A stretch of DNA of 55,562 bases, from positions 1 to 55,562 of the forward strand of contig MEED01000039.1 in assembly GCA_001724855.1 (NCBI GenBank), in the 5' to 3' direction. Made by a program: the position numbers and the translations under genes. The notes beneath the pieces are model-generated. The model saw nothing but the letters and a program-made list of their open reading frames with translations. It was not told the origin of the DNA and made no database searches. The DNA comes from Lautropia sp. SCN 69-89. Lineage in GTDB: Bacteria > Pseudomonadota > Gammaproteobacteria > Burkholderiales > Burkholderiaceae_E. Positions 1-55,562 of this stretch are shown piece after piece; position 1 is the first letter of the stretch; the number at the start of each line of letters is the position of its first letter.

Positions 1-103
1 TCGACATCTTCACGTTGGCGATGTCCACGCCGCTGTGGTCGCTCTTCACTCGAACCTTCACGTTGTAGTCGACCACCCGCTTCACGGGCACGAGGATCTT
101 CAT
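1..103 (-). CDS. etfB: Electron transfer flavoprotein subunit beta, N-terminal part
   Basis: Partial gene running off the left edge; 34 codons are visible. The protein starts [14 protein letters not shown] and continues with [19 protein letters not shown], the highly conserved N terminus of EtfB. With EtfA, EtfB carries FAD and AMP and moves electrons from acyl-CoA and other dehydrogenases to ETF-quinone oxidoreductase. The start is fixed by the conserved N terminus. A perfect TATAAT lies about 35 bases upstream at 139-144, so the gene probably has its own promoter rather than depending only on the crotonase gene upstream on the same strand. Confidence 0.9.
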
Positions 104-138
104 CGGGGCCTCACGATCTTCGACAGGGGAAAAGGGCG

Positions 139-144
139 ATTATA
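139..144 (-). promoter_or_regulatory. Putative -10 box for etfB
   Basis: On the minus strand this reads TATAAT, a perfect sigma-70 -10 hexamer, in DNA that is otherwise almost all G and C. It would start transcription near position 132, about 30 bases before the etfB start. No good -35 hexamer is visible at the right distance, so the call rests on the -10 alone. Confidence 0.4.
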
Positions 145-169
145 GGGAGTTCGGGAAAACGTCCGTCCG

Positions 170-185
170 GGCGGCGCGCGCCGCC
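170..185 (-). terminator. Hairpin directly after the crotonase gene stop
   Basis: The 16-base sequence is a perfect palindrome (GGCGGCG, then CG, then CGCCGCC) abutting the stop codon of the gene ending at 186. On the minus strand a short TTTT run follows about 11 bases later. This looks like a weak intrinsic terminator separating that gene from etfB. Confidence 0.35.
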
Positions 186-995
186 TCACTTCCAGTCGGG
201 GCGGCGCTTCTCGATGAATGCCTGCACGCCCTCGAGAGCGGACTCGTCCATCATGTTGCAGGCCATCGTCTGGCCGGCCAGCTGGTAGGCGGCATCGACG
301 CCCATTTCGAGCTGCCGGTAGAACAGGCCCTTTCCGGCGGCGATCGCGACCGCGGGCTTCGCGCAGATCGACGCTGCGAGCCGGTCGACCTCGGCGTCGA
401 GCGCCTCGGGCGCGACCACCCGGTTGACCAGCCCCTTGGCCAGCGCGGTCGGCGCGTCGATGAACTCGCCGGTGACCAGCATCTCGAAGGCCGCCTTGCG
501 CGACAGGTTGCGCGACAACGCGACTGCCGGCGTCGAGCAGAACAGGCCCAGGTTCACGCCCGAGACGGCGAACTTCGCGTCGGCGCTGGCCACCGCGAGA
601 TCGCACATCGCCACCAGCTGGCAGCCCGCCGCGGTGGCGATGCCGTGCACCCTTGCGATCACCGGTTGCGGCAACTGCTGGATCGTCACCATCATGCGCG
701 CGCACTGGGCGAACAGGGTCCGGTAGTAATCGTGCGAAGGGCTGGCGCGCATCTCGCGCAAATCGTGGCCGGCGCAGAACGCCTTGCCGGCGCCCGCGAT
801 CACGACCACGCGGGCTTCGGGATCGGCCGCCACCCGCTCGAGCTCGCCCTGCACCGCACGCATCAGGTCTTCGGAGAGCGCGTTGAACTGCGCCGGGCGG
901 TTCAGCGTCAGCCTCACGACCCCGCGCTCGCGGACCACGCTGACCAGGGGCTCGCCCCGAGGCGACGACGAAAGATCTTGCGGAACGGCAGACAT
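186..995 (-). CDS. Enoyl-CoA hydratase/isomerase family protein, ECHDC3-like
   Basis: A 269-residue crotonase-fold protein. The CoA/oxyanion segment CAGHDLREM (about residues 74-82) and the second oxyanion segment TAAGCQLVAMCDLAVAS (121-137) are present. The two glutamates used by true enoyl-CoA hydratases are not: Gln126 stands where GGCEL usually has Glu, and the PE-x-x-LG site reads SGVNLG (145-150). The stretch GVNLGLFCSTPAVALSR is typical of the ECHDC3-like branch. It therefore probably binds an acyl-CoA, but a hydration reaction should not be assumed. It lies upstream of etfB on the same strand, suggesting acyl-CoA metabolism. Confidence 0.85.
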   Translation of the reverse strand: MSAVPQDLSSSPRGEPLVSVVRERGVVRLTLNRPAQFNALSEDLMRAVQGELERVAADPEARVVVIAGAGKAFCAGHDLREMRASPSHDYYRTLFAQCARMMVTIQQLPQPVIARVHGIATAAGCQLVAMCDLAVASADAKFAVSGVNLGLFCSTPAVALSRNLSRKAAFEMLVTGEFIDAPTALAKGLVNRVVAPEALDAEVDRLAASICAKPAVAIAAGKGLFYRQLEMGVDAAYQLAGQTMACNMMDESALEGVQAFIEKRRPDWK

Positions 996-1179
996 CGCGA
1001 ATCCTCCTTTGCACGGCCGCCGCCGCGGCCATCGGACGGTTTCCGGGCGAGCCGCCGGCCCGCCGCACGGCTCCGATTATCGGCGCGAGACGCCGATCGT
1101 CCAAACCGGCGAATGCGTCACACAGACGCCGCGCCGCGTTCGTTTACACTCGGTCGGACCCAACGACTCCAGGCCTTTC

Positions 1180-2099
<920 letters not shown>

Positions 2100-2103
<4 letters not shown>

Positions 2104-3134
2104 ACACGGTCGCGCACGGCCCCGATGCGCGGGCAGGCGCGCCCGGGCCCGTGCCGTCGATCGCCGATCCGCGGGGCGGACCGCTGTACCAGCGACTGAT
2201 CGACCTGATCCCCGGGCGCAGTCGTCCGCGCGCGGGCGACTACCGGCTCACCCGGCGCAACGTGTTCATGCTGCCCACGCGCGCCGGCCTGCTGCTCGCG
2301 GCGGTGGTGCTGACGATGCTCGTCACCGCGGTCAACTACCAGCTGTCGCTCGGCCATGCACTGACCTTCCTCGTCGCCGCGGTCGCGCTCGTGGCGATGC
2401 TGCACACCTGGCGCAACCTGGCGATGCTCACGCTGCGCGCCGGGCGCGCCGATCCGGTGTTCGCCGGCCAGATCGCGGAATTCACGCTGATTGCGCGCAA
2501 CCCGACGAAACTCGAGCGCTTCGCGCTCTGCCTGAACGCGGCCGGCATGGCGCAGCCGGAGTATTTCGACGTGGCGCCGGGCACCGAGCACTTCGTGACC
2601 ATCGCGCTGCCGGCTCGCAGGCGCGGGTGGATGCAGGTGCCGCGCCTCACGCTCGCAACGACCTTCCCGATGGGCATCTGGCGCGCCTGGGCGCGCTGGC
2701 ATCCGGCGCTGCGCGTGCTGGTCTACCCGCAACCCGAGACGCCGGCCGCGCCGCTGCCGGCGCGCGTCGCTGCGAGCGGCGAAGGCAGCGCGCGCGGACA
2801 GGGCAGCGAGGACATCGCGGCGCTGCGCCCGTACGCGCCCGGCGACTCGCCGCGGCTGGTCGCCTGGAAGGCGATCGCGCGCACCGCGTCCGAGAACCTG
2901 ATCAGCAAGCAGTTCGACGGCGGCGACCTCGGGGAACTCTCGCTCGAATGGTCGGCGCTGCCCGCGTCGATGGGCAGCGAGGCGCGCCTGTCGCGGCTCA
3001 CCCGATGGGTGCTCGATGCCGACGCCGCCGGCGTGCGCTACTCCCTGGAGATTCCCGGCACCCGCATCGCCATCGACCACGGGGCCGCCCACCTCACGCG
3101 CTGCCTCGAGGCGCTGGCCACCTGGGGCGCCTGA
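2100..3134 (+). CDS. DUF58 domain-containing protein
   Basis: 344 residues from a GTG at 2100 that overlaps the moxR-like stop (GTGA), implying translational coupling. Two hydrophobic helices near residues 60-100 (AGLLLAAVVLTMLVT and HALTFLVAAVALVAML) anchor it in the membrane. The DUF58 core lies in the C-terminal part (RPYAPGDSPRLVAWKAIART), resembling the vWA-like fold seen in MoxR partners. The family is found with MoxR ATPases, and its molecular role is not established. The next gene starts 6 bases downstream. Confidence 0.88.
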
Positions 3135-3140
3135 GCTTCG

Positions 3141-5162
3141 ATGGCGGCCGGCCTCCGCTATTCGTTGCGCGCGCTCGGCGGGACGATGGGCGCGCAGTGG
3201 GAGCGCGAGCGGCGCGAGACGCTGTTCCTGATGCTGCCGGTCGCGCTGTCGGTGCTGCCGCACCTGCCGCACCTGCCCTGGTGGACCAGCGCGGGCTTCT
3301 TCGTGCTGTTCGCATGGCGGCTGTTGCTGGTGCTGTCGGGCCGCTGGCTGCCGCGCGCCTCGGTGCGATGGGTAGCCGCGATCGCCTGCACCGCAGCGGT
3401 CTACGCGCATTACGAGACTTTGCTGGGACGCGAGCCCGGCGTCGCGCTGCTGGTGCTGTTTCTCGGGCTGAAGCTGATGGAGATGCGCGCCCGGCGCGAC
3501 CTGTTCGTGGTGATCTTCCTCTGCTTCTTCCTGCTGCTCGCCGCGTTCTTTCATTCGCAGTCGATCGCCACGGCGCTCGCGGTGGTGGCCGCGTTGTACG
3601 GACTGCTCGCGGCGATGCTCACGATGCAGTTCCGGCAGCACGAGACGCCGATCGGGCAGCGTCTGCGCAGCGTCGGCCTGATGCTGGCGCAGGCCTTGCC
3701 GATCGCCGCCGCGGTGTTCCTGCTGTTCCCCAGGTTCGGCGGGCCGCTGTGGGGCATGTCCGCCGACACACAGCGTGCGCGCACCGGCCTGTCCGACGCG
3801 ATGACGCCCGGCAACATCGCGAAGCTCTCCGAGTCCGACGAGATCGCGTTCCGGGTCCTGTTCGATGGTGCGACGCCACCGACCGCGCTGCTTTACTGGC
3901 GCGGGCCGGTCTTCGGCAGCTTCGACGGCCTCGCCTGGCGCGCGCACGACGCGCGCTTGGCACCGACGGGCGCGACGCGGCTGGAGTTCGGCGCACGGGA
4001 CGAGGCGTTCCGGTACACGGTGACGCAGGAGGCGACCGGCCGCAACTGGCTGTTCGCGCTGGAGATGCCGGCGCGTGCCGAGTCCGATTCGGTCCGTCCC
4101 ATCCTGCGCTCAGACCTGCAACTGGTCTCGCCGACGCCGATCGCCGAGCGCCTGCGCATGACGGTGGTCTCGGTCACCGACTTCCGGGCCGGCGCCGACG
4201 AGGACGCCGCGTCGCTGCGAAGCTGGCTCGCGCTGCCGGCCGGCTTCAATCCGCGCACCGTCGGGATGGCGGCCCGCTGGCGCAACGAAGCGGGTGCCGC
4301 GCCGGACGCCGACGAGCGGCTGGTCGAGCGCGCGTTGCAGATGTTCCGCCAGCAGCCGTTCCGCTACACGCTCGAGCCGCCGCTGCTCGGTCGCGACAGC
4401 GTCGACGACTTCCTGTTCGAGTCGCGCGCCGGCTTCTGCGAGCATTACTCGAGCGCATTCGCGGTACTGATGCGGGCACTGGGCATTCCGGCGCGCATCG
4501 TCACCGGCTACCAGGGCGGCGAACGCAACCCGGTGGACGGCTACTGGCTGGTGCGGCAGGCCGACGCGCACGCCTGGGCCGAAGTCTGGCTCGCCGGCCG
4601 CGGCTGGGTGCGGGTCGATCCCACCGCCGCAGTCGCGCCGCAACGCATCGAGCGAGGCCTGCGCCTGGGCGAAGCCGTATCGGGCCAGGACGTGGCGGCG
4701 CGCTCGCTCGCGCGGCGCCTGTGGTTCAACCTGGACGCGATCGGCAACGCGTGGAACCAGTGGGTGCTGTCGTACGACCGCAGCCGACAGCAGAGCCTGC
4801 TCTCCCGGATCGGCGTCGCGGCGAGCGACTGGCGGCAACTCGCCGCGCTGCTCGCGGGCGTGCTCGCCGCGCTGATCGGCGCAGTGGCGCTGCTCACCTT
4901 GCGCCCGCACCTGCCCCGCGATCCGGTGGTGCAGGCCTACGAATCGTTCTGCCTGAGGCTGGCGGCCGTCGGCCTCGGCCGCGCCAGGCACGAAACCGCG
5001 TCGCGCCATCTCGTGCGCATCGCGCGCGCGCTCGACGATACCCGGCTGTCCGAGGCGCGACGGATCGTCGCGGCCTACGAGCGACTGCGCTACGCCGAGG
5101 CTGCGCCCGATCGTGCAGCCGTGCGACACTTGCGCAAGTCCGTGCAAGCCTTCAAGCCGTGA
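3141..5162 (+). CDS. tgpA: Transglutaminase-like membrane protein (TgpA family, DUF3488)
   Basis: 673 residues. The N-terminal region holds several membrane helices (about residues 30-200), followed by a periplasmic transglutaminase-like domain and a C-terminal helix near 575-595 (AALLAGVLAALIGAVALLTL). The catalytic triad can be read: Cys in GFCEHYSS (about 432), His in DAHAWAEVW (about 476) and Asp in RVDPTAAV (about 492). TgpA of Pseudomonas is a periplasmic-facing transglutaminase important for viability. It is the third gene of the MoxR-DUF58 operon and its end overlaps a possible GTG start of the following mltB-like gene. Confidence 0.88.
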   Translation: MAAGLRYSLRALGGTMGAQWERERRETLFLMLPVALSVLPHLPHLPWWTSAGFFVLFAWRLLLVLSGRWLPRASVRWVAAIACTAAVYAHYETLLGREPGVALLVLFLGLKLMEMRARRDLFVVIFLCFFLLLAAFFHSQSIATALAVVAALYGLLAAMLTMQFRQHETPIGQRLRSVGLMLAQALPIAAAVFLLFPRFGGPLWGMSADTQRARTGLSDAMTPGNIAKLSESDEIAFRVLFDGATPPTALLYWRGPVFGSFDGLAWRAHDARLAPTGATRLEFGARDEAFRYTVTQEATGRNWLFALEMPARAESDSVRPILRSDLQLVSPTPIAERLRMTVVSVTDFRAGADEDAASLRSWLALPAGFNPRTVGMAARWRNEAGAAPDADERLVERALQMFRQQPFRYTLEPPLLGRDSVDDFLFESRAGFCEHYSSAFAVLMRALGIPARIVTGYQGGERNPVDGYWLVRQADAHAWAEVWLAGRGWVRVDPTAAVAPQRIERGLRLGEAVSGQDVAARSLARRLWFNLDAIGNAWNQWVLSYDRSRQQSLLSRIGVAASDWRQLAALLAGVLAALIGAVALLTLRPHLPRDPVVQAYESFCLRLAAVGLGRARHETASRHLVRIARALDDTRLSEARRIVAAYERLRYAEAAPDRAAVRHLRKSVQAFKP

Positions 5163-5242
5163 GCCCGCGTCCGCCCGCCGCCCCGCCCCTGCCTGTCAGG
5201 GGCTGGAGATCGGGCTGCCGCGCCGCAGGCGGCGCCACCGTC

Positions 5243-6340
5243 ATGCGCGCGGCGCTGGCGGCGCTGGTCATCGCGATCGCCACCGCTCCGGGCGGCGCCG
5301 AGGCGAAACGACGCTCGAAGCGGCCCGCGGCGGCGCCGCTTGCGACGGCCACCACGGCCACCGCGGCCAGCCCAGCCGCCGGATCCGCCGCGCCCACCAC
5401 CGCCGCAACGACCGCCACGAGCTACGCCGAGCGCCCGGAGGTGCGCACCTTCGTCGCCGAGATGGCCGAGCGGCACGGCTTCATCGAATCCGAGTTGCTG
5501 GAGATGTTCTCGCAGGTGCGGCGCAACGACGCGGCGATGCGCCTGATGGCACCGCCGCCGCCGGAGTTCAAGCGTTCGTGGGCCGCGTACCGCTCGCGCT
5601 TCCTCGATCCGCTGCGCATCCGCGAAGGCCTGCGCTTCTGGCGCGAGCAGGATCTCTGGCTCGAACTCGCGGCGCAGCGATTCGGCGTGCCTCCCGAGAT
5701 CGTGGTCGCGATCATCGGCGTCGAGACGCTCTATGGCCGCATGACCGGCAACTTCCGCGTGCTGGACGTGCTCACGACGCTGGCCTTCGACTACCCGCGG
5801 CGTGCCGACTACTTTCGCGGCGAGCTCGAGCAATACCTGCTCTACAGCCGCGAATCCGCGCTCGACGTCTTCTCCGTGCGCGGCTCGTTCGCCGGGGCGA
5901 TCGGCCTGCCACAGTTCATGCCGGGCAGCATCCGCCGGTTCGCGGTCGACCTGGACGGCGACGGCAGCGTCGAGCTTCAGTCGAATCCGGCCGACGCGAT
6001 CGGCAGCGTCGCCAGCTTCCTCGCGACGCACGGCTGGCGCAGCGGCGAGCCGGTGCGCTTCGAAATGCGCTTCGACAGCGAGGCGCGGCTCGCGCCGCTG
6101 GTCGAGGCCGGCATCCGGCCGCAGTTCACGATCACCGAGCTTGCCCGGTACGGGGTGTCGAGCGCCGAACCGGTTTCGCCGGACATGCCGCTGGCACTGG
6201 TCGACCTGCCCAACGGCGACGATGCACCGAGCTACTACCTGGGCGCGCAGAACTTCTTCACGATCACCCGCTACAACCGCTCGAGCTTCTACGCGATGGC
6301 GGTTTACGAGCTCGCGCGCCAGCTCGCCGCGCGGCGCTGA
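5243..6340 (+). CDS. mltB: Lytic murein transglycosylase B family protein
   Basis: 365 residues from the ATG at 5243, giving a signal peptide (MRAALAALVIAIATAPGGAEA) followed by a low-complexity Ala/Thr linker. No lipobox cysteine is evident, so this may be a soluble periplasmic form. Family motifs are clear: the catalytic Glu in GVETLYGRMTG (about residue 160) and FAGAIGLPQFMPGS with RFAVDLDGDG. The enzyme would cleave peptidoglycan to 1,6-anhydromuropeptides. An in-frame GTG at 5159 overlaps the upstream stop and would add 28 residues, but it would bury the signal peptide. Confidence 0.88.
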   Translation: MRAALAALVIAIATAPGGAEAKRRSKRPAAAPLATATTATAASPAAGSAAPTTAATTATSYAERPEVRTFVAEMAERHGFIESELLEMFSQVRRNDAAMRLMAPPPPEFKRSWAAYRSRFLDPLRIREGLRFWREQDLWLELAAQRFGVPPEIVVAIIGVETLYGRMTGNFRVLDVLTTLAFDYPRRADYFRGELEQYLLYSRESALDVFSVRGSFAGAIGLPQFMPGSIRRFAVDLDGDGSVELQSNPADAIGSVASFLATHGWRSGEPVRFEMRFDSEARLAPLVEAGIRPQFTITELARYGVSSAEPVSPDMPLALVDLPNGDDAPSYYLGAQNFFTITRYNRSSFYAMAVYELARQLAARR

Positions 6341-6345
6341 ACCCA

Positions 6346-6366
6346 CGGGGCGCCGTGGCGCCCGTT
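6346..6366. terminator. Putative bidirectional terminator between mltB and eamA genes
   Basis: The 25-base gap between two converging genes holds a GC-rich inverted repeat, GGGCGCC then GGCGCCC (with flanking ACG/CGT), able to form a short hairpin. No U-tract is present. Position between convergent stops is the main support. Confidence 0.3.
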
Positions 6367-7247
6367 CAATCCTCGATCGGGCGCGCCTCGACCCTGCGCA
6401 GCGCCGCCATCATCACCCCGGTGGACACGATCAGCACGATGCCGACGAGCGACACCGCGTCGGGAAATTGCCCGAAGAACAGCAGCCCGAAGATCACTGC
6501 CATGACCGAGTGCGTGTAGCCGAACGGCGCGAGCGCTGCCGCCGAACCGTGCTCGTAGGCGCGCACCAGCAGCAGGTGGCCGAAGGCGCCGATCGCGCCC
6601 ATCGCGACGAACAGCACGGCCTGCAGCCAGTTCTCGGGCAGCTGCCAGCGCCCGGGCGCCACCACCGCCAGCATCACCGCGGCGACCAGCGCGCCGATGA
6701 ACAGCGTCGCCAACCCGTTGTCGACGCCGGCCAGCCTGCGGGTGAGCAGCTGGTAGCCGACGATGAACAGCGCAGCGACCAGCGGCAGCGCCGCCGCCCA
6801 GCCGAACAGCGCACTGCCGGGACGCACGATCAGCAGCACGCCGCCGAAACTGAGCGCCAGCGACAGCCAGGCGCCGCGCGGCGCGCGCTCGTGCATCAGG
6901 GCCACCGCGCCGACGGAAACCAGGATCGGCGCGATCGAGACGATCGCCGTGGCTTCGGCCAGCGGCAGGTAGGCCACGCTCGAGAAGAAGCACACCGAGG
7001 ACATGGCCAGGCACACGCCGCGCGCGACCTGCAGCGAGGGCCGCCGCGTGCGCAGCAGCGCGCGCCCCATGCGCGGCATGAAGATCGCCGCCATGACCAG
7101 GACGTGGAAGACGTAGCGCGCCCAGGCGACCAGCAGCGGATGGTGGGTCTGCGACAGGTACTTCGCCACGCTGTCGAGAAGCGCGAAGCTGGCGCAGGCT
7201 CCGACCAGCAGGGCGATGGCGCGCAGCGGCGCGTGGTCGGCGGGCAT
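6366..7247 (-). CDS. DMT superfamily transporter, EamA type
   Basis: 293 residues with about ten hydrophobic helices arranged as two EamA repeats, the standard size and layout for drug/metabolite exporters (RhaT/YdcZ-like group). The first repeat starts AIALLVGACASFALLDSVAKYLS and the second is near LVGYQLLTRRLAGVDNG. The substrate cannot be predicted. It starts 21 bases after the cysM stop on the same strand, so the order oxyR-cysM-eamA may be one transcript; export of a cysteine-pathway metabolite is possible but speculative. Confidence 0.85.
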   Translation of the reverse strand: MPADHAPLRAIALLVGACASFALLDSVAKYLSQTHHPLLVAWARYVFHVLVMAAIFMPRMGRALLRTRRPSLQVARGVCLAMSSVCFFSSVAYLPLAEATAIVSIAPILVSVGAVALMHERAPRGAWLSLALSFGGVLLIVRPGSALFGWAAALPLVAALFIVGYQLLTRRLAGVDNGLATLFIGALVAAVMLAVVAPGRWQLPENWLQAVLFVAMGAIGAFGHLLLVRAYEHGSAAALAPFGYTHSVMAVIFGLLFFGQFPDAVSLVGIVLIVSTGVMMAALRRVEARPIED

Positions 7248-7268
7248 CTGCAGGAACGCAGGCGGCGG

Positions 7269-8183
7269 CTATCCCGGAAACACGCCAGTGGAGAGATAGC
7301 GGTCGCCGCGATCGCAGACGACGAACACGATCGTCGCGTTCTCGGCCTCGCGGGCCAGTCGCAGCGCGATGCAGCACGCACCGGCCGCCGAGATTCCGCA
7401 GAAGATCCCCTCCTCGACCGCCAGGCGCCGCGCCATTTCCTCGGCATCGGCCTGCGAGACCGACTCGATGCGGTCGACGCGCGCGTGCCGGTAGATCTTC
7501 GGCATGTAGGCTTCGGGCCACTTGCGGATGCCCGGGATCGACGACCCCTCGGTCGGCTGCGCGCCGACGATGCACACCGCCGGATTGCGTTCCTTCAGGT
7601 AGCGCGACACGCCGGTGATCGTGCCGGTCGTGCCCATCGCCGAGATGAAGTGCGTGACCTGGCCCTTCGTGTCGTCCCAGATCTCGGGGCCGGTGGTCTC
7701 GTAGTGCGCCGCCCAGTTGTCGTCGTTCGAGAACTGGTCGAGCACGCGGCCGCGCCCCTCGCGCTGCATCTGGTCGGCGAGGTCGCGCGCGCCCTCCATG
7801 CCCTGCTCGCGGCTGACCAGCACGAGTTCGGCGCCGTAGGCCTTCATCGACTGGCGCCGCTCGAGCGACAGGTTCTCCGGCATGATCAGCACCATCCGGT
7901 AGCCGCGCAGCGCCGCCGCCATCGCCAGCCCGATGCCGGTGTTGCCCGAAGTCGCCTCGATCAGCGTATCGCCGGGGCGGATCTCGCCACGCGCCTCGGC
8001 GCGCGCGATCATCGCCAGCGCCGGGCGGTCCTTGACCGATCCGGCCGGGTTGTTGCCCTCCATCTTGCCCAGCACGACGTTGCCCCGGGGATCGCCGTCG
8101 GCGCCGGGAAGGCGCTGCAGCTTCACCAGCGGCGTGCGGCCGATGGTCTGTTCGATCGTCGGATAGGCTGGGCGCTCGCTCAT
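7269..8183 (-). CDS. cysM: Cysteine synthase B (O-acetylserine sulfhydrylase)
   Basis: 304 residues, a fold-type II PLP enzyme. The PLP lysine is Lys51 in NNPAGSVKDRPAL; the phosphate loop TSGNTGIGLA and the substrate loop SAMGTTGTITG are present. The motif EGIFCGISAAGA near the C terminus fits the CysM rather than the CysK group. It condenses O-acetylserine with sulfide or thiosulfate to give cysteine or S-sulfocysteine in the cytoplasm. Its start lies 16 bases from the oxyR stop, placing it in the same operon as a peroxide sensor, which fits thiol supply under oxidative stress. Confidence 0.92.
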   Translation of the reverse strand: MSERPAYPTIEQTIGRTPLVKLQRLPGADGDPRGNVVLGKMEGNNPAGSVKDRPALAMIARAEARGEIRPGDTLIEATSGNTGIGLAMAAALRGYRMVLIMPENLSLERRQSMKAYGAELVLVSREQGMEGARDLADQMQREGRGRVLDQFSNDDNWAAHYETTGPEIWDDTKGQVTHFISAMGTTGTITGVSRYLKERNPAVCIVGAQPTEGSSIPGIRKWPEAYMPKIYRHARVDRIESVSQADAEEMARRLAVEEGIFCGISAAGACCIALRLAREAENATIVFVVCDRGDRYLSTGVFPG

Positions 8184-8199
8184 GATCTCGCTCGCGAAT

Positions 8200-9144
8200 T
8201 CAGTGGAACACCGGACACTCTTCGGGCAGCGGCGTGACGCCGGGAAGGCCGGCGTCGAGGATCGCGCGCCGCACCGCCTCGATCGCCGCCACCCGCCCGA
8301 AGCTCTTGCGCCAGACCAGCGACACGCGCCGGTGCGGCGGCGGCGCCACGAACGGAATGTAGCTCAGCAGGTCGCCGTCGCGCGGCTGCGCACAGGCGGT
8401 CCAGGGCAGCACGGTGATGCCGACGCCCGACGCCACCATGTGCCGGATCGTCTCGAGCGACGAGCCCTCGAAGGTCTTCTGGATGCCTGCGCTCGACTGC
8501 GAATAGCGCGACAGCTCGGGACACACCTCGAGCACCTGGTCGCGAAAGCAGTGCCCGGTGCCCAGCAGCAGCATCGTCTGCTCCTTCAGCTCGATCGAGC
8601 GGATCGCCTTGCGCCGTGCCCACCGGTGCTGCTTCGGCACCGCGACCACGAAGGGTTCCTCGTAGACGCCCTGGGTGGCCAGCCCGTGGTCGGGAAACGG
8701 GTCGGCGAGGATCGCGAGGTCGACGTCGCCCTGGCGCAGCAGCTCGAGCAGCTTCACGGTGAAGTTCTCCTGCAGCAGCAGCGGCATCTGCGGCGCGTCT
8801 TCGATCATCCGCGGCACCAGTCGCGGCAGCAGATAGGGGCCGATGGTGTAGATGACGCCGACGCGCAGCGCCCCCATCAGCGGGTCCTTGCCCTGCGCCG
8901 CGATCTCGCGGATCGCGTTGGTCTGCTCGAGCACGTGCTGCGCCTGCTCGACGATCTGCGCGCCCACCGGCGTGATGGCGATTTCGCTGCCGCCGCGCTC
9001 GAACAACTGCACGCCCAGCTCTTCCTCGAGCTTGCGGATCGCCACCGACAGCGTCGGCTGGCTGACGAAGCAGGCCTCGGCCGCCCGCCCGAAGTGGCGC
9101 TCGCGCGCCACGGCGACGATGTACTTGAGTTCGGTGAGCGTCAT
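8200..9144 (-). CDS. oxyR: Hydrogen peroxide-sensing LysR regulator OxyR
   Basis: 314 residues with an N-terminal LysR helix-turn-helix (TELKYIVAVARERHFGRAA, VSQPTLSVAIRKLE) and a periplasmic-binding-fold sensor domain. The redox pair is at Cys199 and Cys208 in GTGHCFRDQVLEVC, the same numbering as Escherichia coli OxyR, so the disulfide switch should work. The start was set at the ATG at 9144, giving the standard LysR N terminus. cysM follows 16 bases downstream. In related bacteria oxyR is often next to recG; here a kinase gene stands between them. A TATGAT -10 candidate lies at 9157-9162. Confidence 0.94.
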   Translation of the reverse strand: MTLTELKYIVAVARERHFGRAAEACFVSQPTLSVAIRKLEEELGVQLFERGGSEIAITPVGAQIVEQAQHVLEQTNAIREIAAQGKDPLMGALRVGVIYTIGPYLLPRLVPRMIEDAPQMPLLLQENFTVKLLELLRQGDVDLAILADPFPDHGLATQGVYEEPFVVAVPKQHRWARRKAIRSIELKEQTMLLLGTGHCFRDQVLEVCPELSRYSQSSAGIQKTFEGSSLETIRHMVASGVGITVLPWTACAQPRDGDLLSYIPFVAPPPHRRVSLVWRKSFGRVAAIEAVRRAILDAGLPGVTPLPEECPVFH

Positions 9145-9156
9145 GGACTTGCCGCG

Positions 9157-9162
9157 ATCATA
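9157..9162 (-). promoter_or_regulatory. Putative -10 box for oxyR
   Basis: The minus strand reads TATGAT 13 bases ahead of the oxyR start, within the 47-base divergent gap shared with the dgoK-like gene. It matches the sigma-70 -10 box well, but no convincing -35 is seen, and the distance implies a very short leader. Confidence 0.3.
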
Positions 9163-9191
9163 CCAAGCGGCGACTCGGGCATACTGCAACG

Positions 9192-10157
9192 ATGCCGGAA
9201 ACGCCCACGCACGCCGCAGCCACGCTTCGTCACGACTCCGCGTCGCTGATCGGCGTCGACTGGGGATCGAGCGCGCTGCGCGCCTGGCTGATCGGCGCCG
9301 ACGGCATCGTCGCGCGCCGCGAGTCGGCGGCCGGCGTGGCCACGATCGCCGACGGGCGCTTTCGCGAGGCGCTCGAGGCGCTGTGCGGCGACTGGCTCGG
9401 TCGCGCGCCCTCGCTGCCGGTGATCGCCTGCGGCATGATCGGCAGCCGCGACGGATGGCGCGACGCCGGACGCCTGCGCACGCCGGCCGGCCTGCAGACG
9501 CTCGCGCAACGCCTGTCGAGCTTCGACGACCTGCTCGGGCGAGCGTTCCGGGTCGTGCCCGGACTGGTCGCGCGCGGCCAGATCGACTCGCCCGACCTGA
9601 TGCGCGGCGGCGAGACGCAGGTGTTCGGCGCACTGCAGGGCCGCGAGGGCCTGTTCGTGCTGCCGGGCACGCATTGCCGCTGGGTCGAGGTGCGCGACCG
9701 GCAGGTCGTCGCGTTCCGCACCTACATGACCGGCGAAATCTATTCCCTGCTGTGCCGGCGCTCGACATTGGCGAGCCTGTGCGGCGATCCCGACGACTCG
9801 TCGCAGCACCAGGCCGAGGCGCTGCGCGCGTTCGACGAAGGCGTCGACCACGCCGGCACGCGGCCCGGCTCGCTGACCCATCTGCTGTTCACCGCGCGCA
9901 CCGAGGCGCTGCTCGGCGGGCTCGCCGCGCACCAGCTTCCTGCCTACCTGTCGGGACTGCTGATCGGCGCCGAGATCCGCGACGCATCCGACTGGTCGCC
10001 GCACGACCTGGTGCCGACGGTGGTGGCACGCAGCGAGCTCGCGTCGCGCTACGCCCGTGCGATGCACCGGCTCGGGCTGCACGGCAGCGTGGCCGACGGC
10101 GACTCGGCCGCCGCGGGGCTCGCTGCGATCGCGCGCGCCGCAACGCTCGTGGCGTAA
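9192..10157 (+). CDS. dgoK: 2-dehydro-3-deoxygalactonokinase (DgoK family)
   Basis: 321 residues of the DgoK family. The N-terminal phosphate-binding segment IGVDWGSSALRAWL, then VIACGMIGSRDGWRDAG, LMRGGETQVFGAL and the family block LPGTHCRWVEV followed by FRTYMTGEIYSLL are all recognisable. DgoK phosphorylates 2-keto-3-deoxygalactonate at C6 in the De Ley-Doudoroff galactose route. The partner aldolase DgoA usually lies beside it; here no sugar-acid gene is adjacent. The gene sits alone, reversed, between oxyR and recG, divergent from oxyR with a 47-base gap. Confidence 0.85.
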   Translation: MPETPTHAAATLRHDSASLIGVDWGSSALRAWLIGADGIVARRESAAGVATIADGRFREALEALCGDWLGRAPSLPVIACGMIGSRDGWRDAGRLRTPAGLQTLAQRLSSFDDLLGRAFRVVPGLVARGQIDSPDLMRGGETQVFGALQGREGLFVLPGTHCRWVEVRDRQVVAFRTYMTGEIYSLLCRRSTLASLCGDPDDSSQHQAEALRAFDEGVDHAGTRPGSLTHLLFTARTEALLGGLAAHQLPAYLSGLLIGAEIRDASDWSPHDLVPTVVARSELASRYARAMHRLGLHGSVADGDSAAAGLAAIARAATLVA

Positions 10158-10160
10158 GAC

Positions 10161-10175
10161 CCGGCGGCGCGCCGG
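10161..10175. terminator. Putative bidirectional terminator between dgoK and recG
   Basis: CCGGCG, a 3-base loop, and CGCCGG form a perfect 6-bp stem in the 19-base gap between convergent genes. No U-tract follows on either strand. Confidence 0.35.
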
Positions 10176-10176
10176 C

Positions 10177-12234
10177 TCAGGCGCGCAGGAACTCCTCGCG
10201 CCCGCCGAACCAGCGCTGCAGGTGCTCGTCGACCGACGCCGGGTCGCCACGCAGCAGCCGCGCAGACACCTCGCGCGCCGCGTCGAGCAGGTCGCTGTCG
10301 CGCTCGAGATCGGCAAAGCGCAGCAACGCCTCCCCGGACTGGCGCGCTCCGAGAAATTCGCCGGGGCCGCGCTGGAGCAGGTCGCGCCGCGCGATCTCGA
10401 AGCCGTCGCGGGTCTCGTACATCGTCTTCAGCCGCTCGCGCGCCGCGGCCGACAGCGGTCCGCGGTACATCAGCACGCAGACGCTCTCGCCCGAGCCGCG
10501 TCCGACGCGTCCGCGCAGCTGGTGCAGCTGCGCGAGGCCGAAGCGCTCGGCATGCTCGACGACCATCAGCGTGGCGTTGGGCACGTCGACGCCCACCTCG
10601 ATCACGGTCGTCGCGACCAGCACCTGCAACGCGCCGGCCGCGAACTGCGCCATCACCGCCTGCTTGTCCGCAGGCGGCAGCCGGCCGTGCACCAGCCCGA
10701 CGCGCAGCGGCACCAGCTCGTGCACCAGCGCGGCGTGGGTGTCGATCGCGGTCTGCAGGTCGAGCGCCTCGCTCTCCTCGATCAGCGGGCAGACCCAGTA
10801 GGCCTGGCGCCCGGCGGCCGCGGCGGCGCGCACACGGGCCACGACCTCGTCGCGGCGCGCTTCGGACACCAGCTTCGTGAGCACCGGCTTGCGGCCCGGC
10901 GGCAGCTCGTCGATCACCGAGACGTCGAGGTCGGCGTAATACGACATCGCCAGCGTGCGCGGAATCGGCGTCGCGCTCATCATCAGCTGGTGCGGCAGCA
11001 TCGCGGCACCGGCCTCGAGCCGGGTGCGCAGCGCGAGCCGCTGCGCCACGCCGAAGCGATGCTGCTCGTCGACGATCGACAGCCCGAGCCGCGCGAACGC
11101 GACCGTATCCTCGATCAGCGCATGCGTGCCGATCAGCAGCCCCGCCTCGCCGGACGCGGCGCGCGCGCGCACTGCCTTCTTCTCCGGATCCTTCAGCGAT
11201 CCGGACAGCCAGGCCACGCGCACGCCGATCCGCTCCATCCACGGGCCGATCTTGCGCAGGTGCTGCTCGGCGAGGATCTCGGTGGGCGCCATGATCGCCG
11301 CCTGGAAGCCGCTTCCGATCGCCTGCGCCGCGGCGAGCGCGGCAATCACCGTCTTGCCGCTGCCGACGTCGCCCTGAAGAAGCCGGTTCATCGGCTGCGC
11401 CGTCGCGAGTTCGCGCGAGATTTCCTGCCAGACCCGCTGCTGGGCGCCGGTGAGCCGGAACGGCAACGCTTCGAGCAGGCGCCGCGCCAGCGCGCCGTCG
11501 GCCAGCTGCGGCGCGCGCTGTGCCGCGCGAGCCGCGCGCGCGCGCTGCAGCGACAGTTGTTGCGCGAGCAGTTCGTCGAAGATCACGCGCCGCCAGGCCG
11601 GCGTCGTGCGCTCGTGCAGCGCGCTGGCCGGCGTGTCGGGTGCCGGCTGGTGGATCGCGCGCAGCGCGTCGACCGACGGCGGCAGGCCGAGCGCGGCCAG
11701 CGCATCGGCCGGCACGGTCTCGCGCCACTGCAGGGTGCGCAACGCGCGCAGAATCGCCGCGCGCAGCCTCGCCTGCCCGAGGCCCGAAACCGTGGGATAG
11801 ACGGGCGTCAGCGTCTGCGGCAACGGTTCGCCCTCGTCGACGACGCGGTAGCGCGGATGCACCATCTCGAGCCCGAACAGGCCACCGCGCGCCTCGCCGA
11901 GCGCGCGCACGCGGTTGCCGGCCGCGAACTGGCGCAGTTGCGAGCCGTAGAAGTGGAGGAAGCGCAGCGTGATCGAGCCGCTGTCGTCGCGCAGCTCGAC
12001 CGCCAGCGCGCGCCGCGGTCGCGCGACGATCTCCTGGCGCGCGACGATGCCCTGCACCTGCGCGGTCTCGCCGGGTCGCAGCGAGCCGATCGGCACGATC
12101 CGCGTTTCGTCCTCGTAGCGGATCGGCAGGTGCAGGGCGAGATCCTGCTCGCGCCGGATGCCCAGCCGGGCGAACGGCGTCGCTTCGGAGGACGTTGCGG
12201 CCGCGGCGGCGGCCTCGCTAGTGCGGCGCGCCAC
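10177..12234 (-). CDS. recG: ATP-dependent DNA helicase RecG
   Basis: 685 residues, normal RecG length. An N-terminal wedge/OB domain (LPIRYEDETRIVPIGSLRPGE) is followed by two helicase lobes. Walker A is GDVGSGKT, the DEAH-like box is SIVDEQHRFGVAQR, and motif VI lies in HQLRGRVGRGSGESVC. RecG remodels stalled replication forks and branched recombination intermediates. Its start is 21 bases after the RidA-family stop on the same strand, and the two may be co-transcribed. Confidence 0.93.
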   Translation of the reverse strand: MARRTSEAAAAAATSSEATPFARLGIRREQDLALHLPIRYEDETRIVPIGSLRPGETAQVQGIVARQEIVARPRRALAVELRDDSGSITLRFLHFYGSQLRQFAAGNRVRALGEARGGLFGLEMVHPRYRVVDEGEPLPQTLTPVYPTVSGLGQARLRAAILRALRTLQWRETVPADALAALGLPPSVDALRAIHQPAPDTPASALHERTTPAWRRVIFDELLAQQLSLQRARAARAAQRAPQLADGALARRLLEALPFRLTGAQQRVWQEISRELATAQPMNRLLQGDVGSGKTVIAALAAAQAIGSGFQAAIMAPTEILAEQHLRKIGPWMERIGVRVAWLSGSLKDPEKKAVRARAASGEAGLLIGTHALIEDTVAFARLGLSIVDEQHRFGVAQRLALRTRLEAGAAMLPHQLMMSATPIPRTLAMSYYADLDVSVIDELPPGRKPVLTKLVSEARRDEVVARVRAAAAAGRQAYWVCPLIEESEALDLQTAIDTHAALVHELVPLRVGLVHGRLPPADKQAVMAQFAAGALQVLVATTVIEVGVDVPNATLMVVEHAERFGLAQLHQLRGRVGRGSGESVCVLMYRGPLSAAARERLKTMYETRDGFEIARRDLLQRGPGEFLGARQSGEALLRFADLERDSDLLDAAREVSARLLRGDPASVDEHLQRWFGGREEFLRA

Positions 12235-12255
12235 CGCGCACGATCCGCGTCGCCC

Positions 12256-12651
12256 TCAATCGAGGACCACGATCGCCTCGGCCTCGAAGATCGCCCCGCG
12301 TGGCAGGCTGGCAACGCCGACGGTCGAGCGCGCGGGATAAGGCTGCGCGAAGTGGCGCTGCATGATCTCGTTGACCGTCGGGAAGTGGCCGAGATCGGTG
12401 AGGAACAGCGTGAGCTTCACGCATTGCGCGAGCGACCCGCCGGCTGCCTCGACCACCGCTTTCATGTTGCGGAACACCTGCTCGGCCTGCGCCTCGATGC
12501 CGCCGCCGACCAGCTGACCGCTGGCGGGGTCCAGCGCGATCTGCCCCGACAGGTAGACGGTGTTTCCGGCACGGACCGCCTGCGAATAGGGCCCGATCGC
12601 TGCCGGCGCGCCGGACGTGGAAACGATGGAACGGTTCGTCGTCGTGCTCAT
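12256..12651 (-). CDS. RidA family protein (reactive intermediate deaminase)
   Basis: 131 residues, the standard RidA/YjgF/UK114 length. Typical segments are [24 protein letters not shown] and the end [25 protein letters not shown] with the conserved Arg of the deaminase site. RidA trimers hydrolyse reactive enamine/imine intermediates such as 2-aminoacrylate released by PLP enzymes. It precedes recG by 21 bases; the functional link is not obvious. Confidence 0.9.
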
Positions 12652-12685
12652 GGTCGGTCTCGTGGCGATGGTGGCGGAATCGGCG

Positions 12686-13252
12686 TCAGGCCGCAGTTGC
12701 GGGCAACGGGAAGATCAGGCAGGTGGTCGAGGCCCAGGCGTACATGCGGCCGGCCGCGTCGACCAGCCGCCCCTGGGCCACGCCGATCTGCCGCGAGACG
12801 TTGACGACGTGCGCTTCGGCCCGCACCGGGCCGGTCTTGTCGGTGAGCGCGCGCACGTAGTTCACCTTCAACTCCAGCGTGGTGTAGCCGAAGCCCTGCT
12901 CGAGCATCGTGTGCACCGCGCAGCCGAGCGCCGAATCGAGCAGCGTGGCGATGTAGCCGCCGTGCACCGAGCCGATCGGGTTGTAGTAGTCGGGCTTGGG
13001 CGTTCCCTGGAAGACCATGCGGCCGCGCTCGGCCTCCACCGGAACGAAGTCGAGCGTCTGCATGATCGGCGGCGACGGCACTTCGCCGCGTCCGATGCGT
13101 TCGAGGAATCCGAGCCCCGTCGTGCGTGCGAGTTCCTCGGCCGGAATCTTGCCCGGAGGGGCCATCAGCAGCCGCACCTCGCGCTCGCGGGCCAGCCACA
13201 ACTCGAGCGTCGCCTCGGCGTCGCTGGTTTTCATGGGTCGTTCGTCGCTCAT
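12686..13252 (-). CDS. PaaI family hotdog-fold thioesterase
   Basis: 188 residues. A hotdog thioesterase domain covers about residues 70-185, with the conserved loop [20 protein letters not shown], whose His-Gly-Gly is the family signature. Such enzymes hydrolyse aryl- or acyl-CoA thioesters. The N-terminal 60-70 residues form an extra helical extension found in many betaproteobacterial members. It lies 13 bases downstream of tctA on the same strand, so it may belong to the transporter operon. Confidence 0.87.
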
Positions 13253-13265
13253 CGCCGGAATCGTA

Positions 13266-14759
13266 TCAAGTGGCGCGGATACCGTGCCGAAGCGCCCAGA
13301 GCTTCGGGGCGACCAGCAGCAGCAGCGCGATCGCCAGCAGGCTGCCCGATAGCGGCCGCACCACGAAGGTGCTCCATTCGCCCTGGCTGATCGTCAGCGC
13401 CTGTCGCATCGACTGCTCCATCATCGGGCCCAGGATCAGGCCGACGACCAGCGGCGCGACCGGGAAGTCGAAGCGGCGCAGCGCGTAACCGAGCGCGCCG
13501 AACACGAACAGCAGCCCGACGTCGAACAGCGAGTTGCTCGCCCCGTAGACGCCGACGGTCGCGATCACGACGATGCCGGCATACAGCATCGGCGCCGGGA
13601 TCGACAGCAGGCGCACCCAGAGCCGCACCAGCGGCAGGTTCAGCAGCAGCAGGATCACGTTGCCGATGTAGAGGCTGGCGATCAGCGTCCAGACCAGCCC
13701 GGACTGTTGCGTGAACAGCATCGGCCCGGGCTGGATGCCATAGCTCTCGAAGGCCGAAAGGATCACCGCCGCCGTCGCCGAGGTGGGAATGCCGAGCGTG
13801 AGCAGCGGCATCAGCACGCCGGCCGCCGACGCGTTGTTCGCCGCCTCGGGGCCTGCGACGCCCTCGATCGCGCCCTGCCCGAACTCCTCGGGGTGGCGCG
13901 AGAGCTTCCTCTCGGTGTAGTACGACAGCAGCGTCGGCAACTCGGCACCGCCGGCCGGCATCGCACCGATCGGGAAGCCGAATGCCGCCCCGCGCAGCCA
14001 CGGCTTCCAGCTTCGCCGCCAGTCGTCGCGGGTCATCGCGACCCGGCCGCCGACCTGCAACGCCTCGTCGGTGCCGGTCCGTCCCTGCCAGGCGAGGAAC
14101 AGCGCTTCACCGACTGCGAAGAGCCCCACCGCTGCGGCGGTGAACTCGATGCCGTCGAGCAGCTCCGAGGTGCCGAAGGTGAAGCGCGGCTGGCCGCTCT
14201 GGATGTCGACGCCCACCAGCCCGAGGAGCAGGCCGAGCGACAGCGCAACCAGGCCGCGCAGCACCGAACTGCCGAGGACTGCGGACACCGCCACCAGCGA
14301 CAGCAGCATCAGGCTGAAGTATTCCGCCGGGCCGAACTTCAGCGCGGCCTCGACGACCACCGGCGCGATGAAGGTCAGCGCGATCGTGCCGATCGTTCCG
14401 GCGACGAAGCTGCCGATCGCCGCGGTCGCGAGCGCGGCGCCGGCGCGCCCGGCGCGTGCCATCCGGTAGCCTTCGAGCGCGGTGACCACGGTGGCCGATT
14501 CGCCCGGGGTGTTGATCAGGATCGAGGTCGTCGATCCGCCGTACATCGCGCCGTAGTAGACGCCGGCGAACATCACGAACATCGCCGCTGCCGGAACCTT
14601 GAAGGTGAGCGGCAGCAGCAGTGCGATCGTCAGCGCCGGCCCGATGCCCGGCAGCACACCGACCAGCGTGCCGAGCAGGCATCCTAGAAAACCGTACAGC
14701 AGGATCGTCGGCTGCAACGCGGCCGAGAAGCCGCCGATCAGCGCGTTCAGGGCATCCAC
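13266..14759 (-). CDS. tctA: Tripartite tricarboxylate transporter large permease TctA
   Basis: 497 residues, the usual TctA length of about 500, with some dozen membrane helices. The diagnostic N-terminal region reads [23 protein letters not shown], then [20 protein letters not shown], and [18 protein letters not shown] lies in the second half. With TctB and TctC it forms a secondary transporter for carboxylates driven by an ion gradient. It starts 10 bases after tctB. Confidence 0.92.
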
Positions 14760-14769
14760 GCGGCGTCAC

Positions 14770-15264
14770 TCAGGGCCAGGGGACGAAGCTGGCGAATCGG
14801 CCGAGCTGCACACCGAGCAGCCGGTCGAAGACGAACCATGCGACGAAGACGAAGACGACGCCCACCAGCAGGTCGTGCGCCGGACGCCGGCTGCCGAATG
14901 CGCGCGCCACCAGCGCGAACGCGAGGCTGCAGGCCACGCCGATGCCCGCCACCGGCGTCAGCGCGAGGATCGCCGCGAGCCCCGACGACAACAGCGCCAC
15001 GCGCCGGCCCGCGCCGGGCAGCGGCGACTCGGTCGGCTCATCGCGCAGGTCGGCATGCCTGCCGCGCAGCGCGCCCCACAGGTAGGCGAGGCCCAGCACG
15101 GCCAGCAGCCCGACCAGCGCGGCCGGCAACGCGCGCGGCCCGACGCCGATGCCTTGGGTCGGATCGGGAATCAGCGCCACCTGCCAGGCCGCGATCGCCA
15201 CGACGGCCAGGAGGGCGAGCGCGAGCGCGACCGGTCCGCGTCGGGCTGGGAGCACGGGCGTCAC
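14770..15264 (-). CDS. tctB: Tripartite tricarboxylate transporter small subunit TctB
   Basis: 164 residues with four predicted membrane helices (ALALALLAVVAIAAWQVALI, ALPAALVGLLAVLGLAYLW, AAILALTPVAGIGVACSLAF, LLVGVVFVFVAWFVFDRLLG), which is the TctB layout. A GTG at 15264 is used as start; it lies two bases after the tctC stop, and no ATG is available near the beginning. Sequence conservation in TctB is low, so the call relies on layout and position between tctC and tctA. Confidence 0.85.
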   Translation of the reverse strand: MTPVLPARRGPVALALALLAVVAIAAWQVALIPDPTQGIGVGPRALPAALVGLLAVLGLAYLWGALRGRHADLRDEPTESPLPGAGRRVALLSSGLAAILALTPVAGIGVACSLAFALVARAFGSRRPAHDLLVGVVFVFVAWFVFDRLLGVQLGRFASFVPWP

Positions 15265-15266
15265 GC

Positions 15267-16238
15267 TCAGGCGAGCCCGAGATCCTTCATGACCGCCTCG
15301 GTCGCCTGGATGTCCTCCGCGAGCATCTTGCCGAATGCGTCGCCGGCAAGGAACACGTCGGTCCACTTGCGCTGGGCGATCACGTCGCGCCATGGTTGCG
15401 AGGCGTGCATCTTCGCGAGAAGGTCCACCAGCGCCTGGCGCTGTGCGGGGTGGGTGCCCGGCGCGCCGAACACGCCGCGCCAGTTCGCCGCCGTGACCGG
15501 CAGCCCGAGTTCCTCGAGCGTCGGGACGTCGACTCCCGGGATCCGCTTCGAACCCGACACCGCGAGCGCGCGCATGCGTCCGGCCTCGATGTGCTCGGCG
15601 AATTCCGAATAGCCGGAGATGCCGGCCGTCACCTGGCCGCCGAGAATCGCGGCGTTCGCGGGCCCGCCGCCGGCAAACGCCACGTAGGCCGCCTCGCGCG
15701 GGTTGCGGCCGAGCGCCTTGATGATCTTGCCGAGCAACTGGTGGTCGGTGCCGCCGGAGGAGCCACCGGCGACGCTGACCGCGCGCGGATTGGCGCGGAT
15801 CGCGGCCTCGAGGTCTTTCCACGTCTTGTGCGGACCGTTCGCCGGAACGACGATCGCTCCGGCTTCCTCGGTCAGGCGCGCCAGCGGCACGACGTCGCGG
15901 ATCGTGACCGGGCTCTTGTTCTGGATGCCCGCGCCGACCATCACCGAACCGCCCACCATCATCGCGTTGGCCATGCCCTTGCGCTGGTTCACGAAGCGCG
16001 GCAGGCCGACCATGCCGCCCGCGCCGCCGACGTTCTCGAACTGGAACGCGCCCACCAGCCCCGCCGCGCGGCAGGCCTGCTCGATGGCGCGGCCGGTGCC
16101 GTCCCAGCCGCCACCGGGCGCAGCCGGCACGAACATCAGCACCGATTCGAACATGGGCGCCGCGGCGGCCAGGCGCGGCAGCACGCCTGCCAGCGGAGCG
16201 AGCGCGGCGCCCGCGAGGAGACGGCGACGAGCGATCAT
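15267..16238 (-). CDS. tctC: Bug family tripartite tricarboxylate transporter substrate-binding protein
   Basis: 323 residues with a signal peptide (RRRLLAGAALAPLAGVLPRLAAAAP, possibly Tat-like because of the RRR). The Bug fold is seen in VPAAPGGGWDGTGRAIEQACR, VGGAGGMVGLPRFV and SVAGGSSGGTDHQLLGKII. It is the periplasmic receptor feeding TctAB. The ligand is unknown; the acidic-ligand loop of Bug proteins gives a general preference for carboxylates. It is first in the order tctC-tctB-tctA, with a 79-base gap from the alaX-like gene upstream. Confidence 0.9.
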   Translation of the reverse strand: MIARRRLLAGAALAPLAGVLPRLAAAAPMFESVLMFVPAAPGGGWDGTGRAIEQACRAAGLVGAFQFENVGGAGGMVGLPRFVNQRKGMANAMMVGGSVMVGAGIQNKSPVTIRDVVPLARLTEEAGAIVVPANGPHKTWKDLEAAIRANPRAVSVAGGSSGGTDHQLLGKIIKALGRNPREAAYVAFAGGGPANAAILGGQVTAGISGYSEFAEHIEAGRMRALAVSGSKRIPGVDVPTLEELGLPVTAANWRGVFGAPGTHPAQRQALVDLLAKMHASQPWRDVIAQRKWTDVFLAGDAFGKMLAEDIQATEAVMKDLGLA

Positions 16239-16317
16239 GGATTTTCCCCGGAGTTCGTTGATCGCCGCGATTATGTGCCCGCGCGGGTGCGTTTGCCATC
16301 GCCCGCGGACCGCGGCA

Positions 16318-17028
16318 TCAGCCGAAACCGATCTCCACGCGCCGGTTGCGCCGTCCTTCGTTGCGGATCCGCAGCACCTTCACCGGACCGATCTCGGCGA
16401 TGTTGCGCACGTGCGTGCCGCCGCACGGCTGCAGGTCGATCCCCTCGATGCGCAGCAGCCGCACGCGCCCGGCGCCGCGCGGCGGCTTGACGCTCATCGT
16501 CTTCACGAGGTCCGGCCGGGCCTCGAGTTCCTCGTCGGTGATCCAGACCGTCTCGGTGTCGACCGCACGCGCAATCAGCGCGTTGACCTCGCGCTCGATG
16601 CGCGCGGCGTCGAGCTGTCTCATGTCGATGTCGAAGTCGAGCCGGCCGCGGTCGGCCGCGATGTTGCCGCCGGTGACCGGCGCCACGACGACGCAGGACA
16701 GCACGTGCAGGCAGGTGTGGATGCGCATGTGCGCATGACGGCGCTCCCAGTCGAGTTCGAGTTCGACGCGCTCGCCCGGTGCCGGAAGCGGCTCGCCCTC
16801 CGAGAGCAGGTGCAGCACGCGGTCGGGCGCGTCGCCCTTGCGCGTGTCGACGATGCGCGCCGGCGAGCCGTCGGCGCGCCGCAGCTTGCCGGTGTCGCCG
16901 GGCTGCCCGCCGCCGGCCGGATAGAAGACGGTGCGGTCGACTTCGAAGCCGCGATCGCCCGACGCGATCACCGTCGCAGTGCAAGATTTCAGGTATGCAT
17001 CGTCGCGGAACAGCAATTCGGTCGGCAT
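16318..17028 (-). CDS. Alanyl-tRNA editing protein, AlaX type
   Basis: 236 residues matching the editing and C-terminal zinc regions of alanyl-tRNA synthetase without a synthetase domain. The zinc ligands are visible as HTCLH (104-108) and CGGTH (202-206). FYPAGGGQPGDTG near residue 35 is the conserved entrance to the editing pocket. Free-standing AlaX proteins hydrolyse Ser- or Gly-mischarged tRNA-Ala. It starts 10 bases after the TM2-protein gene. Confidence 0.88.
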   Translation of the reverse strand: MPTELLFRDDAYLKSCTATVIASGDRGFEVDRTVFYPAGGGQPGDTGKLRRADGSPARIVDTRKGDAPDRVLHLLSEGEPLPAPGERVELELDWERRHAHMRIHTCLHVLSCVVVAPVTGGNIAADRGRLDFDIDMRQLDAARIEREVNALIARAVDTETVWITDEELEARPDLVKTMSVKPPRGAGRVRLLRIEGIDLQPCGGTHVRNIAEIGPVKVLRIRNEGRRNRRVEIGFG

Positions 17029-17038
17029 GGTCTTTCGC

Positions 17039-17461
17039 TCACCGTCCTGACATCGATGCGAATACCGTCTCGAGCGCGATCGCCAGCACCGACATCATCA
17101 GCGTGGCGCCGAGGATGAGCGAAGCCATCGCGACCAGCACCGCGGGCCATCCGCTGGCCGAGCGCCGCCCCGAACCGGCATTGCGCTTCGCATCCCACTT
17201 CGCGTCGGGCGTCAGGCAGATCACGATCGCCTCGAGCATCGCCGCCAGCGCAACGGCCGCTGCGAAGAAGAAGCCGGGATGCCGGTACCACGGATCGGCG
17301 CGCAACGCGATCGCCCACGCAGGCATCGACAGCAGCGGATAGACCCACCACCAGCGCGCTCCCAGGTACAGACGATGGGCCCCGAGCGAGCCGGCGAACA
17401 GGGCGAGTGCGCCCGCGACGGTCTTCGAGCGGTGCGCGGAGGCGGAAGCGACATCGGACAT
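17039..17461 (-). CDS. TM2 domain-containing membrane protein
   Basis: 140 residues. The N-terminal segment [22 protein letters not shown] has the TM2 signature (small-residue helix then GxHRxYLG). Further helices lie around residues 36-85 ([37 protein letters not shown]) and 100-135. Function is unknown for this family. It is divergent from the tandem uvrA gene across about 51 bases and upstream of the alaX-like gene. Confidence 0.75.
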
Positions 17462-17512
17462 CGACAGGGTTCCGGAAGCGTATCAGCCGCCATTGTCCGA
17501 TATCCGGCGACG

Positions 17513-20500
17513 ATGCTGATAGACTCGACCGGCCCTGTTCCCGCACTGCCCGACCGATCCATGCTCCCCCGCGATGTGCCCGCCTCCGACGAGGCGCCGG
17601 GCAGGCCGCTGCAATCGGTGCTCCGGCGAGCGATCCGCATCCGCGGCGCGCGCCAGAACAACCTGAAGAACGTCGACCTCGACATCCCGACCGGCGAGCT
17701 CGTCGTGGTGACCGGCGTCTCGGGTTCCGGCAAGTCGTCGCTGGTCTTCGACACGCTGTACGCCGAGGGGCAGCGTCGCTACGTCGAGACCTTCTCGGCC
17801 TACGCCCGGCAGTTCCTCGACCGGATGGACAAGCCGCAGGTCGACCGGATCGAGGGCGTGCCGCCGGCGATCGCGATCGACCAGACCAATCCGGTGCGCA
17901 CCTCGCGCTCCACGGTCGGCACGATGACCGAGCTGAACGACCACCTGAAGCTGCTGTTCGCCCGCGCGGCGACGCTGCATTGCAGGCGCTGCGCACGCCC
18001 GGTTCGGCGCGACACGGTGGCGAGCGTTCGCGCGGCGATCGCGGCGCGCTCGGGCGCGACCGGCGATCCGCGGCTCGTGGTCAGCTTCCCGATTCCGGTT
18101 CCGGCGAACTTCACCGAGGACGAGATCCGCACTCACCTGCTGGCGCAGGGCTACACGCGCGTCCATACGGTCGAGAGCGGAGCCTCCGGCCGGATCCTGC
18201 ACGTCGTGCAGGACCGCTTCCGCCTTGGCGCGGTCGAGGCGGCACGGGTGTCCGACGCCGTCGAGGCCGCGCTCGAGCGCGGCCACGGCCGCATCGCGGT
18301 GCACGTGCTCGACGGCGACGGCAACGAGACGGATCGCTGGCGCTTCAGCAGCGGCCTGCATTGCGCCGACTGCGACATCGCCTACGCGGACCCGCTGCCG
18401 AGCCTGTTCTCCTTCAACTCGCCGCTCGGCGCCTGCGAGACCTGCCGCGGCTTCGGCCGCGTGATCGGCATCGACCTCGGCCTGGTGATTCCCGACGAGG
18501 CCAGGACGCTGGCCGAGGGCGCGGTCAAGCCCTGGCAGACCGAAAGCTTCCGGGAGTGCCAGCGCGACCTCGCGAAGTTCGCGGCGAAGGCCGGCGTGCC
18601 GATGGACCTGCCCTGGCGCGCGCTCTCCGACGCGCAGCGACGCTGGGTGATCGAAGGCGGCGACGACTGGACCGGAAAGTGGGAGACGCAGTGGTACGGC
18701 ATCCGCCACTTCTTCGACTGGCTCGAGTCGAAGGCATACAAGATGCACATCCGGGTGCTGCTGTCGAAATACCGCTCGTACACGCCCTGCCCGGCCTGCC
18801 GGGGCGCACGGCTGAAGCCCGACGCGCTGCTGTGGCGCGTCGGCTCGCTCGCGCAGGCGCAGGCGGCGCTGTCCGGCGACGCGACGTACGCACGCTTCGT
18901 GCCGGCCGGCGTCGAATGGAGCGCCGCGCAGTTGCAGCAGGTGGCCGGCCTGTCGATCCACGACCTGATGCTGCTGCCGATCGACCGCGTCGCCGGCTTC
19001 TTCGATGCGTTGAAGCTGCCGGCGCCGCTCGACGAGGCCACCGACCTGCTGCTGGTCGAGACCCGCGCGCGGCTGCGCTACCTGCAGCAGGTGGGGCTCG
19101 GCTACCTGACGCTCGATCGCCAGTCGCGCACGCTGTCGGGCGGCGAAGTGCAGCGGATCAACCTGACCACCGCGCTCGGCACCTCGCTGGTGAACACGCT
19201 GTTCGTCCTCGACGAGCCTTCGATCGGGCTGCACCCGCGCGACATCAACCGGGTGATCGGCGTCATGCAGCGCCTGCGCGATGCCGGCAATTCGCTGGTG
19301 GTGGTCGAGCACGATCCGCAGGTGATGTTCGCCGCCGACCGGATGATCGACATCGGCCCCGGCCCGGGCGAGCGCGGCGGGCACGTCGTCTTCGACGGCG
19401 ACCCGAAGGCGCTGCGCGCCGCCGGCACGCTGACCGGCGAATACCTGTCGGGACGCAGGCAGGTCGACACCGGCCACCCGCGGCCGGTGAGTCCGTCGAC
19501 GAAGAAGCTGCTGCTCGAAGGCGCGCGCGAGCACAACCTGAAGAACGTCTCGGTCGAGATCCCGCTCGAGCGGCTGGTCTGCCTCACCGGCGTCTCGGGC
19601 AGCGGCAAGTCGACGCTGATGCAGAACGTGCTGCTGCCCGCGTTGCTGAAGGCGCGCGGCAAGCCTGCCGAGTCGCCGGGCGCGCACGACCGGCTGCTCG
19701 GCGACGACTGGATCGGCGACGTGGTCTTCGTCGACCAGTCGCCGATCGGCAAGACCGCGCGCAGCAACCCGGTCAGCTACGTCGGCGCGTTCGATCCGAT
19801 CCGCAAGCGCTTCGCCGCGGCCGATTTGTCGAGGGAGCGCGGCTACACCGCCGGCACCTTCAGCTTCAACGCCGGCGACGGACGCTGCCCGACCTGCGGC
19901 GGCAACGGCTTCGAGCACGTCGAGATGCAGTTCCTGTCCGACGTCTACCTGCGCTGCCCCGACTGCGACGGCAAGCGCTTTCGCGCCGAGGTGCTCGAGG
20001 TCACGATCGCCGGCCGCGACGGTCGCGAGCGCTCGGTCGCCGACGTGCTCGAGCTCACCGTGCGCGAGGCGCTCGGGATCTTCGCGGGCGAGCACGACGT
20101 GTGCACCAGGCTCCAGCCGCTGGCCGACGTCGGCCTCGACTACCTGCGCCTCGGCCAGCCGGTGCCGACGCTCTCCGGCGGCGAAGCCCAGCGACTCAAG
20201 CTCGCCGGCTTCCTCGCGCAAGCCGCGAGCCAGGGTCTCGCGCAGCCTGCCGCTCCCGGCCATGCCTTCGCGAAGACCGGCCGCCGCGGCACGCTGTTCA
20301 TGTTCGACGAGCCGACCACCGGACTGCACTTCGACGACGTCGCGAAGCTGCTGCGAGCCCTGCGCAAGCTGCTCGCTGCCGGCCACTCGCTGCTGGTCAT
20401 CGAGCACAACCTCGACCTGGTCCGCGCCGCCGACTGGCTGATCGACCTGGGGCCCGAGGGCGGCGACGCCGGCGGCCGCGTCGTCGCGACCGGCACCCCC

Positions 20501-23467
20501 GAACAGCTGGCTGCCGAAGCGCGCACGCACACGGGCAAGGCGCTGGCGCAGTACGCCGAAGCACTTCGGCACGAGGCCGCGCGACCCGACACCGCCCACG
20601 CGCCGGCATCCGCCTCCCTTCGGGCCGAAGAGCCTGCGGGGACGCCGCTGCAGAGCATCCTGCGCGAGCGCGCGCGCGAATCGATCTTCGTGCACCGCGC
20701 CCGCGAGCACAACCTGAAGAACATCGACGTCGAGATCCCGCGCGACAAGCTCACCGTGATCAGCGGCGTCTCGGGCTCGGGCAAGTCGACGCTCGCCTTC
20801 GACGTGATCTTCGGCGAGGGCCAGCGCCGCTACCTCGAATCGCTGAACGCCTACGCGCGCCAGTTCGTGCAACCGGCATCGCGGCCCGACGTCGACGGCG
20901 TGTTCGGCATTCCGCCGACGGTGGCGATCGAGCAGCGCACCAGCCGCGGCGGACGCAAGAGCACCGTCGCGACGCTGACCGAGATCTACCACTTCCTGCG
21001 GCTGCTGTACGTGAAGCTTGGCCAGCAGTACTGCCCCGACTGCAACCTGAAGATCGAGCCGCAGGGCTTCGACGCGATCGCCGCGCGCATCCTGCGCGAC
21101 TATCGCGGACGGCACGTCGGCCTGCTCGCGCCGCTGGTCGTCGCGCGCAAGGGTGTCTACACCGACCTCGCAAAATGGGCGAAGGCGAAGGGCTTCGCGC
21201 ACCTGCGCGTCGACGGCCGCTTCCTGCCGACCGACCGGTTCCCGCGGCTCGACCGTTACGTCGAGCACGACATCGAGCTGCCGGTGGCCGACCTCGTCGT
21301 CGATCCCGCAGACGAGGCACAGTTGCGCGACGCGCTGCGCCGCGCGCTCGACCTCGGCAAGGGCATCGTGATGGTCGCCTCGCCGCTCGAGGCGCTGCGC
21401 GAAGCCGTCGATCGCGGCGACGCACAGGCCCGCGAGCAGGCCTCGGCAGCGCTCGAAACGAGGCTGTTCTCGACGAAGCGCGCCTGCTCGTCGTGCGGCG
21501 CGAGCTTCCCGGAACCCGATCCGCGGATGTTCTCGTTCAATTCGAAGATCGGCTGGTGCCCGGCCTGCCTCGGCACCGGCGTGAAGCTTCCATACCTGCC
21601 GACGCTCGATCCGAAGGGGCGTTCCGACGAGGACTCGACCACCGAAGCGATCGGTGCGATCGCCGAGAAACTGGCCGACCAGGTCGCCGCGCAGGCCGAA
21701 GGCGAAGCCGCACCGGCGCCAGGGGCCGCCGCGTCGGCCGGCGAGCCCTGCCCGGCCTGCGCCGGCAAGCGCCTGAACCGCACCGCGCTCGCAGTGAGGC
21801 TGCTCGACCTGTCGATCGCCGAACTGACCGCGATGCCGATCGGCGATTGCGCGCGCTGGCTGAAGCAGGTCGGCTTCGCCGGCCGCGAGCAGGAAATCGC
21901 GCGCGACGTGCTCGCGGAGATCCGCTCGCGGCTCGCGTTCCTGTCCGACGTCGGGCTGGGCTACCTCGCGCTGGACCGGGCCGCGCCGACGCTGTCGGGC
22001 GGCGAAGCGCAACGCATCCGGCTGGCCGCGCAACTCGGCTCGAACCTGCAGGGCGTCTGCTACGTGCTCGACGAACCGACGATCGGGCTGCATCCGCACG
22101 ACAACCGCATCCTGCTCGACACGCTCGAAGCGCTGCGCGACAAGGGCAACACGCTGCTGGTGGTCGAGCACGACGAGGACACGATCCGCCGCGCGGACCA
22201 CGTGATCGACATCGGTCCGGGCGCCGGCAGGCTGGGCGGGCGCATCATCGCCGCCGGCCACCACGAGGAACTCGCGACCCACCCCGACAGCCTCACGGGG
22301 CGCTTCCTCGCCCACCCGCTCGCGCACCCGCTCGGCGCGCCGCGCCCGGTTCCGTCCAGCGGGGACGCCGACTGGCTCGTATTGCGCGGCGCCCACCTGC
22401 ACAACCTGCGCCACGTGAACGCGCGCATCCCTCTGCGTCGCATGACCGTGGTCACCGGGGTCTCGGGTTCCGGCAAGTCGACGCTGGCGCGCGACGTGCT
22501 GCTCGCCAACGCCGCCGCGCAGGTGCAGGCGCGCAACCAGCGCAAGGCCGCGCCGCCGCTGGCCGGCGTCGATCGCATCGAGGGCTGGGAGGGCATCACG
22601 CGGGTGCTCGAAGTCGACCAGACGCCGATCGGCAAGACCCCGCGCTCGTGCCCGGCGACCTACGTCGGCTTCTGGGATGCGATCCGGCGCCTGTTCGCCG
22701 ACACCAGCGAAGCGCGCATCCGCGGCTGGAGCACGAGCCGCTTCAGCTTCAACACCGGCGGCGGACGCTGCGCGGTCTGCGACGGACAAGGCCAGCAGAC
22801 GATCGAGATGAGCTTCCTGCCCGACGTGAAGGTGCTCTGCGATGCCTGCGGCGGGCGGCGCTTCAACCCGGAGACACTGGAACTGCGCTTGCGCGGCCGC
22901 AGCATCGGCGACGTGCTCGCAATGGACGTCGACGAAGCGGTCGGGTTCTTCGCGGCGCACCCTTCCATTGCCCACCCGCTGCGGCTGTTGCAGGACGTCG
23001 GCCTCGGCTACCTCACGCTCGGCCAGCCGAGCCCGACGCTGTCGGGCGGCGAGGCGCAGCGCATCAAGCTGGTCACCGAGTTGTCGAAAGTGCGCACCCG
23101 CGCAGAGGGGGCCGACGACGATCCGCGGATCGCGCGCTCGCGCGCAAGGTCGCTCGCCGCCGGCAGGACGCCGCCGCCCGGCCCGCACACGCTGTACGTG
23201 CTCGACGAACCCACGGTCGGCCTGCACATGGCCGACGTCGAGAAGCTGATCCGCGTGCTGCACCGCCTCGTGGACGCCGGCAACACGCTGGTGGTGGTCG
23301 AGCACAACCTCGACATCTGGGCCGAAGCCGACTGGATCGTCGACCTCGGGCCCGACGGCGGAATCGACGGCGGACGCATCGTCGCGGCCGGCACGCCGGC
23401 GGAGCTCGCGGCCACCGGCGCGACCCACACGGCGCGGGCGCTCGAGCAGTTCCTGCGCACGCGCTGA
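17513..23467 (+). CDS. uvrA: Double-length excinuclease ABC subunit A-like protein
   Basis: About 1984 residues, twice the normal UvrA length, built from two UvrA units in one chain. Four Walker A motifs (GVSGSGKS at about residues 69, 692, 1084 and 1649) and four signature motifs (LSGGE at about 540, 886, 1493 and 1842) give four ABC ATPase heads. Both units keep the C-terminal zinc-finger module: [13 protein letters not shown]...CPDCDG in the first, [13 protein letters not shown]...CDACGG in the second. Normal UvrA works as a dimer that finds bulky DNA damage, so this is in effect a fused dimer. The second unit has a shorter, Ala/Glu-rich insertion (near 1400). The start is uncertain: ATG at 17513 or 17561, neither with a clear ribosome site. 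Confidence 0.88.
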
Positions 23468-23532
23468 GCTCCGAAGCGACCCTGTTGGGTATCCTTGCCG
23501 CCGTCGAAGCGTCGGTCAGCGTCGTTCGGAGC
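23468..23532 (+). repeat. Inverted repeat after uvrA stop
   Basis: GCTCCGAA at 23468-23475, directly after the stop codon, is repeated inverted as TTCGGAGC at 23525-23532; with a one-base bulge the match extends into GCGAC/GTCG. The loop is about 50 bases. It could end transcription or protect the 3' end, but lacks a U-tract. Confidence 0.3.
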
Positions 23533-23611
23533 CGGGAGCACCCCATGCAGATCCCGATCCAGCTCAGCGCGCAAGCTCCCCCGTTCCCGCCACACCCCCA
23601 TTCTCGCCCAC

Positions 23612-23640
23612 TTGACAGTGCGCAAGACGCGTGATTGAGT
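23612..23640 (+). promoter_or_regulatory. Possible promoter for the acyltransferase gene
   Basis: A perfect TTGACA lies at 23612-23617. At 17 bases distance the -10 position reads TTGAGT (23635-23640), which is poor, with GATTGA at a shorter spacing. The site is in the 215-base gap between uvrA and the acyltransferase gene, about 45 bases before its ATG. Confidence 0.3.
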
Positions 23641-23682
23641 GACCGCGTGCGCCTGCCGTGTCCTGATCTCGAGGCGTGGTGA

Positions 23683-24918
23683 ATGAATCCCGTAAGTTCG
23701 TTGCCAGCAATCGTGGCGCTGAGTGTCGCGATGGCGACTGCCCGAACCATCTCGAGATGGGTCGGCGCGCCATCGGTTCAAGGGCGGTTCTCTTCGATCG
23801 ACGGTTTGCGCGGGTATCTCGCGTTCTTCGTCTTTCTGCATCATTCGAGCATCTGGTACTTCTATCTCCGAACCGGTCGATGGGCGGTTCCGCCTTCGAA
23901 CCTGTATACCAACTTCGGTCAGGGCAGCGTCGCGCTCTTCTTCATGATCACCGGTTTCCTCTTCTTCTCCAAGCTGGTGGACGGAAGGACGAAGGGTATC
24001 GACTGGGGAAGATTGTTCGTCTCGAGATTCCTGCGCCTGGTGCCGCTCTATCTGTTCGTCATGCTCGTCCTCTTTTCGATCGTGACGGTGGTGTCACACG
24101 GCGCCTTGAACGAACCGCTTCCGAAATTGCTCAGATCGGTTGCCCACTGGCTCACCTTCACGGTCGATGACGCGCCTGACCTGAATGGCGTTGCCCACAC
24201 TTCGATCATCGTCGCGGGAGTCACCTGGTCGCTCGCGTACGAATGGTTCTTCTATTGCTCTCTGCCCCTTCTTGCTCTGGCTGTCGGAGTAGTCCCCCCT
24301 GTTCCATACCTCTTGCTCGGCGCGGGGAGCGTTTTCGCTGCGCTGATGTTCGACCCCCACGTGTTCGACATGCATGCCTTTCTTGGAGGAATCGGCGCAT
24401 CACTTGCCGCCCGCTCCGGAGCATTTCGGCGATTCGCCGTCGGAAATGCCGCGACGGTTGTCGCACTCTCGTGCATGATCGTCGCGACCACCACGTTTCG
24501 CTCGGCCTATGGATTCCTGCCCCTGCTGTTGCTGACGCTGGCGTTCTCGATCGTCGCGGGAGGAAACAGCATTCTCGGTGTCCTGAACAGACCCTTCTCG
24601 CGCATCCTCGGAGAAATGGCGTACAGCATCTACCTCCTTCACGGAATCCTGCTGTTCACCACCATGACGTTCGTCATCGGACCCACCGCGGCAAGGGAAC
24701 TCTCGCCGGCCATGCACTGGACACTGATCGTCGGACTTTCTCCGGTCTTGATACTGGCGAGTTATTGCACCTTCCGTTTCATCGAACGGCCCGTGATGCA
24801 ACGCACGAATTCCCTCACCCAATGGGTGCGCTCGCTTCTGCCCGTCCGCGCGCACGTGCCCGCCGAAGACCACTCGCAGGGATCGGCATTCCGCAAGCCC
24901 ACACCGCCGGTCGACTGA
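23683..24918 (+). CDS. Acyltransferase family 3 (OafA/YrhL-type) membrane protein
   Basis: 411 residues. The family starts at about residue 38 with SSIDGLRGYLAFFVFLHHSS, containing the HH pair of the active region; about ten helices follow (for example ALFFMITGFLFFSKL and RFLRLVPLYLFVMLVLFS), ending near residue 375. The GSVALFFMITGFL segment and the R-F-x-R-L-x-P-L-Y motif are typical. Such proteins move acetyl or other acyl groups onto surface polysaccharides. Base composition is visibly richer in A and T than in the neighbours, and it stands alone, so recent transfer is likely. Confidence 0.85.
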   Translation: MNPVSSLPAIVALSVAMATARTISRWVGAPSVQGRFSSIDGLRGYLAFFVFLHHSSIWYFYLRTGRWAVPPSNLYTNFGQGSVALFFMITGFLFFSKLVDGRTKGIDWGRLFVSRFLRLVPLYLFVMLVLFSIVTVVSHGALNEPLPKLLRSVAHWLTFTVDDAPDLNGVAHTSIIVAGVTWSLAYEWFFYCSLPLLALAVGVVPPVPYLLLGAGSVFAALMFDPHVFDMHAFLGGIGASLAARSGAFRRFAVGNAATVVALSCMIVATTTFRSAYGFLPLLLLTLAFSIVAGGNSILGVLNRPFSRILGEMAYSIYLLHGILLFTTMTFVIGPTAARELSPAMHWTLIVGLSPVLILASYCTFRFIERPVMQRTNSLTQWVRSLLPVRAHVPAEDHSQGSAFRKPTPPVD

Positions 24919-24975
24919 AGCATCTTCATGACCTGCGTGCTCGTGCATTCCATCTCGTGGATGGCCTGATCGGGC

Positions 24976-25632
24976 TCAGATCTTCCTGAACGTGCTCAGC
25001 TTGATGCCCTCGCGCGCGATTGCCGCGGCGACCGCCGGGTGCGCCGCGACGCGATCGACGTAGGCCTTGTACACGGGCAGCGAATCGGGGTCGATGCCCG
25101 CGAATCCGCCCCAGCGCAGCAGCGTGAGCGCGTATGCGTCGTGAAACGACAGGCGCTCTCCGAACCAGAACGGACTGGCCGACGCGATCCAGCCCTGGAT
25201 GCGCTCGAGCTGTGTGCGATAGAGCGCCGCATTGAAGCGCCTGATCTCGGCCTGCGTCGCCTCGCCGTCGCAGAACCGGTCGGGCATGAACACGTGCGTG
25301 AACGTGGGGTGCACGGTGTTGTTCATCCACAGGAATTGCGACATCGCCTGGGCCCGTGCCCAGGATTCGGTCGGCAGCAGCCCCGCCTGCGGATAGCGTC
25401 GGTCGAGGTAGTCGCAGATCGCCACGATCTGCGACAGCGGCCTGCCGTCGACCACCAGCGTAGGCACCTGCGCGTTCGGGTTGATCGCAAGGTACTCGGG
25501 CGCGCGCTGCTCGCCCTTGTGAAGCTTGACCATGCGGGCGACGAAGTCTTCGCCGGTAGCCGCCTTGATCGCCTCGAGCGCAACGTGCGGCACGAACGAG
25601 CAGGCCCCGGGGCCATAGTGCAGTTCGAGCAT
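24976..25632 (-). CDS. Glutathione S-transferase family protein
   Basis: 218 residues with a thioredoxin-like N-terminal domain (LELHYGPGACSFVPHVALEAI, about 1-80) and a helical C-terminal domain. The glutathione-site segment NAQVPTLVVDGRPLSQIVAI is clear (cis-Pro in QVP). The residues GACSF at the start of the first helix resemble beta-class bacterial GSTs. It converges on the acyltransferase gene (57-base gap) and is divergent from the broken RraA-like gene. Confidence 0.87.
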   Translation of the reverse strand: MLELHYGPGACSFVPHVALEAIKAATGEDFVARMVKLHKGEQRAPEYLAINPNAQVPTLVVDGRPLSQIVAICDYLDRRYPQAGLLPTESWARAQAMSQFLWMNNTVHPTFTHVFMPDRFCDGEATQAEIRRFNAALYRTQLERIQGWIASASPFWFGERLSFHDAYALTLLRWGGFAGIDPDSLPVYKAYVDRVAAHPAVAAAIAREGIKLSTFRKI

Positions 25633-25706
25633 CGAAGGAAACTCCCGTGTCGGATCGGTCGGAGTCGTCGAGTATACGATTGCGCGTCCGCACCACAGGA
25701 ATCGCC

Positions 25707-26329
25707 ATGAGCCTCGATCCCGCCGTCGTCGCCGCCCTGTCGGGCGTCTCCACCGCCACGCTGACCACCGTCCTGCTGAAGAAGGGGCTGCGAAACACCT
25801 GGATGCGCGGCACGCGACCGCTGCGGGCCGGGCAACCGCGCCGGGTCGGGCGCGCATTCACGCTGCGCTTCGTGCCGGCGCGCGAGGACCTCGCCACGCC
25901 CGAGTCCTGGGCCTCGCCGGTCTCCACGCGCGCGGCGATCGAGGCGATGCCCGAGGGCTGCATCGCGGTCGTCGATGCGATGGGCGTCACCGACGCGGGC
26001 ATCTTCGGGGACATCCTGTGCGCACGAATGAGCAAGCGCGGCGTCGCGGCGCTCGTCACCGACGGTGTCGTGCGCGACGGCGCGGGTGTCGCCGGCACTG
26101 GCCTGCCGGTCTGGTGCCAGGGCGTCGCCGCGCCGCCGTCGGTGGCCGGACTCACCTTCGTCGGCTGGCAGCAGCCGATCGCCTGCGGCGGCGTCGCGGT
26201 GCGCAGGCCGTGGAGCAGGAGCGCTTCGAAGCGTGGATCATGGGCGAGGTCGAGCGTGGCGCGGCGCTGCCCGGCCTGTATCCGCCGGACGCGGCGAACC
26301 GCGCGCGCTACGAGGCGAGTCGATCCTGA
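25707..26329 (+). pseudogene. RraA/HMG aldolase-like protein, disrupted by internal deletion with frameshift
   Basis: From the ATG at 25707 the protein reads as an RraA-like family member (SGVSTATLTTVLLKKGLR, then VVDAMGVTDAGIFGDILCARM and GVAALVTDGVVRDGAG, the last holding the Arg-Asp active pair) as far as PIACGGVAV at about 26200. The frame then becomes nonsense, while the family C terminus (AVEQERFEAWIMGEVERG, then PGLYPPDAANRARYEAS) continues in another frame to the stop at 26329. Compared with the family, about 30 residues around the conserved PGD...D..GVVV.P block are missing between the two parts. Intact relatives are aldolases or oxaloacetate decarboxylases. The gene is probably not functional unless the lesion is an assembly error. 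Confidence 0.75.
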
Positions 26330-26352
26330 CATCGTTGCCTGCTGAAACATGT

Positions 26353-26364
26353 ATCGGATCCGAT
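26353..26364. promoter_or_regulatory. Perfect 12-bp palindrome, candidate enhancer-binding site
   Basis: ATCGGATCCGAT is a perfect dyad centred about 100 bases upstream of the predicted sigma-54 transcription start (near 26458). This is the usual distance for an activator site. It sits in the short non-coding region before the glycine-rich gene, and a sigma-54 activator is encoded in the same locus. No other copy was noticed, so the match to that regulator is untested. Confidence 0.4.
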
Positions 26365-26430
26365 GCAGGTCGCAGGCTCGAGGCATCGGCCCGGTCGCCA
26401 TGGAATCAGTCACTTGGCGCGCCCTGGCGA

Positions 26431-26447
26431 ACGGCACGTTCCTTGCA
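26431..26447 (+). promoter_or_regulatory. Sigma-54 (RpoN) promoter of the glycine-rich secretion locus
   Basis: The sequence CGGCACGTTCCTTGCA has GG at 26433-26434 and GC at 26445-26446, exactly ten bases apart, and agrees with the consensus TGGCACG-N4-TTGC at nearly every position. Transcription should begin near 26458, giving a leader of about 64 bases before the ATG at 26522. A sigma-54-dependent activator gene (31940-33307) belongs to the same locus. Confidence 0.75.
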
Positions 26448-26521
26448 TGAGCTGTCAGCGGGAGGAAGCGCGTAGCGCCTCCTCGCCGTGCTTCCACGAC
26501 AGCTCTTCGAGGAGATCCCGA

Positions 26522-28675
26522 ATGAACAAGACTCTCATTGCCACGGCGATCGCGCTGGCGTTCGGCTCGGGTTCGACATTCGCGAATCCGGCCAATGGCA
26601 ACAGTGGCGATCCGAACGGTGCGGTCGCCCAGACCGCGACGGCCACCGCAAACCAGGGCGGCACCACCAGCCCGCAGGCCAACGAGAACTCGTCGGCGTC
26701 GATGGACACCGACAACAGCAAGAACGCCTCGGCCGGCGGCAGTTCCGCGATCGACGGTGGAACCGCCCAGGCATGGTCGGATTCGAACAACACGCACACA
26801 CTGACGATGCAGCGCTGGGATACCCGGATCGTCGCGATTTCGAACCTGAGTGCGACCGTCACCGGCAATACGGTCCGGAACATCGGAAACAATGCCTGGA
26901 ATACCGGTAACGCGAACGCCGGGAATGGCGGTAACGGCTACGGAGGCAACGGCGGCACCGGCAATGGCGGCAGCGGCGGCAACGGCGGCAACGGTGGCAG
27001 CGGCGGCAACGCCAGCAACGGCAGCGCCACCAACGGCAGCGCGTCAGCCGGCGCGGCCAGCAACGGCAGCGCCACGAACTATGGCGCCATCGCCGGCGAT
27101 GGCGGGCGCGGCGGCGACACGGGCAACGCCAACGGCGCCAACGGCGCGCGCGGCGGCGGGGCCGCTGCGTTCGGCGGCCACGGCGGCGATGCCGGGAACT
27201 CGACCTCCAGCGGCACCGCCACGACCAACGGTGGCAACGGCGCCGCCGGCGCGGTCGGAGCAGCAGGCGGCAGCGCCACCATGGGCAGCACGACGAACGG
27301 CAGCGCCTCCAATGGCTCGGCCAGCGCGGGCGACGGCGGCAATTCCGGTCGGGCCGGCAACGCCTCGGCGTCCGGGGCCCAGGGCGGCTTCGCGCTCGGC
27401 GGCCTCGGCGCAGGCGGGAGTGCCGGTGACTCCGGTACGGGGGGCACTGGCAATGGCGGCTATGGTGGAACCGCCGGCAACGGGGGTACCGGAATGGGCG
27501 GTGCCGGCGGTGGCGGCAATGGCGGCAACGCCGGCAATGCGACGGGCGGCGCCGGGGGGAGCGGCGGAAGCGCCGGCAGCAGCAGCACGCACGCATCGGT
27601 GGGCAACGCCGGTTCGGGCGGCAATGGCGGAGCCGGCGGCACGGGTACCGGCGGCGGCGCCTTGGGCGCAGGTGCCTTCGGTGCGAATGCAGCCGGCATG
27701 GCCGCCAACGACGGCCGTAACGACGGCGATTCCACCGCCACCTCGACAGGCGGAGGCAATACGGGTGGCGCGAATACCGCCGGCGGCGGCACGGGCGGCG
27801 CCGGCGCAACCGGCGCGGCCGGCGGCGCAAGTGCGCCGGCCAGTGCGGCCGCAGCCACGAGCACGGGAGCGGTCGGCGCGACCGGCGCGACCGGGACGAG
27901 TGCCGGGGGCCTCGCCGCAGCCGCGGCCGGGGCAGCCGGGACGGGCGGGGCCGGCGGTACAGGCGGTGTCGGCAACGGCGGTAGCGGCGCCCAGAGTGGC
28001 ATGGGCGGCACCGGCGGTGCCGGGACGGGTGCATCCGGCACCGGCGGGGCCGGCGGCACGTCGGTCGCGATGAACACCAGCGGAACGGGCGGAGCCGGCG
28101 GTGCTGCCACCAACGGCAGTGCCACCAATGGTGGCGCGAGCGCGTCGCAGGGTTCCGGCGGCAACGGTGGAAGCGGGGGTGCGGGCGGCGCTGGTGGCGC
28201 AGGCGGAACGGCGTCCGGCGGAACCTTCTCGCCAAACGGCGGCACCGGTGGTACCGGCCAGGGCGGTGTGGCGGCCGGGGGCGCGGGCGGCAACGGTGGG
28301 GCCGCGACGAACGTCGGCGGCGCCGGTGGTGCAGGCGGCAACGCCAGCAACGGCAGCGCCACCAACGGCGGTTCGTCGACCAGCGCCTCGAATGGTTCGG
28401 CAACCAATGGCAGCGCGACGGCCGGTAGCGGCGCGGTCGGCGCGACCGGCGGCACCGGCCAGGGTGGCACGGGCGGCACCGGCGGCGTCGGCAACGGAGC
28501 GGTCGGCGGCGCGGGCGGCCAGAACACGGTCACCGCCGGCACGTTCGACATGTCGAACACGATCAACGGATCGTTCTCGAACAGCGCCGGCATCACCGTG
28601 GCGAGCCAGAACAGCGGTATCGCGGCGCTCGTGCAGCAAAGCGTCAACGTGCAGGCCAACCTGGCAGTTCGTTGA
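26522..28675 (+). CDS. Secreted glycine/asparagine-rich repeat protein, putative extracellular fibre subunit
   Basis: 717 residues. A signal peptide (MNKTLIATAIALAFGSGSTFA) is followed by an Asn/Ser/Thr-rich segment to about residue 140 (for example SATVTGNTVRNIGNNAWNTG). A very long tract of GG-x-GG, NGG and NGSATNGSA units fills about 140-670. The last 35 residues form a distinct tail (GSFSNSAGITVASQNSG, then ALVQQSVNVQANL). There is no cysteine-rich or catalytic domain. The tail aligns without gaps to the C terminus of the next gene's product. Composition resembles PGRS-type and other structural glycine-rich proteins. Function is inferred: a secreted matrix or amyloid-like subunit exported by the porin of this locus. 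It has its own sigma-54 promoter. Confidence 0.8.
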   Translation: MNKTLIATAIALAFGSGSTFANPANGNSGDPNGAVAQTATATANQGGTTSPQANENSSASMDTDNSKNASAGGSSAIDGGTAQAWSDSNNTHTLTMQRWDTRIVAISNLSATVTGNTVRNIGNNAWNTGNANAGNGGNGYGGNGGTGNGGSGGNGGNGGSGGNASNGSATNGSASAGAASNGSATNYGAIAGDGGRGGDTGNANGANGARGGGAAAFGGHGGDAGNSTSSGTATTNGGNGAAGAVGAAGGSATMGSTTNGSASNGSASAGDGGNSGRAGNASASGAQGGFALGGLGAGGSAGDSGTGGTGNGGYGGTAGNGGTGMGGAGGGGNGGNAGNATGGAGGSGGSAGSSSTHASVGNAGSGGNGGAGGTGTGGGALGAGAFGANAAGMAANDGRNDGDSTATSTGGGNTGGANTAGGGTGGAGATGAAGGASAPASAAAATSTGAVGATGATGTSAGGLAAAAAGAAGTGGAGGTGGVGNGGSGAQSGMGGTGGAGTGASGTGGAGGTSVAMNTSGTGGAGGAATNGSATNGGASASQGSGGNGGSGGAGGAGGAGGTASGGTFSPNGGTGGTGQGGVAAGGAGGNGGAATNVGGAGGAGGNASNGSATNGGSSTSASNGSATNGSATAGSGAVGATGGTGQGGTGGTGGVGNGAVGGAGGQNTVTAGTFDMSNTINGSFSNSAGITVASQNSGIAALVQQSVNVQANLAVR
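26930..28530 (+). repeat. Glycine-codon repeat tract inside the secreted protein gene
   Basis: Imperfect short repeats built on GGCAACGGCGGC-type units and on blocks coding for N-G-S-A-T-N-G-S-A recur throughout this stretch. Three blocks with GCCAGCAACGGCAGCGCCA-like sequence occur near 27010, 27055 and 28345. The tract is prone to slippage and to assembly compression, so its length may differ between strains or be misassembled. Confidence 0.7.
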
Positions 28676-28739
28676 CCGGCGGCTCGAAGGGCAGCCCCGC
28701 CTTCGCGCTCCGTCCGGCTTCATTGGAAGGAGAGCACGC

Positions 28740-29120
28740 ATGCGTAACACGATTCGAACCGTCGCGGCGGCGATCGCGCTGGGGCTGGCACTTCCGCAGG
28801 CCGTTCTGGCCGACGACGCGGCCCAGACCCCGACATCGGGCGAAGCCGCTTCGTCCGATACGCGGATCGACCCCACTTTCGGTGTCCTGACGAGCGACGA
28901 GCGGCTCGCCGACGAGCGCGGCGGCGCCGAGCTCCAACTGAACGAGAACAACGCCTCCGCGGTGGTTCGCGACAACGTGGCGAGCAATCTGCGTACCGGC
29001 AACAACACGATCAGCTCGGGTGCGTTCTCGAACAGCAACGGCGTTCCGATGGTCGTCCAGAACACGGGCAACAACGTCGTGATCCAGAACTCGACGATCC
29101 TCAACCTTCATCTGCAGTAG
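28740..29120 (+). CDS. Small secreted protein with RGG site and fibre-type C-terminal motif
   Basis: 126 residues. The signal peptide ends near residue 24 (ALPQAVLA). The segment LTSDERLADERGG ends at Gly61-Gly62, which looks like a double-glycine leader site. The rest is Asn-rich (ELQLNENNASAVV) and ends in GAFSNSNGVPMVVQNTG then NVVIQNSTILNLHLQ. That tail matches the tail of the glycine-rich protein at 12 of 32 ungapped positions, including Gly, Phe, Ser-Asn-Ser, Gln-Asn and Gly. It may be a nucleator or minor subunit, comparable in role to FapB; this is an inference. It lies 64 bases downstream of the glycine-rich gene and 7 bases before the peptidase gene. Confidence 0.8.
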   Translation: MRNTIRTVAAAIALGLALPQAVLADDAAQTPTSGEAASSDTRIDPTFGVLTSDERLADERGGAELQLNENNASAVVRDNVASNLRTGNNTISSGAFSNSNGVPMVVQNTGNNVVIQNSTILNLHLQ

Positions 29121-29127
29121 GCGCGCG

Positions 29128-29862
29128 ATGGACCTTTCCCGGCGATGGCTGCGGCGCAGATTCGGGTTGCTGTCACAGGCCATTCTGGCCTGGACGATGC
29201 TCGGCGCCCCGATGCCGGCGGCGGCAGCCGAAGGCGCATTCTTCCTTGCCGAAACGGGTCATGCCTACCTCATGCCGGTGCGCACGATCAAGGAGATTGC
29301 CCGAAGCCGCGCGTTCCGGACCACGCTGCACCAGCAATACGATTTCAGTTGCGGTTCGGCCACGGTGGCAACCCTGCTGACCTACCATTACGGGCACCCG
29401 GTGGACGAGGCGACGGTGTTCCGCGCCATGTACGACAACGGCGACCAGGCGAAGATCCGCACCGAGGGGTTTTCGCTTCTGGACATGAAGCGCTACCTCG
29501 AGTCACACGGGTACCGTGCCGATGGCGTCGAGGTTTCCCTCGACGAACTCGCGGGCGCGCGCGTGCCGGCGATCGCGCTCGTGAGCGACAACGGTTACCG
29601 GCACTTCGTGGTCGTCAAGGGCATCCAGGCAAACCGCGTCGTGCTCGGCGATCCGGCGCTCGGCACGCGCATCCTTCCACGCCAGCAGTTCGAGTCGATC
29701 CGCGTCGGCGGCATCTTTTTCGTCATCCGCAATCATCGCGAATCCGCACGCTTCAACTCGCCGGCCGACTGGAACGTGCGACTTGCCGCGCCACTCGCGG
29801 TTGGCGTTGCACGCGATGCGGGGACATTCGCCCTCGGCGTTCCCGATCCCAATCGATTCTAG
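29128..29862 (+). CDS. Secreted C39 family cysteine peptidase, FapD-like
   Basis: 244 residues with a signal peptide or N-terminal anchor (LLSQAILAWTMLGAPMPAAAA) and one C39 peptidase domain. The catalytic set is Cys75 in QQYDFSCGSATVATLL, His159 in GYRHFVVVKG and Asp175 in LGDPALGT. C39 domains normally sit on ABC transporters and cut after Gly-Gly; this one is free-standing and periplasmic, as FapD is in Pseudomonas amyloid operons. Both neighbouring genes encode secreted proteins with an internal RGG site, which makes them likely substrates. Confidence 0.88.
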   Translation: MDLSRRWLRRRFGLLSQAILAWTMLGAPMPAAAAEGAFFLAETGHAYLMPVRTIKEIARSRAFRTTLHQQYDFSCGSATVATLLTYHYGHPVDEATVFRAMYDNGDQAKIRTEGFSLLDMKRYLESHGYRADGVEVSLDELAGARVPAIALVSDNGYRHFVVVKGIQANRVVLGDPALGTRILPRQQFESIRVGGIFFVIRNHRESARFNSPADWNVRLAAPLAVGVARDAGTFALGVPDPNRF

Positions 29863-29881
29863 ACCCCAATTCGGAGGTGTC

Positions 29882-30670
29882 ATGCGTCATCGCACCTTCC
29901 TGCTTACGCCGATCGGCGCGCTGGTTGCGGCGCTTCTGGCCAGTCCGGCCGCCGCGGCCCACGACTCGGATTCCACCGGGATCGACCGGTGGCCCGCAGT
30001 TTCGGAGAGCACGTTGTCGCACGTGCGCGGCGGACTCGATGCCGGTGCGCTCGTGGCGGCCTTCGCCATCGAGCGACTGGTGCGCATCGACGGCGAAATC
30101 GTGGCCGGCACGCGGCTGGTGATAAGCGGGCTCGAGCGGCTCGCCAGCGGCGGTCGGCCGAACGTCGAATTGATCGGCAGCCTTGCGCAGCTGATCCGCG
30201 TGGACCCCGGCAACCTGGCGGCCGATCTCGGCGGAATCGGCCCCGGCCAGGCTGCGCCTGGCAGCACCAGTGGCAGCACAGGTACGGTTTCGGCGACCGG
30301 CTTCGCGTCGGGATCGCTCTCTCAATTCGGGGATGCACTGTCTCGGGCGGTCCAGGACGCCAACGGCGGGCAGGCCGCGCCGCGCGGCACCGTCGCCACG
30401 CCGGCACCGGCCGCGACCCTCTCCTCTGCGCCGGCGCCAGCGCTCGCAAGCCCGTCGATCCAGTCGGCAGGCAACGCGCGCCAGATGATCGTGGTATCCA
30501 CGATTCCGGATGCAGGCACGCTGTCGATGGCGATCCAGAATTCGGTCCAGGCAACACGGATCGAAGCGCGGACCAGCATCGATGCGACGCTCAACAGCCT
30601 GAGTGCGTTGCGCGCTGCCGATTTCGCCGCATCGCTGCGCCAGCAGGCGATCGATTCGATCCGGCGTTGA
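29882..30670 (+). CDS. Secreted protein of unknown function with RGG site
   Basis: 262 residues, preceded by a strong ribosome site (GGAGGT). The signal peptide ends near residue 26 (LLASPAAAA). VSESTLSHVRGG places a double-glycine at residues 50-51, followed by a hydrophobic/amphipathic segment (LDAGALVAAFAIERLV). The middle is Ala/Pro/Ser-rich. The C-terminal part contains MIVVSTIPDAGTLSMAIQNS (to residue 221), which weakly echoes the IQNS end of the small secreted protein. I do not recognise the family. Its place after the C39 peptidase is that of FapE in Pseudomonas, but no real similarity can be claimed. Confidence 0.75.
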   Translation: MRHRTFLLTPIGALVAALLASPAAAAHDSDSTGIDRWPAVSESTLSHVRGGLDAGALVAAFAIERLVRIDGEIVAGTRLVISGLERLASGGRPNVELIGSLAQLIRVDPGNLAADLGGIGPGQAAPGSTSGSTGTVSATGFASGSLSQFGDALSRAVQDANGGQAAPRGTVATPAPAATLSSAPAPALASPSIQSAGNARQMIVVSTIPDAGTLSMAIQNSVQATRIEARTSIDATLNSLSALRAADFAASLRQQAIDSIRR

Positions 30671-30672
30671 AT

Positions 30673-30703
30673 GCGCGGGCGACGTGCGTCCACTCGCCCG
30701 CGC
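30673..30703. terminator. Bidirectional terminator hairpin
   Basis: GCGCGGGCGA (30673-30682) and TCGCCCGCGC (30694-30703) form a perfect 10-bp GC stem with an 11-base loop. It fills the 39-base gap between convergent genes, the secreted 262-residue protein and the porin, so it can end both transcripts. There is no U-tract. Confidence 0.55.
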
Positions 30704-30709
30704 CGCGCG

Positions 30710-31946
30710 TCAGAAGGTCATCGGCAGGCGCAGCGTCAACTCGACGTCGGGGCTGTCGTCGGTCACCCCGATGCCGAGGGACAGATTGACGCTGGTCTTC
30801 TGAGCGCATCGTGCCCAGCTGCAGCCGCCCCGTTCGCGCCAGTACTCGCGCCACCGACTCGGGATCGCGCTGGCTGATCTCCCCCACGATACTGTGCTGA
30901 TAGCCGATGCTGAATGCCGCGCGCTCGTTCAGGGCAAGCCCCATGCCCATGTTCAGATCGAGGACCGCGCCCGGGCGGACCCTGCCGAATCCCTGGCCGA
31001 CGTCACGCGACAGGCTGTACATGTAGGCGGCACCGCCGAAGAACACCGCAGGATCGGACGGGTAGAGGAAGGTCACTCCTCCCTGCACCGCGTCGAATCC
31101 GGTTCCGGTGGGAAGCCGGGTCTGCAGGCCGGTGGTGGGGTCGATCGGTACCTCGAACGCGCCCTCACCGGTGCGCGACTTGTAGCGCAGGTAGCCGATG
31201 TAGACCGGGTTGTCGCCACGAAATGCATTCAACTGGTAGCGCCCCGCAAGCTCGACATCGCCGATCCCCGATCCGCTGGTGTCGAAGAACTCGTCGGTGA
31301 CCGAAGGCGTCGCCAGCGGACGTGACAGGGTGGAACTGCTCGCCCTCACCCACGGCAGCTTGGCCTCGACCTCCAGCCGGTTCGTCAGCCCGTAGCGGCC
31401 GGTCAGGGCGAACGTGGAGATGTCGCGCGAGACCCGTCGGACGTCGATCAAGCCGATGGTGATGGCCGGAAGCACGCTGTATCCGACCAGCGCCACGCGA
31501 TTGTCGGTCGCATGCACGAACTGGTAGGCGGGCTCGATGACGAACCGGCCTCGCGGCGTCAGCGCGGTCGGCTCGTCGAAGATCCTTGCCGAAGCCGCCG
31601 GGCGTTCCGGCGCCGGCGGTGCCTCGCCCACCGGCCCGGATGGCGCCTGGGCGACCGCTTCGGACGCGCCTCGCCCCGTCATCCTGTCGAGCCGGTCGTC
31701 GCCGCGCAGGCGTCGCTCGTAGAGCTTGCGCTCGCCATCGAGGCGGCGACGCTCCTCGGCCACCGCGGCTTCGAGTTCGCGCAACCGGCGCTCGCCGTCC
31801 TCGAGCCGTCGCTCGATATCGCCAAGCCGCACCTGCGCGTCGACTTCGGCTTGCGCGCCGACCGTGGGCGAAGCCGCAGCAATTCCCAGCCCCACCGACA
31901 CCCCCAGCAATGCCCGCCCGGAACACCGTCCGATCCCGGCTACCAT
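30710..31946 (-). CDS. Outer-membrane beta-barrel transporter, FapF-like (frameshift near the C terminus)
   Basis: About 411 residues if corrected. A signal peptide (to about residue 31) is followed by a coiled coil (36-88, DIERRLEDGERRLRELEAAV and onward) and then a barrel of alternating strands from about 130. This is the FapF layout: an N-terminal periplasmic coiled coil and a barrel that secretes amyloid subunits. As written, the frame breaks at position 30800: after RLQLGTMRS the frame runs on into other sequence. The neighbouring frame instead gives KTSVNLSLGIGVTDD, then VELTLRLPMTF and a stop at 30710. That is a proper last strand ending in Phe. One extra (or two missing) bases explain this. 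The start overlaps the regulator stop, so the two are coupled. Confidence 0.75.
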
Positions 31947-33307
31947 GATTTCCCTCCGTTCGCGCCCGTCCGCCGCTCCCTGGGCCGGATGGCGAGGCGC
32001 TGCGCCAACCGGTAGAGCGTGACGCGCGACACGCCGAGTTCACGCGCGGTCGCTGCCATGTTGTAGGTGTTGCGATCGAGCGCGGCCATGATGACATCGC
32101 GTTCCGCGTGCTGGCGTGCCCTGGAAAGCGGGATCGACTCGCACTGGCCGCGCGCGCTATTCAGGCCGAGGTCTTCGGCCGAGATCAAGGCGCCCTCGCA
32201 CATGATCATCGCCTTCTGGACGCGGTTGACGAGTTCGCGAACATTGCCGGGCCACGCATAGGCGCGCATGGTCTCGATCGCCTCCCGCGAAAATCCGCGG
32301 ACCGCCGGCGCACGATAGCCCCGGTAGGTGTCGAACACGTGCCCCGCCAGCGCTTCGATGTCCTCGGGTCTGTCCCGCAGCGCGGGCACCACCACATGCA
32401 GCACGTTCAGCCGATAGTAGAGATCCTCGCGAAAACGGCCCGCGCGTACCGCCTCTGCGAGGTCCATGTGCGTGGCGGCGACCACGCGCGCATCGATGCG
32501 GATCGGGGTCGAGGAGCCGATCCTCACGATGGTCGACTCCTGCAGGAACCTGAGCAGACTCGCCTGCGACTCCAGCGGCAGGTCTCCGATCTCGTCGAGG
32601 AGAATCGTGCCGCCGTCGGCGGCCTCGAGGCTGCCGATCACGCGATGGTGCGCCCCGGTGAACGAACCCTTCTCATGCCCGAAAAGGTGTACCTGCATCA
32701 AGGATGCGGGTATCGCGCCGCAATTGACAGGCACGAATGCGCGATGCCCCCGCCGCGACTGACGATGCACCGCCTGTGCGACCAGTTCCTTTCCGGTGCC
32801 ACTCTCGCCGCTGATCAGCACGGGCGCGTCGACACGCACGACCTTCTCCAGGATGCGGTAGAGCGCGCGCATGGGCTGTCCCGTGCCGACCATGCCGAAC
32901 TGGCCTTTCCCGGATTCGGCAAGGCTCTCAACCTGGCGGCGCAGCATCGCCTTGCCGTGTGCGTGGCCGAGCGCGTATTCCAGACGGTGCACGTCGAGCG
33001 GCAAGGTGTGGAAGTCGAGAAAGAGGTTCGCCAGTGCGCGCGCAACACGCGGGTTCCTGATCGCAGCCGACGTCGTGACCGCGATCCAGTCGATTCCAGT
33101 GCGCGCCAGCGCCTCGTCGAGGTTCGAGTCCTCGAACAGGCCAGAATCGCCGATCACCGCGATCCCGATCAGGCAACCGCCGAATCCGGCGTTCTCGTCG
33201 AGCGCATCACGCTCGACGCATATGGGCTCCCATCCGGCTGCCTTCAGCAACGGAACCAGGTCAACGCATTCGCGTCGAGCCCCGAGCAGCAAGATGCGGC
33301 GGCTCAT
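31940..33307 (-). CDS. Sigma-54-dependent transcriptional activator, VpsR-like
   Basis: 455 residues. Residues 1-135 form a receiver-like domain (SRRILLLGARRECVDLVPLL) without the usual phosphorylatable Asp pattern, as in VpsR. The AAA+ domain has Walker A GESGTGKE, the sigma-54 contact loop GSFTGA (Ser in place of the more common Ala), Walker B GGTILLDEIGDL and the switch region RFREDLYYRLNVL. A Fis-type helix-turn-helix closes it (NMAATARELGVSRVTLYRLA). VpsR and the related BerB respond to cyclic di-GMP and control matrix genes; the same is inferred here. The probable target is the sigma-54 promoter at 26431. It overlaps and precedes the porin gene. Confidence 0.85.
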   Translation of the reverse strand: MSRRILLLGARRECVDLVPLLKAAGWEPICVERDALDENAGFGGCLIGIAVIGDSGLFEDSNLDEALARTGIDWIAVTTSAAIRNPRVARALANLFLDFHTLPLDVHRLEYALGHAHGKAMLRRQVESLAESGKGQFGMVGTGQPMRALYRILEKVVRVDAPVLISGESGTGKELVAQAVHRQSRRGHRAFVPVNCGAIPASLMQVHLFGHEKGSFTGAHHRVIGSLEAADGGTILLDEIGDLPLESQASLLRFLQESTIVRIGSSTPIRIDARVVAATHMDLAEAVRAGRFREDLYYRLNVLHVVVPALRDRPEDIEALAGHVFDTYRGYRAPAVRGFSREAIETMRAYAWPGNVRELVNRVQKAMIMCEGALISAEDLGLNSARGQCESIPLSRARQHAERDVIMAALDRNTYNMAATARELGVSRVTLYRLAQRLAIRPRERRTGANGGKSW

Positions 33308-33416
33308 CGACTTCAGCCTTTCGCGGTGAGATCGAAGCATATGCCCGCTGCGCACGCGCGAAAAGACCCCTTCGACATGGGGCCTCCCGGATCCGCCACC
33401 GCCCGTGTGCCGGGTG

Positions 33417-33445
33417 TTGACCTGGATCATGTCCGGATCATTTCC
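33417..33445 (+). promoter_or_regulatory. Direct repeats and possible promoter in the regulator/ferritin gap
   Basis: Two adjacent 11-bp direct repeats, GGATCATGTCC (33424-33434) and GGATCATTTCC (33435-33445), differ at one base and are one helical turn apart. TTGACC at 33417-33422 could be a -35 element for the ferritin-like gene, with a weak -10 within the repeats. The repeats share the core GGATC with the palindrome at 26353. They may be an operator for the divergent regulator gene or the ferritin-like gene. Confidence 0.35.
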
Positions 33446-33505
33446 GGAAAGCGACCCTTGGGCATGGCCGGCTGCGCGCCGACCGATCATCGCGAGGGCC
33501 CTCCC

Positions 33506-34003
33506 ATGACTTACACGCTGCCCGAATTTCTCGCCCACGCTGTCGCGCTGGAGACCGAAGCGGCCGAGCGCTACCTCGAGCTCGCCGACATGATGGAAGC
33601 GCACCGCAACGACGAGGTGGCGGCGCTGTTCCGCGACATGGTGCATTTCTCGCAGTTGCACCGCGACGAGATCAAGGCCAGGGTTGGCAACGTCGTGCTG
33701 CCGAAGCTGAAGTCATGGGAATACCGGTGGACCACGCCGCCCGAAGTGGGCGGCGACGAGGCCTTCGACTACCTGCTCGACCCGTGGCACGCGTTGCGCT
33801 ATGCGCGCGAGAACGAGGTCCGCGCGATGGAGTACTACAGTTCGGTCGGCATGCAGTCCACCGACCCGGAAGTCAGGCGGCTGGCCTCGGAATTCGCGAG
33901 CGAGGAAGCCGACCACGTCGATGCACTCGACAAATGGCTCGCCCGCACGCACCGTCCGTCCACCACCTGGGACGCCGATCCCGACATCCCGCCGCTGCGC
34001 TAG
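33506..34003 (+). CDS. Ferritin-like / rubrerythrin-type protein
   Basis: 165 residues, a four-helix ferritin-like fold. Carboxylate/His positions typical of a di-iron site occur as ETEAAERYLEL (helix 1), HFSQLHRDEI (helix 2), ENEVRAMEYY (helix 3) and ASEEADHVDAL (helix 4). There is no rubredoxin domain. Related small proteins are peroxide- or iron-handling; the exact reaction is unknown. The start was set at the ATG at 33506, where the first helix begins. It is divergent from the sigma-54 activator gene. Confidence 0.82.
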   Translation: MTYTLPEFLAHAVALETEAAERYLELADMMEAHRNDEVAALFRDMVHFSQLHRDEIKARVGNVVLPKLKSWEYRWTTPPEVGGDEAFDYLLDPWHALRYARENEVRAMEYYSSVGMQSTDPEVRRLASEFASEEADHVDALDKWLARTHRPSTTWDADPDIPPLR

Positions 34004-34086
34004 CGCAGCCGTCGACACGAGCGCGATTCGACTCCGACGCGCTCCCGGGGCCAGTCCAGCCCGCGATCGCCCCGCGGACCTGAACG

Positions 34087-35484
34087 ATGCACGCAGCCGA
34101 TCGCATCTCTGCCGCTTCCGGCGAGCCGCCCCGCGCCAGCCCCGAGGTCGCCGTGATCGGGGCCGGACCGGCGGGACTGATGGCTGCCGAGGTGGCGAGC
34201 CTCGCGGGCCTGACGGTCGACGTCTTCGATGCGATGCCCTCGGCGGGCCGCAAGTTCCTGCTCGCCGGCCGAGGCGGCCTGAACCTGACGCACTCCGAGC
34301 CGCTCGACGCCTTCCTGGCGCGCTACGGCGAGCGCCGGGCAAACCTCGAACCGATCATCCGCGACTTCGGGCCCACCGAGCTGCGCGAGTGGGCACAGCG
34401 GCTCGGCGTGCAGACCTTCGTGGGTTCGTCCGGACGCGTCTTTCCGGCCGAGATGAAGGCGGCCCCGCTGCTGCGCCGCTGGCTGCACCGGCTGCGCGAA
34501 GCCGGCGTGCGCCTGCACATGCGGCATCGCTGGCTCGGCTGGGCGACCGACAGCAACGGAACCCCCTTCACCGACCGCGGTCACGCAGCGGCGCCGGCGC
34601 TGGCAGTACGCGGACCGCACGGCGACCTGACGCTGCGCCCGAAGGCGGTCGTGCTGGCGCTGGGCGGCGCGAGTTGGGCGCGACTCGGCTCGGATGCAGC
34701 ATGGGTGCCGCTGCTCGAAGCGCGCGGCGTGCAAATCGCGCGGCTGCGCCCCGCCAACTGCGGTTTCGACGTGGGCACGCCGCAGCGGCTCGGCTGGTCG
34801 CCGCATTTCCGCGAGCGCTTCGCCGGCCGCCCGCTGAAGTCGGTGGTCGCGAGCATCGACGGCGCATCGGGCGCCCCCGCGCCACGACAGGGCGAGTTCG
34901 TGGTCACCGAAAGCGGCATCGAGGGCAGTCTCGTCTATGCGTTCTCCGCGGCACTGCGCGACACGATCGAGACTGTCGGCTCGGCAACGCTGCGACTCGA
35001 CCTCGCTCCGTCGCGCAGCCCGGCGCGGCTGGCGGCCGAACTCGCGCGGCCGCGCGGCGGGCGCACGCTGGCGAACCATCTGCGCGTGCGTGCAGGGCTC
35101 GAAGGCGTGAAGGCGGGCTTGCTGCGCGAGCTGCTGCCCGCGGAAGACTTCGCCGTCCCGGAGCGGCTGGCGTCCGCGATCAAGGCGCTGCCGCTGCGCC
35201 TGGTCGCGGCGCGCCCGATCGACGAGGCGATCAGCACCGCGGGCGGCGTGTCGTTCGAATCACTGGACACCCGCCTGATGCTGCGCGCGCTGCCGGGCGT
35301 CTTCTGCTCCGGCGAGATGCTCGACTGGGAGGCGCCCACCGGCGGCTACCTGCTCACCGCCTGCTTCGCGACCGGCCGGACCGCGGGCGTCGGAGCCGCG
35401 GCATGGTGCCGCGGCCAGGGGTCTGCTCACCCTGCGAACGAGCCCGCGCCAGCCCCGGCTTCGGAACCGGGCGAGGCGGGGTGA
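34087..35484 (+). CDS. BaiN/HI0933-type flavoprotein (TIGR03862 family)
   Basis: 465 residues. The FAD-binding Rossmann motif is VIGAGPAGLMAAEVAS (about residues 22-37), followed by GRKFLLAGRGGLNLTHSE, the family hallmark. The C terminus has GVFCSGEMLDWEAPTGGYLL and CFATGRTAG, which close the FAD site. Members are NAD(P)/FAD-dependent oxidoreductases of largely unknown substrate. It ends one base before the stop of the convergent dioxygenase gene. Confidence 0.87.
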   Translation: MHAADRISAASGEPPRASPEVAVIGAGPAGLMAAEVASLAGLTVDVFDAMPSAGRKFLLAGRGGLNLTHSEPLDAFLARYGERRANLEPIIRDFGPTELREWAQRLGVQTFVGSSGRVFPAEMKAAPLLRRWLHRLREAGVRLHMRHRWLGWATDSNGTPFTDRGHAAAPALAVRGPHGDLTLRPKAVVLALGGASWARLGSDAAWVPLLEARGVQIARLRPANCGFDVGTPQRLGWSPHFRERFAGRPLKSVVASIDGASGAPAPRQGEFVVTESGIEGSLVYAFSAALRDTIETVGSATLRLDLAPSRSPARLAAELARPRGGRTLANHLRVRAGLEGVKAGLLRELLPAEDFAVPERLASAIKALPLRLVAARPIDEAISTAGGVSFESLDTRLMLRALPGVFCSGEMLDWEAPTGGYLLTACFATGRTAGVGAAAWCRGQGSAHPANEPAPAPASEPGEAG

Positions 35485-35485
35485 T

Positions 35486-36217
35486 TCACGGCGACTGGAA
35501 TCCGCCGCGCCGATAGGTGAGCACCAGCGTGTCGCGGTGCGCATCGGGCCCGTCGGGCCGGATCGGCGTCGCCTCGTGGATGACGCGCGCGTCGTCGAGC
35601 AGCACGGCACTCCAGGGCTCTTCCATCACGAAACGGATGCCCTGCGGGCCGCTGGCGTCGAACACGCGCGATTCGCCGCCGCGCACCCGATGGCGCGCCG
35701 CGAGGATCACCGCCACGAAGTCGACGCCGTCGCGGTGCGCGCCCTCCGGCGTCGGGCGGCCCAGTCCGTCGGAAGTGTCGATGCGGAACTGATGTGCCTC
35801 GATGTACCAGCGATCGACCGCGGCGATCGTCGCGAACAGCGTGCCGAGCGAGGCGAGCAGCCGGCGCCAGTGTTCATCCTGCGTGATCGCCGGCTCGATC
35901 GGCTCGAACATCCGCTCGATGCCGCCGTGCAGTGCGTTGTAGTCGAGTGGCTGCCAGTGCGCCCGATGCGCGGCCTGCGCAAACGCGCCGTGGGCGGGTT
36001 CGTGGACGAAACAGCTGTGCCGGCGCGAGCGGTAGCGCCCGCCGTCCTTCAGGTAGCGGTCGGGCGGCAGCCGGTTCCAGCCGGGCCGCCATCGTTCGAG
36101 CGACGCCGGCGGCACGCCGGTGAGTGCGCGCAATTGGTCGGCCGTCACGACGACGAAGCCCTGCCTCGCGAGCGTCGCGGCAGGATCGCGGCCCGACAGC
36201 GTCCAGGTTTCGTTCAT
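35486..36217 (-). CDS. 2-oxoglutarate-Fe(II) dioxygenase family protein
   Basis: 243 residues. The Fe ligands are probably His and Asp in GAHRDGVDFVAV and the distal His in DARVIHEATPI, with the 2OG-binding Arg in HRDTLVLTYRR. This matches the small bacterial family that includes amino-acid hydroxylases such as isoleucine dioxygenase. The substrate is not predictable. The ATG at 36217 gives the family N terminus; an upstream in-frame ATG at 36298 would add 27 basic residues without family support. Confidence 0.8.
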   Translation of the reverse strand: MNETWTLSGRDPAATLARQGFVVVTADQLRALTGVPPASLERWRPGWNRLPPDRYLKDGGRYRSRRHSCFVHEPAHGAFAQAAHRAHWQPLDYNALHGGIERMFEPIEPAITQDEHWRRLLASLGTLFATIAAVDRWYIEAHQFRIDTSDGLGRPTPEGAHRDGVDFVAVILAARHRVRGGESRVFDASGPQGIRFVMEEPWSAVLLDDARVIHEATPIRPDGPDAHRDTLVLTYRRGGFQSP

Positions 36218-36348
36218 TTTCCGGCCAGTGTAGCGCCCGACCCGCCGCGAACCCTCGTTGCGCCCGAGGGCTTGCGCCGCGCGCCCGGATGCCTTCATGC
36301 TTCGGTGTCGGCCATCGGCCCCGCCACGCCTTCCCCGGGAGACTCCGC

Positions 36349-38366
36349 ATGCCCGCGCATTCGAGTGCGAACCTGCGAACGCTGGCCTTCGTCGGCCATG
36401 CCGGCGTCGGAAAGACCACGCTGATCGAAGCGCTGCTCGCGACGAGCGGCATGCTCACCAGCGCGACCCGCTCGAGAAGGAACATGGTCATTCGCTGAAG
36501 GTGTCCTGCGCGCATTTCGAGCGCGACGGCGTGCGCGTGCACCTGCTCGACACGCCGGGATACCCCGATTTCTCCGGTCGCGCGATGACCGCGCTCGACG
36601 CGGTCGAGTCGGTCGCGATCGTCGTCAACGCGCAGCACGGCGTCGAGCTGTCGGCTGCGCGCATGGCGCTTTGGGCGCAGACGCGCCGCCTCTGCCGCTT
36701 CATCGTCGTCAACCGCATCGACGCCGAGGGCGTCGACCTGCCGGCGCGCGTCGAAGACTTGCGCGCCGCATTCGGCCAGGAGTGCCTGCCGGTGAACCTG
36801 CCCACCGAAGGCGGACATGGCGTGGCCGACTGCTTCTTCGTGCCGTCGGGCGCGGCCACCGATTTCGGCAGCGTCGAGCAGGCGCATCGCGCGCTGGTCG
36901 AACAGGTGGTCGAGGTCGACGACGCGCTCACCGAGCGCTACCTGTCCGGCGAGGACATCGACGCACAGGCGCTGCACGACGCGTTCGAGCGGGCGCTGCG
37001 CGAAGGGCACATCGTGCCGATCCTGTTCACGTCGGCGCGCACCGGCGCCGGCGTCGCCGAGCTGATCGACTTCATCGTGCGGCTCGCGCCGAGTCCGGCC
37101 GAGGGCAATCCGCCGCTGTTCGAGCGCTGGCCCGCGGGCGATCGCGAGCGCGCCGAGCCGTTCGTCGCCACGCGCAGCCCCTCGGACCACGTGCTCGCTC
37201 ACGTGTTCAAGGTCGAGATCGACCCCTACGTCGGCCGCATCGGCGTGGTTCGGGTGCACCAGGGCACGCTCACCCCCGACACGCTGCTCTACGTCGGCGA
37301 AGGTCGCAAGGCGGTCAAGGCCGGCACGCCGATGCTGCTGCAGGGGCGCGAGACGCGCTCGCTGTCGGCCGCCGGGCCGGGCGAGATCTGCGCGCTGTCG
37401 AAGATCGACGAACTGGCCTACGACGCGGTGCTGCACGACGCCCCCGAAGACGCCGCGATCCACTTCCGGCCACTGCCGCTGCCGCACGCGGTCTACGGGC
37501 TGGCAGTGCGCGTGAAGCGACGCGGCGACGAGCAGAAACTCGCCGAGGTGCTGCAACGCATGACTTCCGAAGATCCGAGCCTGGGCGTCGAGCACGATCC
37601 GGTCACGCACGAGGCGGTGATCCGCGGCCTGGGCGAGCTGCACGTCGGCCGCGTGCTCGAGCGCATCCGTGCGCAGTACAAGCTCGAGGTCGACTCGCAT
37701 CCGCCGACGATTCCGTATCGCGAGACGATCGCCGCGGCTGCCGAAGGCCATCACCGCCACAAGAAGCAGAGCGGCGGTGCCGGCCAGTTCGGCGAGGTGT
37801 TCCTGCGCATCGCGCCGCTGGCACGCGGCGAGGGTTTCCGGTTCGTCGACGAAGTCAAGGGCGGCGTGATTCCGAGCGTTTTCATTCCCGCCGTCGAAAA
37901 GGGCGTGCGGCAGGCGCTGGCCGGCGGTGCGGTCGCCGGATTCCCGGTACACGACGTCCAGGTCACCGTTTACGACGGCAAGACGCATCCGGTGGACGGC
38001 AAGGAAATCGCCTTCGTCACCGCCGGCCGCAAGGCATTCCTCGATGCCGCAGCCAGGGCGCGACCGATCGTGCTCGAGCCGATCGTCTCGCTCGAGCTCG
38101 TCATTCCCCAGGAAGCGATCGGCGCGGTCTCGGGCGAGCTGTCGGCGCGCCGCGGCCAGGTGTCCGGCAGCGGCGCCGCGCGCGCCGGCATGGCGATGCT
38201 GCGCGGGCGCGCGCCGCTGGCCGAACTGTCCGACTTCCAGGGTCGCCTGAAGGCGATCACCGGGGGGCAGGGCAGCTACTCGCTCGAACTGCTCGGATAC
38301 GAGGAAGCGCCGCCGAACGTGCAAAGCCGGCTGCGCGCCGCGTGGCGACCGCGCGAAGAGGAGTGA
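36349..38366 (+). pseudogene. fusA: Elongation factor G paralogue, interrupted by a short deletion
   Basis: The protein begins with a P-loop (AFVGHAGVGKTTLIEALL) but the frame ends at 36498. From 36465 another frame carries on with DPLEKEHGHSL and reads as EF-G to 38366: G3 DTPG, G4 NRID, then domains II to V ending in LLGYEEAPPNVQ. Compared with EF-G, about a dozen residues of switch I (the G-x-V-x-x-G-T-T-x-x-D-F segment) are missing between TSA and DPLEKE, and the loss shifts the frame. Restored length would be about 684 residues. The sequence is divergent from the main translation factor, so it is a second, FusA2-type copy. As written it lacks a working GTPase switch. Confidence 0.8.
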
Positions 38367-38424
38367 CCGGGGTGCCCCGAAACCCGCAGCAGTCGCTGCG
38401 CCGCTCGAAGCGCCCGAGTCGGGT

Positions 38425-39558
38425 TCAGCTGCGCAACCGGGCCGGCCCGAGCGCTGCCTCGCCGAGACCCAGGTCGAGCAGCCGCCCGGGCAGCGGGCGG
38501 CCCCGCACCAGCGCCGCGCACGCCTCGCCCATCGCGGGCGAGCTCTGGATGCCGTAGCCGCCCTGCCCCGCGCACCAGAAGAAGCCCGGCACTCGCGGAT
38601 CGAAGCCGCCGACCAGGCCGCCGTCGGCGGCAAAGGTGCGCAGCCCCGCCCAGACGTGCGTCGGACGCCGGATGCTCAGCGTCGTGAAACGCTCGATGCG
38701 GTCGATGCCGGTGGCGACGTCGAGCTCTTCGGCGACCACGTCGTGCGGCGCGACCGGATCGGCGTTCGCCGGCGAACCGAGCAGCATGGCGGCGTCGGGC
38801 TTCACGTAGAACGATTCGTCGACCGCGATGAACGACGGCAGCCGGCGCACGTCCAGTGCCTCGGGCGGACGAAACAGGAACGCGCTGCGCCGCTTCGGCT
38901 GCAAACCCAGCGGCGCGACGCCCGCCAGCGCCGCGACCGCGTCGGCCCACGCGCCTGCGGCATCGACCAGCACCGGCGCGTGCCAGCGACGCATCCCGTC
39001 GCCGACCACCCAGTCGGCGCCTTCGCGCTCGATCGCGCGCCCGTCGACGCCGCATTCGACCGCCCCACCGTGCGCGCGCACGCCGCGCAGGAAGCCTTGC
39101 AGCAGCGCGCTCACGTCGATGTCGAATGCGTCGGGCTCCAGCACGCCGCCGGCGACCACGTCTTCGCGCAGCACCGGCACCTGCTCGCGGGCCTGTCGCG
39201 CATCGAGCCGGATCGCCTCGATGCCCAGCGCGCGCACCGAGTCGTGGTGGCGCTCGAGCAGTTCGCGCTGCGCGCTCGTGCCGATGGTGAGCGCGCCGCG
39301 CGGCGACAGGATCGGCGAGGCGGCGAACCCGGTTGGCGGGCTCGACAGGAAATCGCGGCTGGCCAGCGTCAGCGCCCTGACCTGCGCCGGCCCGTAGCTC
39401 GGCAGGTAGAGCGCGGCCGAGCGGCCGCTCGCGTGGTAACCGGGTTGCGTCTCGCGCTCCAGGACGACGACGCGCCCGTGCGGCGCGAGCCAGTACGCGA
39501 GCGAGGCCCCGGCGATGCCGGCGCCGACCACGATCCAGTCACATCCGGTCGCTTGCAT
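38425..39558 (-). CDS. FAD-dependent amine/amino-acid oxidoreductase (DAO family)
   Basis: 377 residues. FAD-binding motif IVVGAGIAGASLAYWLAPHG at the N terminus, and near the C terminus PGFFWCAGQGGYGIQSSPAMG, the GxGxxG-containing closing motif of glycine/D-amino-acid oxidases. YHASGRSAALYLPSYG after the Rossmann strand is characteristic of this subgroup. It probably oxidises an amino acid, N-methyl compound or 2-hydroxy acid; the substrate is unknown. It is divergent from argE and converges on the EF-G paralogue. Confidence 0.85.
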   Translation of the reverse strand: MQATGCDWIVVGAGIAGASLAYWLAPHGRVVVLERETQPGYHASGRSAALYLPSYGPAQVRALTLASRDFLSSPPTGFAASPILSPRGALTIGTSAQRELLERHHDSVRALGIEAIRLDARQAREQVPVLREDVVAGGVLEPDAFDIDVSALLQGFLRGVRAHGGAVECGVDGRAIEREGADWVVGDGMRRWHAPVLVDAAGAWADAVAALAGVAPLGLQPKRRSAFLFRPPEALDVRRLPSFIAVDESFYVKPDAAMLLGSPANADPVAPHDVVAEELDVATGIDRIERFTTLSIRRPTHVWAGLRTFAADGGLVGGFDPRVPGFFWCAGQGGYGIQSSPAMGEACAALVRGRPLPGRLLDLGLGEAALGPARLRS

Positions 39559-39702
39559 CGGGCGATTCCTTCGGTTCGCGGCCACGGGACCGCGTAGCGC
39601 CGACACTGTACTGCGGACGGCGACCGCTTTCCGGTATCTTCGGTGGACAACCAGGGCCTGTTCGCACTACGAACGACCTCTCGTGAGCCCGGAGCCGCCG
39701 AC

Positions 39703-40878
39703 ATGGACATTGCCGCAGTCATCGAAACCCTCGGCCGACTGGTCGCCTTCGACACCGTGAGTTCGCGGCCGAACGTCGCGCTGATCGACTGGGCTGCGGA
39801 GCGGCTGCAGGCCTGCGGCGCACGCACGCAGGTGCAGCACGGCGACGAACCGGGAAAGGCCAACCTGTTCGCGACCATCGGCCCCGAGGATCGCCCCGGC
39901 CTGATGCTGTCGGGCCATTCCGACGTGGTGCCCGTGGCCGGCCAGGCGTGGAGTTCCGACCCGTTCACGCTGACCGGGCGCGACGGCCGGCTGTACGCGC
40001 GCGGCTCGGCCGACATGAAGGGGTTCATCGCCTGCGTTCTCGAGGCGGCGCCGCGCTTCGCGCGCGCGGGACTGCGCATGCCGGTGCACGTCGCGCTGTC
40101 GTACAACGAGGAAACGAACATGCGCGGCATGCGGCAGCTGGTGTCGCAGATGGCGGCCGCGCCGGTGCGGCCGGCGGCGTGCATCATCGGCGAGCCCACG
40201 TCGATGCAGGTGGTCATCGCGAACAAGGGATCGGCCGGCTATCGCGTAAAGGTACGCGGCCATTCGGTGCATTCGTCGCTGCGCGACCAGGGCGTGTCGG
40301 CAGTGGAATGCGCGGCCGAGATCATCGTCTTCGCCAACGCGCTGCAAAAGCGGCTGAACGCGGCGGCGCGCCACGACGGCTTCGAGTTTCCGCACACCAG
40401 CGTGCACGTCGGGCGCATCGAGGGTGGCACCGCGCACAACATCACCGCGAAGGACTGCGAATTCCTGCTCGAAATCCGCACGCTGCCCGGCACGCGCTCG
40501 GCCGACGTGCTGGGTGAGATCCGCGCGCATTGCGACGACGTGCTCCTGCCCGCGATGCGCGCGATCTCGGCCGATTCGGCGATCGCGTTCGAGGAGATCT
40601 TCGACACGCCGGCGCTCGACGAGCGCGGCAACGTCTACCTGGCGCAGGCCATCATGCCGCTGTGCGGCCACGTGTCGGCGGGCCGCGTGAGCTTCGGCAC
40701 CGAGGCCGGCATCCTGCAGGAAATCGGCGTGCCCACCATCGTCTGCGGCCCGGGGGAAATCCGCGTGGCGCACCAGCCCGACGAATACGTCGAGGTCGCG
40801 CAACTCGAAGCGTGCAGCCGCTTCCTCGACGTACTCGGCGAACGCCTCGCGCGGGGCGAGCTTCCGCTGGGGCGTTGA
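39703..40878 (+). CDS. argE: Acetylornithine deacetylase
   Basis: 391 residues of the M20 metallopeptidase family. Metal ligands are readable in LSGHSDVVPV (His, Asp), RGSADMKGF (Asp), YNEETNMRGM (catalytic Glu and Glu ligand), IIGEPTSM (Glu) and, at the C terminus, GPGEIRVAHQPDEYV (His). The YNEET and the GEPTSM segments fit ArgE rather than DapE. It removes acetate from N-acetylornithine in arginine synthesis. No other arg gene is nearby. The start at 39703 gives the family N terminus MDIAAVIETLGRLV. Confidence 0.88.
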   Translation: MDIAAVIETLGRLVAFDTVSSRPNVALIDWAAERLQACGARTQVQHGDEPGKANLFATIGPEDRPGLMLSGHSDVVPVAGQAWSSDPFTLTGRDGRLYARGSADMKGFIACVLEAAPRFARAGLRMPVHVALSYNEETNMRGMRQLVSQMAAAPVRPAACIIGEPTSMQVVIANKGSAGYRVKVRGHSVHSSLRDQGVSAVECAAEIIVFANALQKRLNAAARHDGFEFPHTSVHVGRIEGGTAHNITAKDCEFLLEIRTLPGTRSADVLGEIRAHCDDVLLPAMRAISADSAIAFEEIFDTPALDERGNVYLAQAIMPLCGHVSAGRVSFGTEAGILQEIGVPTIVCGPGEIRVAHQPDEYVEVAQLEACSRFLDVLGERLARGELPLGR

Positions 40879-40958
40879 GCGGCGCAGCCGCGTGGCTGTG
40901 CGACAATTCCCGCTATTCCGGAATCCTTTCGCCGCGCCTCGCCGGCCGGCTCCCGCCG

Positions 40959-42323
40959 ATGCTTCTTTGGGTATCCATCGCCGTCGCCACGCTCGTGGCG
41001 ACCGCCGCCATCGTCTGGCCGCTGCTGTCGTCGCGCTCGCCGGTGCAGGCCGATGCGCATGACGACGATCGTCGCCGCCTCGCGGTCTTTCGCGACCGCA
41101 GGAACGAGATCGAGCGCGAGCGCGCGGCCGGGCGTCTGAGCGACGCGGACGCCGCGCAGGCGCAGGCCGACCTGCTGCGCCAGGTTGCCGAAGACCTTCC
41201 CGAGGCGGCTGCCGCATCGGGCGGCGCGGCCACGGGCTCCGCAGCAACCCGAGGCTCCGTAGCTGCCACTGGCGCGCGCGACGCCGTGGCCGGCGGCGCT
41301 ACAGCTGCATCGGGGCGCGCGGTCACGCTGGTTGCGCTGGCACTCGCGCTGCTCGTGCCGCTGATCGCGGTGGGCGTCTACCACCGGGTCGGCGCGCCCG
41401 ATCTCGCGAGTCTCGACCTGCGCGCCGGCCATCCGCCGGTCGATGCCGGCGACATCGACAAACTGATCGCCGGCATCGAGCAGCGCACGCGCGAGCGCCC
41501 CGACGACGGCGAAGCCTGGGCGATGCTCGCCGAGGCGCGCAGGATGCAGGGTCGCCACGCGGAGGCGCTGGCCGCGTTCGAGCAGGCGGTCCGCCTGATG
41601 CCGGCCGACGCACGCCTGCTTGCCGACTATGCCGAATCGGCGGCGGTGCTCGCCAGGGGCGATTTCACCGGCCTGCCCACCGAGTTGCTCGAGCGCGCGC
41701 TCGCCGCGAACCCCGACGAGCCCAAGGCGATCGCGTTGATGGGCGCGGCGCAGTACCGGCTCGGCAATCTCGAAGCCGCGCGCGGCTACCTGAAGAAGCT
41801 GCACGAAAGCCTGCCCGCCGGCTCCGACGATGCCGCACAGATCGGCCAGGTGCTCGCGCGCATCGACTCCGAGCTCGCGCAGCGCGGCGCCGCACCTTCG
41901 ACCGGCAGCAGCCCCGCGCCCGGCGCAGCCGCAGGCGGCGGAGCGAAACCGCCGGCCGCACCGGCCGCAGCGGCTGCCTCCAGCGTCACCGGCACCGTCT
42001 CCATCGACGCCAGCCTCGCCGACCGGGTGCGCGCCGGCGACACGCTCTACGTGATCGCCCGCCAGGCCGGCGGCCCGCCGATCCCGATCGCCGCGGTGCG
42101 CGAAGCGAACGCACGACTGCCGATGAACTTCACGATCAGCGACGCCGACGCGATGGATCCGTCGCGGCGGCTCTCGTCGGCCGGGTCGCTGGTGCTCGAG
42201 GCGCGGCTCAGCCGCAGCGGCAACGCGATGCGCCAGCCCGGCGACCTCTACGGGCAGCGCGCCGGTGTCGCACCCGGCCAGCGCGACGTGGCGATCGTCA
42301 TCGATCGCGTGGTCACGCCTTGA
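40959..42323 (+). CDS. ccmI: Cytochrome c biogenesis protein CcmI
   Basis: 454 residues. Two N-terminal helices (about 2-24 and 120-142) flank a cytoplasmic loop with a charged coiled stretch (RRRLAVFRDRRNEIERER). A periplasmic TPR region follows (about 160-300, for example AWAMLAEARRMQGRHAEALA). After a Pro/Ala linker there is a C-terminal beta domain (TGTVSIDASLADRVRAGDTL, about 345-454) of the CycH type. CcmI holds apocytochrome c for the heme ligation complex. It is first in the ccm cluster here, while it is more often last. The downstream ccmA start overlaps its stop. Confidence 0.88.
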   Translation: MLLWVSIAVATLVATAAIVWPLLSSRSPVQADAHDDDRRRLAVFRDRRNEIERERAAGRLSDADAAQAQADLLRQVAEDLPEAAAASGGAATGSAATRGSVAATGARDAVAGGATAASGRAVTLVALALALLVPLIAVGVYHRVGAPDLASLDLRAGHPPVDAGDIDKLIAGIEQRTRERPDDGEAWAMLAEARRMQGRHAEALAAFEQAVRLMPADARLLADYAESAAVLARGDFTGLPTELLERALAANPDEPKAIALMGAAQYRLGNLEAARGYLKKLHESLPAGSDDAAQIGQVLARIDSELAQRGAAPSTGSSPAPGAAAGGGAKPPAAPAAAAASSVTGTVSIDASLADRVRAGDTLYVIARQAGGPPIPIAAVREANARLPMNFTISDADAMDPSRRLSSAGSLVLEARLSRSGNAMRQPGDLYGQRAGVAPGQRDVAIVIDRVVTP

Positions 42324-42967
42324 GCGGCCAGCCGGGCTTCGACGGACTCGAGGTCCGCGCGCTGGCGTGCGCAGCGGGCTATCGCACGCTGTTCGCCGGG
42401 CTCGAACTGCGCGTGCCGCGGGCGCGCTGGATGATGCTGGTCGGTCCCAACGGCAGCGGCAAGTCGACGCTGTTGCGCGCCGTCGCCGGACTCGCGCGCC
42501 CGGTGGCCGGCGAAATCCTGTGGCGCGGCGCGGTTCGCCGGGCCGATTCCCCCGAGTGGCGCGCCGACTGCCTCTACCAGGGGCACGCCAGCGGCTGGAA
42601 GGACGGCCTCGAAGCGCGCGAGAACCTGGTACTGCAGGCAGCGCTCGACGGCCTCGACCAAGATTCCGCACGCATCGACGCGCAGCTGGCCCGCGTCGGA
42701 CTCGAACGCCAGGCGCCGCTGCCGTTCGTGCGGCTGTCGGCCGGCCAGCGCCGCCGGCTCTCGCTGGCGCGCCTGGCGCTGTCCAACCGGCCGCTGTGGC
42801 TGCTCGACGAGCCGGGCACCGCGCTCGACGTGGCCGGGCTGCAGACGCTCGCCGCATTGCTCGACGAGCACCTGGAACGCGGCGGACTGGCGCTCGTCGC
42901 CACGCACCAGCCGCTGCCCTGTGCGCAGCCGCCGCTCGTGCTCGACCTGGGCGAAGCGCGGTCATGA
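42320..42967 (+). CDS. ccmA: Cytochrome c maturation ABC transporter ATP-binding protein CcmA
   Basis: 215 residues. Walker A VGPNGSGKSTLL, signature VRLSAGQRRRLSLARL, Walker B PLWLLDEPGTALD and the H-loop VATHQPL are all present. With CcmB it uses ATP to release heme-loaded CcmE from CcmC. The start is a TTG at 42320 overlapping the ccmI stop (TTGA); no ATG exists before the Walker A region. Confidence 0.93.
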   Translation: MSGQPGFDGLEVRALACAAGYRTLFAGLELRVPRARWMMLVGPNGSGKSTLLRAVAGLARPVAGEILWRGAVRRADSPEWRADCLYQGHASGWKDGLEARENLVLQAALDGLDQDSARIDAQLARVGLERQAPLPFVRLSAGQRRRLSLARLALSNRPLWLLDEPGTALDVAGLQTLAALLDEHLERGGLALVATHQPLPCAQPPLVLDLGEARS

Positions 42968-43656
42968 GACAGCAGGCCGCCGCCGGGGCATTCGCCGCGC
43001 TAGCGTGGGCGTGCCGGCGCGACCTGCGCCTGGCCATGCGCTCGCGCGCCGAGCTCGCGGTGATCCTCGTGTTCTTCCTGCTGGTGACGAGCCTGTTTCC
43101 GCTGGCGGTCAGTCCCGATCCGCAGCTGCTGCGCGCGATCGCGCCCGGCATCGCCTGGGTCGCTGCGCTGCTGGCCAGCCTGCTCGGGCTGTCGCGGCTG
43201 TTCGCCGCCGACCACGGCGACGGCACGCTCGAACAGATGGTGCTCGCGCCCGCGCCGTTGCAGGCACTGGTCGCCGGCAAGGTACTCGCGCACTGGCTCG
43301 CCACCGGCGTGCCGCTGGTCCTGCTGTCGCCGGTGGCGGGGCTGCAGTTCGGCCTGCCCGCCGACGCGATCGCAGTGCTGGCAGCGTCGCTCGCAATCGG
43401 CACGCCGATCCTGTCCTGGCTCGGAGCGGTGGCTGCGGCGCTGACCCTGGGCGCACGCGGCGGCTCGTCGCTGCTGGCGCTGCTGGTGCTGCCGCTGGCC
43501 GTCCCGGTGCTGATTTTCGGCGCCGGAGCGGTCGAGTCGTTCACCTCGGGCCTGGGCGCCGACGCGCACTTTTCGCTGCTCGGCGCCGGCTTGATCGTCG
43601 CGTGGGTATTGGGTCCGGCTGCCACCGCGTTAGCGGTTAGAATCGCCCACGAATGA
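42964..43656 (+). CDS. ccmB: Heme exporter membrane protein CcmB
   Basis: 230 residues with six membrane helices (for example ELAVILVFFLLVTSLFPLAV and LLALLVLPLAVPVLIFGAGA). The early segment RRDLRLAMRSRAELAVILVFF and DGTLEQMVLAPAPLQALVAGK are family hallmarks. It pairs with CcmA. The ATG overlaps the ccmA stop (ATGA). Confidence 0.93.
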   Translation: MRQQAAAGAFAALAWACRRDLRLAMRSRAELAVILVFFLLVTSLFPLAVSPDPQLLRAIAPGIAWVAALLASLLGLSRLFAADHGDGTLEQMVLAPAPLQALVAGKVLAHWLATGVPLVLLSPVAGLQFGLPADAIAVLAASLAIGTPILSWLGAVAAALTLGARGGSSLLALLVLPLAVPVLIFGAGAVESFTSGLGADAHFSLLGAGLIVAWVLGPAATALAVRIAHE

Positions 43657-44447
43657 GCACTCCGTCGTCCAGCACCGGCAGCATCTGGTTCCGGTACGCG
43701 TCGCCTGCCAGCTTCTACCCGCTGGCCGGCAGGCTGATCCCGTGGTTCGGCGTCGCTGCCGCGATCCTCGCGGCGGCCGGCCTCTACGTCGGCTTCCTCG
43801 TCGCGCCCACCGACTGGCAGCAGGGCGAAGCCTACCGGATCATCTTCATCCACGTGCCTGCCGCCTGGATGGCGATGTTCGCCTACCTGGTCATGGCGTT
43901 CTGGTGCGCGATCTCGCTCGCGTTCAACACGCGGCTCTCGGCGATGATGGCGCAGGCGCTCGCGCCCACCGGCGCGATGTTCGCGTTCGTCTCGCTGTGG
44001 ACCGGCGCCTTCTGGGGCCGCCCCACCTGGGGCACCTACTGGGTCTGGGACGCGCGGCTCACGTCCACGCTGATCCTGCTGTTCCTGTACCTCGGCTTCA
44101 TCGCGCTGCGCGCCTCGATCGACGATCCGCGCCGCGCCGACCGTGCCGCGGCGCTGCTCGCGCTGGTGGGCGCGATCAACGTGCCGATCATCTACTTCTC
44201 GGTGCGCTGGTGGAACACGCTGCACCAGGGCTCGTCGATCTCGATGACGGCGGCGCCGAAGATGGCGCACACGATGCTCACCGCAATGCTGCTGATGTCG
44301 CTGGCGGCCTGGGCCTATACGATCGCGGTCGCGCTCTACCGGGTGCGCAGCATCATCATCGAGCGCGAAGCGCTCAGCGGCTGGGTCGGCGAACTCGAAA
44401 GGCCGGGCGACACCACCCCGACCATGGCCGGAGCAGCCACGCGATGA
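43653..44447 (+). CDS. ccmC: Heme exporter/handling protein CcmC
   Basis: 264 residues with six membrane helices. The tryptophan-rich heme loop reads [13 protein letters not shown], preceded by WTGAFWGRP; heme-ligand His residues lie in IFIHVPAAW and in [11 protein letters not shown]. CcmC loads heme onto CcmE. The start overlaps the ccmB stop (ATGA), and its stop overlaps ccmD. Confidence 0.94.
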
Positions 44448-44635
44448 GCGAATGGCTCGCGATGGGCGGCTACGGGTTCTACGTCTGGAACTCGTACGGA
44501 ATGCTGGCGATCGCGTTGATCGTCGAACTCGCCTGGCTGCGCCGTCATCGGCGCGAGAGCTGGCGGCGCGCGGCCGCGATGCGCGCCGAGCGGTCGATGG
44601 CGGCAGCGGCACGCCCCGGAGGCACGGATCGATGA
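44444..44635 (+). CDS. ccmD: Heme exporter protein CcmD
   Basis: 63 residues with one membrane helix ([20 protein letters not shown]) and a basic cytoplasmic tail ([10 protein letters not shown]), typical of CcmD. It helps release holo-CcmE from the CcmABC complex. ATG and stop overlap the genes on both sides. Confidence 0.9.
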
Positions 44636-45099
44636 AACCGCGTCACAAGCGCATGTTGTGGATCGTAGCGGGGCTCGGCGCGCTGGCGGTGGCCGCGACG
44701 CTGGTCCTGAACGCGTTCCGCAGCAACCTGGTCTTCTTCTACACGCCCACGCAGATTGCCGACGGCGAAGCACCGAAGGGCAAGGCGTTTCGCATCGGCG
44801 GACTGGTGGTGCCCGAGAGCGTCACCCGCGTCGGCGACGGCACCACCGTCACCTTCCGCGTGACCGACAACGCGAAGACGATCCAGGTCGCCTACACCGG
44901 CATCCTGCCCGACCTGTTCCGGGAAGGGCGCGGCGTGGTCGCGCAGGGCACACTCGGGCACGACGGCACCTTCAAGGCGCGCGAAGTACTGGCCAAGCAC
45001 GACGAGAACTACATGCCGCCCGAGGCCGCCGAGGCGCTCAAGCGCGCCGGGCATCCGGTGGGCGCGCCGGCGCAGTTCGAGCAGGCACCGAAGCGGTGA
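44632..45099 (+). CDS. ccmE: Cytochrome c maturation protein CcmE (periplasmic heme chaperone)
   Basis: 155 residues: an N-terminal anchor helix (about 8-27) and an OB-fold. The covalent heme His is His123 with Tyr127 in [13 protein letters not shown], the same spacing as His130/Tyr134 in Escherichia coli. [12 protein letters not shown] and [18 protein letters not shown] are conserved family blocks. Confidence 0.95.
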
Positions 45100-45157
45100 G
45101 CCATCACGGCAATGCACGGCCGGCGCATCGGCCGACGAACACGGCACGGAGGCGGAC

Positions 45158-47155
45158 ATGATCGCCGAACTGGGGCAATTCACGCTGGCACTGGCACTGG
45201 CGGTGTCACTGGCGCTGGGCATCCTGCCGATGACCGGCGCCGCGATGGGCGGAGCCACCGGCGCGCGCCTGATGGCGGTGGCGCGGCCGGCCGCGATGAC
45301 CCTGGCCGTGCTGGCGATCCTCGCGTTCGGCCTGCTCGCCGCGCTGTTCGTCGGCAACGACTTCAGCGTGGGGCTGGTGGCCACGCACTCGAACCTGAGC
45401 CTGCCGCTGCACTACCGGATCGCCGCGACCTGGGGCTCGCACGAGGGCTCGATGCTGCTGTGGGTGCTGATCCTGTCGTGCTGGACCGGCGCGGTCGCGG
45501 TGTTCTCGACCTCGTTGCCGCTGGTGCTGCGCGCGCGCATCCTCTCCACGATGGGGCTCGTGGCGGTCGGCTTCCTGCTGTTCCTGCTGTTCACCTCGAA
45601 CCCGTTCGACCGGCTGGTGCCCCCGCCGCCCGACGGGCGCGACCTGAACCCGCTGCTGCAGGACGCCGGCATGGTGTTCCACCCGCCCTTGCTCTACATG
45701 GGCTACGTCGGGCTGTCGGTGGCCTTCGCGTTCTCGGTGGCCGGCCTGATCGGCGGGCGCTTCGACGCGGCCTGGGCGCGGTGGGCGCGGCCCTGGACCA
45801 CGGTGGCCTGGTGCTTCCTCACGCTGGGCATCGCGCTCGGCTCGTTCTGGGCCTACTACGAGCTCGGCTGGGGCGGCTGGTGGTTCTGGGATCCGGTCGA
45901 GAACGCGTCGTTCATGCCGTGGCTGGTCGCCACCGCATTGGTGCACTCGCTGTCGGTGTCCGAGAAGCGCGGCACCTTCCGCAGCTGGACGGTGCTGCTG
46001 GCGATCGTCGGCTTCAGCCTGAGCCTGCTCGGCACCTTCCTCGTGCGTTCGGGCGTGCTCACCTCGGTACACGCGTTCGCCACCGACCCCGCGCGCGGCG
46101 TGTTCATCCTCGCGTTCCTCGCGATCGTCGTGGGCGGCTCGCTGCTGCTGTTCGCCTGGCGCGCGCCGGCGATCGGCAACGGGCCAGGCTTCGCCGCGGT
46201 CTCGCGAGAGTCGCTGCTGCTCGCCAACAACGTGCTGCTCACCGTCGCGATGGCAGCGGTGCTGCTGGGCACCCTGTATCCGCTGGTGCTCGACACCCTG
46301 GGGTTGGGCAAGATCTCGGTCGGGCCGCCCTACTTCGACGCAGTTTTCTATCCACTGATGGCGCCAGCGCTGTTCCTGATGGGCATCGGTCCGCTGGCGC
46401 GCTGGAAGAAGACCGAGCTGCCCGACCTGGTCGCGCGACTGCGCTGGGCGTTCGCGGTGTCGGTGATCGCCGCGCTGCTGCTGCCGCTCGCCGTCGATGG
46501 CTTCCGCCCGATGACCAGTCTGGGCCTGATGTTCGCGCTGTGGATCGCCGCCTGCGTCGTCGTCGCGGTGGGCGACATGCTGCGCGGCGCCGACGGCCGA
46601 CTGTCGCTGCGCCGCATCGGCGTGCATCCGGCCAGCGCCTGGGGCATGCACTTCGCGCACCTCGGCGTCGCGGTGTTCGTGGTCGGCGTCACGCTGGTCA
46701 CGAGTTACGAGAGCGGCCGCGAGCTGCGCATGGAAGTCGGCCAGCGCATCGAGCTGGGCGGCTACGACATCCGCTTCGTCGGACTCGCACCGATCACCGG
46801 GCCGAACTACGACGGCACGCGCGGCATCTTCGAGATCCGCCGCGCCGGTGCTGGCGAATCCGCTCCGATCGCGATCCTGTCTCCGGAGAAGCGCGTCTAT
46901 CGCGCGTCGGGAATGCCGATGACCGAAGCGGCAATCGACCGCAGCCTGGTGCGCGACGTCTACCTGTCGATGGGCGAGCCGCTCGGCGATCGCGCCTGGG
47001 TCGTGCGCGCGCATGTCAAGCCCTTCGTCAACTGGATCTGGCTCGGCTGCGTGCTGATGGCCATCGGCGGCTTCGTCGCCGCGGCCGATCGCCGCTATCG
47101 TCGCCGCGCCGTCGAGCGCGCGGCGCAGGCGCTGCCCGGAGGTCAGGTCGCGTGA
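45158..47155 (+). CDS. ccmF: Heme lyase CcmF
   Basis: 665 residues with about 15 membrane helices. The heme-binding tryptophan loop reads WGGWWFWDPVENASFMPW; NLSLPLHYRIAATWGSHEGS and HPPLLYMGYVG contribute other conserved heme/quinone site residues. With CcmH and CcmI it attaches heme to the CxxCH of apocytochromes c. It follows ccmE after 58 bases. Confidence 0.95.
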   Translation: MIAELGQFTLALALAVSLALGILPMTGAAMGGATGARLMAVARPAAMTLAVLAILAFGLLAALFVGNDFSVGLVATHSNLSLPLHYRIAATWGSHEGSMLLWVLILSCWTGAVAVFSTSLPLVLRARILSTMGLVAVGFLLFLLFTSNPFDRLVPPPPDGRDLNPLLQDAGMVFHPPLLYMGYVGLSVAFAFSVAGLIGGRFDAAWARWARPWTTVAWCFLTLGIALGSFWAYYELGWGGWWFWDPVENASFMPWLVATALVHSLSVSEKRGTFRSWTVLLAIVGFSLSLLGTFLVRSGVLTSVHAFATDPARGVFILAFLAIVVGGSLLLFAWRAPAIGNGPGFAAVSRESLLLANNVLLTVAMAAVLLGTLYPLVLDTLGLGKISVGPPYFDAVFYPLMAPALFLMGIGPLARWKKTELPDLVARLRWAFAVSVIAALLLPLAVDGFRPMTSLGLMFALWIAACVVVAVGDMLRGADGRLSLRRIGVHPASAWGMHFAHLGVAVFVVGVTLVTSYESGRELRMEVGQRIELGGYDIRFVGLAPITGPNYDGTRGIFEIRRAGAGESAPIAILSPEKRVYRASGMPMTEAAIDRSLVRDVYLSMGEPLGDRAWVVRAHVKPFVNWIWLGCVLMAIGGFVAAADRRYRRRAVERAAQALPGGQVA

Positions 47156-47228
47156 TCGGCACCGTCGGTCCCGTTCTCCGTCCGGGCCTGCACCGGGGCC
47201 TGCGTCTTGCCCGCGGGAGTGCGCCGGG

Positions 47229-47762
47229 ATGAAGGCGCTGCGCTTCGTTATTCCGGTCGCGGTCTTCGTGGTGATCGCGTGGTTCCTGATGAAGGGGCTC
47301 GATCGCGACCCGCGCGAGATCCCGTCGCCGCTGATCGGCAAGCCAGCGCCGATGTTCTCGCTGCCGGTCACGCACGACCTGTCGCGCGCCTGGACACCCG
47401 AAGCGATGCGCGGCCAGGTCTGGCTCCTCAACGTCTGGGGCTCGTGGTGTGCGGCCTGCCAGGTCGAGCACCCGGTCTTCAACGACCTCGCGAAGACCGG
47501 CGAGGTACCGATCGTGGGCCTGGCCTGGAAGGACATGCCGGACAACTCGATCGCGTGGCTGCGCAAGCTGGGCAATCCGTACATGGTGGTGGTCAGCGAC
47601 ATCAAGGGCGGCGTGGCGATCGACTACGGCGTCTATGGGGCCCCCGAGACCTTCCTGATCGACCAGCACGGCGTGATCCGCTTCAAGCAGGTCGGCCCGG
47701 TCACGCGCGAGGTGCTGCAAACCAAGGTGCTGCCGATGGTGCGGCAGCTGCGGGGTTCATGA
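47229..47762 (+). CDS. ccmG: Thiol:disulfide interchange protein CcmG/DsbE
   Basis: 177 residues with an N-terminal anchor helix (5-21) and a thioredoxin domain. The active site is WCAAC (Cys74, Cys77), and the acidic/cis-Pro region YGVYGAPETFLID is intact. It reduces apocytochrome c or CcmH thiols in the periplasm before heme attachment. ATG at 47229 is 73 bases after ccmF. Confidence 0.94.
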   Translation: MKALRFVIPVAVFVVIAWFLMKGLDRDPREIPSPLIGKPAPMFSLPVTHDLSRAWTPEAMRGQVWLLNVWGSWCAACQVEHPVFNDLAKTGEVPIVGLAWKDMPDNSIAWLRKLGNPYMVVVSDIKGGVAIDYGVYGAPETFLIDQHGVIRFKQVGPVTREVLQTKVLPMVRQLRGS

Positions 47763-48379
47763 TGCGCACGACGCTCGCGATCGCATCGCTCGCGGCCGCG
47801 CTGCTCGGCGCGTCGCTGCCCTGGCAGGCCGGCGCCGCGGATGCGCCTGCCGCAACGACCGCCTCAACGACCGCCTCAACGACCGCCTCAACGACCGCCT
47901 CAACGCCGGCCGCAACTGCGCCGACCGCGACGCCTGCCGCCGCTGCGTCGGCCCCGGCAACTGCATCGGGACCCACCGACACCGGCATCCTCACTTCCCC
48001 CGCCCAGCGCGAGCGCTACCACCGGCTTGCCGAGGAGCTGCGCTGCCTGGTCTGCCAGAACCAGACGCTCGCCGACTCGAACGCCGAGCTCGCGGCCGAC
48101 CTGCGCCACCAGGTCGAGGATCAGATCCTCGCCGGGCGCAGCGACGACGAGATCAAGGCCTACCTGGTGCAGCGCTACGGCGACTTCGTCCTCTACCGAC
48201 CGCCGATGAAGAGCAACACCTGGCTGCTGTGGCTCGGCCCGTTTGCGCTGCTGCTGGTTGGTGCGTTCGGATGGTGGCGCGTGCAAAGGCGCAGCCGTGC
48301 CGCGCAGGCGCCCGGTACCGCAGGCGCGACCAGGCAAGGGTCCGATCTCGAGCGAGCGCGCCAGCTGCTCGGCGACTGA
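47759..48379 (+). CDS. ccmH: Cytochrome c maturation protein CcmH
   Basis: 206 residues. A signal peptide (to about 27) is followed by an unusual Thr/Ala/Ser linker (30-75). Then comes the CcmH three-helix domain with the redox motif LRCLVCQNQ (Cys96, Cys99) and YLVQRYGDFVLYRPP, and a C-terminal anchor helix (LLWLGPFALLLVGAFGWW). It keeps apocytochrome c thiols reduced within the CcmFHI complex. There is no C-terminal TPR domain, consistent with a separate CcmI. The start overlaps the ccmG stop (ATGA). Confidence 0.93.
   Translation: MMRTTLAIASLAAALLGASLPWQAGAADAPAATTASTTASTTASTTASTPAATAPTATPAAAASAPATASGPTDTGILTSPAQRERYHRLAEELRCLVCQNQTLADSNAELAADLRHQVEDQILAGRSDDEIKAYLVQRYGDFVLYRPPMKSNTWLLWLGPFALLLVGAFGWWRVQRRSRAAQAPGTAGATRQGSDLERARQLLGD
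47853..47900 (+). repeat. Four 12-bp tandem repeats inside ccmH
   Basis: The unit CAACGACCGCCT occurs four times head to tail without change. It encodes repeats of Thr-Thr-Ala-Ser in the linker between signal peptide and CcmH domain. The unit length is a multiple of three, so copy-number changes would only alter linker length. Confidence 0.85.
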
Positions 48380-48393
48380 GATCCGCGCAAGCC

Positions 48394-48415
48394 GGCCGCG
48401 TCGCCCGGCGCGGCC
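48394..48415. terminator. Bidirectional terminator between ccmH and MFS gene
   Basis: GGCCGCG (48394-48400), an 8-base loop and CGCGGCC (48409-48415) form a perfect 7-bp stem in the 48-base gap between convergent genes. No U-tract. Confidence 0.4.
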
Positions 48416-48427
48416 TGATCGCGCCGA

Positions 48428-49630
48428 TCAGCGCGGCCTGACCGCGTCGTAGCGGCGAATCATCAGGCCGAGCACCACCGTGACCAGCGCCGCCGCGCCG
48501 GTGGCGATCCAGGTCGAACTCCATCCACCGGTGTATTGCGCAAGCGCCGCGATCGCCGGGGGCAGCACGATCTGCCCGACGCCCGATCCCTGCTGCATCA
48601 GCCCGACGGTGGTGGACACCGCCGCGACCGACGGCGCGTAGAAAGGCGCAGTCGCGAACAGTGCGCCGGGAATCAGGCCGCCCACCGTCGACAGCACGAC
48701 GATCGCCGCATAGCGCCACGCGAACGGGAGTCCGCTACCGAACGCAAGCCAGGCGCACACGGCCATCGTGATGCCGACAACGACGATCAGCGTCGCGCGG
48801 TCGACGCCCCTTTGCAGCAGCAGCCCCGCGGCCAGCCCGCCGCCGCCGTTGCTCGCCACGGCGATCGCGGTCAGCGACGCGCCCAGTTGCGCCGAAATAC
48901 CGTACTCGGCATAAACGCTCGGCAGGAAACCGAAGATGCCGGTGAACTGCCCGGCGTAGAACGCGAAGCACAGCGCGAGCAGCCACGGGCCCCGCGAACG
49001 CAGCGTCGCGAGCGCCACCGTTCCGATCGGCGACGGTGGTGCGGCATGCGCCGCCTGCCGCGGTTGCGTGACCGCGATCAGCAGCGCCCAGGCCGCTGCC
49101 ACGCCCGCGCAGAATGCCCAGGCGCCGCGCCATCCACCCCAGGCCATCAGCGTGGGCGCAAAGAACAGTGCGGCGCTCATGCCGGTGGGCATGTAGGTGG
49201 CCCAGACGCCGAGCCATCCGCGCAGCGAAGCGCCGGGCACCGTCCGGCGCAGCAGCGCCGGCGCCGGCAGCACGGTGAGCATGAACGCAACGCTCTCGAG
49301 CGCCCGGCTCGCGAACAGCACCGATGCGTTCGGCGCCAGCGCACCCAGCGCACCGGTAAGCGCGGTGAGCAGCAACCCGCCGATCATCACGCGTCGCGGA
49401 TCGAAGCGATCGGCCAGCGAACCGCCGACGAGGCCGAGCAGCGCCGAGCCGAGCAGGAACAGCGACAGCATCCAGCTGACCTGAACCAGCGACAGGCCGA
49501 ATTCGTGCCGAAGATCGTGCAGCGCCGGCGGCAGCTTGCCCACGTTGAGCGCAGCGACCATGCCGGCGCCCACGAGCACGACTGCACGGCCGGTCGTGGT
49601 CCCGTTCGCGTTCGCGGTCATGTCGCTCAT
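48428..49630 (-). CDS. MFS transporter
   Basis: 400 residues with twelve predicted helices. The loop between helices 2 and 3 has the MFS motif GGSLADRFDPRRVMIGG. Other features are EFGLSLVQVSWMLSLFLLGSALL in helices 1-2 and ATYMPTGMSAALFFAPTLM in the fifth. The substrate is unknown; the layout suggests a cyanate- or drug-type exporter. An in-frame ATG a few codons later (MTANANG) is an alternative start. It is divergent from the nitronate monooxygenase gene. Confidence 0.83.
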   Translation of the reverse strand: MSDMTANANGTTTGRAVVLVGAGMVAALNVGKLPPALHDLRHEFGLSLVQVSWMLSLFLLGSALLGLVGGSLADRFDPRRVMIGGLLLTALTGALGALAPNASVLFASRALESVAFMLTVLPAPALLRRTVPGASLRGWLGVWATYMPTGMSAALFFAPTLMAWGGWRGAWAFCAGVAAAWALLIAVTQPRQAAHAAPPSPIGTVALATLRSRGPWLLALCFAFYAGQFTGIFGFLPSVYAEYGISAQLGASLTAIAVASNGGGGLAAGLLLQRGVDRATLIVVVGITMAVCAWLAFGSGLPFAWRYAAIVVLSTVGGLIPGALFATAPFYAPSVAAVSTTVGLMQQGSGVGQIVLPPAIAALAQYTGGWSSTWIATGAAALVTVVLGLMIRRYDAVRPR

Positions 49631-49762
49631 GCCCGGACGCCGGGACCTGCAGGCCGATCGCACATGCGGCGATTGTAGCTTCGGGGCCCGGGCGCGAACG
49701 GAAGATGGCACCATGCGGCTTGCGCACGAAGCGCCCGATCGAGACACCGAGAGCCCCGAATC

Positions 49763-50764
49763 ATGAGTCTGCCCCCGATCCTGAAAGACAAGCTTCGCCT
49801 GCCGATCGTCGGCTCGCCGCTGTTCATCATCTCTAACCCGGACCTGGTCGTCGCGCAATGCAAGGCCGGCATCGTCGGCTCGTTTCCGGCGCTGAACGCG
49901 CGCCCGGCCGAACGGCTCGAGGACTGGCTGAAGCAGATCACCGGCGAGCTTGCCGAGCACGATCGCCGCCACCCCGATCGGCCTGCGGCCCCCTTCGCGG
50001 TCAACCAGATCGTGCACAAGTCGAACGACCGGCTCGAGCACGACCTGGCGCTGTGCGTGAAGTACCGCGTGCCGATCGTGATCACCTCGCTGGGCGCGCG
50101 CGTCGAGGTCAACGACGCGGTCCACGGTTACGGCGGCGTCGTGCTGCACGACGTGATCAACGACACCTTCGCACGCAAGGCGATCGACAAGGGCGCCGAC
50201 GGGCTGATCGCGGTCGCCGCGGGCGCCGGAGGCCATGCGGGCGGGCTGTCGCCGTTTGCGCTGGTGCAGGAGATCCGCGCATGGTTCGACGGACCGCTGC
50301 TGCTGTCGGGCGCGATCGCCACCGGCCGCTCGGTGCTGGCGGCGCAGGCGACCGGCGCCGACCTCGCCTACATCGGGTCCGCATTCATCGCCACGAAGGA
50401 AGCTCGGGCCGACGAGGCCTACAAGCGGATGATCGTCGACAGCTCGTCCGAGGACATCGTCTACACGAACCTGTTCACCGGAGTGCTCGGCAACTACCTC
50501 AAACCGTCGATCCGCAACGCCGGCCTCGACCCCGACAACCTGCCGGTCAGCGATCCGTCGAAGATGAACTTCGGCTCCGATCGCGAGAAGCCGAAGGCGT
50601 GGAAGACGATCTGGGGCTGCGGCCAGGGCATCGGCGCGGTACACGACATTCCGGGCGCCGCCGAACTCGTCGAGCGCCTCGGGCGCGAGTACGAGGCGGC
50701 GTGGGAGGAGATGGCGGCGCTGCGCGATGCGTGGCTGCCGGCCGCAAAGCGTCGCGCTGCCTGA
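49763..50764 (+). CDS. Nitronate monooxygenase / FMN-dependent NMO family protein
   Basis: 333 residues of the 2-nitropropane dioxygenase TIM-barrel family. The FMN phosphate site is in VAAGAGGHAGGLSPFALV and in LLSGAIATGRSVLAAQATGADLAYIGSAF; LPIVGSPLFIISNPDLVVAQCKAGIVGSFP is the usual N terminus. It would oxidise alkyl nitronates; many close relatives are of unknown physiological role. The C-terminal part (KMNFGSDREKPKAWKTIWGCGQG) is typical of the proteobacterial class II-like group. Confidence 0.87.
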   Translation: MSLPPILKDKLRLPIVGSPLFIISNPDLVVAQCKAGIVGSFPALNARPAERLEDWLKQITGELAEHDRRHPDRPAAPFAVNQIVHKSNDRLEHDLALCVKYRVPIVITSLGARVEVNDAVHGYGGVVLHDVINDTFARKAIDKGADGLIAVAAGAGGHAGGLSPFALVQEIRAWFDGPLLLSGAIATGRSVLAAQATGADLAYIGSAFIATKEARADEAYKRMIVDSSSEDIVYTNLFTGVLGNYLKPSIRNAGLDPDNLPVSDPSKMNFGSDREKPKAWKTIWGCGQGIGAVHDIPGAAELVERLGREYEAAWEEMAALRDAWLPAAKRRAA

Positions 50765-50804
50765 ATACGCGACACGGCCGCCGCGCAGCGACCCGCCGTC
50801 GCGG

Positions 50805-52025
50805 TCAGGGTCCGGCTCGGCGCCCCGCGGCCACGGCCTGCGGCCCCGCACCGAGCGGCCGCTGGCGCCACGCGAGCGCAGCACCCGCAACCAGCACCAG
50901 CGCCGAGGCAGCCAGTCCGTGCCGCAAACCGCCGGCCACGTCGGCAATCCAGCCCACCGCGCTCGGCCCGACGATCTGTCCGATCGCGAACACGATCGTG
51001 AATGCGCCGATGCCGCCCGCCCACGATTCCGGCGGCAGGTTGTGACGCACCAGCGCGGTGGTCGACGCCACCAGCGACAGGAAGACACCGCCGAACAGCA
51101 GCCCCGATGCGTACACCACCAGCGGATGCGCGCCGAGCACGGGCAGCAGCGTCGCCAGTGCCAGCAGGCCGTTGAGCAGCGCCAGCGCCTCGCCACCGTG
51201 GCTACGCTGCAGCAGGCCGGCCCACAGCCACGGCGAGGCCATTACGCCTGCGCCGAGCAGCACGAAGAAGGCGACGATCTGCGGCGTGCCCAGCTGCAGC
51301 TCGCGCAGCAGCGTGATGACGAAGGTCATGTAGCCGATGTAGCCGAGGCCGAACATGAAGTATCCGGCCAGCCCGAAGCCGAACGGTTTCCAGTCGAACG
51401 GCGCGCGCGCGCCGGCGCTCGTCGGCGGCGCAACCAGCACGCGCGTGCTCGCGGCGATCGGCAGGCTGGCCAGCGCGGCGGCCACACCGAGCGCGACCCA
51501 GGCCCACTTCCATGCATGCGCAGCCGGCATCGCGATCAGCGGCGGCACCAGCAGCGCCGAGGCGACGATGCCTGCGCCGGTGCCGCCGTAATAGATGCCC
51601 AGCAGCAGCCCCGCTGACTTCGGATGCGCCGCGCCGAGGCGCGCAGCGAGCAGGCCGCCCGACACGAAGGTGGCCGCACTCGCCACGCCGGTAGCCAGCC
51701 GCAGCAGATACAAGGCCGCGTCGGCGCTCACCGCGCCATGCGCGGCCAGCAGTAGCGCCGCGCCCGCGCAACCGGCCAGCAGCACCGTCCGCGCATCATG
51801 GCGCGCGAGCCAGCGCGGCGCGAGCAGCGCGCCCAGCAGATAGCCGCCCGCGTTGGCGGTGTTCATCGCACCGGCGGTCAGGTAGCTCCAGCCGAGGTCG
51901 GCGCGCATCGGGCCGAGCAGCAGCGCATACGAAAAGCGCGCCAGCCCCAGCGAGACCGCCGAGCCCAGCGCGAGCGCGAGCGCCACGCGCAGCGCCGCGC
52001 CCCGGTCGTCGAGGCCCGCGATCAT
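50805..52025 (-). CDS. YbfB/YjiJ family MFS transporter
   Basis: 406 residues with twelve helices. The N-terminal GSAVSLGLARFSYALLLGPM and MRADLGWSYLTAGAMNTANA are hallmarks of the YbfB/YjiJ group. The substrate is unknown. The start was set at the ATG at 52025; an upstream ATG would add a short charged extension. It converges on the nitronate monooxygenase gene across 40 bases. Confidence 0.85.
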   Translation of the reverse strand: MIAGLDDRGAALRVALALALGSAVSLGLARFSYALLLGPMRADLGWSYLTAGAMNTANAGGYLLGALLAPRWLARHDARTVLLAGCAGAALLLAAHGAVSADAALYLLRLATGVASAATFVSGGLLAARLGAAHPKSAGLLLGIYYGGTGAGIVASALLVPPLIAMPAAHAWKWAWVALGVAAALASLPIAASTRVLVAPPTSAGARAPFDWKPFGFGLAGYFMFGLGYIGYMTFVITLLRELQLGTPQIVAFFVLLGAGVMASPWLWAGLLQRSHGGEALALLNGLLALATLLPVLGAHPLVVYASGLLFGGVFLSLVASTTALVRHNLPPESWAGGIGAFTIVFAIGQIVGPSAVGWIADVAGGLRHGLAASALVLVAGAALAWRQRPLGAGPQAVAAGRRAGP

Positions 52026-52104
52026 CGACGCTCCTGAAGGTTCGCGATCGGGCCGCCGGTGGGCGCGATCGTCGCGCCGCATCTCGCCATGGCCCGCGGA
52101 CGGA

Positions 52105-52344
52105 TTACAGCGACTTGTGCGTGCCGTCGCAAAGCGGCTTGGTCTTGCTGTGCTTGCAGCCGCAGAAGTAGACGGTTTTCGACGCCTCGGCCTTGTACTC
52201 GATCGGCGTGAACGGCGTGGTCTTGTGCGAACCGTCGCAGAACGGCTGCTTCCTGCTCAGCCCGCAGGCGCACCACCAGTAGGTCTTGCCGGCCTCGACT
52301 TCGACGGGGTACGGCGCCTTCTGGGCAATGGTCGGTTCGCTCAT
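52105..52344 (-). CDS. Double CDGSH iron-sulfur domain protein
   Basis: 79 residues with two CDGSH motifs in tandem: CACGLSRKQPFCDGSH and CGCKHSKTKPLCDGTH. Each has the three Cys and one His that bind a [2Fe-2S] cluster, so two clusters are expected. Such small soluble relatives of mitoNEET move electrons or clusters and are redox-sensitive. It has no membrane anchor. It is divergent from the MOSC gene. Confidence 0.9.
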   Translation of the reverse strand: MSEPTIAQKAPYPVEVEAGKTYWWCACGLSRKQPFCDGSHKTTPFTPIEYKAEASKTVYFCGCKHSKTKPLCDGTHKSL

Positions 52345-52481
52345 CGATCTTCTCTCCGGGGATGCGCTCGCGCCTCGCGAGCGTGCACGACTTACAATCA
52401 TCGCATGCCGAGGCGATGCGCTGCCCGGGGCGCATCGACGGCCCGGCAGTCGCAACGTCCTCGCTGTCCAACGGAGCGATC

Positions 52482-53162
52482 ATGGCTGCACAGGTTCGTC
52501 TCGTGCTCGAAGGCGCCGTCGGGCCGCTGGGGCACACGACCAGCGGCATCGACAAGCATCCGGTCAGCGGTGCGCGACCGGTGCAACGGCTGGGCTTCGT
52601 CGGCGACGCGCAGGCCGACCTGCGCGCGCACGGCGGACCGGACAAGGCGGTGCACTGCTACGCATGGGCGCACTACGCCTGGTGGCGCGAAGCGCTCGGC
52701 TCCGACCCCTTGCTCGACGCCCCCGGAGCCTTCGGCGAGAACCTGAGCGTCGACGGCCTCGACGAACACGACGTGTTCATCGGCGACCGCTGGCGCATCG
52801 GCAGTGCCGTCTTCGAGGTGAGCCAGGGCCGCCAGCCCTGCTACAAGCTGAACCTGAGGTTCGGCGTTGCCGACATGGCCGCCCGCGTGCAGCAGAACCT
52901 GCGCGCCGGCTGGTACCTGCGCGTGATCGAGCCCGGCTTCGTCTCGACCGGCGACCGGCTCGAACTGCTCGAGCGCCGCTGGCCGACGCACAGCGTTGCG
53001 GCGCTGCTCGCGCTCATTCGCGACCGCGAAGTGCGCGCCGCGCACCTCGAACCGGTGCTGCAACTTCCGCTCACGCCGAGCTGGCGCCGGCTGTTCGAGG
53101 GTCGGCTGGCCAGCGGGCGCACGGAAGACTGGTCGGCGCGGCTGGACGGGCATCCCGATTGA
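52482..53162 (+). CDS. MOSC domain-containing protein (YiiM type)
   Basis: 226 residues. The YiiM-type MOSC core shows RAHGGPDKAVHCYAWAHYAWW, AFGENLSVDGLDE and SQGRQPCYKLNLRFG, in which the Cys is the presumed molybdenum-cofactor sulfur carrier. The C-terminal 60 residues form the usual 3-alpha tail. YiiM-like proteins reduce N-hydroxylated compounds. The start is the ATG at 52482. Confidence 0.88.
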   Translation: MAAQVRLVLEGAVGPLGHTTSGIDKHPVSGARPVQRLGFVGDAQADLRAHGGPDKAVHCYAWAHYAWWREALGSDPLLDAPGAFGENLSVDGLDEHDVFIGDRWRIGSAVFEVSQGRQPCYKLNLRFGVADMAARVQQNLRAGWYLRVIEPGFVSTGDRLELLERRWPTHSVAALLALIRDREVRAAHLEPVLQLPLTPSWRRLFEGRLASGRTEDWSARLDGHPD

Positions 53163-53195
53163 CGCCGCTGCGGCGCCCGCCGCACCGCCCACCGC

Positions 53196-53974
53196 TCAAT
53201 TCATCCGGAACTCGGGCTTTCGCTTCTGCAGGAACGCTTCGAGCCCTTCGCGGAAGTCGGGCTCCGCGAAGCACTGCTGGAACGCGTTCATCTCGTCGAC
53301 GAGCCCCTGCTCGATGCCCGGCTGGGTCGCATTGATCGTTGCCTTGATCCGGCGCGCCACCGGGCCGGAAAAACCGGCGATCCGTTCAGCGACCTGCATG
53401 CTGATCGCGAGCAACTCGTCGTCCGGGACGACCCGGGACACCAGGCCGACCGCATGCGCTTCGCTCGCGGTGAGCGCCCGTCCGGTCAGCATCGCGTCCA
53501 TCGCGACATGCTTCCCGGCCACCCTTGCGAACCTCTGGATGCCGCCGGCGCCGGACATGGCCGCCAGGGTGATTTCCGGATGCATGAACCGGGCCGATTC
53601 CGCGGCCACCACGACGTCGCACATCTCGACCAGCTCGCAGCCTCCGCCCGCAGCGATGCCGTTGACCGCCACGACAACGGGTTTCTTCGCCTTCGCGAGC
53701 TCGCGCACGCAGCCGACGAAGCCGCTCGACTTCGCCTGCGCATGAGTCATCGTCGACATCTCCGCGATGTCCGCTCCCGCACAGAAGTGCCGGAGCATCG
53801 ACGAGACGTGAATGACCTTGATCTGCGGATCGCGCTCGAAGCGGACGACCGCATTGTCGATCGCCTCGCAGAAGGCGATGCCGAGGGCGTTCAGCGCGCT
53901 TGCCCGGTTCAGCCTGATGCAGCCGACGCTGCCGGTCGCGTCGGCGATCACCGAATCGTCGTCGGAAGGTTTCG

Positions 53975-53978
<4 letters not shown>
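53196..53978 (-). CDS. Enoyl-CoA hydratase/isomerase family protein
   Basis: 260 residues. Unlike the gene at 186-995, both catalytic glutamates are present: Glu115 in [13 protein letters not shown] and Glu135 in [17 protein letters not shown]. The oxyanion segment [11 protein letters not shown] is at about 65-75. It can be expected to hydrate trans-2-enoyl-CoA. The ATG overlaps the arsM stop (ATGA), an odd pairing of a fatty-acid-type enzyme with an arsenic gene. Confidence 0.88.
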
Positions 53979-54878
<900 letters not shown>

Positions 54879-54923
54879 CGAATGCCTCCGTTGCGTTGCT
54901 TTCGGGCCCACGGCCTTGCGCCG

Positions 54924-55247
54924 TCAGCAGGCGCAAGCTGCGCCGGCGTCCGCGACGCAGGGCTCGCCCTGGCAGCAGTTTTCGGTCAGGTACGCGAGTA
55001 CTTCGCTCATGCGCTCGTAGTCGGCCCGGTAGATCAGGTGACGACCACTTCGCTCCTGGGTGACGAGGCCCGCGTTCATCAATTCCTTCAGGTGAAAGGA
55101 CAACGTAGCCGCAGGCACCTGCAGGCCATCGGCCATCGTGCCCGGCGTCAGGCCGGCCTGCCCGGCCACCACCAGCGCGCGAAAGGCTCGCAGCCGCATC
55201 GGCTGCGCCAGCGCCGCGAGGGCTTTGATGGCGAGCGATTCTTCCAT
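54924..55247 (-). CDS. arsR: ArsR family metalloregulator
   Basis: 107 residues, a winged helix-turn-helix repressor (LAQPMRLRAFRALVVAGQAG, then VPAATLSFHLKELMNAGLV). Cysteines that could bind As(III) are in the C-terminal part (ENCCQGEPC and ACAC). It would release its own promoter when arsenite is bound. An inverted repeat overlapping the transcription start (55249-55266) is the likely operator, and arsM is the next gene. Confidence 0.88.
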   Translation of the reverse strand: MEESLAIKALAALAQPMRLRAFRALVVAGQAGLTPGTMADGLQVPAATLSFHLKELMNAGLVTQERSGRHLIYRADYERMSEVLAYLTENCCQGEPCVADAGAACAC

Positions 55248-55248
55248 T

Positions 55249-55266
55249 ATTCGAGAAATATCGAAT
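55249..55266. promoter_or_regulatory. Candidate ArsR operator
   Basis: ATTCGA, six bases, and TCGAAT form a perfect inverted repeat immediately upstream of the arsR start and just downstream of the predicted transcription start. A repressor bound here would block arsR-arsM transcription. It stands out as A/T-rich in GC-rich surroundings. Confidence 0.55.
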
Positions 55267-55274
55267 TCTTGAAA

Positions 55275-55303
55275 ATTCTAAGGGACCGCTCCGCGGAAAG
55301 CAA
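55275..55303 (-). promoter_or_regulatory. Sigma-70 promoter of arsR
   Basis: On the minus strand TTGCTT (55298-55303) and TAGAAT (55275-55280) are separated by exactly 17 bases, a good -35/-10 pair. Transcription would start near 55268, about 20 bases before the arsR ATG and at the edge of the inverted repeat. Confidence 0.55.
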
Positions 55304-55382
55304 GGGTAAAGACACTCGGCGACAATGACGACTGCGGCCGGCCCGGCCGCTTCGAGATCCCGTTCACCTGAAGGCCTCACGC

Positions 55383-55562
55383 ATGCAGACCCCCGTCAAC
55401 GCGTTCAAACAGGCCCTCGCCGAACGCCGCCCGCAGATCGGCCTGTGGCTCGGCCTGGCCAGTGCCTGCAGCGCCGAGATCTGCGCCGGCGCCGGTTTCG
55501 ACTGGCTGCTGATCGACGGCGAGCACTCACCCAACGATCTCGCCAGCGTGCTGCAGCAGGCC
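55383..55562 (+). CDS. HpcH/HpaI family aldolase, N-terminal part
   Basis: Partial gene cut by the right edge; 60 codons visible. The start [20 protein letters not shown], then [20 protein letters not shown] and [13 protein letters not shown], is characteristic of 4-hydroxy-2-oxoheptanedioate aldolase (HpaI/HpcH), including the catalytic-loop segment DGEH. Members cleave 2-keto-4-hydroxy acids to pyruvate and an aldehyde. It is divergent from arsR. Confidence 0.85.

Follow-up and report, generated by a model that had tools for sequence, protein, structure and literature searches.

What does a bacterial locus export when it pairs a FapD-like peptidase and a FapF-like outer-membrane barrel with a long glycine-rich protein that shows no detectable similarity to FapC? 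The question is raised by a 55,562-nucleotide stretch of Lautropia sp. SCN 69-89 (hereafter the window), in which the six genes of the original prediction were all found again: P1, P2, the C39 peptidase P3 and P4 on the forward strand, the barrel gene P5 and the activator gene P6 on the reverse. We think it likely that these genes encode a secretion system of the Fap type that is a sister of the Pseudomonas Fap system and whose major export is a low-complexity – here glycine-rich – chain. Our comparisons draw on 349 genomes of the same order, unselected, and on 80 named loci; the latter are the best matches of a C39 query built from the same group, and their synteny is therefore that of close relatives.

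The glycine-rich protein and its terminal unit

P1 (26,522–28,675, forward strand), the presumed cargo, is a low-complexity protein of 717 residues with a signal-peptide-like start; it contains 238 glycines (33%), 138 alanines and 74 asparagines, one glutamate, two lysines and no cysteine. No Pfam or NCBIfam family matched it at E<=1. The AlphaFold model has a mean pLDDT of 38.5 and no confident fold, and for this reason we make no claim for a polyglycine-type structure. The PE_PGRS proteins of mycobacteria have a similar glycine-rich, low-complexity composition; however, the lack of any Pfam match at E<=1 means that P1 has no PE domain, the genetic setting differs, and kinship with that family was rejected.

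The end of P1 is more informative than its body. By profile comparison P1 terminates in a unit (52 residues as profiled; 28,517–28,672) that is shared with the C-terminus of P2 (28,740–29,120, forward strand; 126 residues, signal-peptide-like start): hhalign gave a probability of 94% and an E-value of 1.2e-7, against at most 2.0% for shuffled controls. Direct hhalign comparison of the P1 tail with FapB or FapC profiles was negative, leaving P2 as the only link between them.

Across related loci the body of the cargo varies, being glycine-rich in the main group and rich in Asn, Ser and Asp in L155–L157, while the ends stay alike. Such variability, along with the absence of a predicted fold, would suit a silk- or PGRS-like adhesin or surface coat that does not polymerise and whose tail is an export or anchoring signal and nothing else. 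We regard this explanation as on balance unlikely: the cargo of one related locus (L152) carries a tail-like unit in a tandem array of four, a multiplicity needless for an export signal and akin to the repeat build of amyloid subunits, and the tail unit resembles, by way of P2, the repeat of FapB. The L152 cargo itself matches FapB weakly (E 0.023).

A probable sister of the Fap system

The case for a Fap-type system begins with the barrel. P5 (30,710–31,946, reverse strand) matches the FapF crystal structures in phmmer searches at 2.4e-20 and the FapF family NF058560 at 6.7e-28, scoring 97.6 bits where the cut-off is 700. The coiled-coil and barrel protein of the original prediction is thus present, with the qualification that the window copy has a broken frame: near 30,800 it lacks 23 bases relative to three relatives, so that the open reading frame acquires a spurious C-terminus and the final strands are encoded in a different frame. 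The break may be an assembly error or a real mutation; no second copy of the barrel gene was found in the same genome. The intact barrel of Zeimonas arvi was therefore the one modelled, and where an unrelated porin would have spoken against the prediction, the model combines a coiled coil at the N-terminus with a barrel, and FapF chains take all of the first 18 places among the PDB matches of that barrel (TM-score by target 0.82–0.84 to the chains of 5o67; best E 2.1e-22).

The peptidase tells a similar story. P3 (29,128–29,862, forward strand; 244 residues) is a free-standing C39 cysteine peptidase with a start that we judged by eye to be signal-peptide-like; C39 (PF03412, 7.8e-20) is the only family above its cut-off, and the catalytic Cys, His and Asp are kept in 86 of 86 homologues. 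P3 matches FapD (NF058616) at 4e-38 with 131 bits, the cut-off of 330 being reached in none of 369 genomes of the class. In a tree of C39 domains the P3 clade stands beside the FapD clade and not within it (bootstrap/SH-aLRT 98/99 and 97/94, the bootstrap not being fully settled); the split was unchanged when the window sequence was left out.

The two remaining secreted proteins appear to be remote relatives of Fap components. The HMMs that bear on this were built from 10 FapB, 8 FapC and 11 FapE sequences taken from Fap loci, among which L140 and L142 were the ones checked with NCBIfam; copies of other loci (L020–L023, duplicating L029, L028, L030 and L031) were dropped from these counts, as from those of leader motifs and FapE patterns. 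Our FapB model matched 28 of 83 P2 sequences at E<0.01, against 0 of 166 reversed or shuffled controls. By hhalign alone the resemblance of P2 to FapB is weak (21%, with shuffles reaching 8.8%), and a FapB/FapC repeat model, applied with all copies retained, matched 20 of 86 P2 sequences at E<1, none below 0.01, and 5 of 310 controls. The FapE model also matched P2 (18/83 at E<0.01), which blurs the choice between FapB and FapE; with that reservation, sequence comparison suggests that P2 is a remote FapB relative. P4 (29,882–30,670, forward strand; 262 residues, signal-peptide-like start) is, on similar grounds, a putative remote relative of FapE: hhalign aligned its N-terminal segment at 82% (E 1e-5), while shuffled controls did not exceed 1.0%, and our FapE model matched 10 of 84 P4 sequences at E<0.01 and 0 of 168 controls. 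Neither P2 nor P4 of the window had an NCBIfam FapB or FapE match, and the hhalign comparison of P2 with P4 was discounted, a shuffled control having equalled its score.

Is the locus, then, merely a diverged fap operon, with P1 as its FapC forming an ordinary cross-beta amyloid? There are parallels: like Pseudomonas Fap (fapABCDEF, although fapA is reported to be frequently absent from true fap operons, PMC3792158; FapF structures 5o65, 5o67 and 5o68), the locus has a C39 enzyme with a signal-peptide-like start, a coiled-coil barrel, putative FapB- and FapE-like partners, a nearby sigma-54 activator and a generally similar gene order – Fap loci mostly run B-C-D-E-F, with C ahead of B in L147. 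We nevertheless judge this reading improbable. P1 shows no detectable similarity to FapC: NF058558 did not match P1 of the window, the FapB/FapC repeat model matched 0 of 69 P1 sequences, and our FapC model, which matched 4 of 83 reversed P2 sequences at E<0.1, matched 0 of 67 P1 sequences at that threshold. Across whole genomes NF058558 found FapC in 0 of 20, against 6 of 6 Fap genomes serving as positive controls. P1 is a long glycine-rich chain in which a single terminal unit has been recognised, P2 carries only one C-terminal repeat-like unit against about three in FapB, and the C39 clades are separate. Moreover, one genome (G072) carries both a glycine-rich locus and a Fap locus, and another (G674) a sister-type locus alongside a Fap-like one. 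A plain fap operon was rejected on the absence of FapC from the 20 genomes and the position of the C39 outside the FapD clade.

These results refine the original prediction. Homology, barrel fold and synteny bear out its Fap-type export system, though as a sister system and not as a fap operon proper. The further suggestion, that the cargo takes the place of FapB and FapC, is half right: no FapC was found, yet P2 itself appears to be remotely related to FapB, and the unit at the end of P2 also closes P1.

The Fil system of Acinetobacter (pilus subunit FilA, C39 protein FilB, and FilC) likewise joins a C39 protein to a member of the FapF family, but was rejected as the best-fitting family since the Fap models score higher (FilB 8.8e-29 versus FapD 4e-38; FilC 1.5e-4 versus FapF 6.7e-28). 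Neighbouring homologues of fapD and fapF that lie outside the known fap operons have been published from five additional phyla (PMC6173800); the section of that article devoted to these pairs mentions neither a cargo nor a leader motif nor a promoter. A search of open-licence articles returned no earlier description of a branch such as this one.

Leaders, a putative promoter and conservation

A central issue is what the peptidase cuts. P2 and P4 both carry a double-glycine leader motif, mostly RGG, in contrast to the RGR or RGK found by pattern in 7 of 11 FapE sequences. Among P2 sequences RGG is present in 81 of 83 and Leu at -7 in 80, but of the 81 with RGG no more than 47 have a hydrophobic residue at -4; window P2 has Leu -7 and the glycine pair, without hydrophobic residues at -12 and -4. 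The motif is full in P4 of the window, and of 84 P4 sequences 78 have RGG, 75 Leu at -7, 73 a V/I/L/M/F residue at -12 and 67 at -4. The pattern fits contacts reported from a co-crystal of a C39 domain with its leader (Val-4, Leu-7 and Leu-12; PMC6363468). RGG with Leu -7 also occurs in P5 (26/83), while the 49 P1 sequences that contain RGG, the first one lying within 400 residues, have Leu -7 in no case. We therefore propose, from the double-glycine leader, that P2 and P4 are the likely substrates of P3, an assignment new here. In Pseudomonas, FapD is reported to act in the periplasm and secretion of FapC to require the FapD cysteine; papers of 2017 and 2018 gave the FapD target as unknown (PMC5557850, PMC6173800), and our search of open-licence articles found no later answer. 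The fap genes have also been expressed in a laboratory strain of E. coli (PMC5557850).

The combination of leader motif and C39 enzyme, shared in fold and motif with the peptidase-containing ABC transporters of double-glycine leader peptides, could also denote a bacteriocin or signal-peptide exporter that frees P2 and P4 as its products. This is very improbable: unlike the peptidase of those transporters, P3 is free-standing, with a signal-peptide-like start and no ABC fusion; the barrel is FapF-like; and P1 is present in 66 of the 67 related loci with enough flank, the one apparent miss (L107) being due to a C39 reading frame called too long, with P1 seen there on separate inspection. Bacteriocin export was rejected because a Pfam scan of nine proteins of the window found no ABC-transporter family.

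Expression of the locus may depend on sigma-54. A promoter-like site (-24/-12; 26,432–26,447, forward strand; one mismatch to the pattern) begins 90 bases 5' of the P1 start codon. Taken by itself, the window gives the pattern little weight (12 matches against 6.8 expected; 4 of 100 shuffles had as many), and the support comes from comparison. In 67 loci, counting the window and leaving out the copies L021 and L023, the region upstream of P1 has the site with at most one mismatch in 16 (0.3 expected from dinucleotide shuffles), at most two in 30 (1.7 expected) and at most three in 59 (7.5 expected). Upstream of P2, P3, P4 and P5 the pattern is near background. The putative promoter upstream of P1 is thus conserved, an observation new here. 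P6 (31,940–33,307, reverse strand, sharing 7 bases with the start of P5) has the domains of a sigma-54-dependent activator with a VpsR-type domain (PF00158, 3.2e-65; PF20161, 1.2e-7; PF25601; PF02954). Of 60 testable relatives, 30 have a P6 homologue inside the stretch that was retrieved, as do 9 of 11 Fap-labelled loci (L140–L150, excepting L149 and L150).

Conservation of the neighbourhood in relatives, named beforehand as a point on which the original prediction might fail, is evident at both scales. The order P1–P2–C39–P4 recurs in the 80 loci wherever the flank permitted checking; where flank sufficed P2 was present in 76 of 76, P4 in 79 of 79 and the barrel gene in 60 of 60. The barrel gene was downstream in the same orientation in 35 and in the opposite orientation in 16, and preceded the other genes in 9. 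Genes flanking the locus vary among relatives. In the 349 genomes the C39 query matched 50 at E<=1e-10 and the P1-tail profile 26, all of them among the 28 with the matching C39 type, defined as about 180 bits or more by a cut picked after the list was seen. Co-occurrence in 26 of 26 tail-positive genomes corresponds to a hypergeometric value of 3e-37, which is no strict probability because the genomes are related. The distance from tail to C39 was 442–2,327 bases for 27 of 27 tails, leaving out the fragmented genome G440 (3 of the 30 tail matches). The two C39-type genomes lacking a tail match are G536, in which the C39 gene lies near a contig end, and G674, of the sister type, whose tail-like end scores below the profile threshold. 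The tail motif and the C39 gene thus travel together in these genomes, and the neighbourhood is far above chance expectation. That the locus is a chance gathering of porin, peptidase and unrelated secreted genes, as the variable flanks might suggest, is a negligible prospect and was rejected given the conserved gene set, the tail–C39 co-occurrence and the FapF-like barrel model.

A proposed route to the cell surface

In the mechanism that we infer, P6 would turn on the P1–P4 operon from the sigma-54 promoter, and P1–P4 would pass the inner membrane via Sec. In the periplasm P3 would cleave P2 and P4 after the Arg-Gly-Gly leader, an event that may license export, including passage of P1, through the FapF-like barrel P5. 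The FapB-like P2 would act as a surface nucleator; P1 could then be anchored or polymerised by way of the C-terminal unit common to P1 and P2, its glycine-rich body being left outside as an extracellular matrix or fibre coat. Several observations speak against this picture: P1 has neither detectable FapC similarity nor a confident fold, the leader pattern is incomplete in window P2 and recurs in some P5 proteins, the activator accompanies no more than half of the testable relatives, and the barrel gene of the window is frame-broken. The exported protein probably serves the outer coat or biofilm of the bacterium.

A wider reading is possible and is offered tentatively: that the locus represents a widespread Fap-type branch of beta- and gammaproteobacteria that makes extracellular material out of interchangeable low-complexity chains, glycine-rich or Asn/Ser/Asp-rich, each with a single polymerising cap, P2 being the nucleator, P4 a gate or adaptor, and the periplasmic C39 enzyme a genuine double-glycine leader peptidase that cuts P2 and P4 as FapD likewise would cut FapE. 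Cupriavidus, Variovorax, Aromatoleum and Lysobacter are among the genera in which the branch occurs, and the megaplasmid of Cupriavidus metallidurans CH34 bears P1–P5. If this wider reading is true, cutting of FapE by FapD in Pseudomonas would answer what FapD cuts, and the leaders kept in P2 and P4 make the question testable by mass spectrometry. Our findings suggest that the FapF-type route is not bound to a FapC-like amyloid and that the exported body may be rich in glycine or in Asn, Ser and Asp; such variable bodies are of interest to biofilm biology and to the study of protein-based materials.

A locus related to Fap

The locus comprises six genes. Those for a presumed Gly-rich cargo (P1, 26522-28675), a small FapB-like protein (P2, 28740-29120), a C39 peptidase (P3, 29128-29862; Peptidase_C39, 7.8e-20) and a FapE-like protein (P4, 29882-30670) lie on the + strand; those for a FapF-like coiled-coil barrel (P5, from 31946) and a sigma-54 activator carrying a VpsR-type domain (P6, 33307 to 31940) lie on the - strand and overlap by 7 bases. 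Each of P1 to P5 begins with an N-terminus that looks by eye like a signal peptide. The 717 residues of P1 include 238 Gly, 138 Ala, 78 Ser, 77 Thr and 74 Asn, with no Cys, and its structure model gives no confident fold (pLDDT 38.5). Neither P1 nor P2 matches a Pfam family at E≤1, P4 matches TrbC alone (0.044, under that family's cut-off), and none of the three has an NCBIfam match at E≤1. The best NCBIfam models for P3 and P5 are FapD (4e-38, 131 bits; cut-off 330) and FapF (6.7e-28, 97.6 bits; cut-off 700).

Model searches, the phylogeny of the C39 peptidases and the occurrence of both kinds of locus in single genomes lead us to conclude that this is a sister system of Fap and not a fap operon. 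For comparison we used Fap-labelled loci from a class-wide search (L140-L150), two of which were checked with NCBIfam; L142, for instance, matches FapC (9.2e-63), FapB (1.6e-23) and FapE (1.1e-22). The FapC model is without a match in 20 genomes carrying the present locus, against six positives among six Fap genomes. At E<0.01 the FapB HMM recognizes 28 of 83 P2 proteins (0/166 reversed or shuffled P2) and the FapE HMM 10 of 84 P4 proteins (0/168 controls), the latter also matching 18/83 P2. No P1 was matched by the FapC HMM, which did match 4/83 reversed P2 at E<0.1. Profile comparison with hhalign pairs P4 with FapE over a segment around the RG motif (82%, E 1e-5), P2 with FapB (21%, E 1e-3; shuffles reach 8.8%), and the conserved C-terminal unit of P1, its tail, with P2 (94%, E 1.2e-7), but the tail with neither FapB nor FapC. 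A repeat-only test was positive at E<1 for 20/86 P2 proteins versus 5/310 controls, and for 0/69 P1 proteins.

In the C39 tree, whose bootstrap is not fully settled, the FapD sequences stand apart (98/99), with one unclassified sequence (L011) inside, and the Gly-rich and sister loci form one clade (97/94), within which the Gly-rich sequences are without firm support as a single group. A single contig of genome G072 carries both a Gly-rich locus (L183) and a Fap locus (L144); genome G674 has a locus of the sister type together with a Fap-like one (L184 with L185).

The outer-membrane barrel

The P5 sequence matches FapF crystal structures at 2.4e-20. Near 30,800 (30780-30830) the gene lacks 23 bases present in three relatives, placing the last strands in another frame; this may be a real mutation or an assembly error. 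A search of the window's genome revealed no other copy. Because of the broken frame, the intact Zeimonas arvi protein was modelled instead, using 28 relatives. The model (mean pLDDT 79.4) comprises one helix (25-78) followed by about a dozen long strands. FapF chains take the first 18 places among its PDB matches (best E 2.1e-22; TM-score by target length 0.78-0.87); next comes the COG4313 channel 4rl8 (4.1e-13, 0.74).

Distribution and regulation

Relatives were sought in GTDB species genomes with a C39 alignment of this group. The 80 named loci are the best of at least 556 stretches encoding a relative, among at least 594 candidate stretches, and these best 80 come from Zeimonas, Cupriavidus, Ralstonia, Variovorax, Polaromonas, Aromatoleum, Azoarcus, Dechloromonas, Noviherbaspirillum, Duganella, Schlegelella, Pseudoxanthomonas, Lysobacter, Luteimonas and other genera. 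Searched with HMMs built from the window and near relatives, and counted only where the flank sufficed, P1 was present in 66/67 loci, P2 in 76/76, P4 in 79/79, P5 in 60/60 and P6 in 30/60. Across 349 genomes of the order the P1 tail profile found 26 positives, all within the 28 genomes having this C39 type, and in 27/27 tails (fragmented G440 left out) the distance from tail to C39 is 442-2327 bases. FapD-like C39s at large occur in 49/369 genomes of the class (E≤1e-10) and 25/299 of the phylum (E≤1e-20).

Within the window's own genus the C39 occurs in the window genome and in 5 of 17 others; the locus is therefore patchy. A GST-like gene (window 24976-25632; L018 3202-3864) and other flanking genes are common to the window and genome G002. 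The flanks are unlike in other relatives, so either the locus itself or the DNA around it has moved. Elsewhere in the window (17561-23467) a single ORF of ~1,968 aa, with repeated VSGSGKS, QRRY and AYARQF segments, looks from its sequence like two UvrA halves joined head to tail.

A sigma-54 -24/-12-like pattern match lies upstream of P1 (26432-26447). Taken by itself, the window has few more of these matches than chance would give (12 versus 6.8 expected), but upstream of P1 in 67 loci they occur with ≤2 mismatches in 30 (1.7 expected) and ≤3 in 59 (7.5 expected), and most lie 73-133 bases ahead of the gene; in the same comparison, sites upstream of P2-P5 are near background. Homologues of P6 accompany 9 of the 11 Fap-labelled loci. 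The exceptions, L149 and L150, encode long multi-repeat FapC-like proteins, and profiles found neither a FapF-like barrel nor a sigma-54 activator within the 11-kb stretch.

FapD and FapF are members of larger families, according to Dueholm 2013 (PMC3792158), and Rouse 2018 (PMC6173800) reports their homologues paired in five further phyla; the FapD-FapF pairing is thus already in print. For the Gly-rich branch, its leader motif and its promoter-like site, searches of an open-licence library of papers showed no description.

Leader motif and cargo variation

Leaders were scanned for the first RGG within 400 residues of each protein. Among P2 proteins RGG occurs in 81/83, with Leu at -7 in 80, V/I/L/M/F at -12 in 76 and a hydrophobic residue at -4 in 47; among P4 proteins it occurs in 78/84, with Leu at -7 in 75 and hydrophobic residues at -12 in 73 and -4 in 67. 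P1 has RGG in 49/67, none with Leu at -7, and P5 in 36/83, 26 of them with Leu at -7 and a hydrophobic -12, and one with a hydrophobic -4. These positions agree with the contacts made by Val-4, Leu-7 and Leu-12 in a co-crystal of a C39 peptidase and a leader (PMC6363468). The window's P4 fits the motif fully (V -12, L -7, V -4), its P2 only in L -7 and GG. FapE of the Fap loci differs in having RGR or RGK at the place of RGG (7/11). Pseudomonas FapD acts in the periplasm and requires its cysteine; its target was given as unknown, with FapE suspected (PMC5557850, PMC6173800). Together with this background, the RGG leaders lead us to predict that P3 cuts P2 and P4.

Among 69 P1 sequences, of which two are copies, the signal peptide and C-terminus are alike, and the body varies from 24 to 39% Gly and the length from 306 to 1057 aa. 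The cargo body of sister loci L155-L157 is of another type (26-30% Asn, 23-27% Ser, 1-4% Gly). Plasmid pCME4A9I of the alphaproteobacterium Croceicoccus marinus shows the same arrangement of five genes (L139, 5408-9672), there with a cargo rich in Asn, Ser and Asp, and P1-type genes stand as a tandem pair upstream of P2 in L059 (5755-9386) and L105 (5225-9498).

In locus L152 two four-unit cargo genes (3758-4660 and 7155-8144) flank the C39, P2 and P4 genes. The cargo, which weakly matches the FapB model (0.023), contains four similar tandem copies of the tail-type unit, an arrangement as in amyloid subunits. The L152 cargo genes form a natural bridge from subunits with one unit to those of the repeat type.
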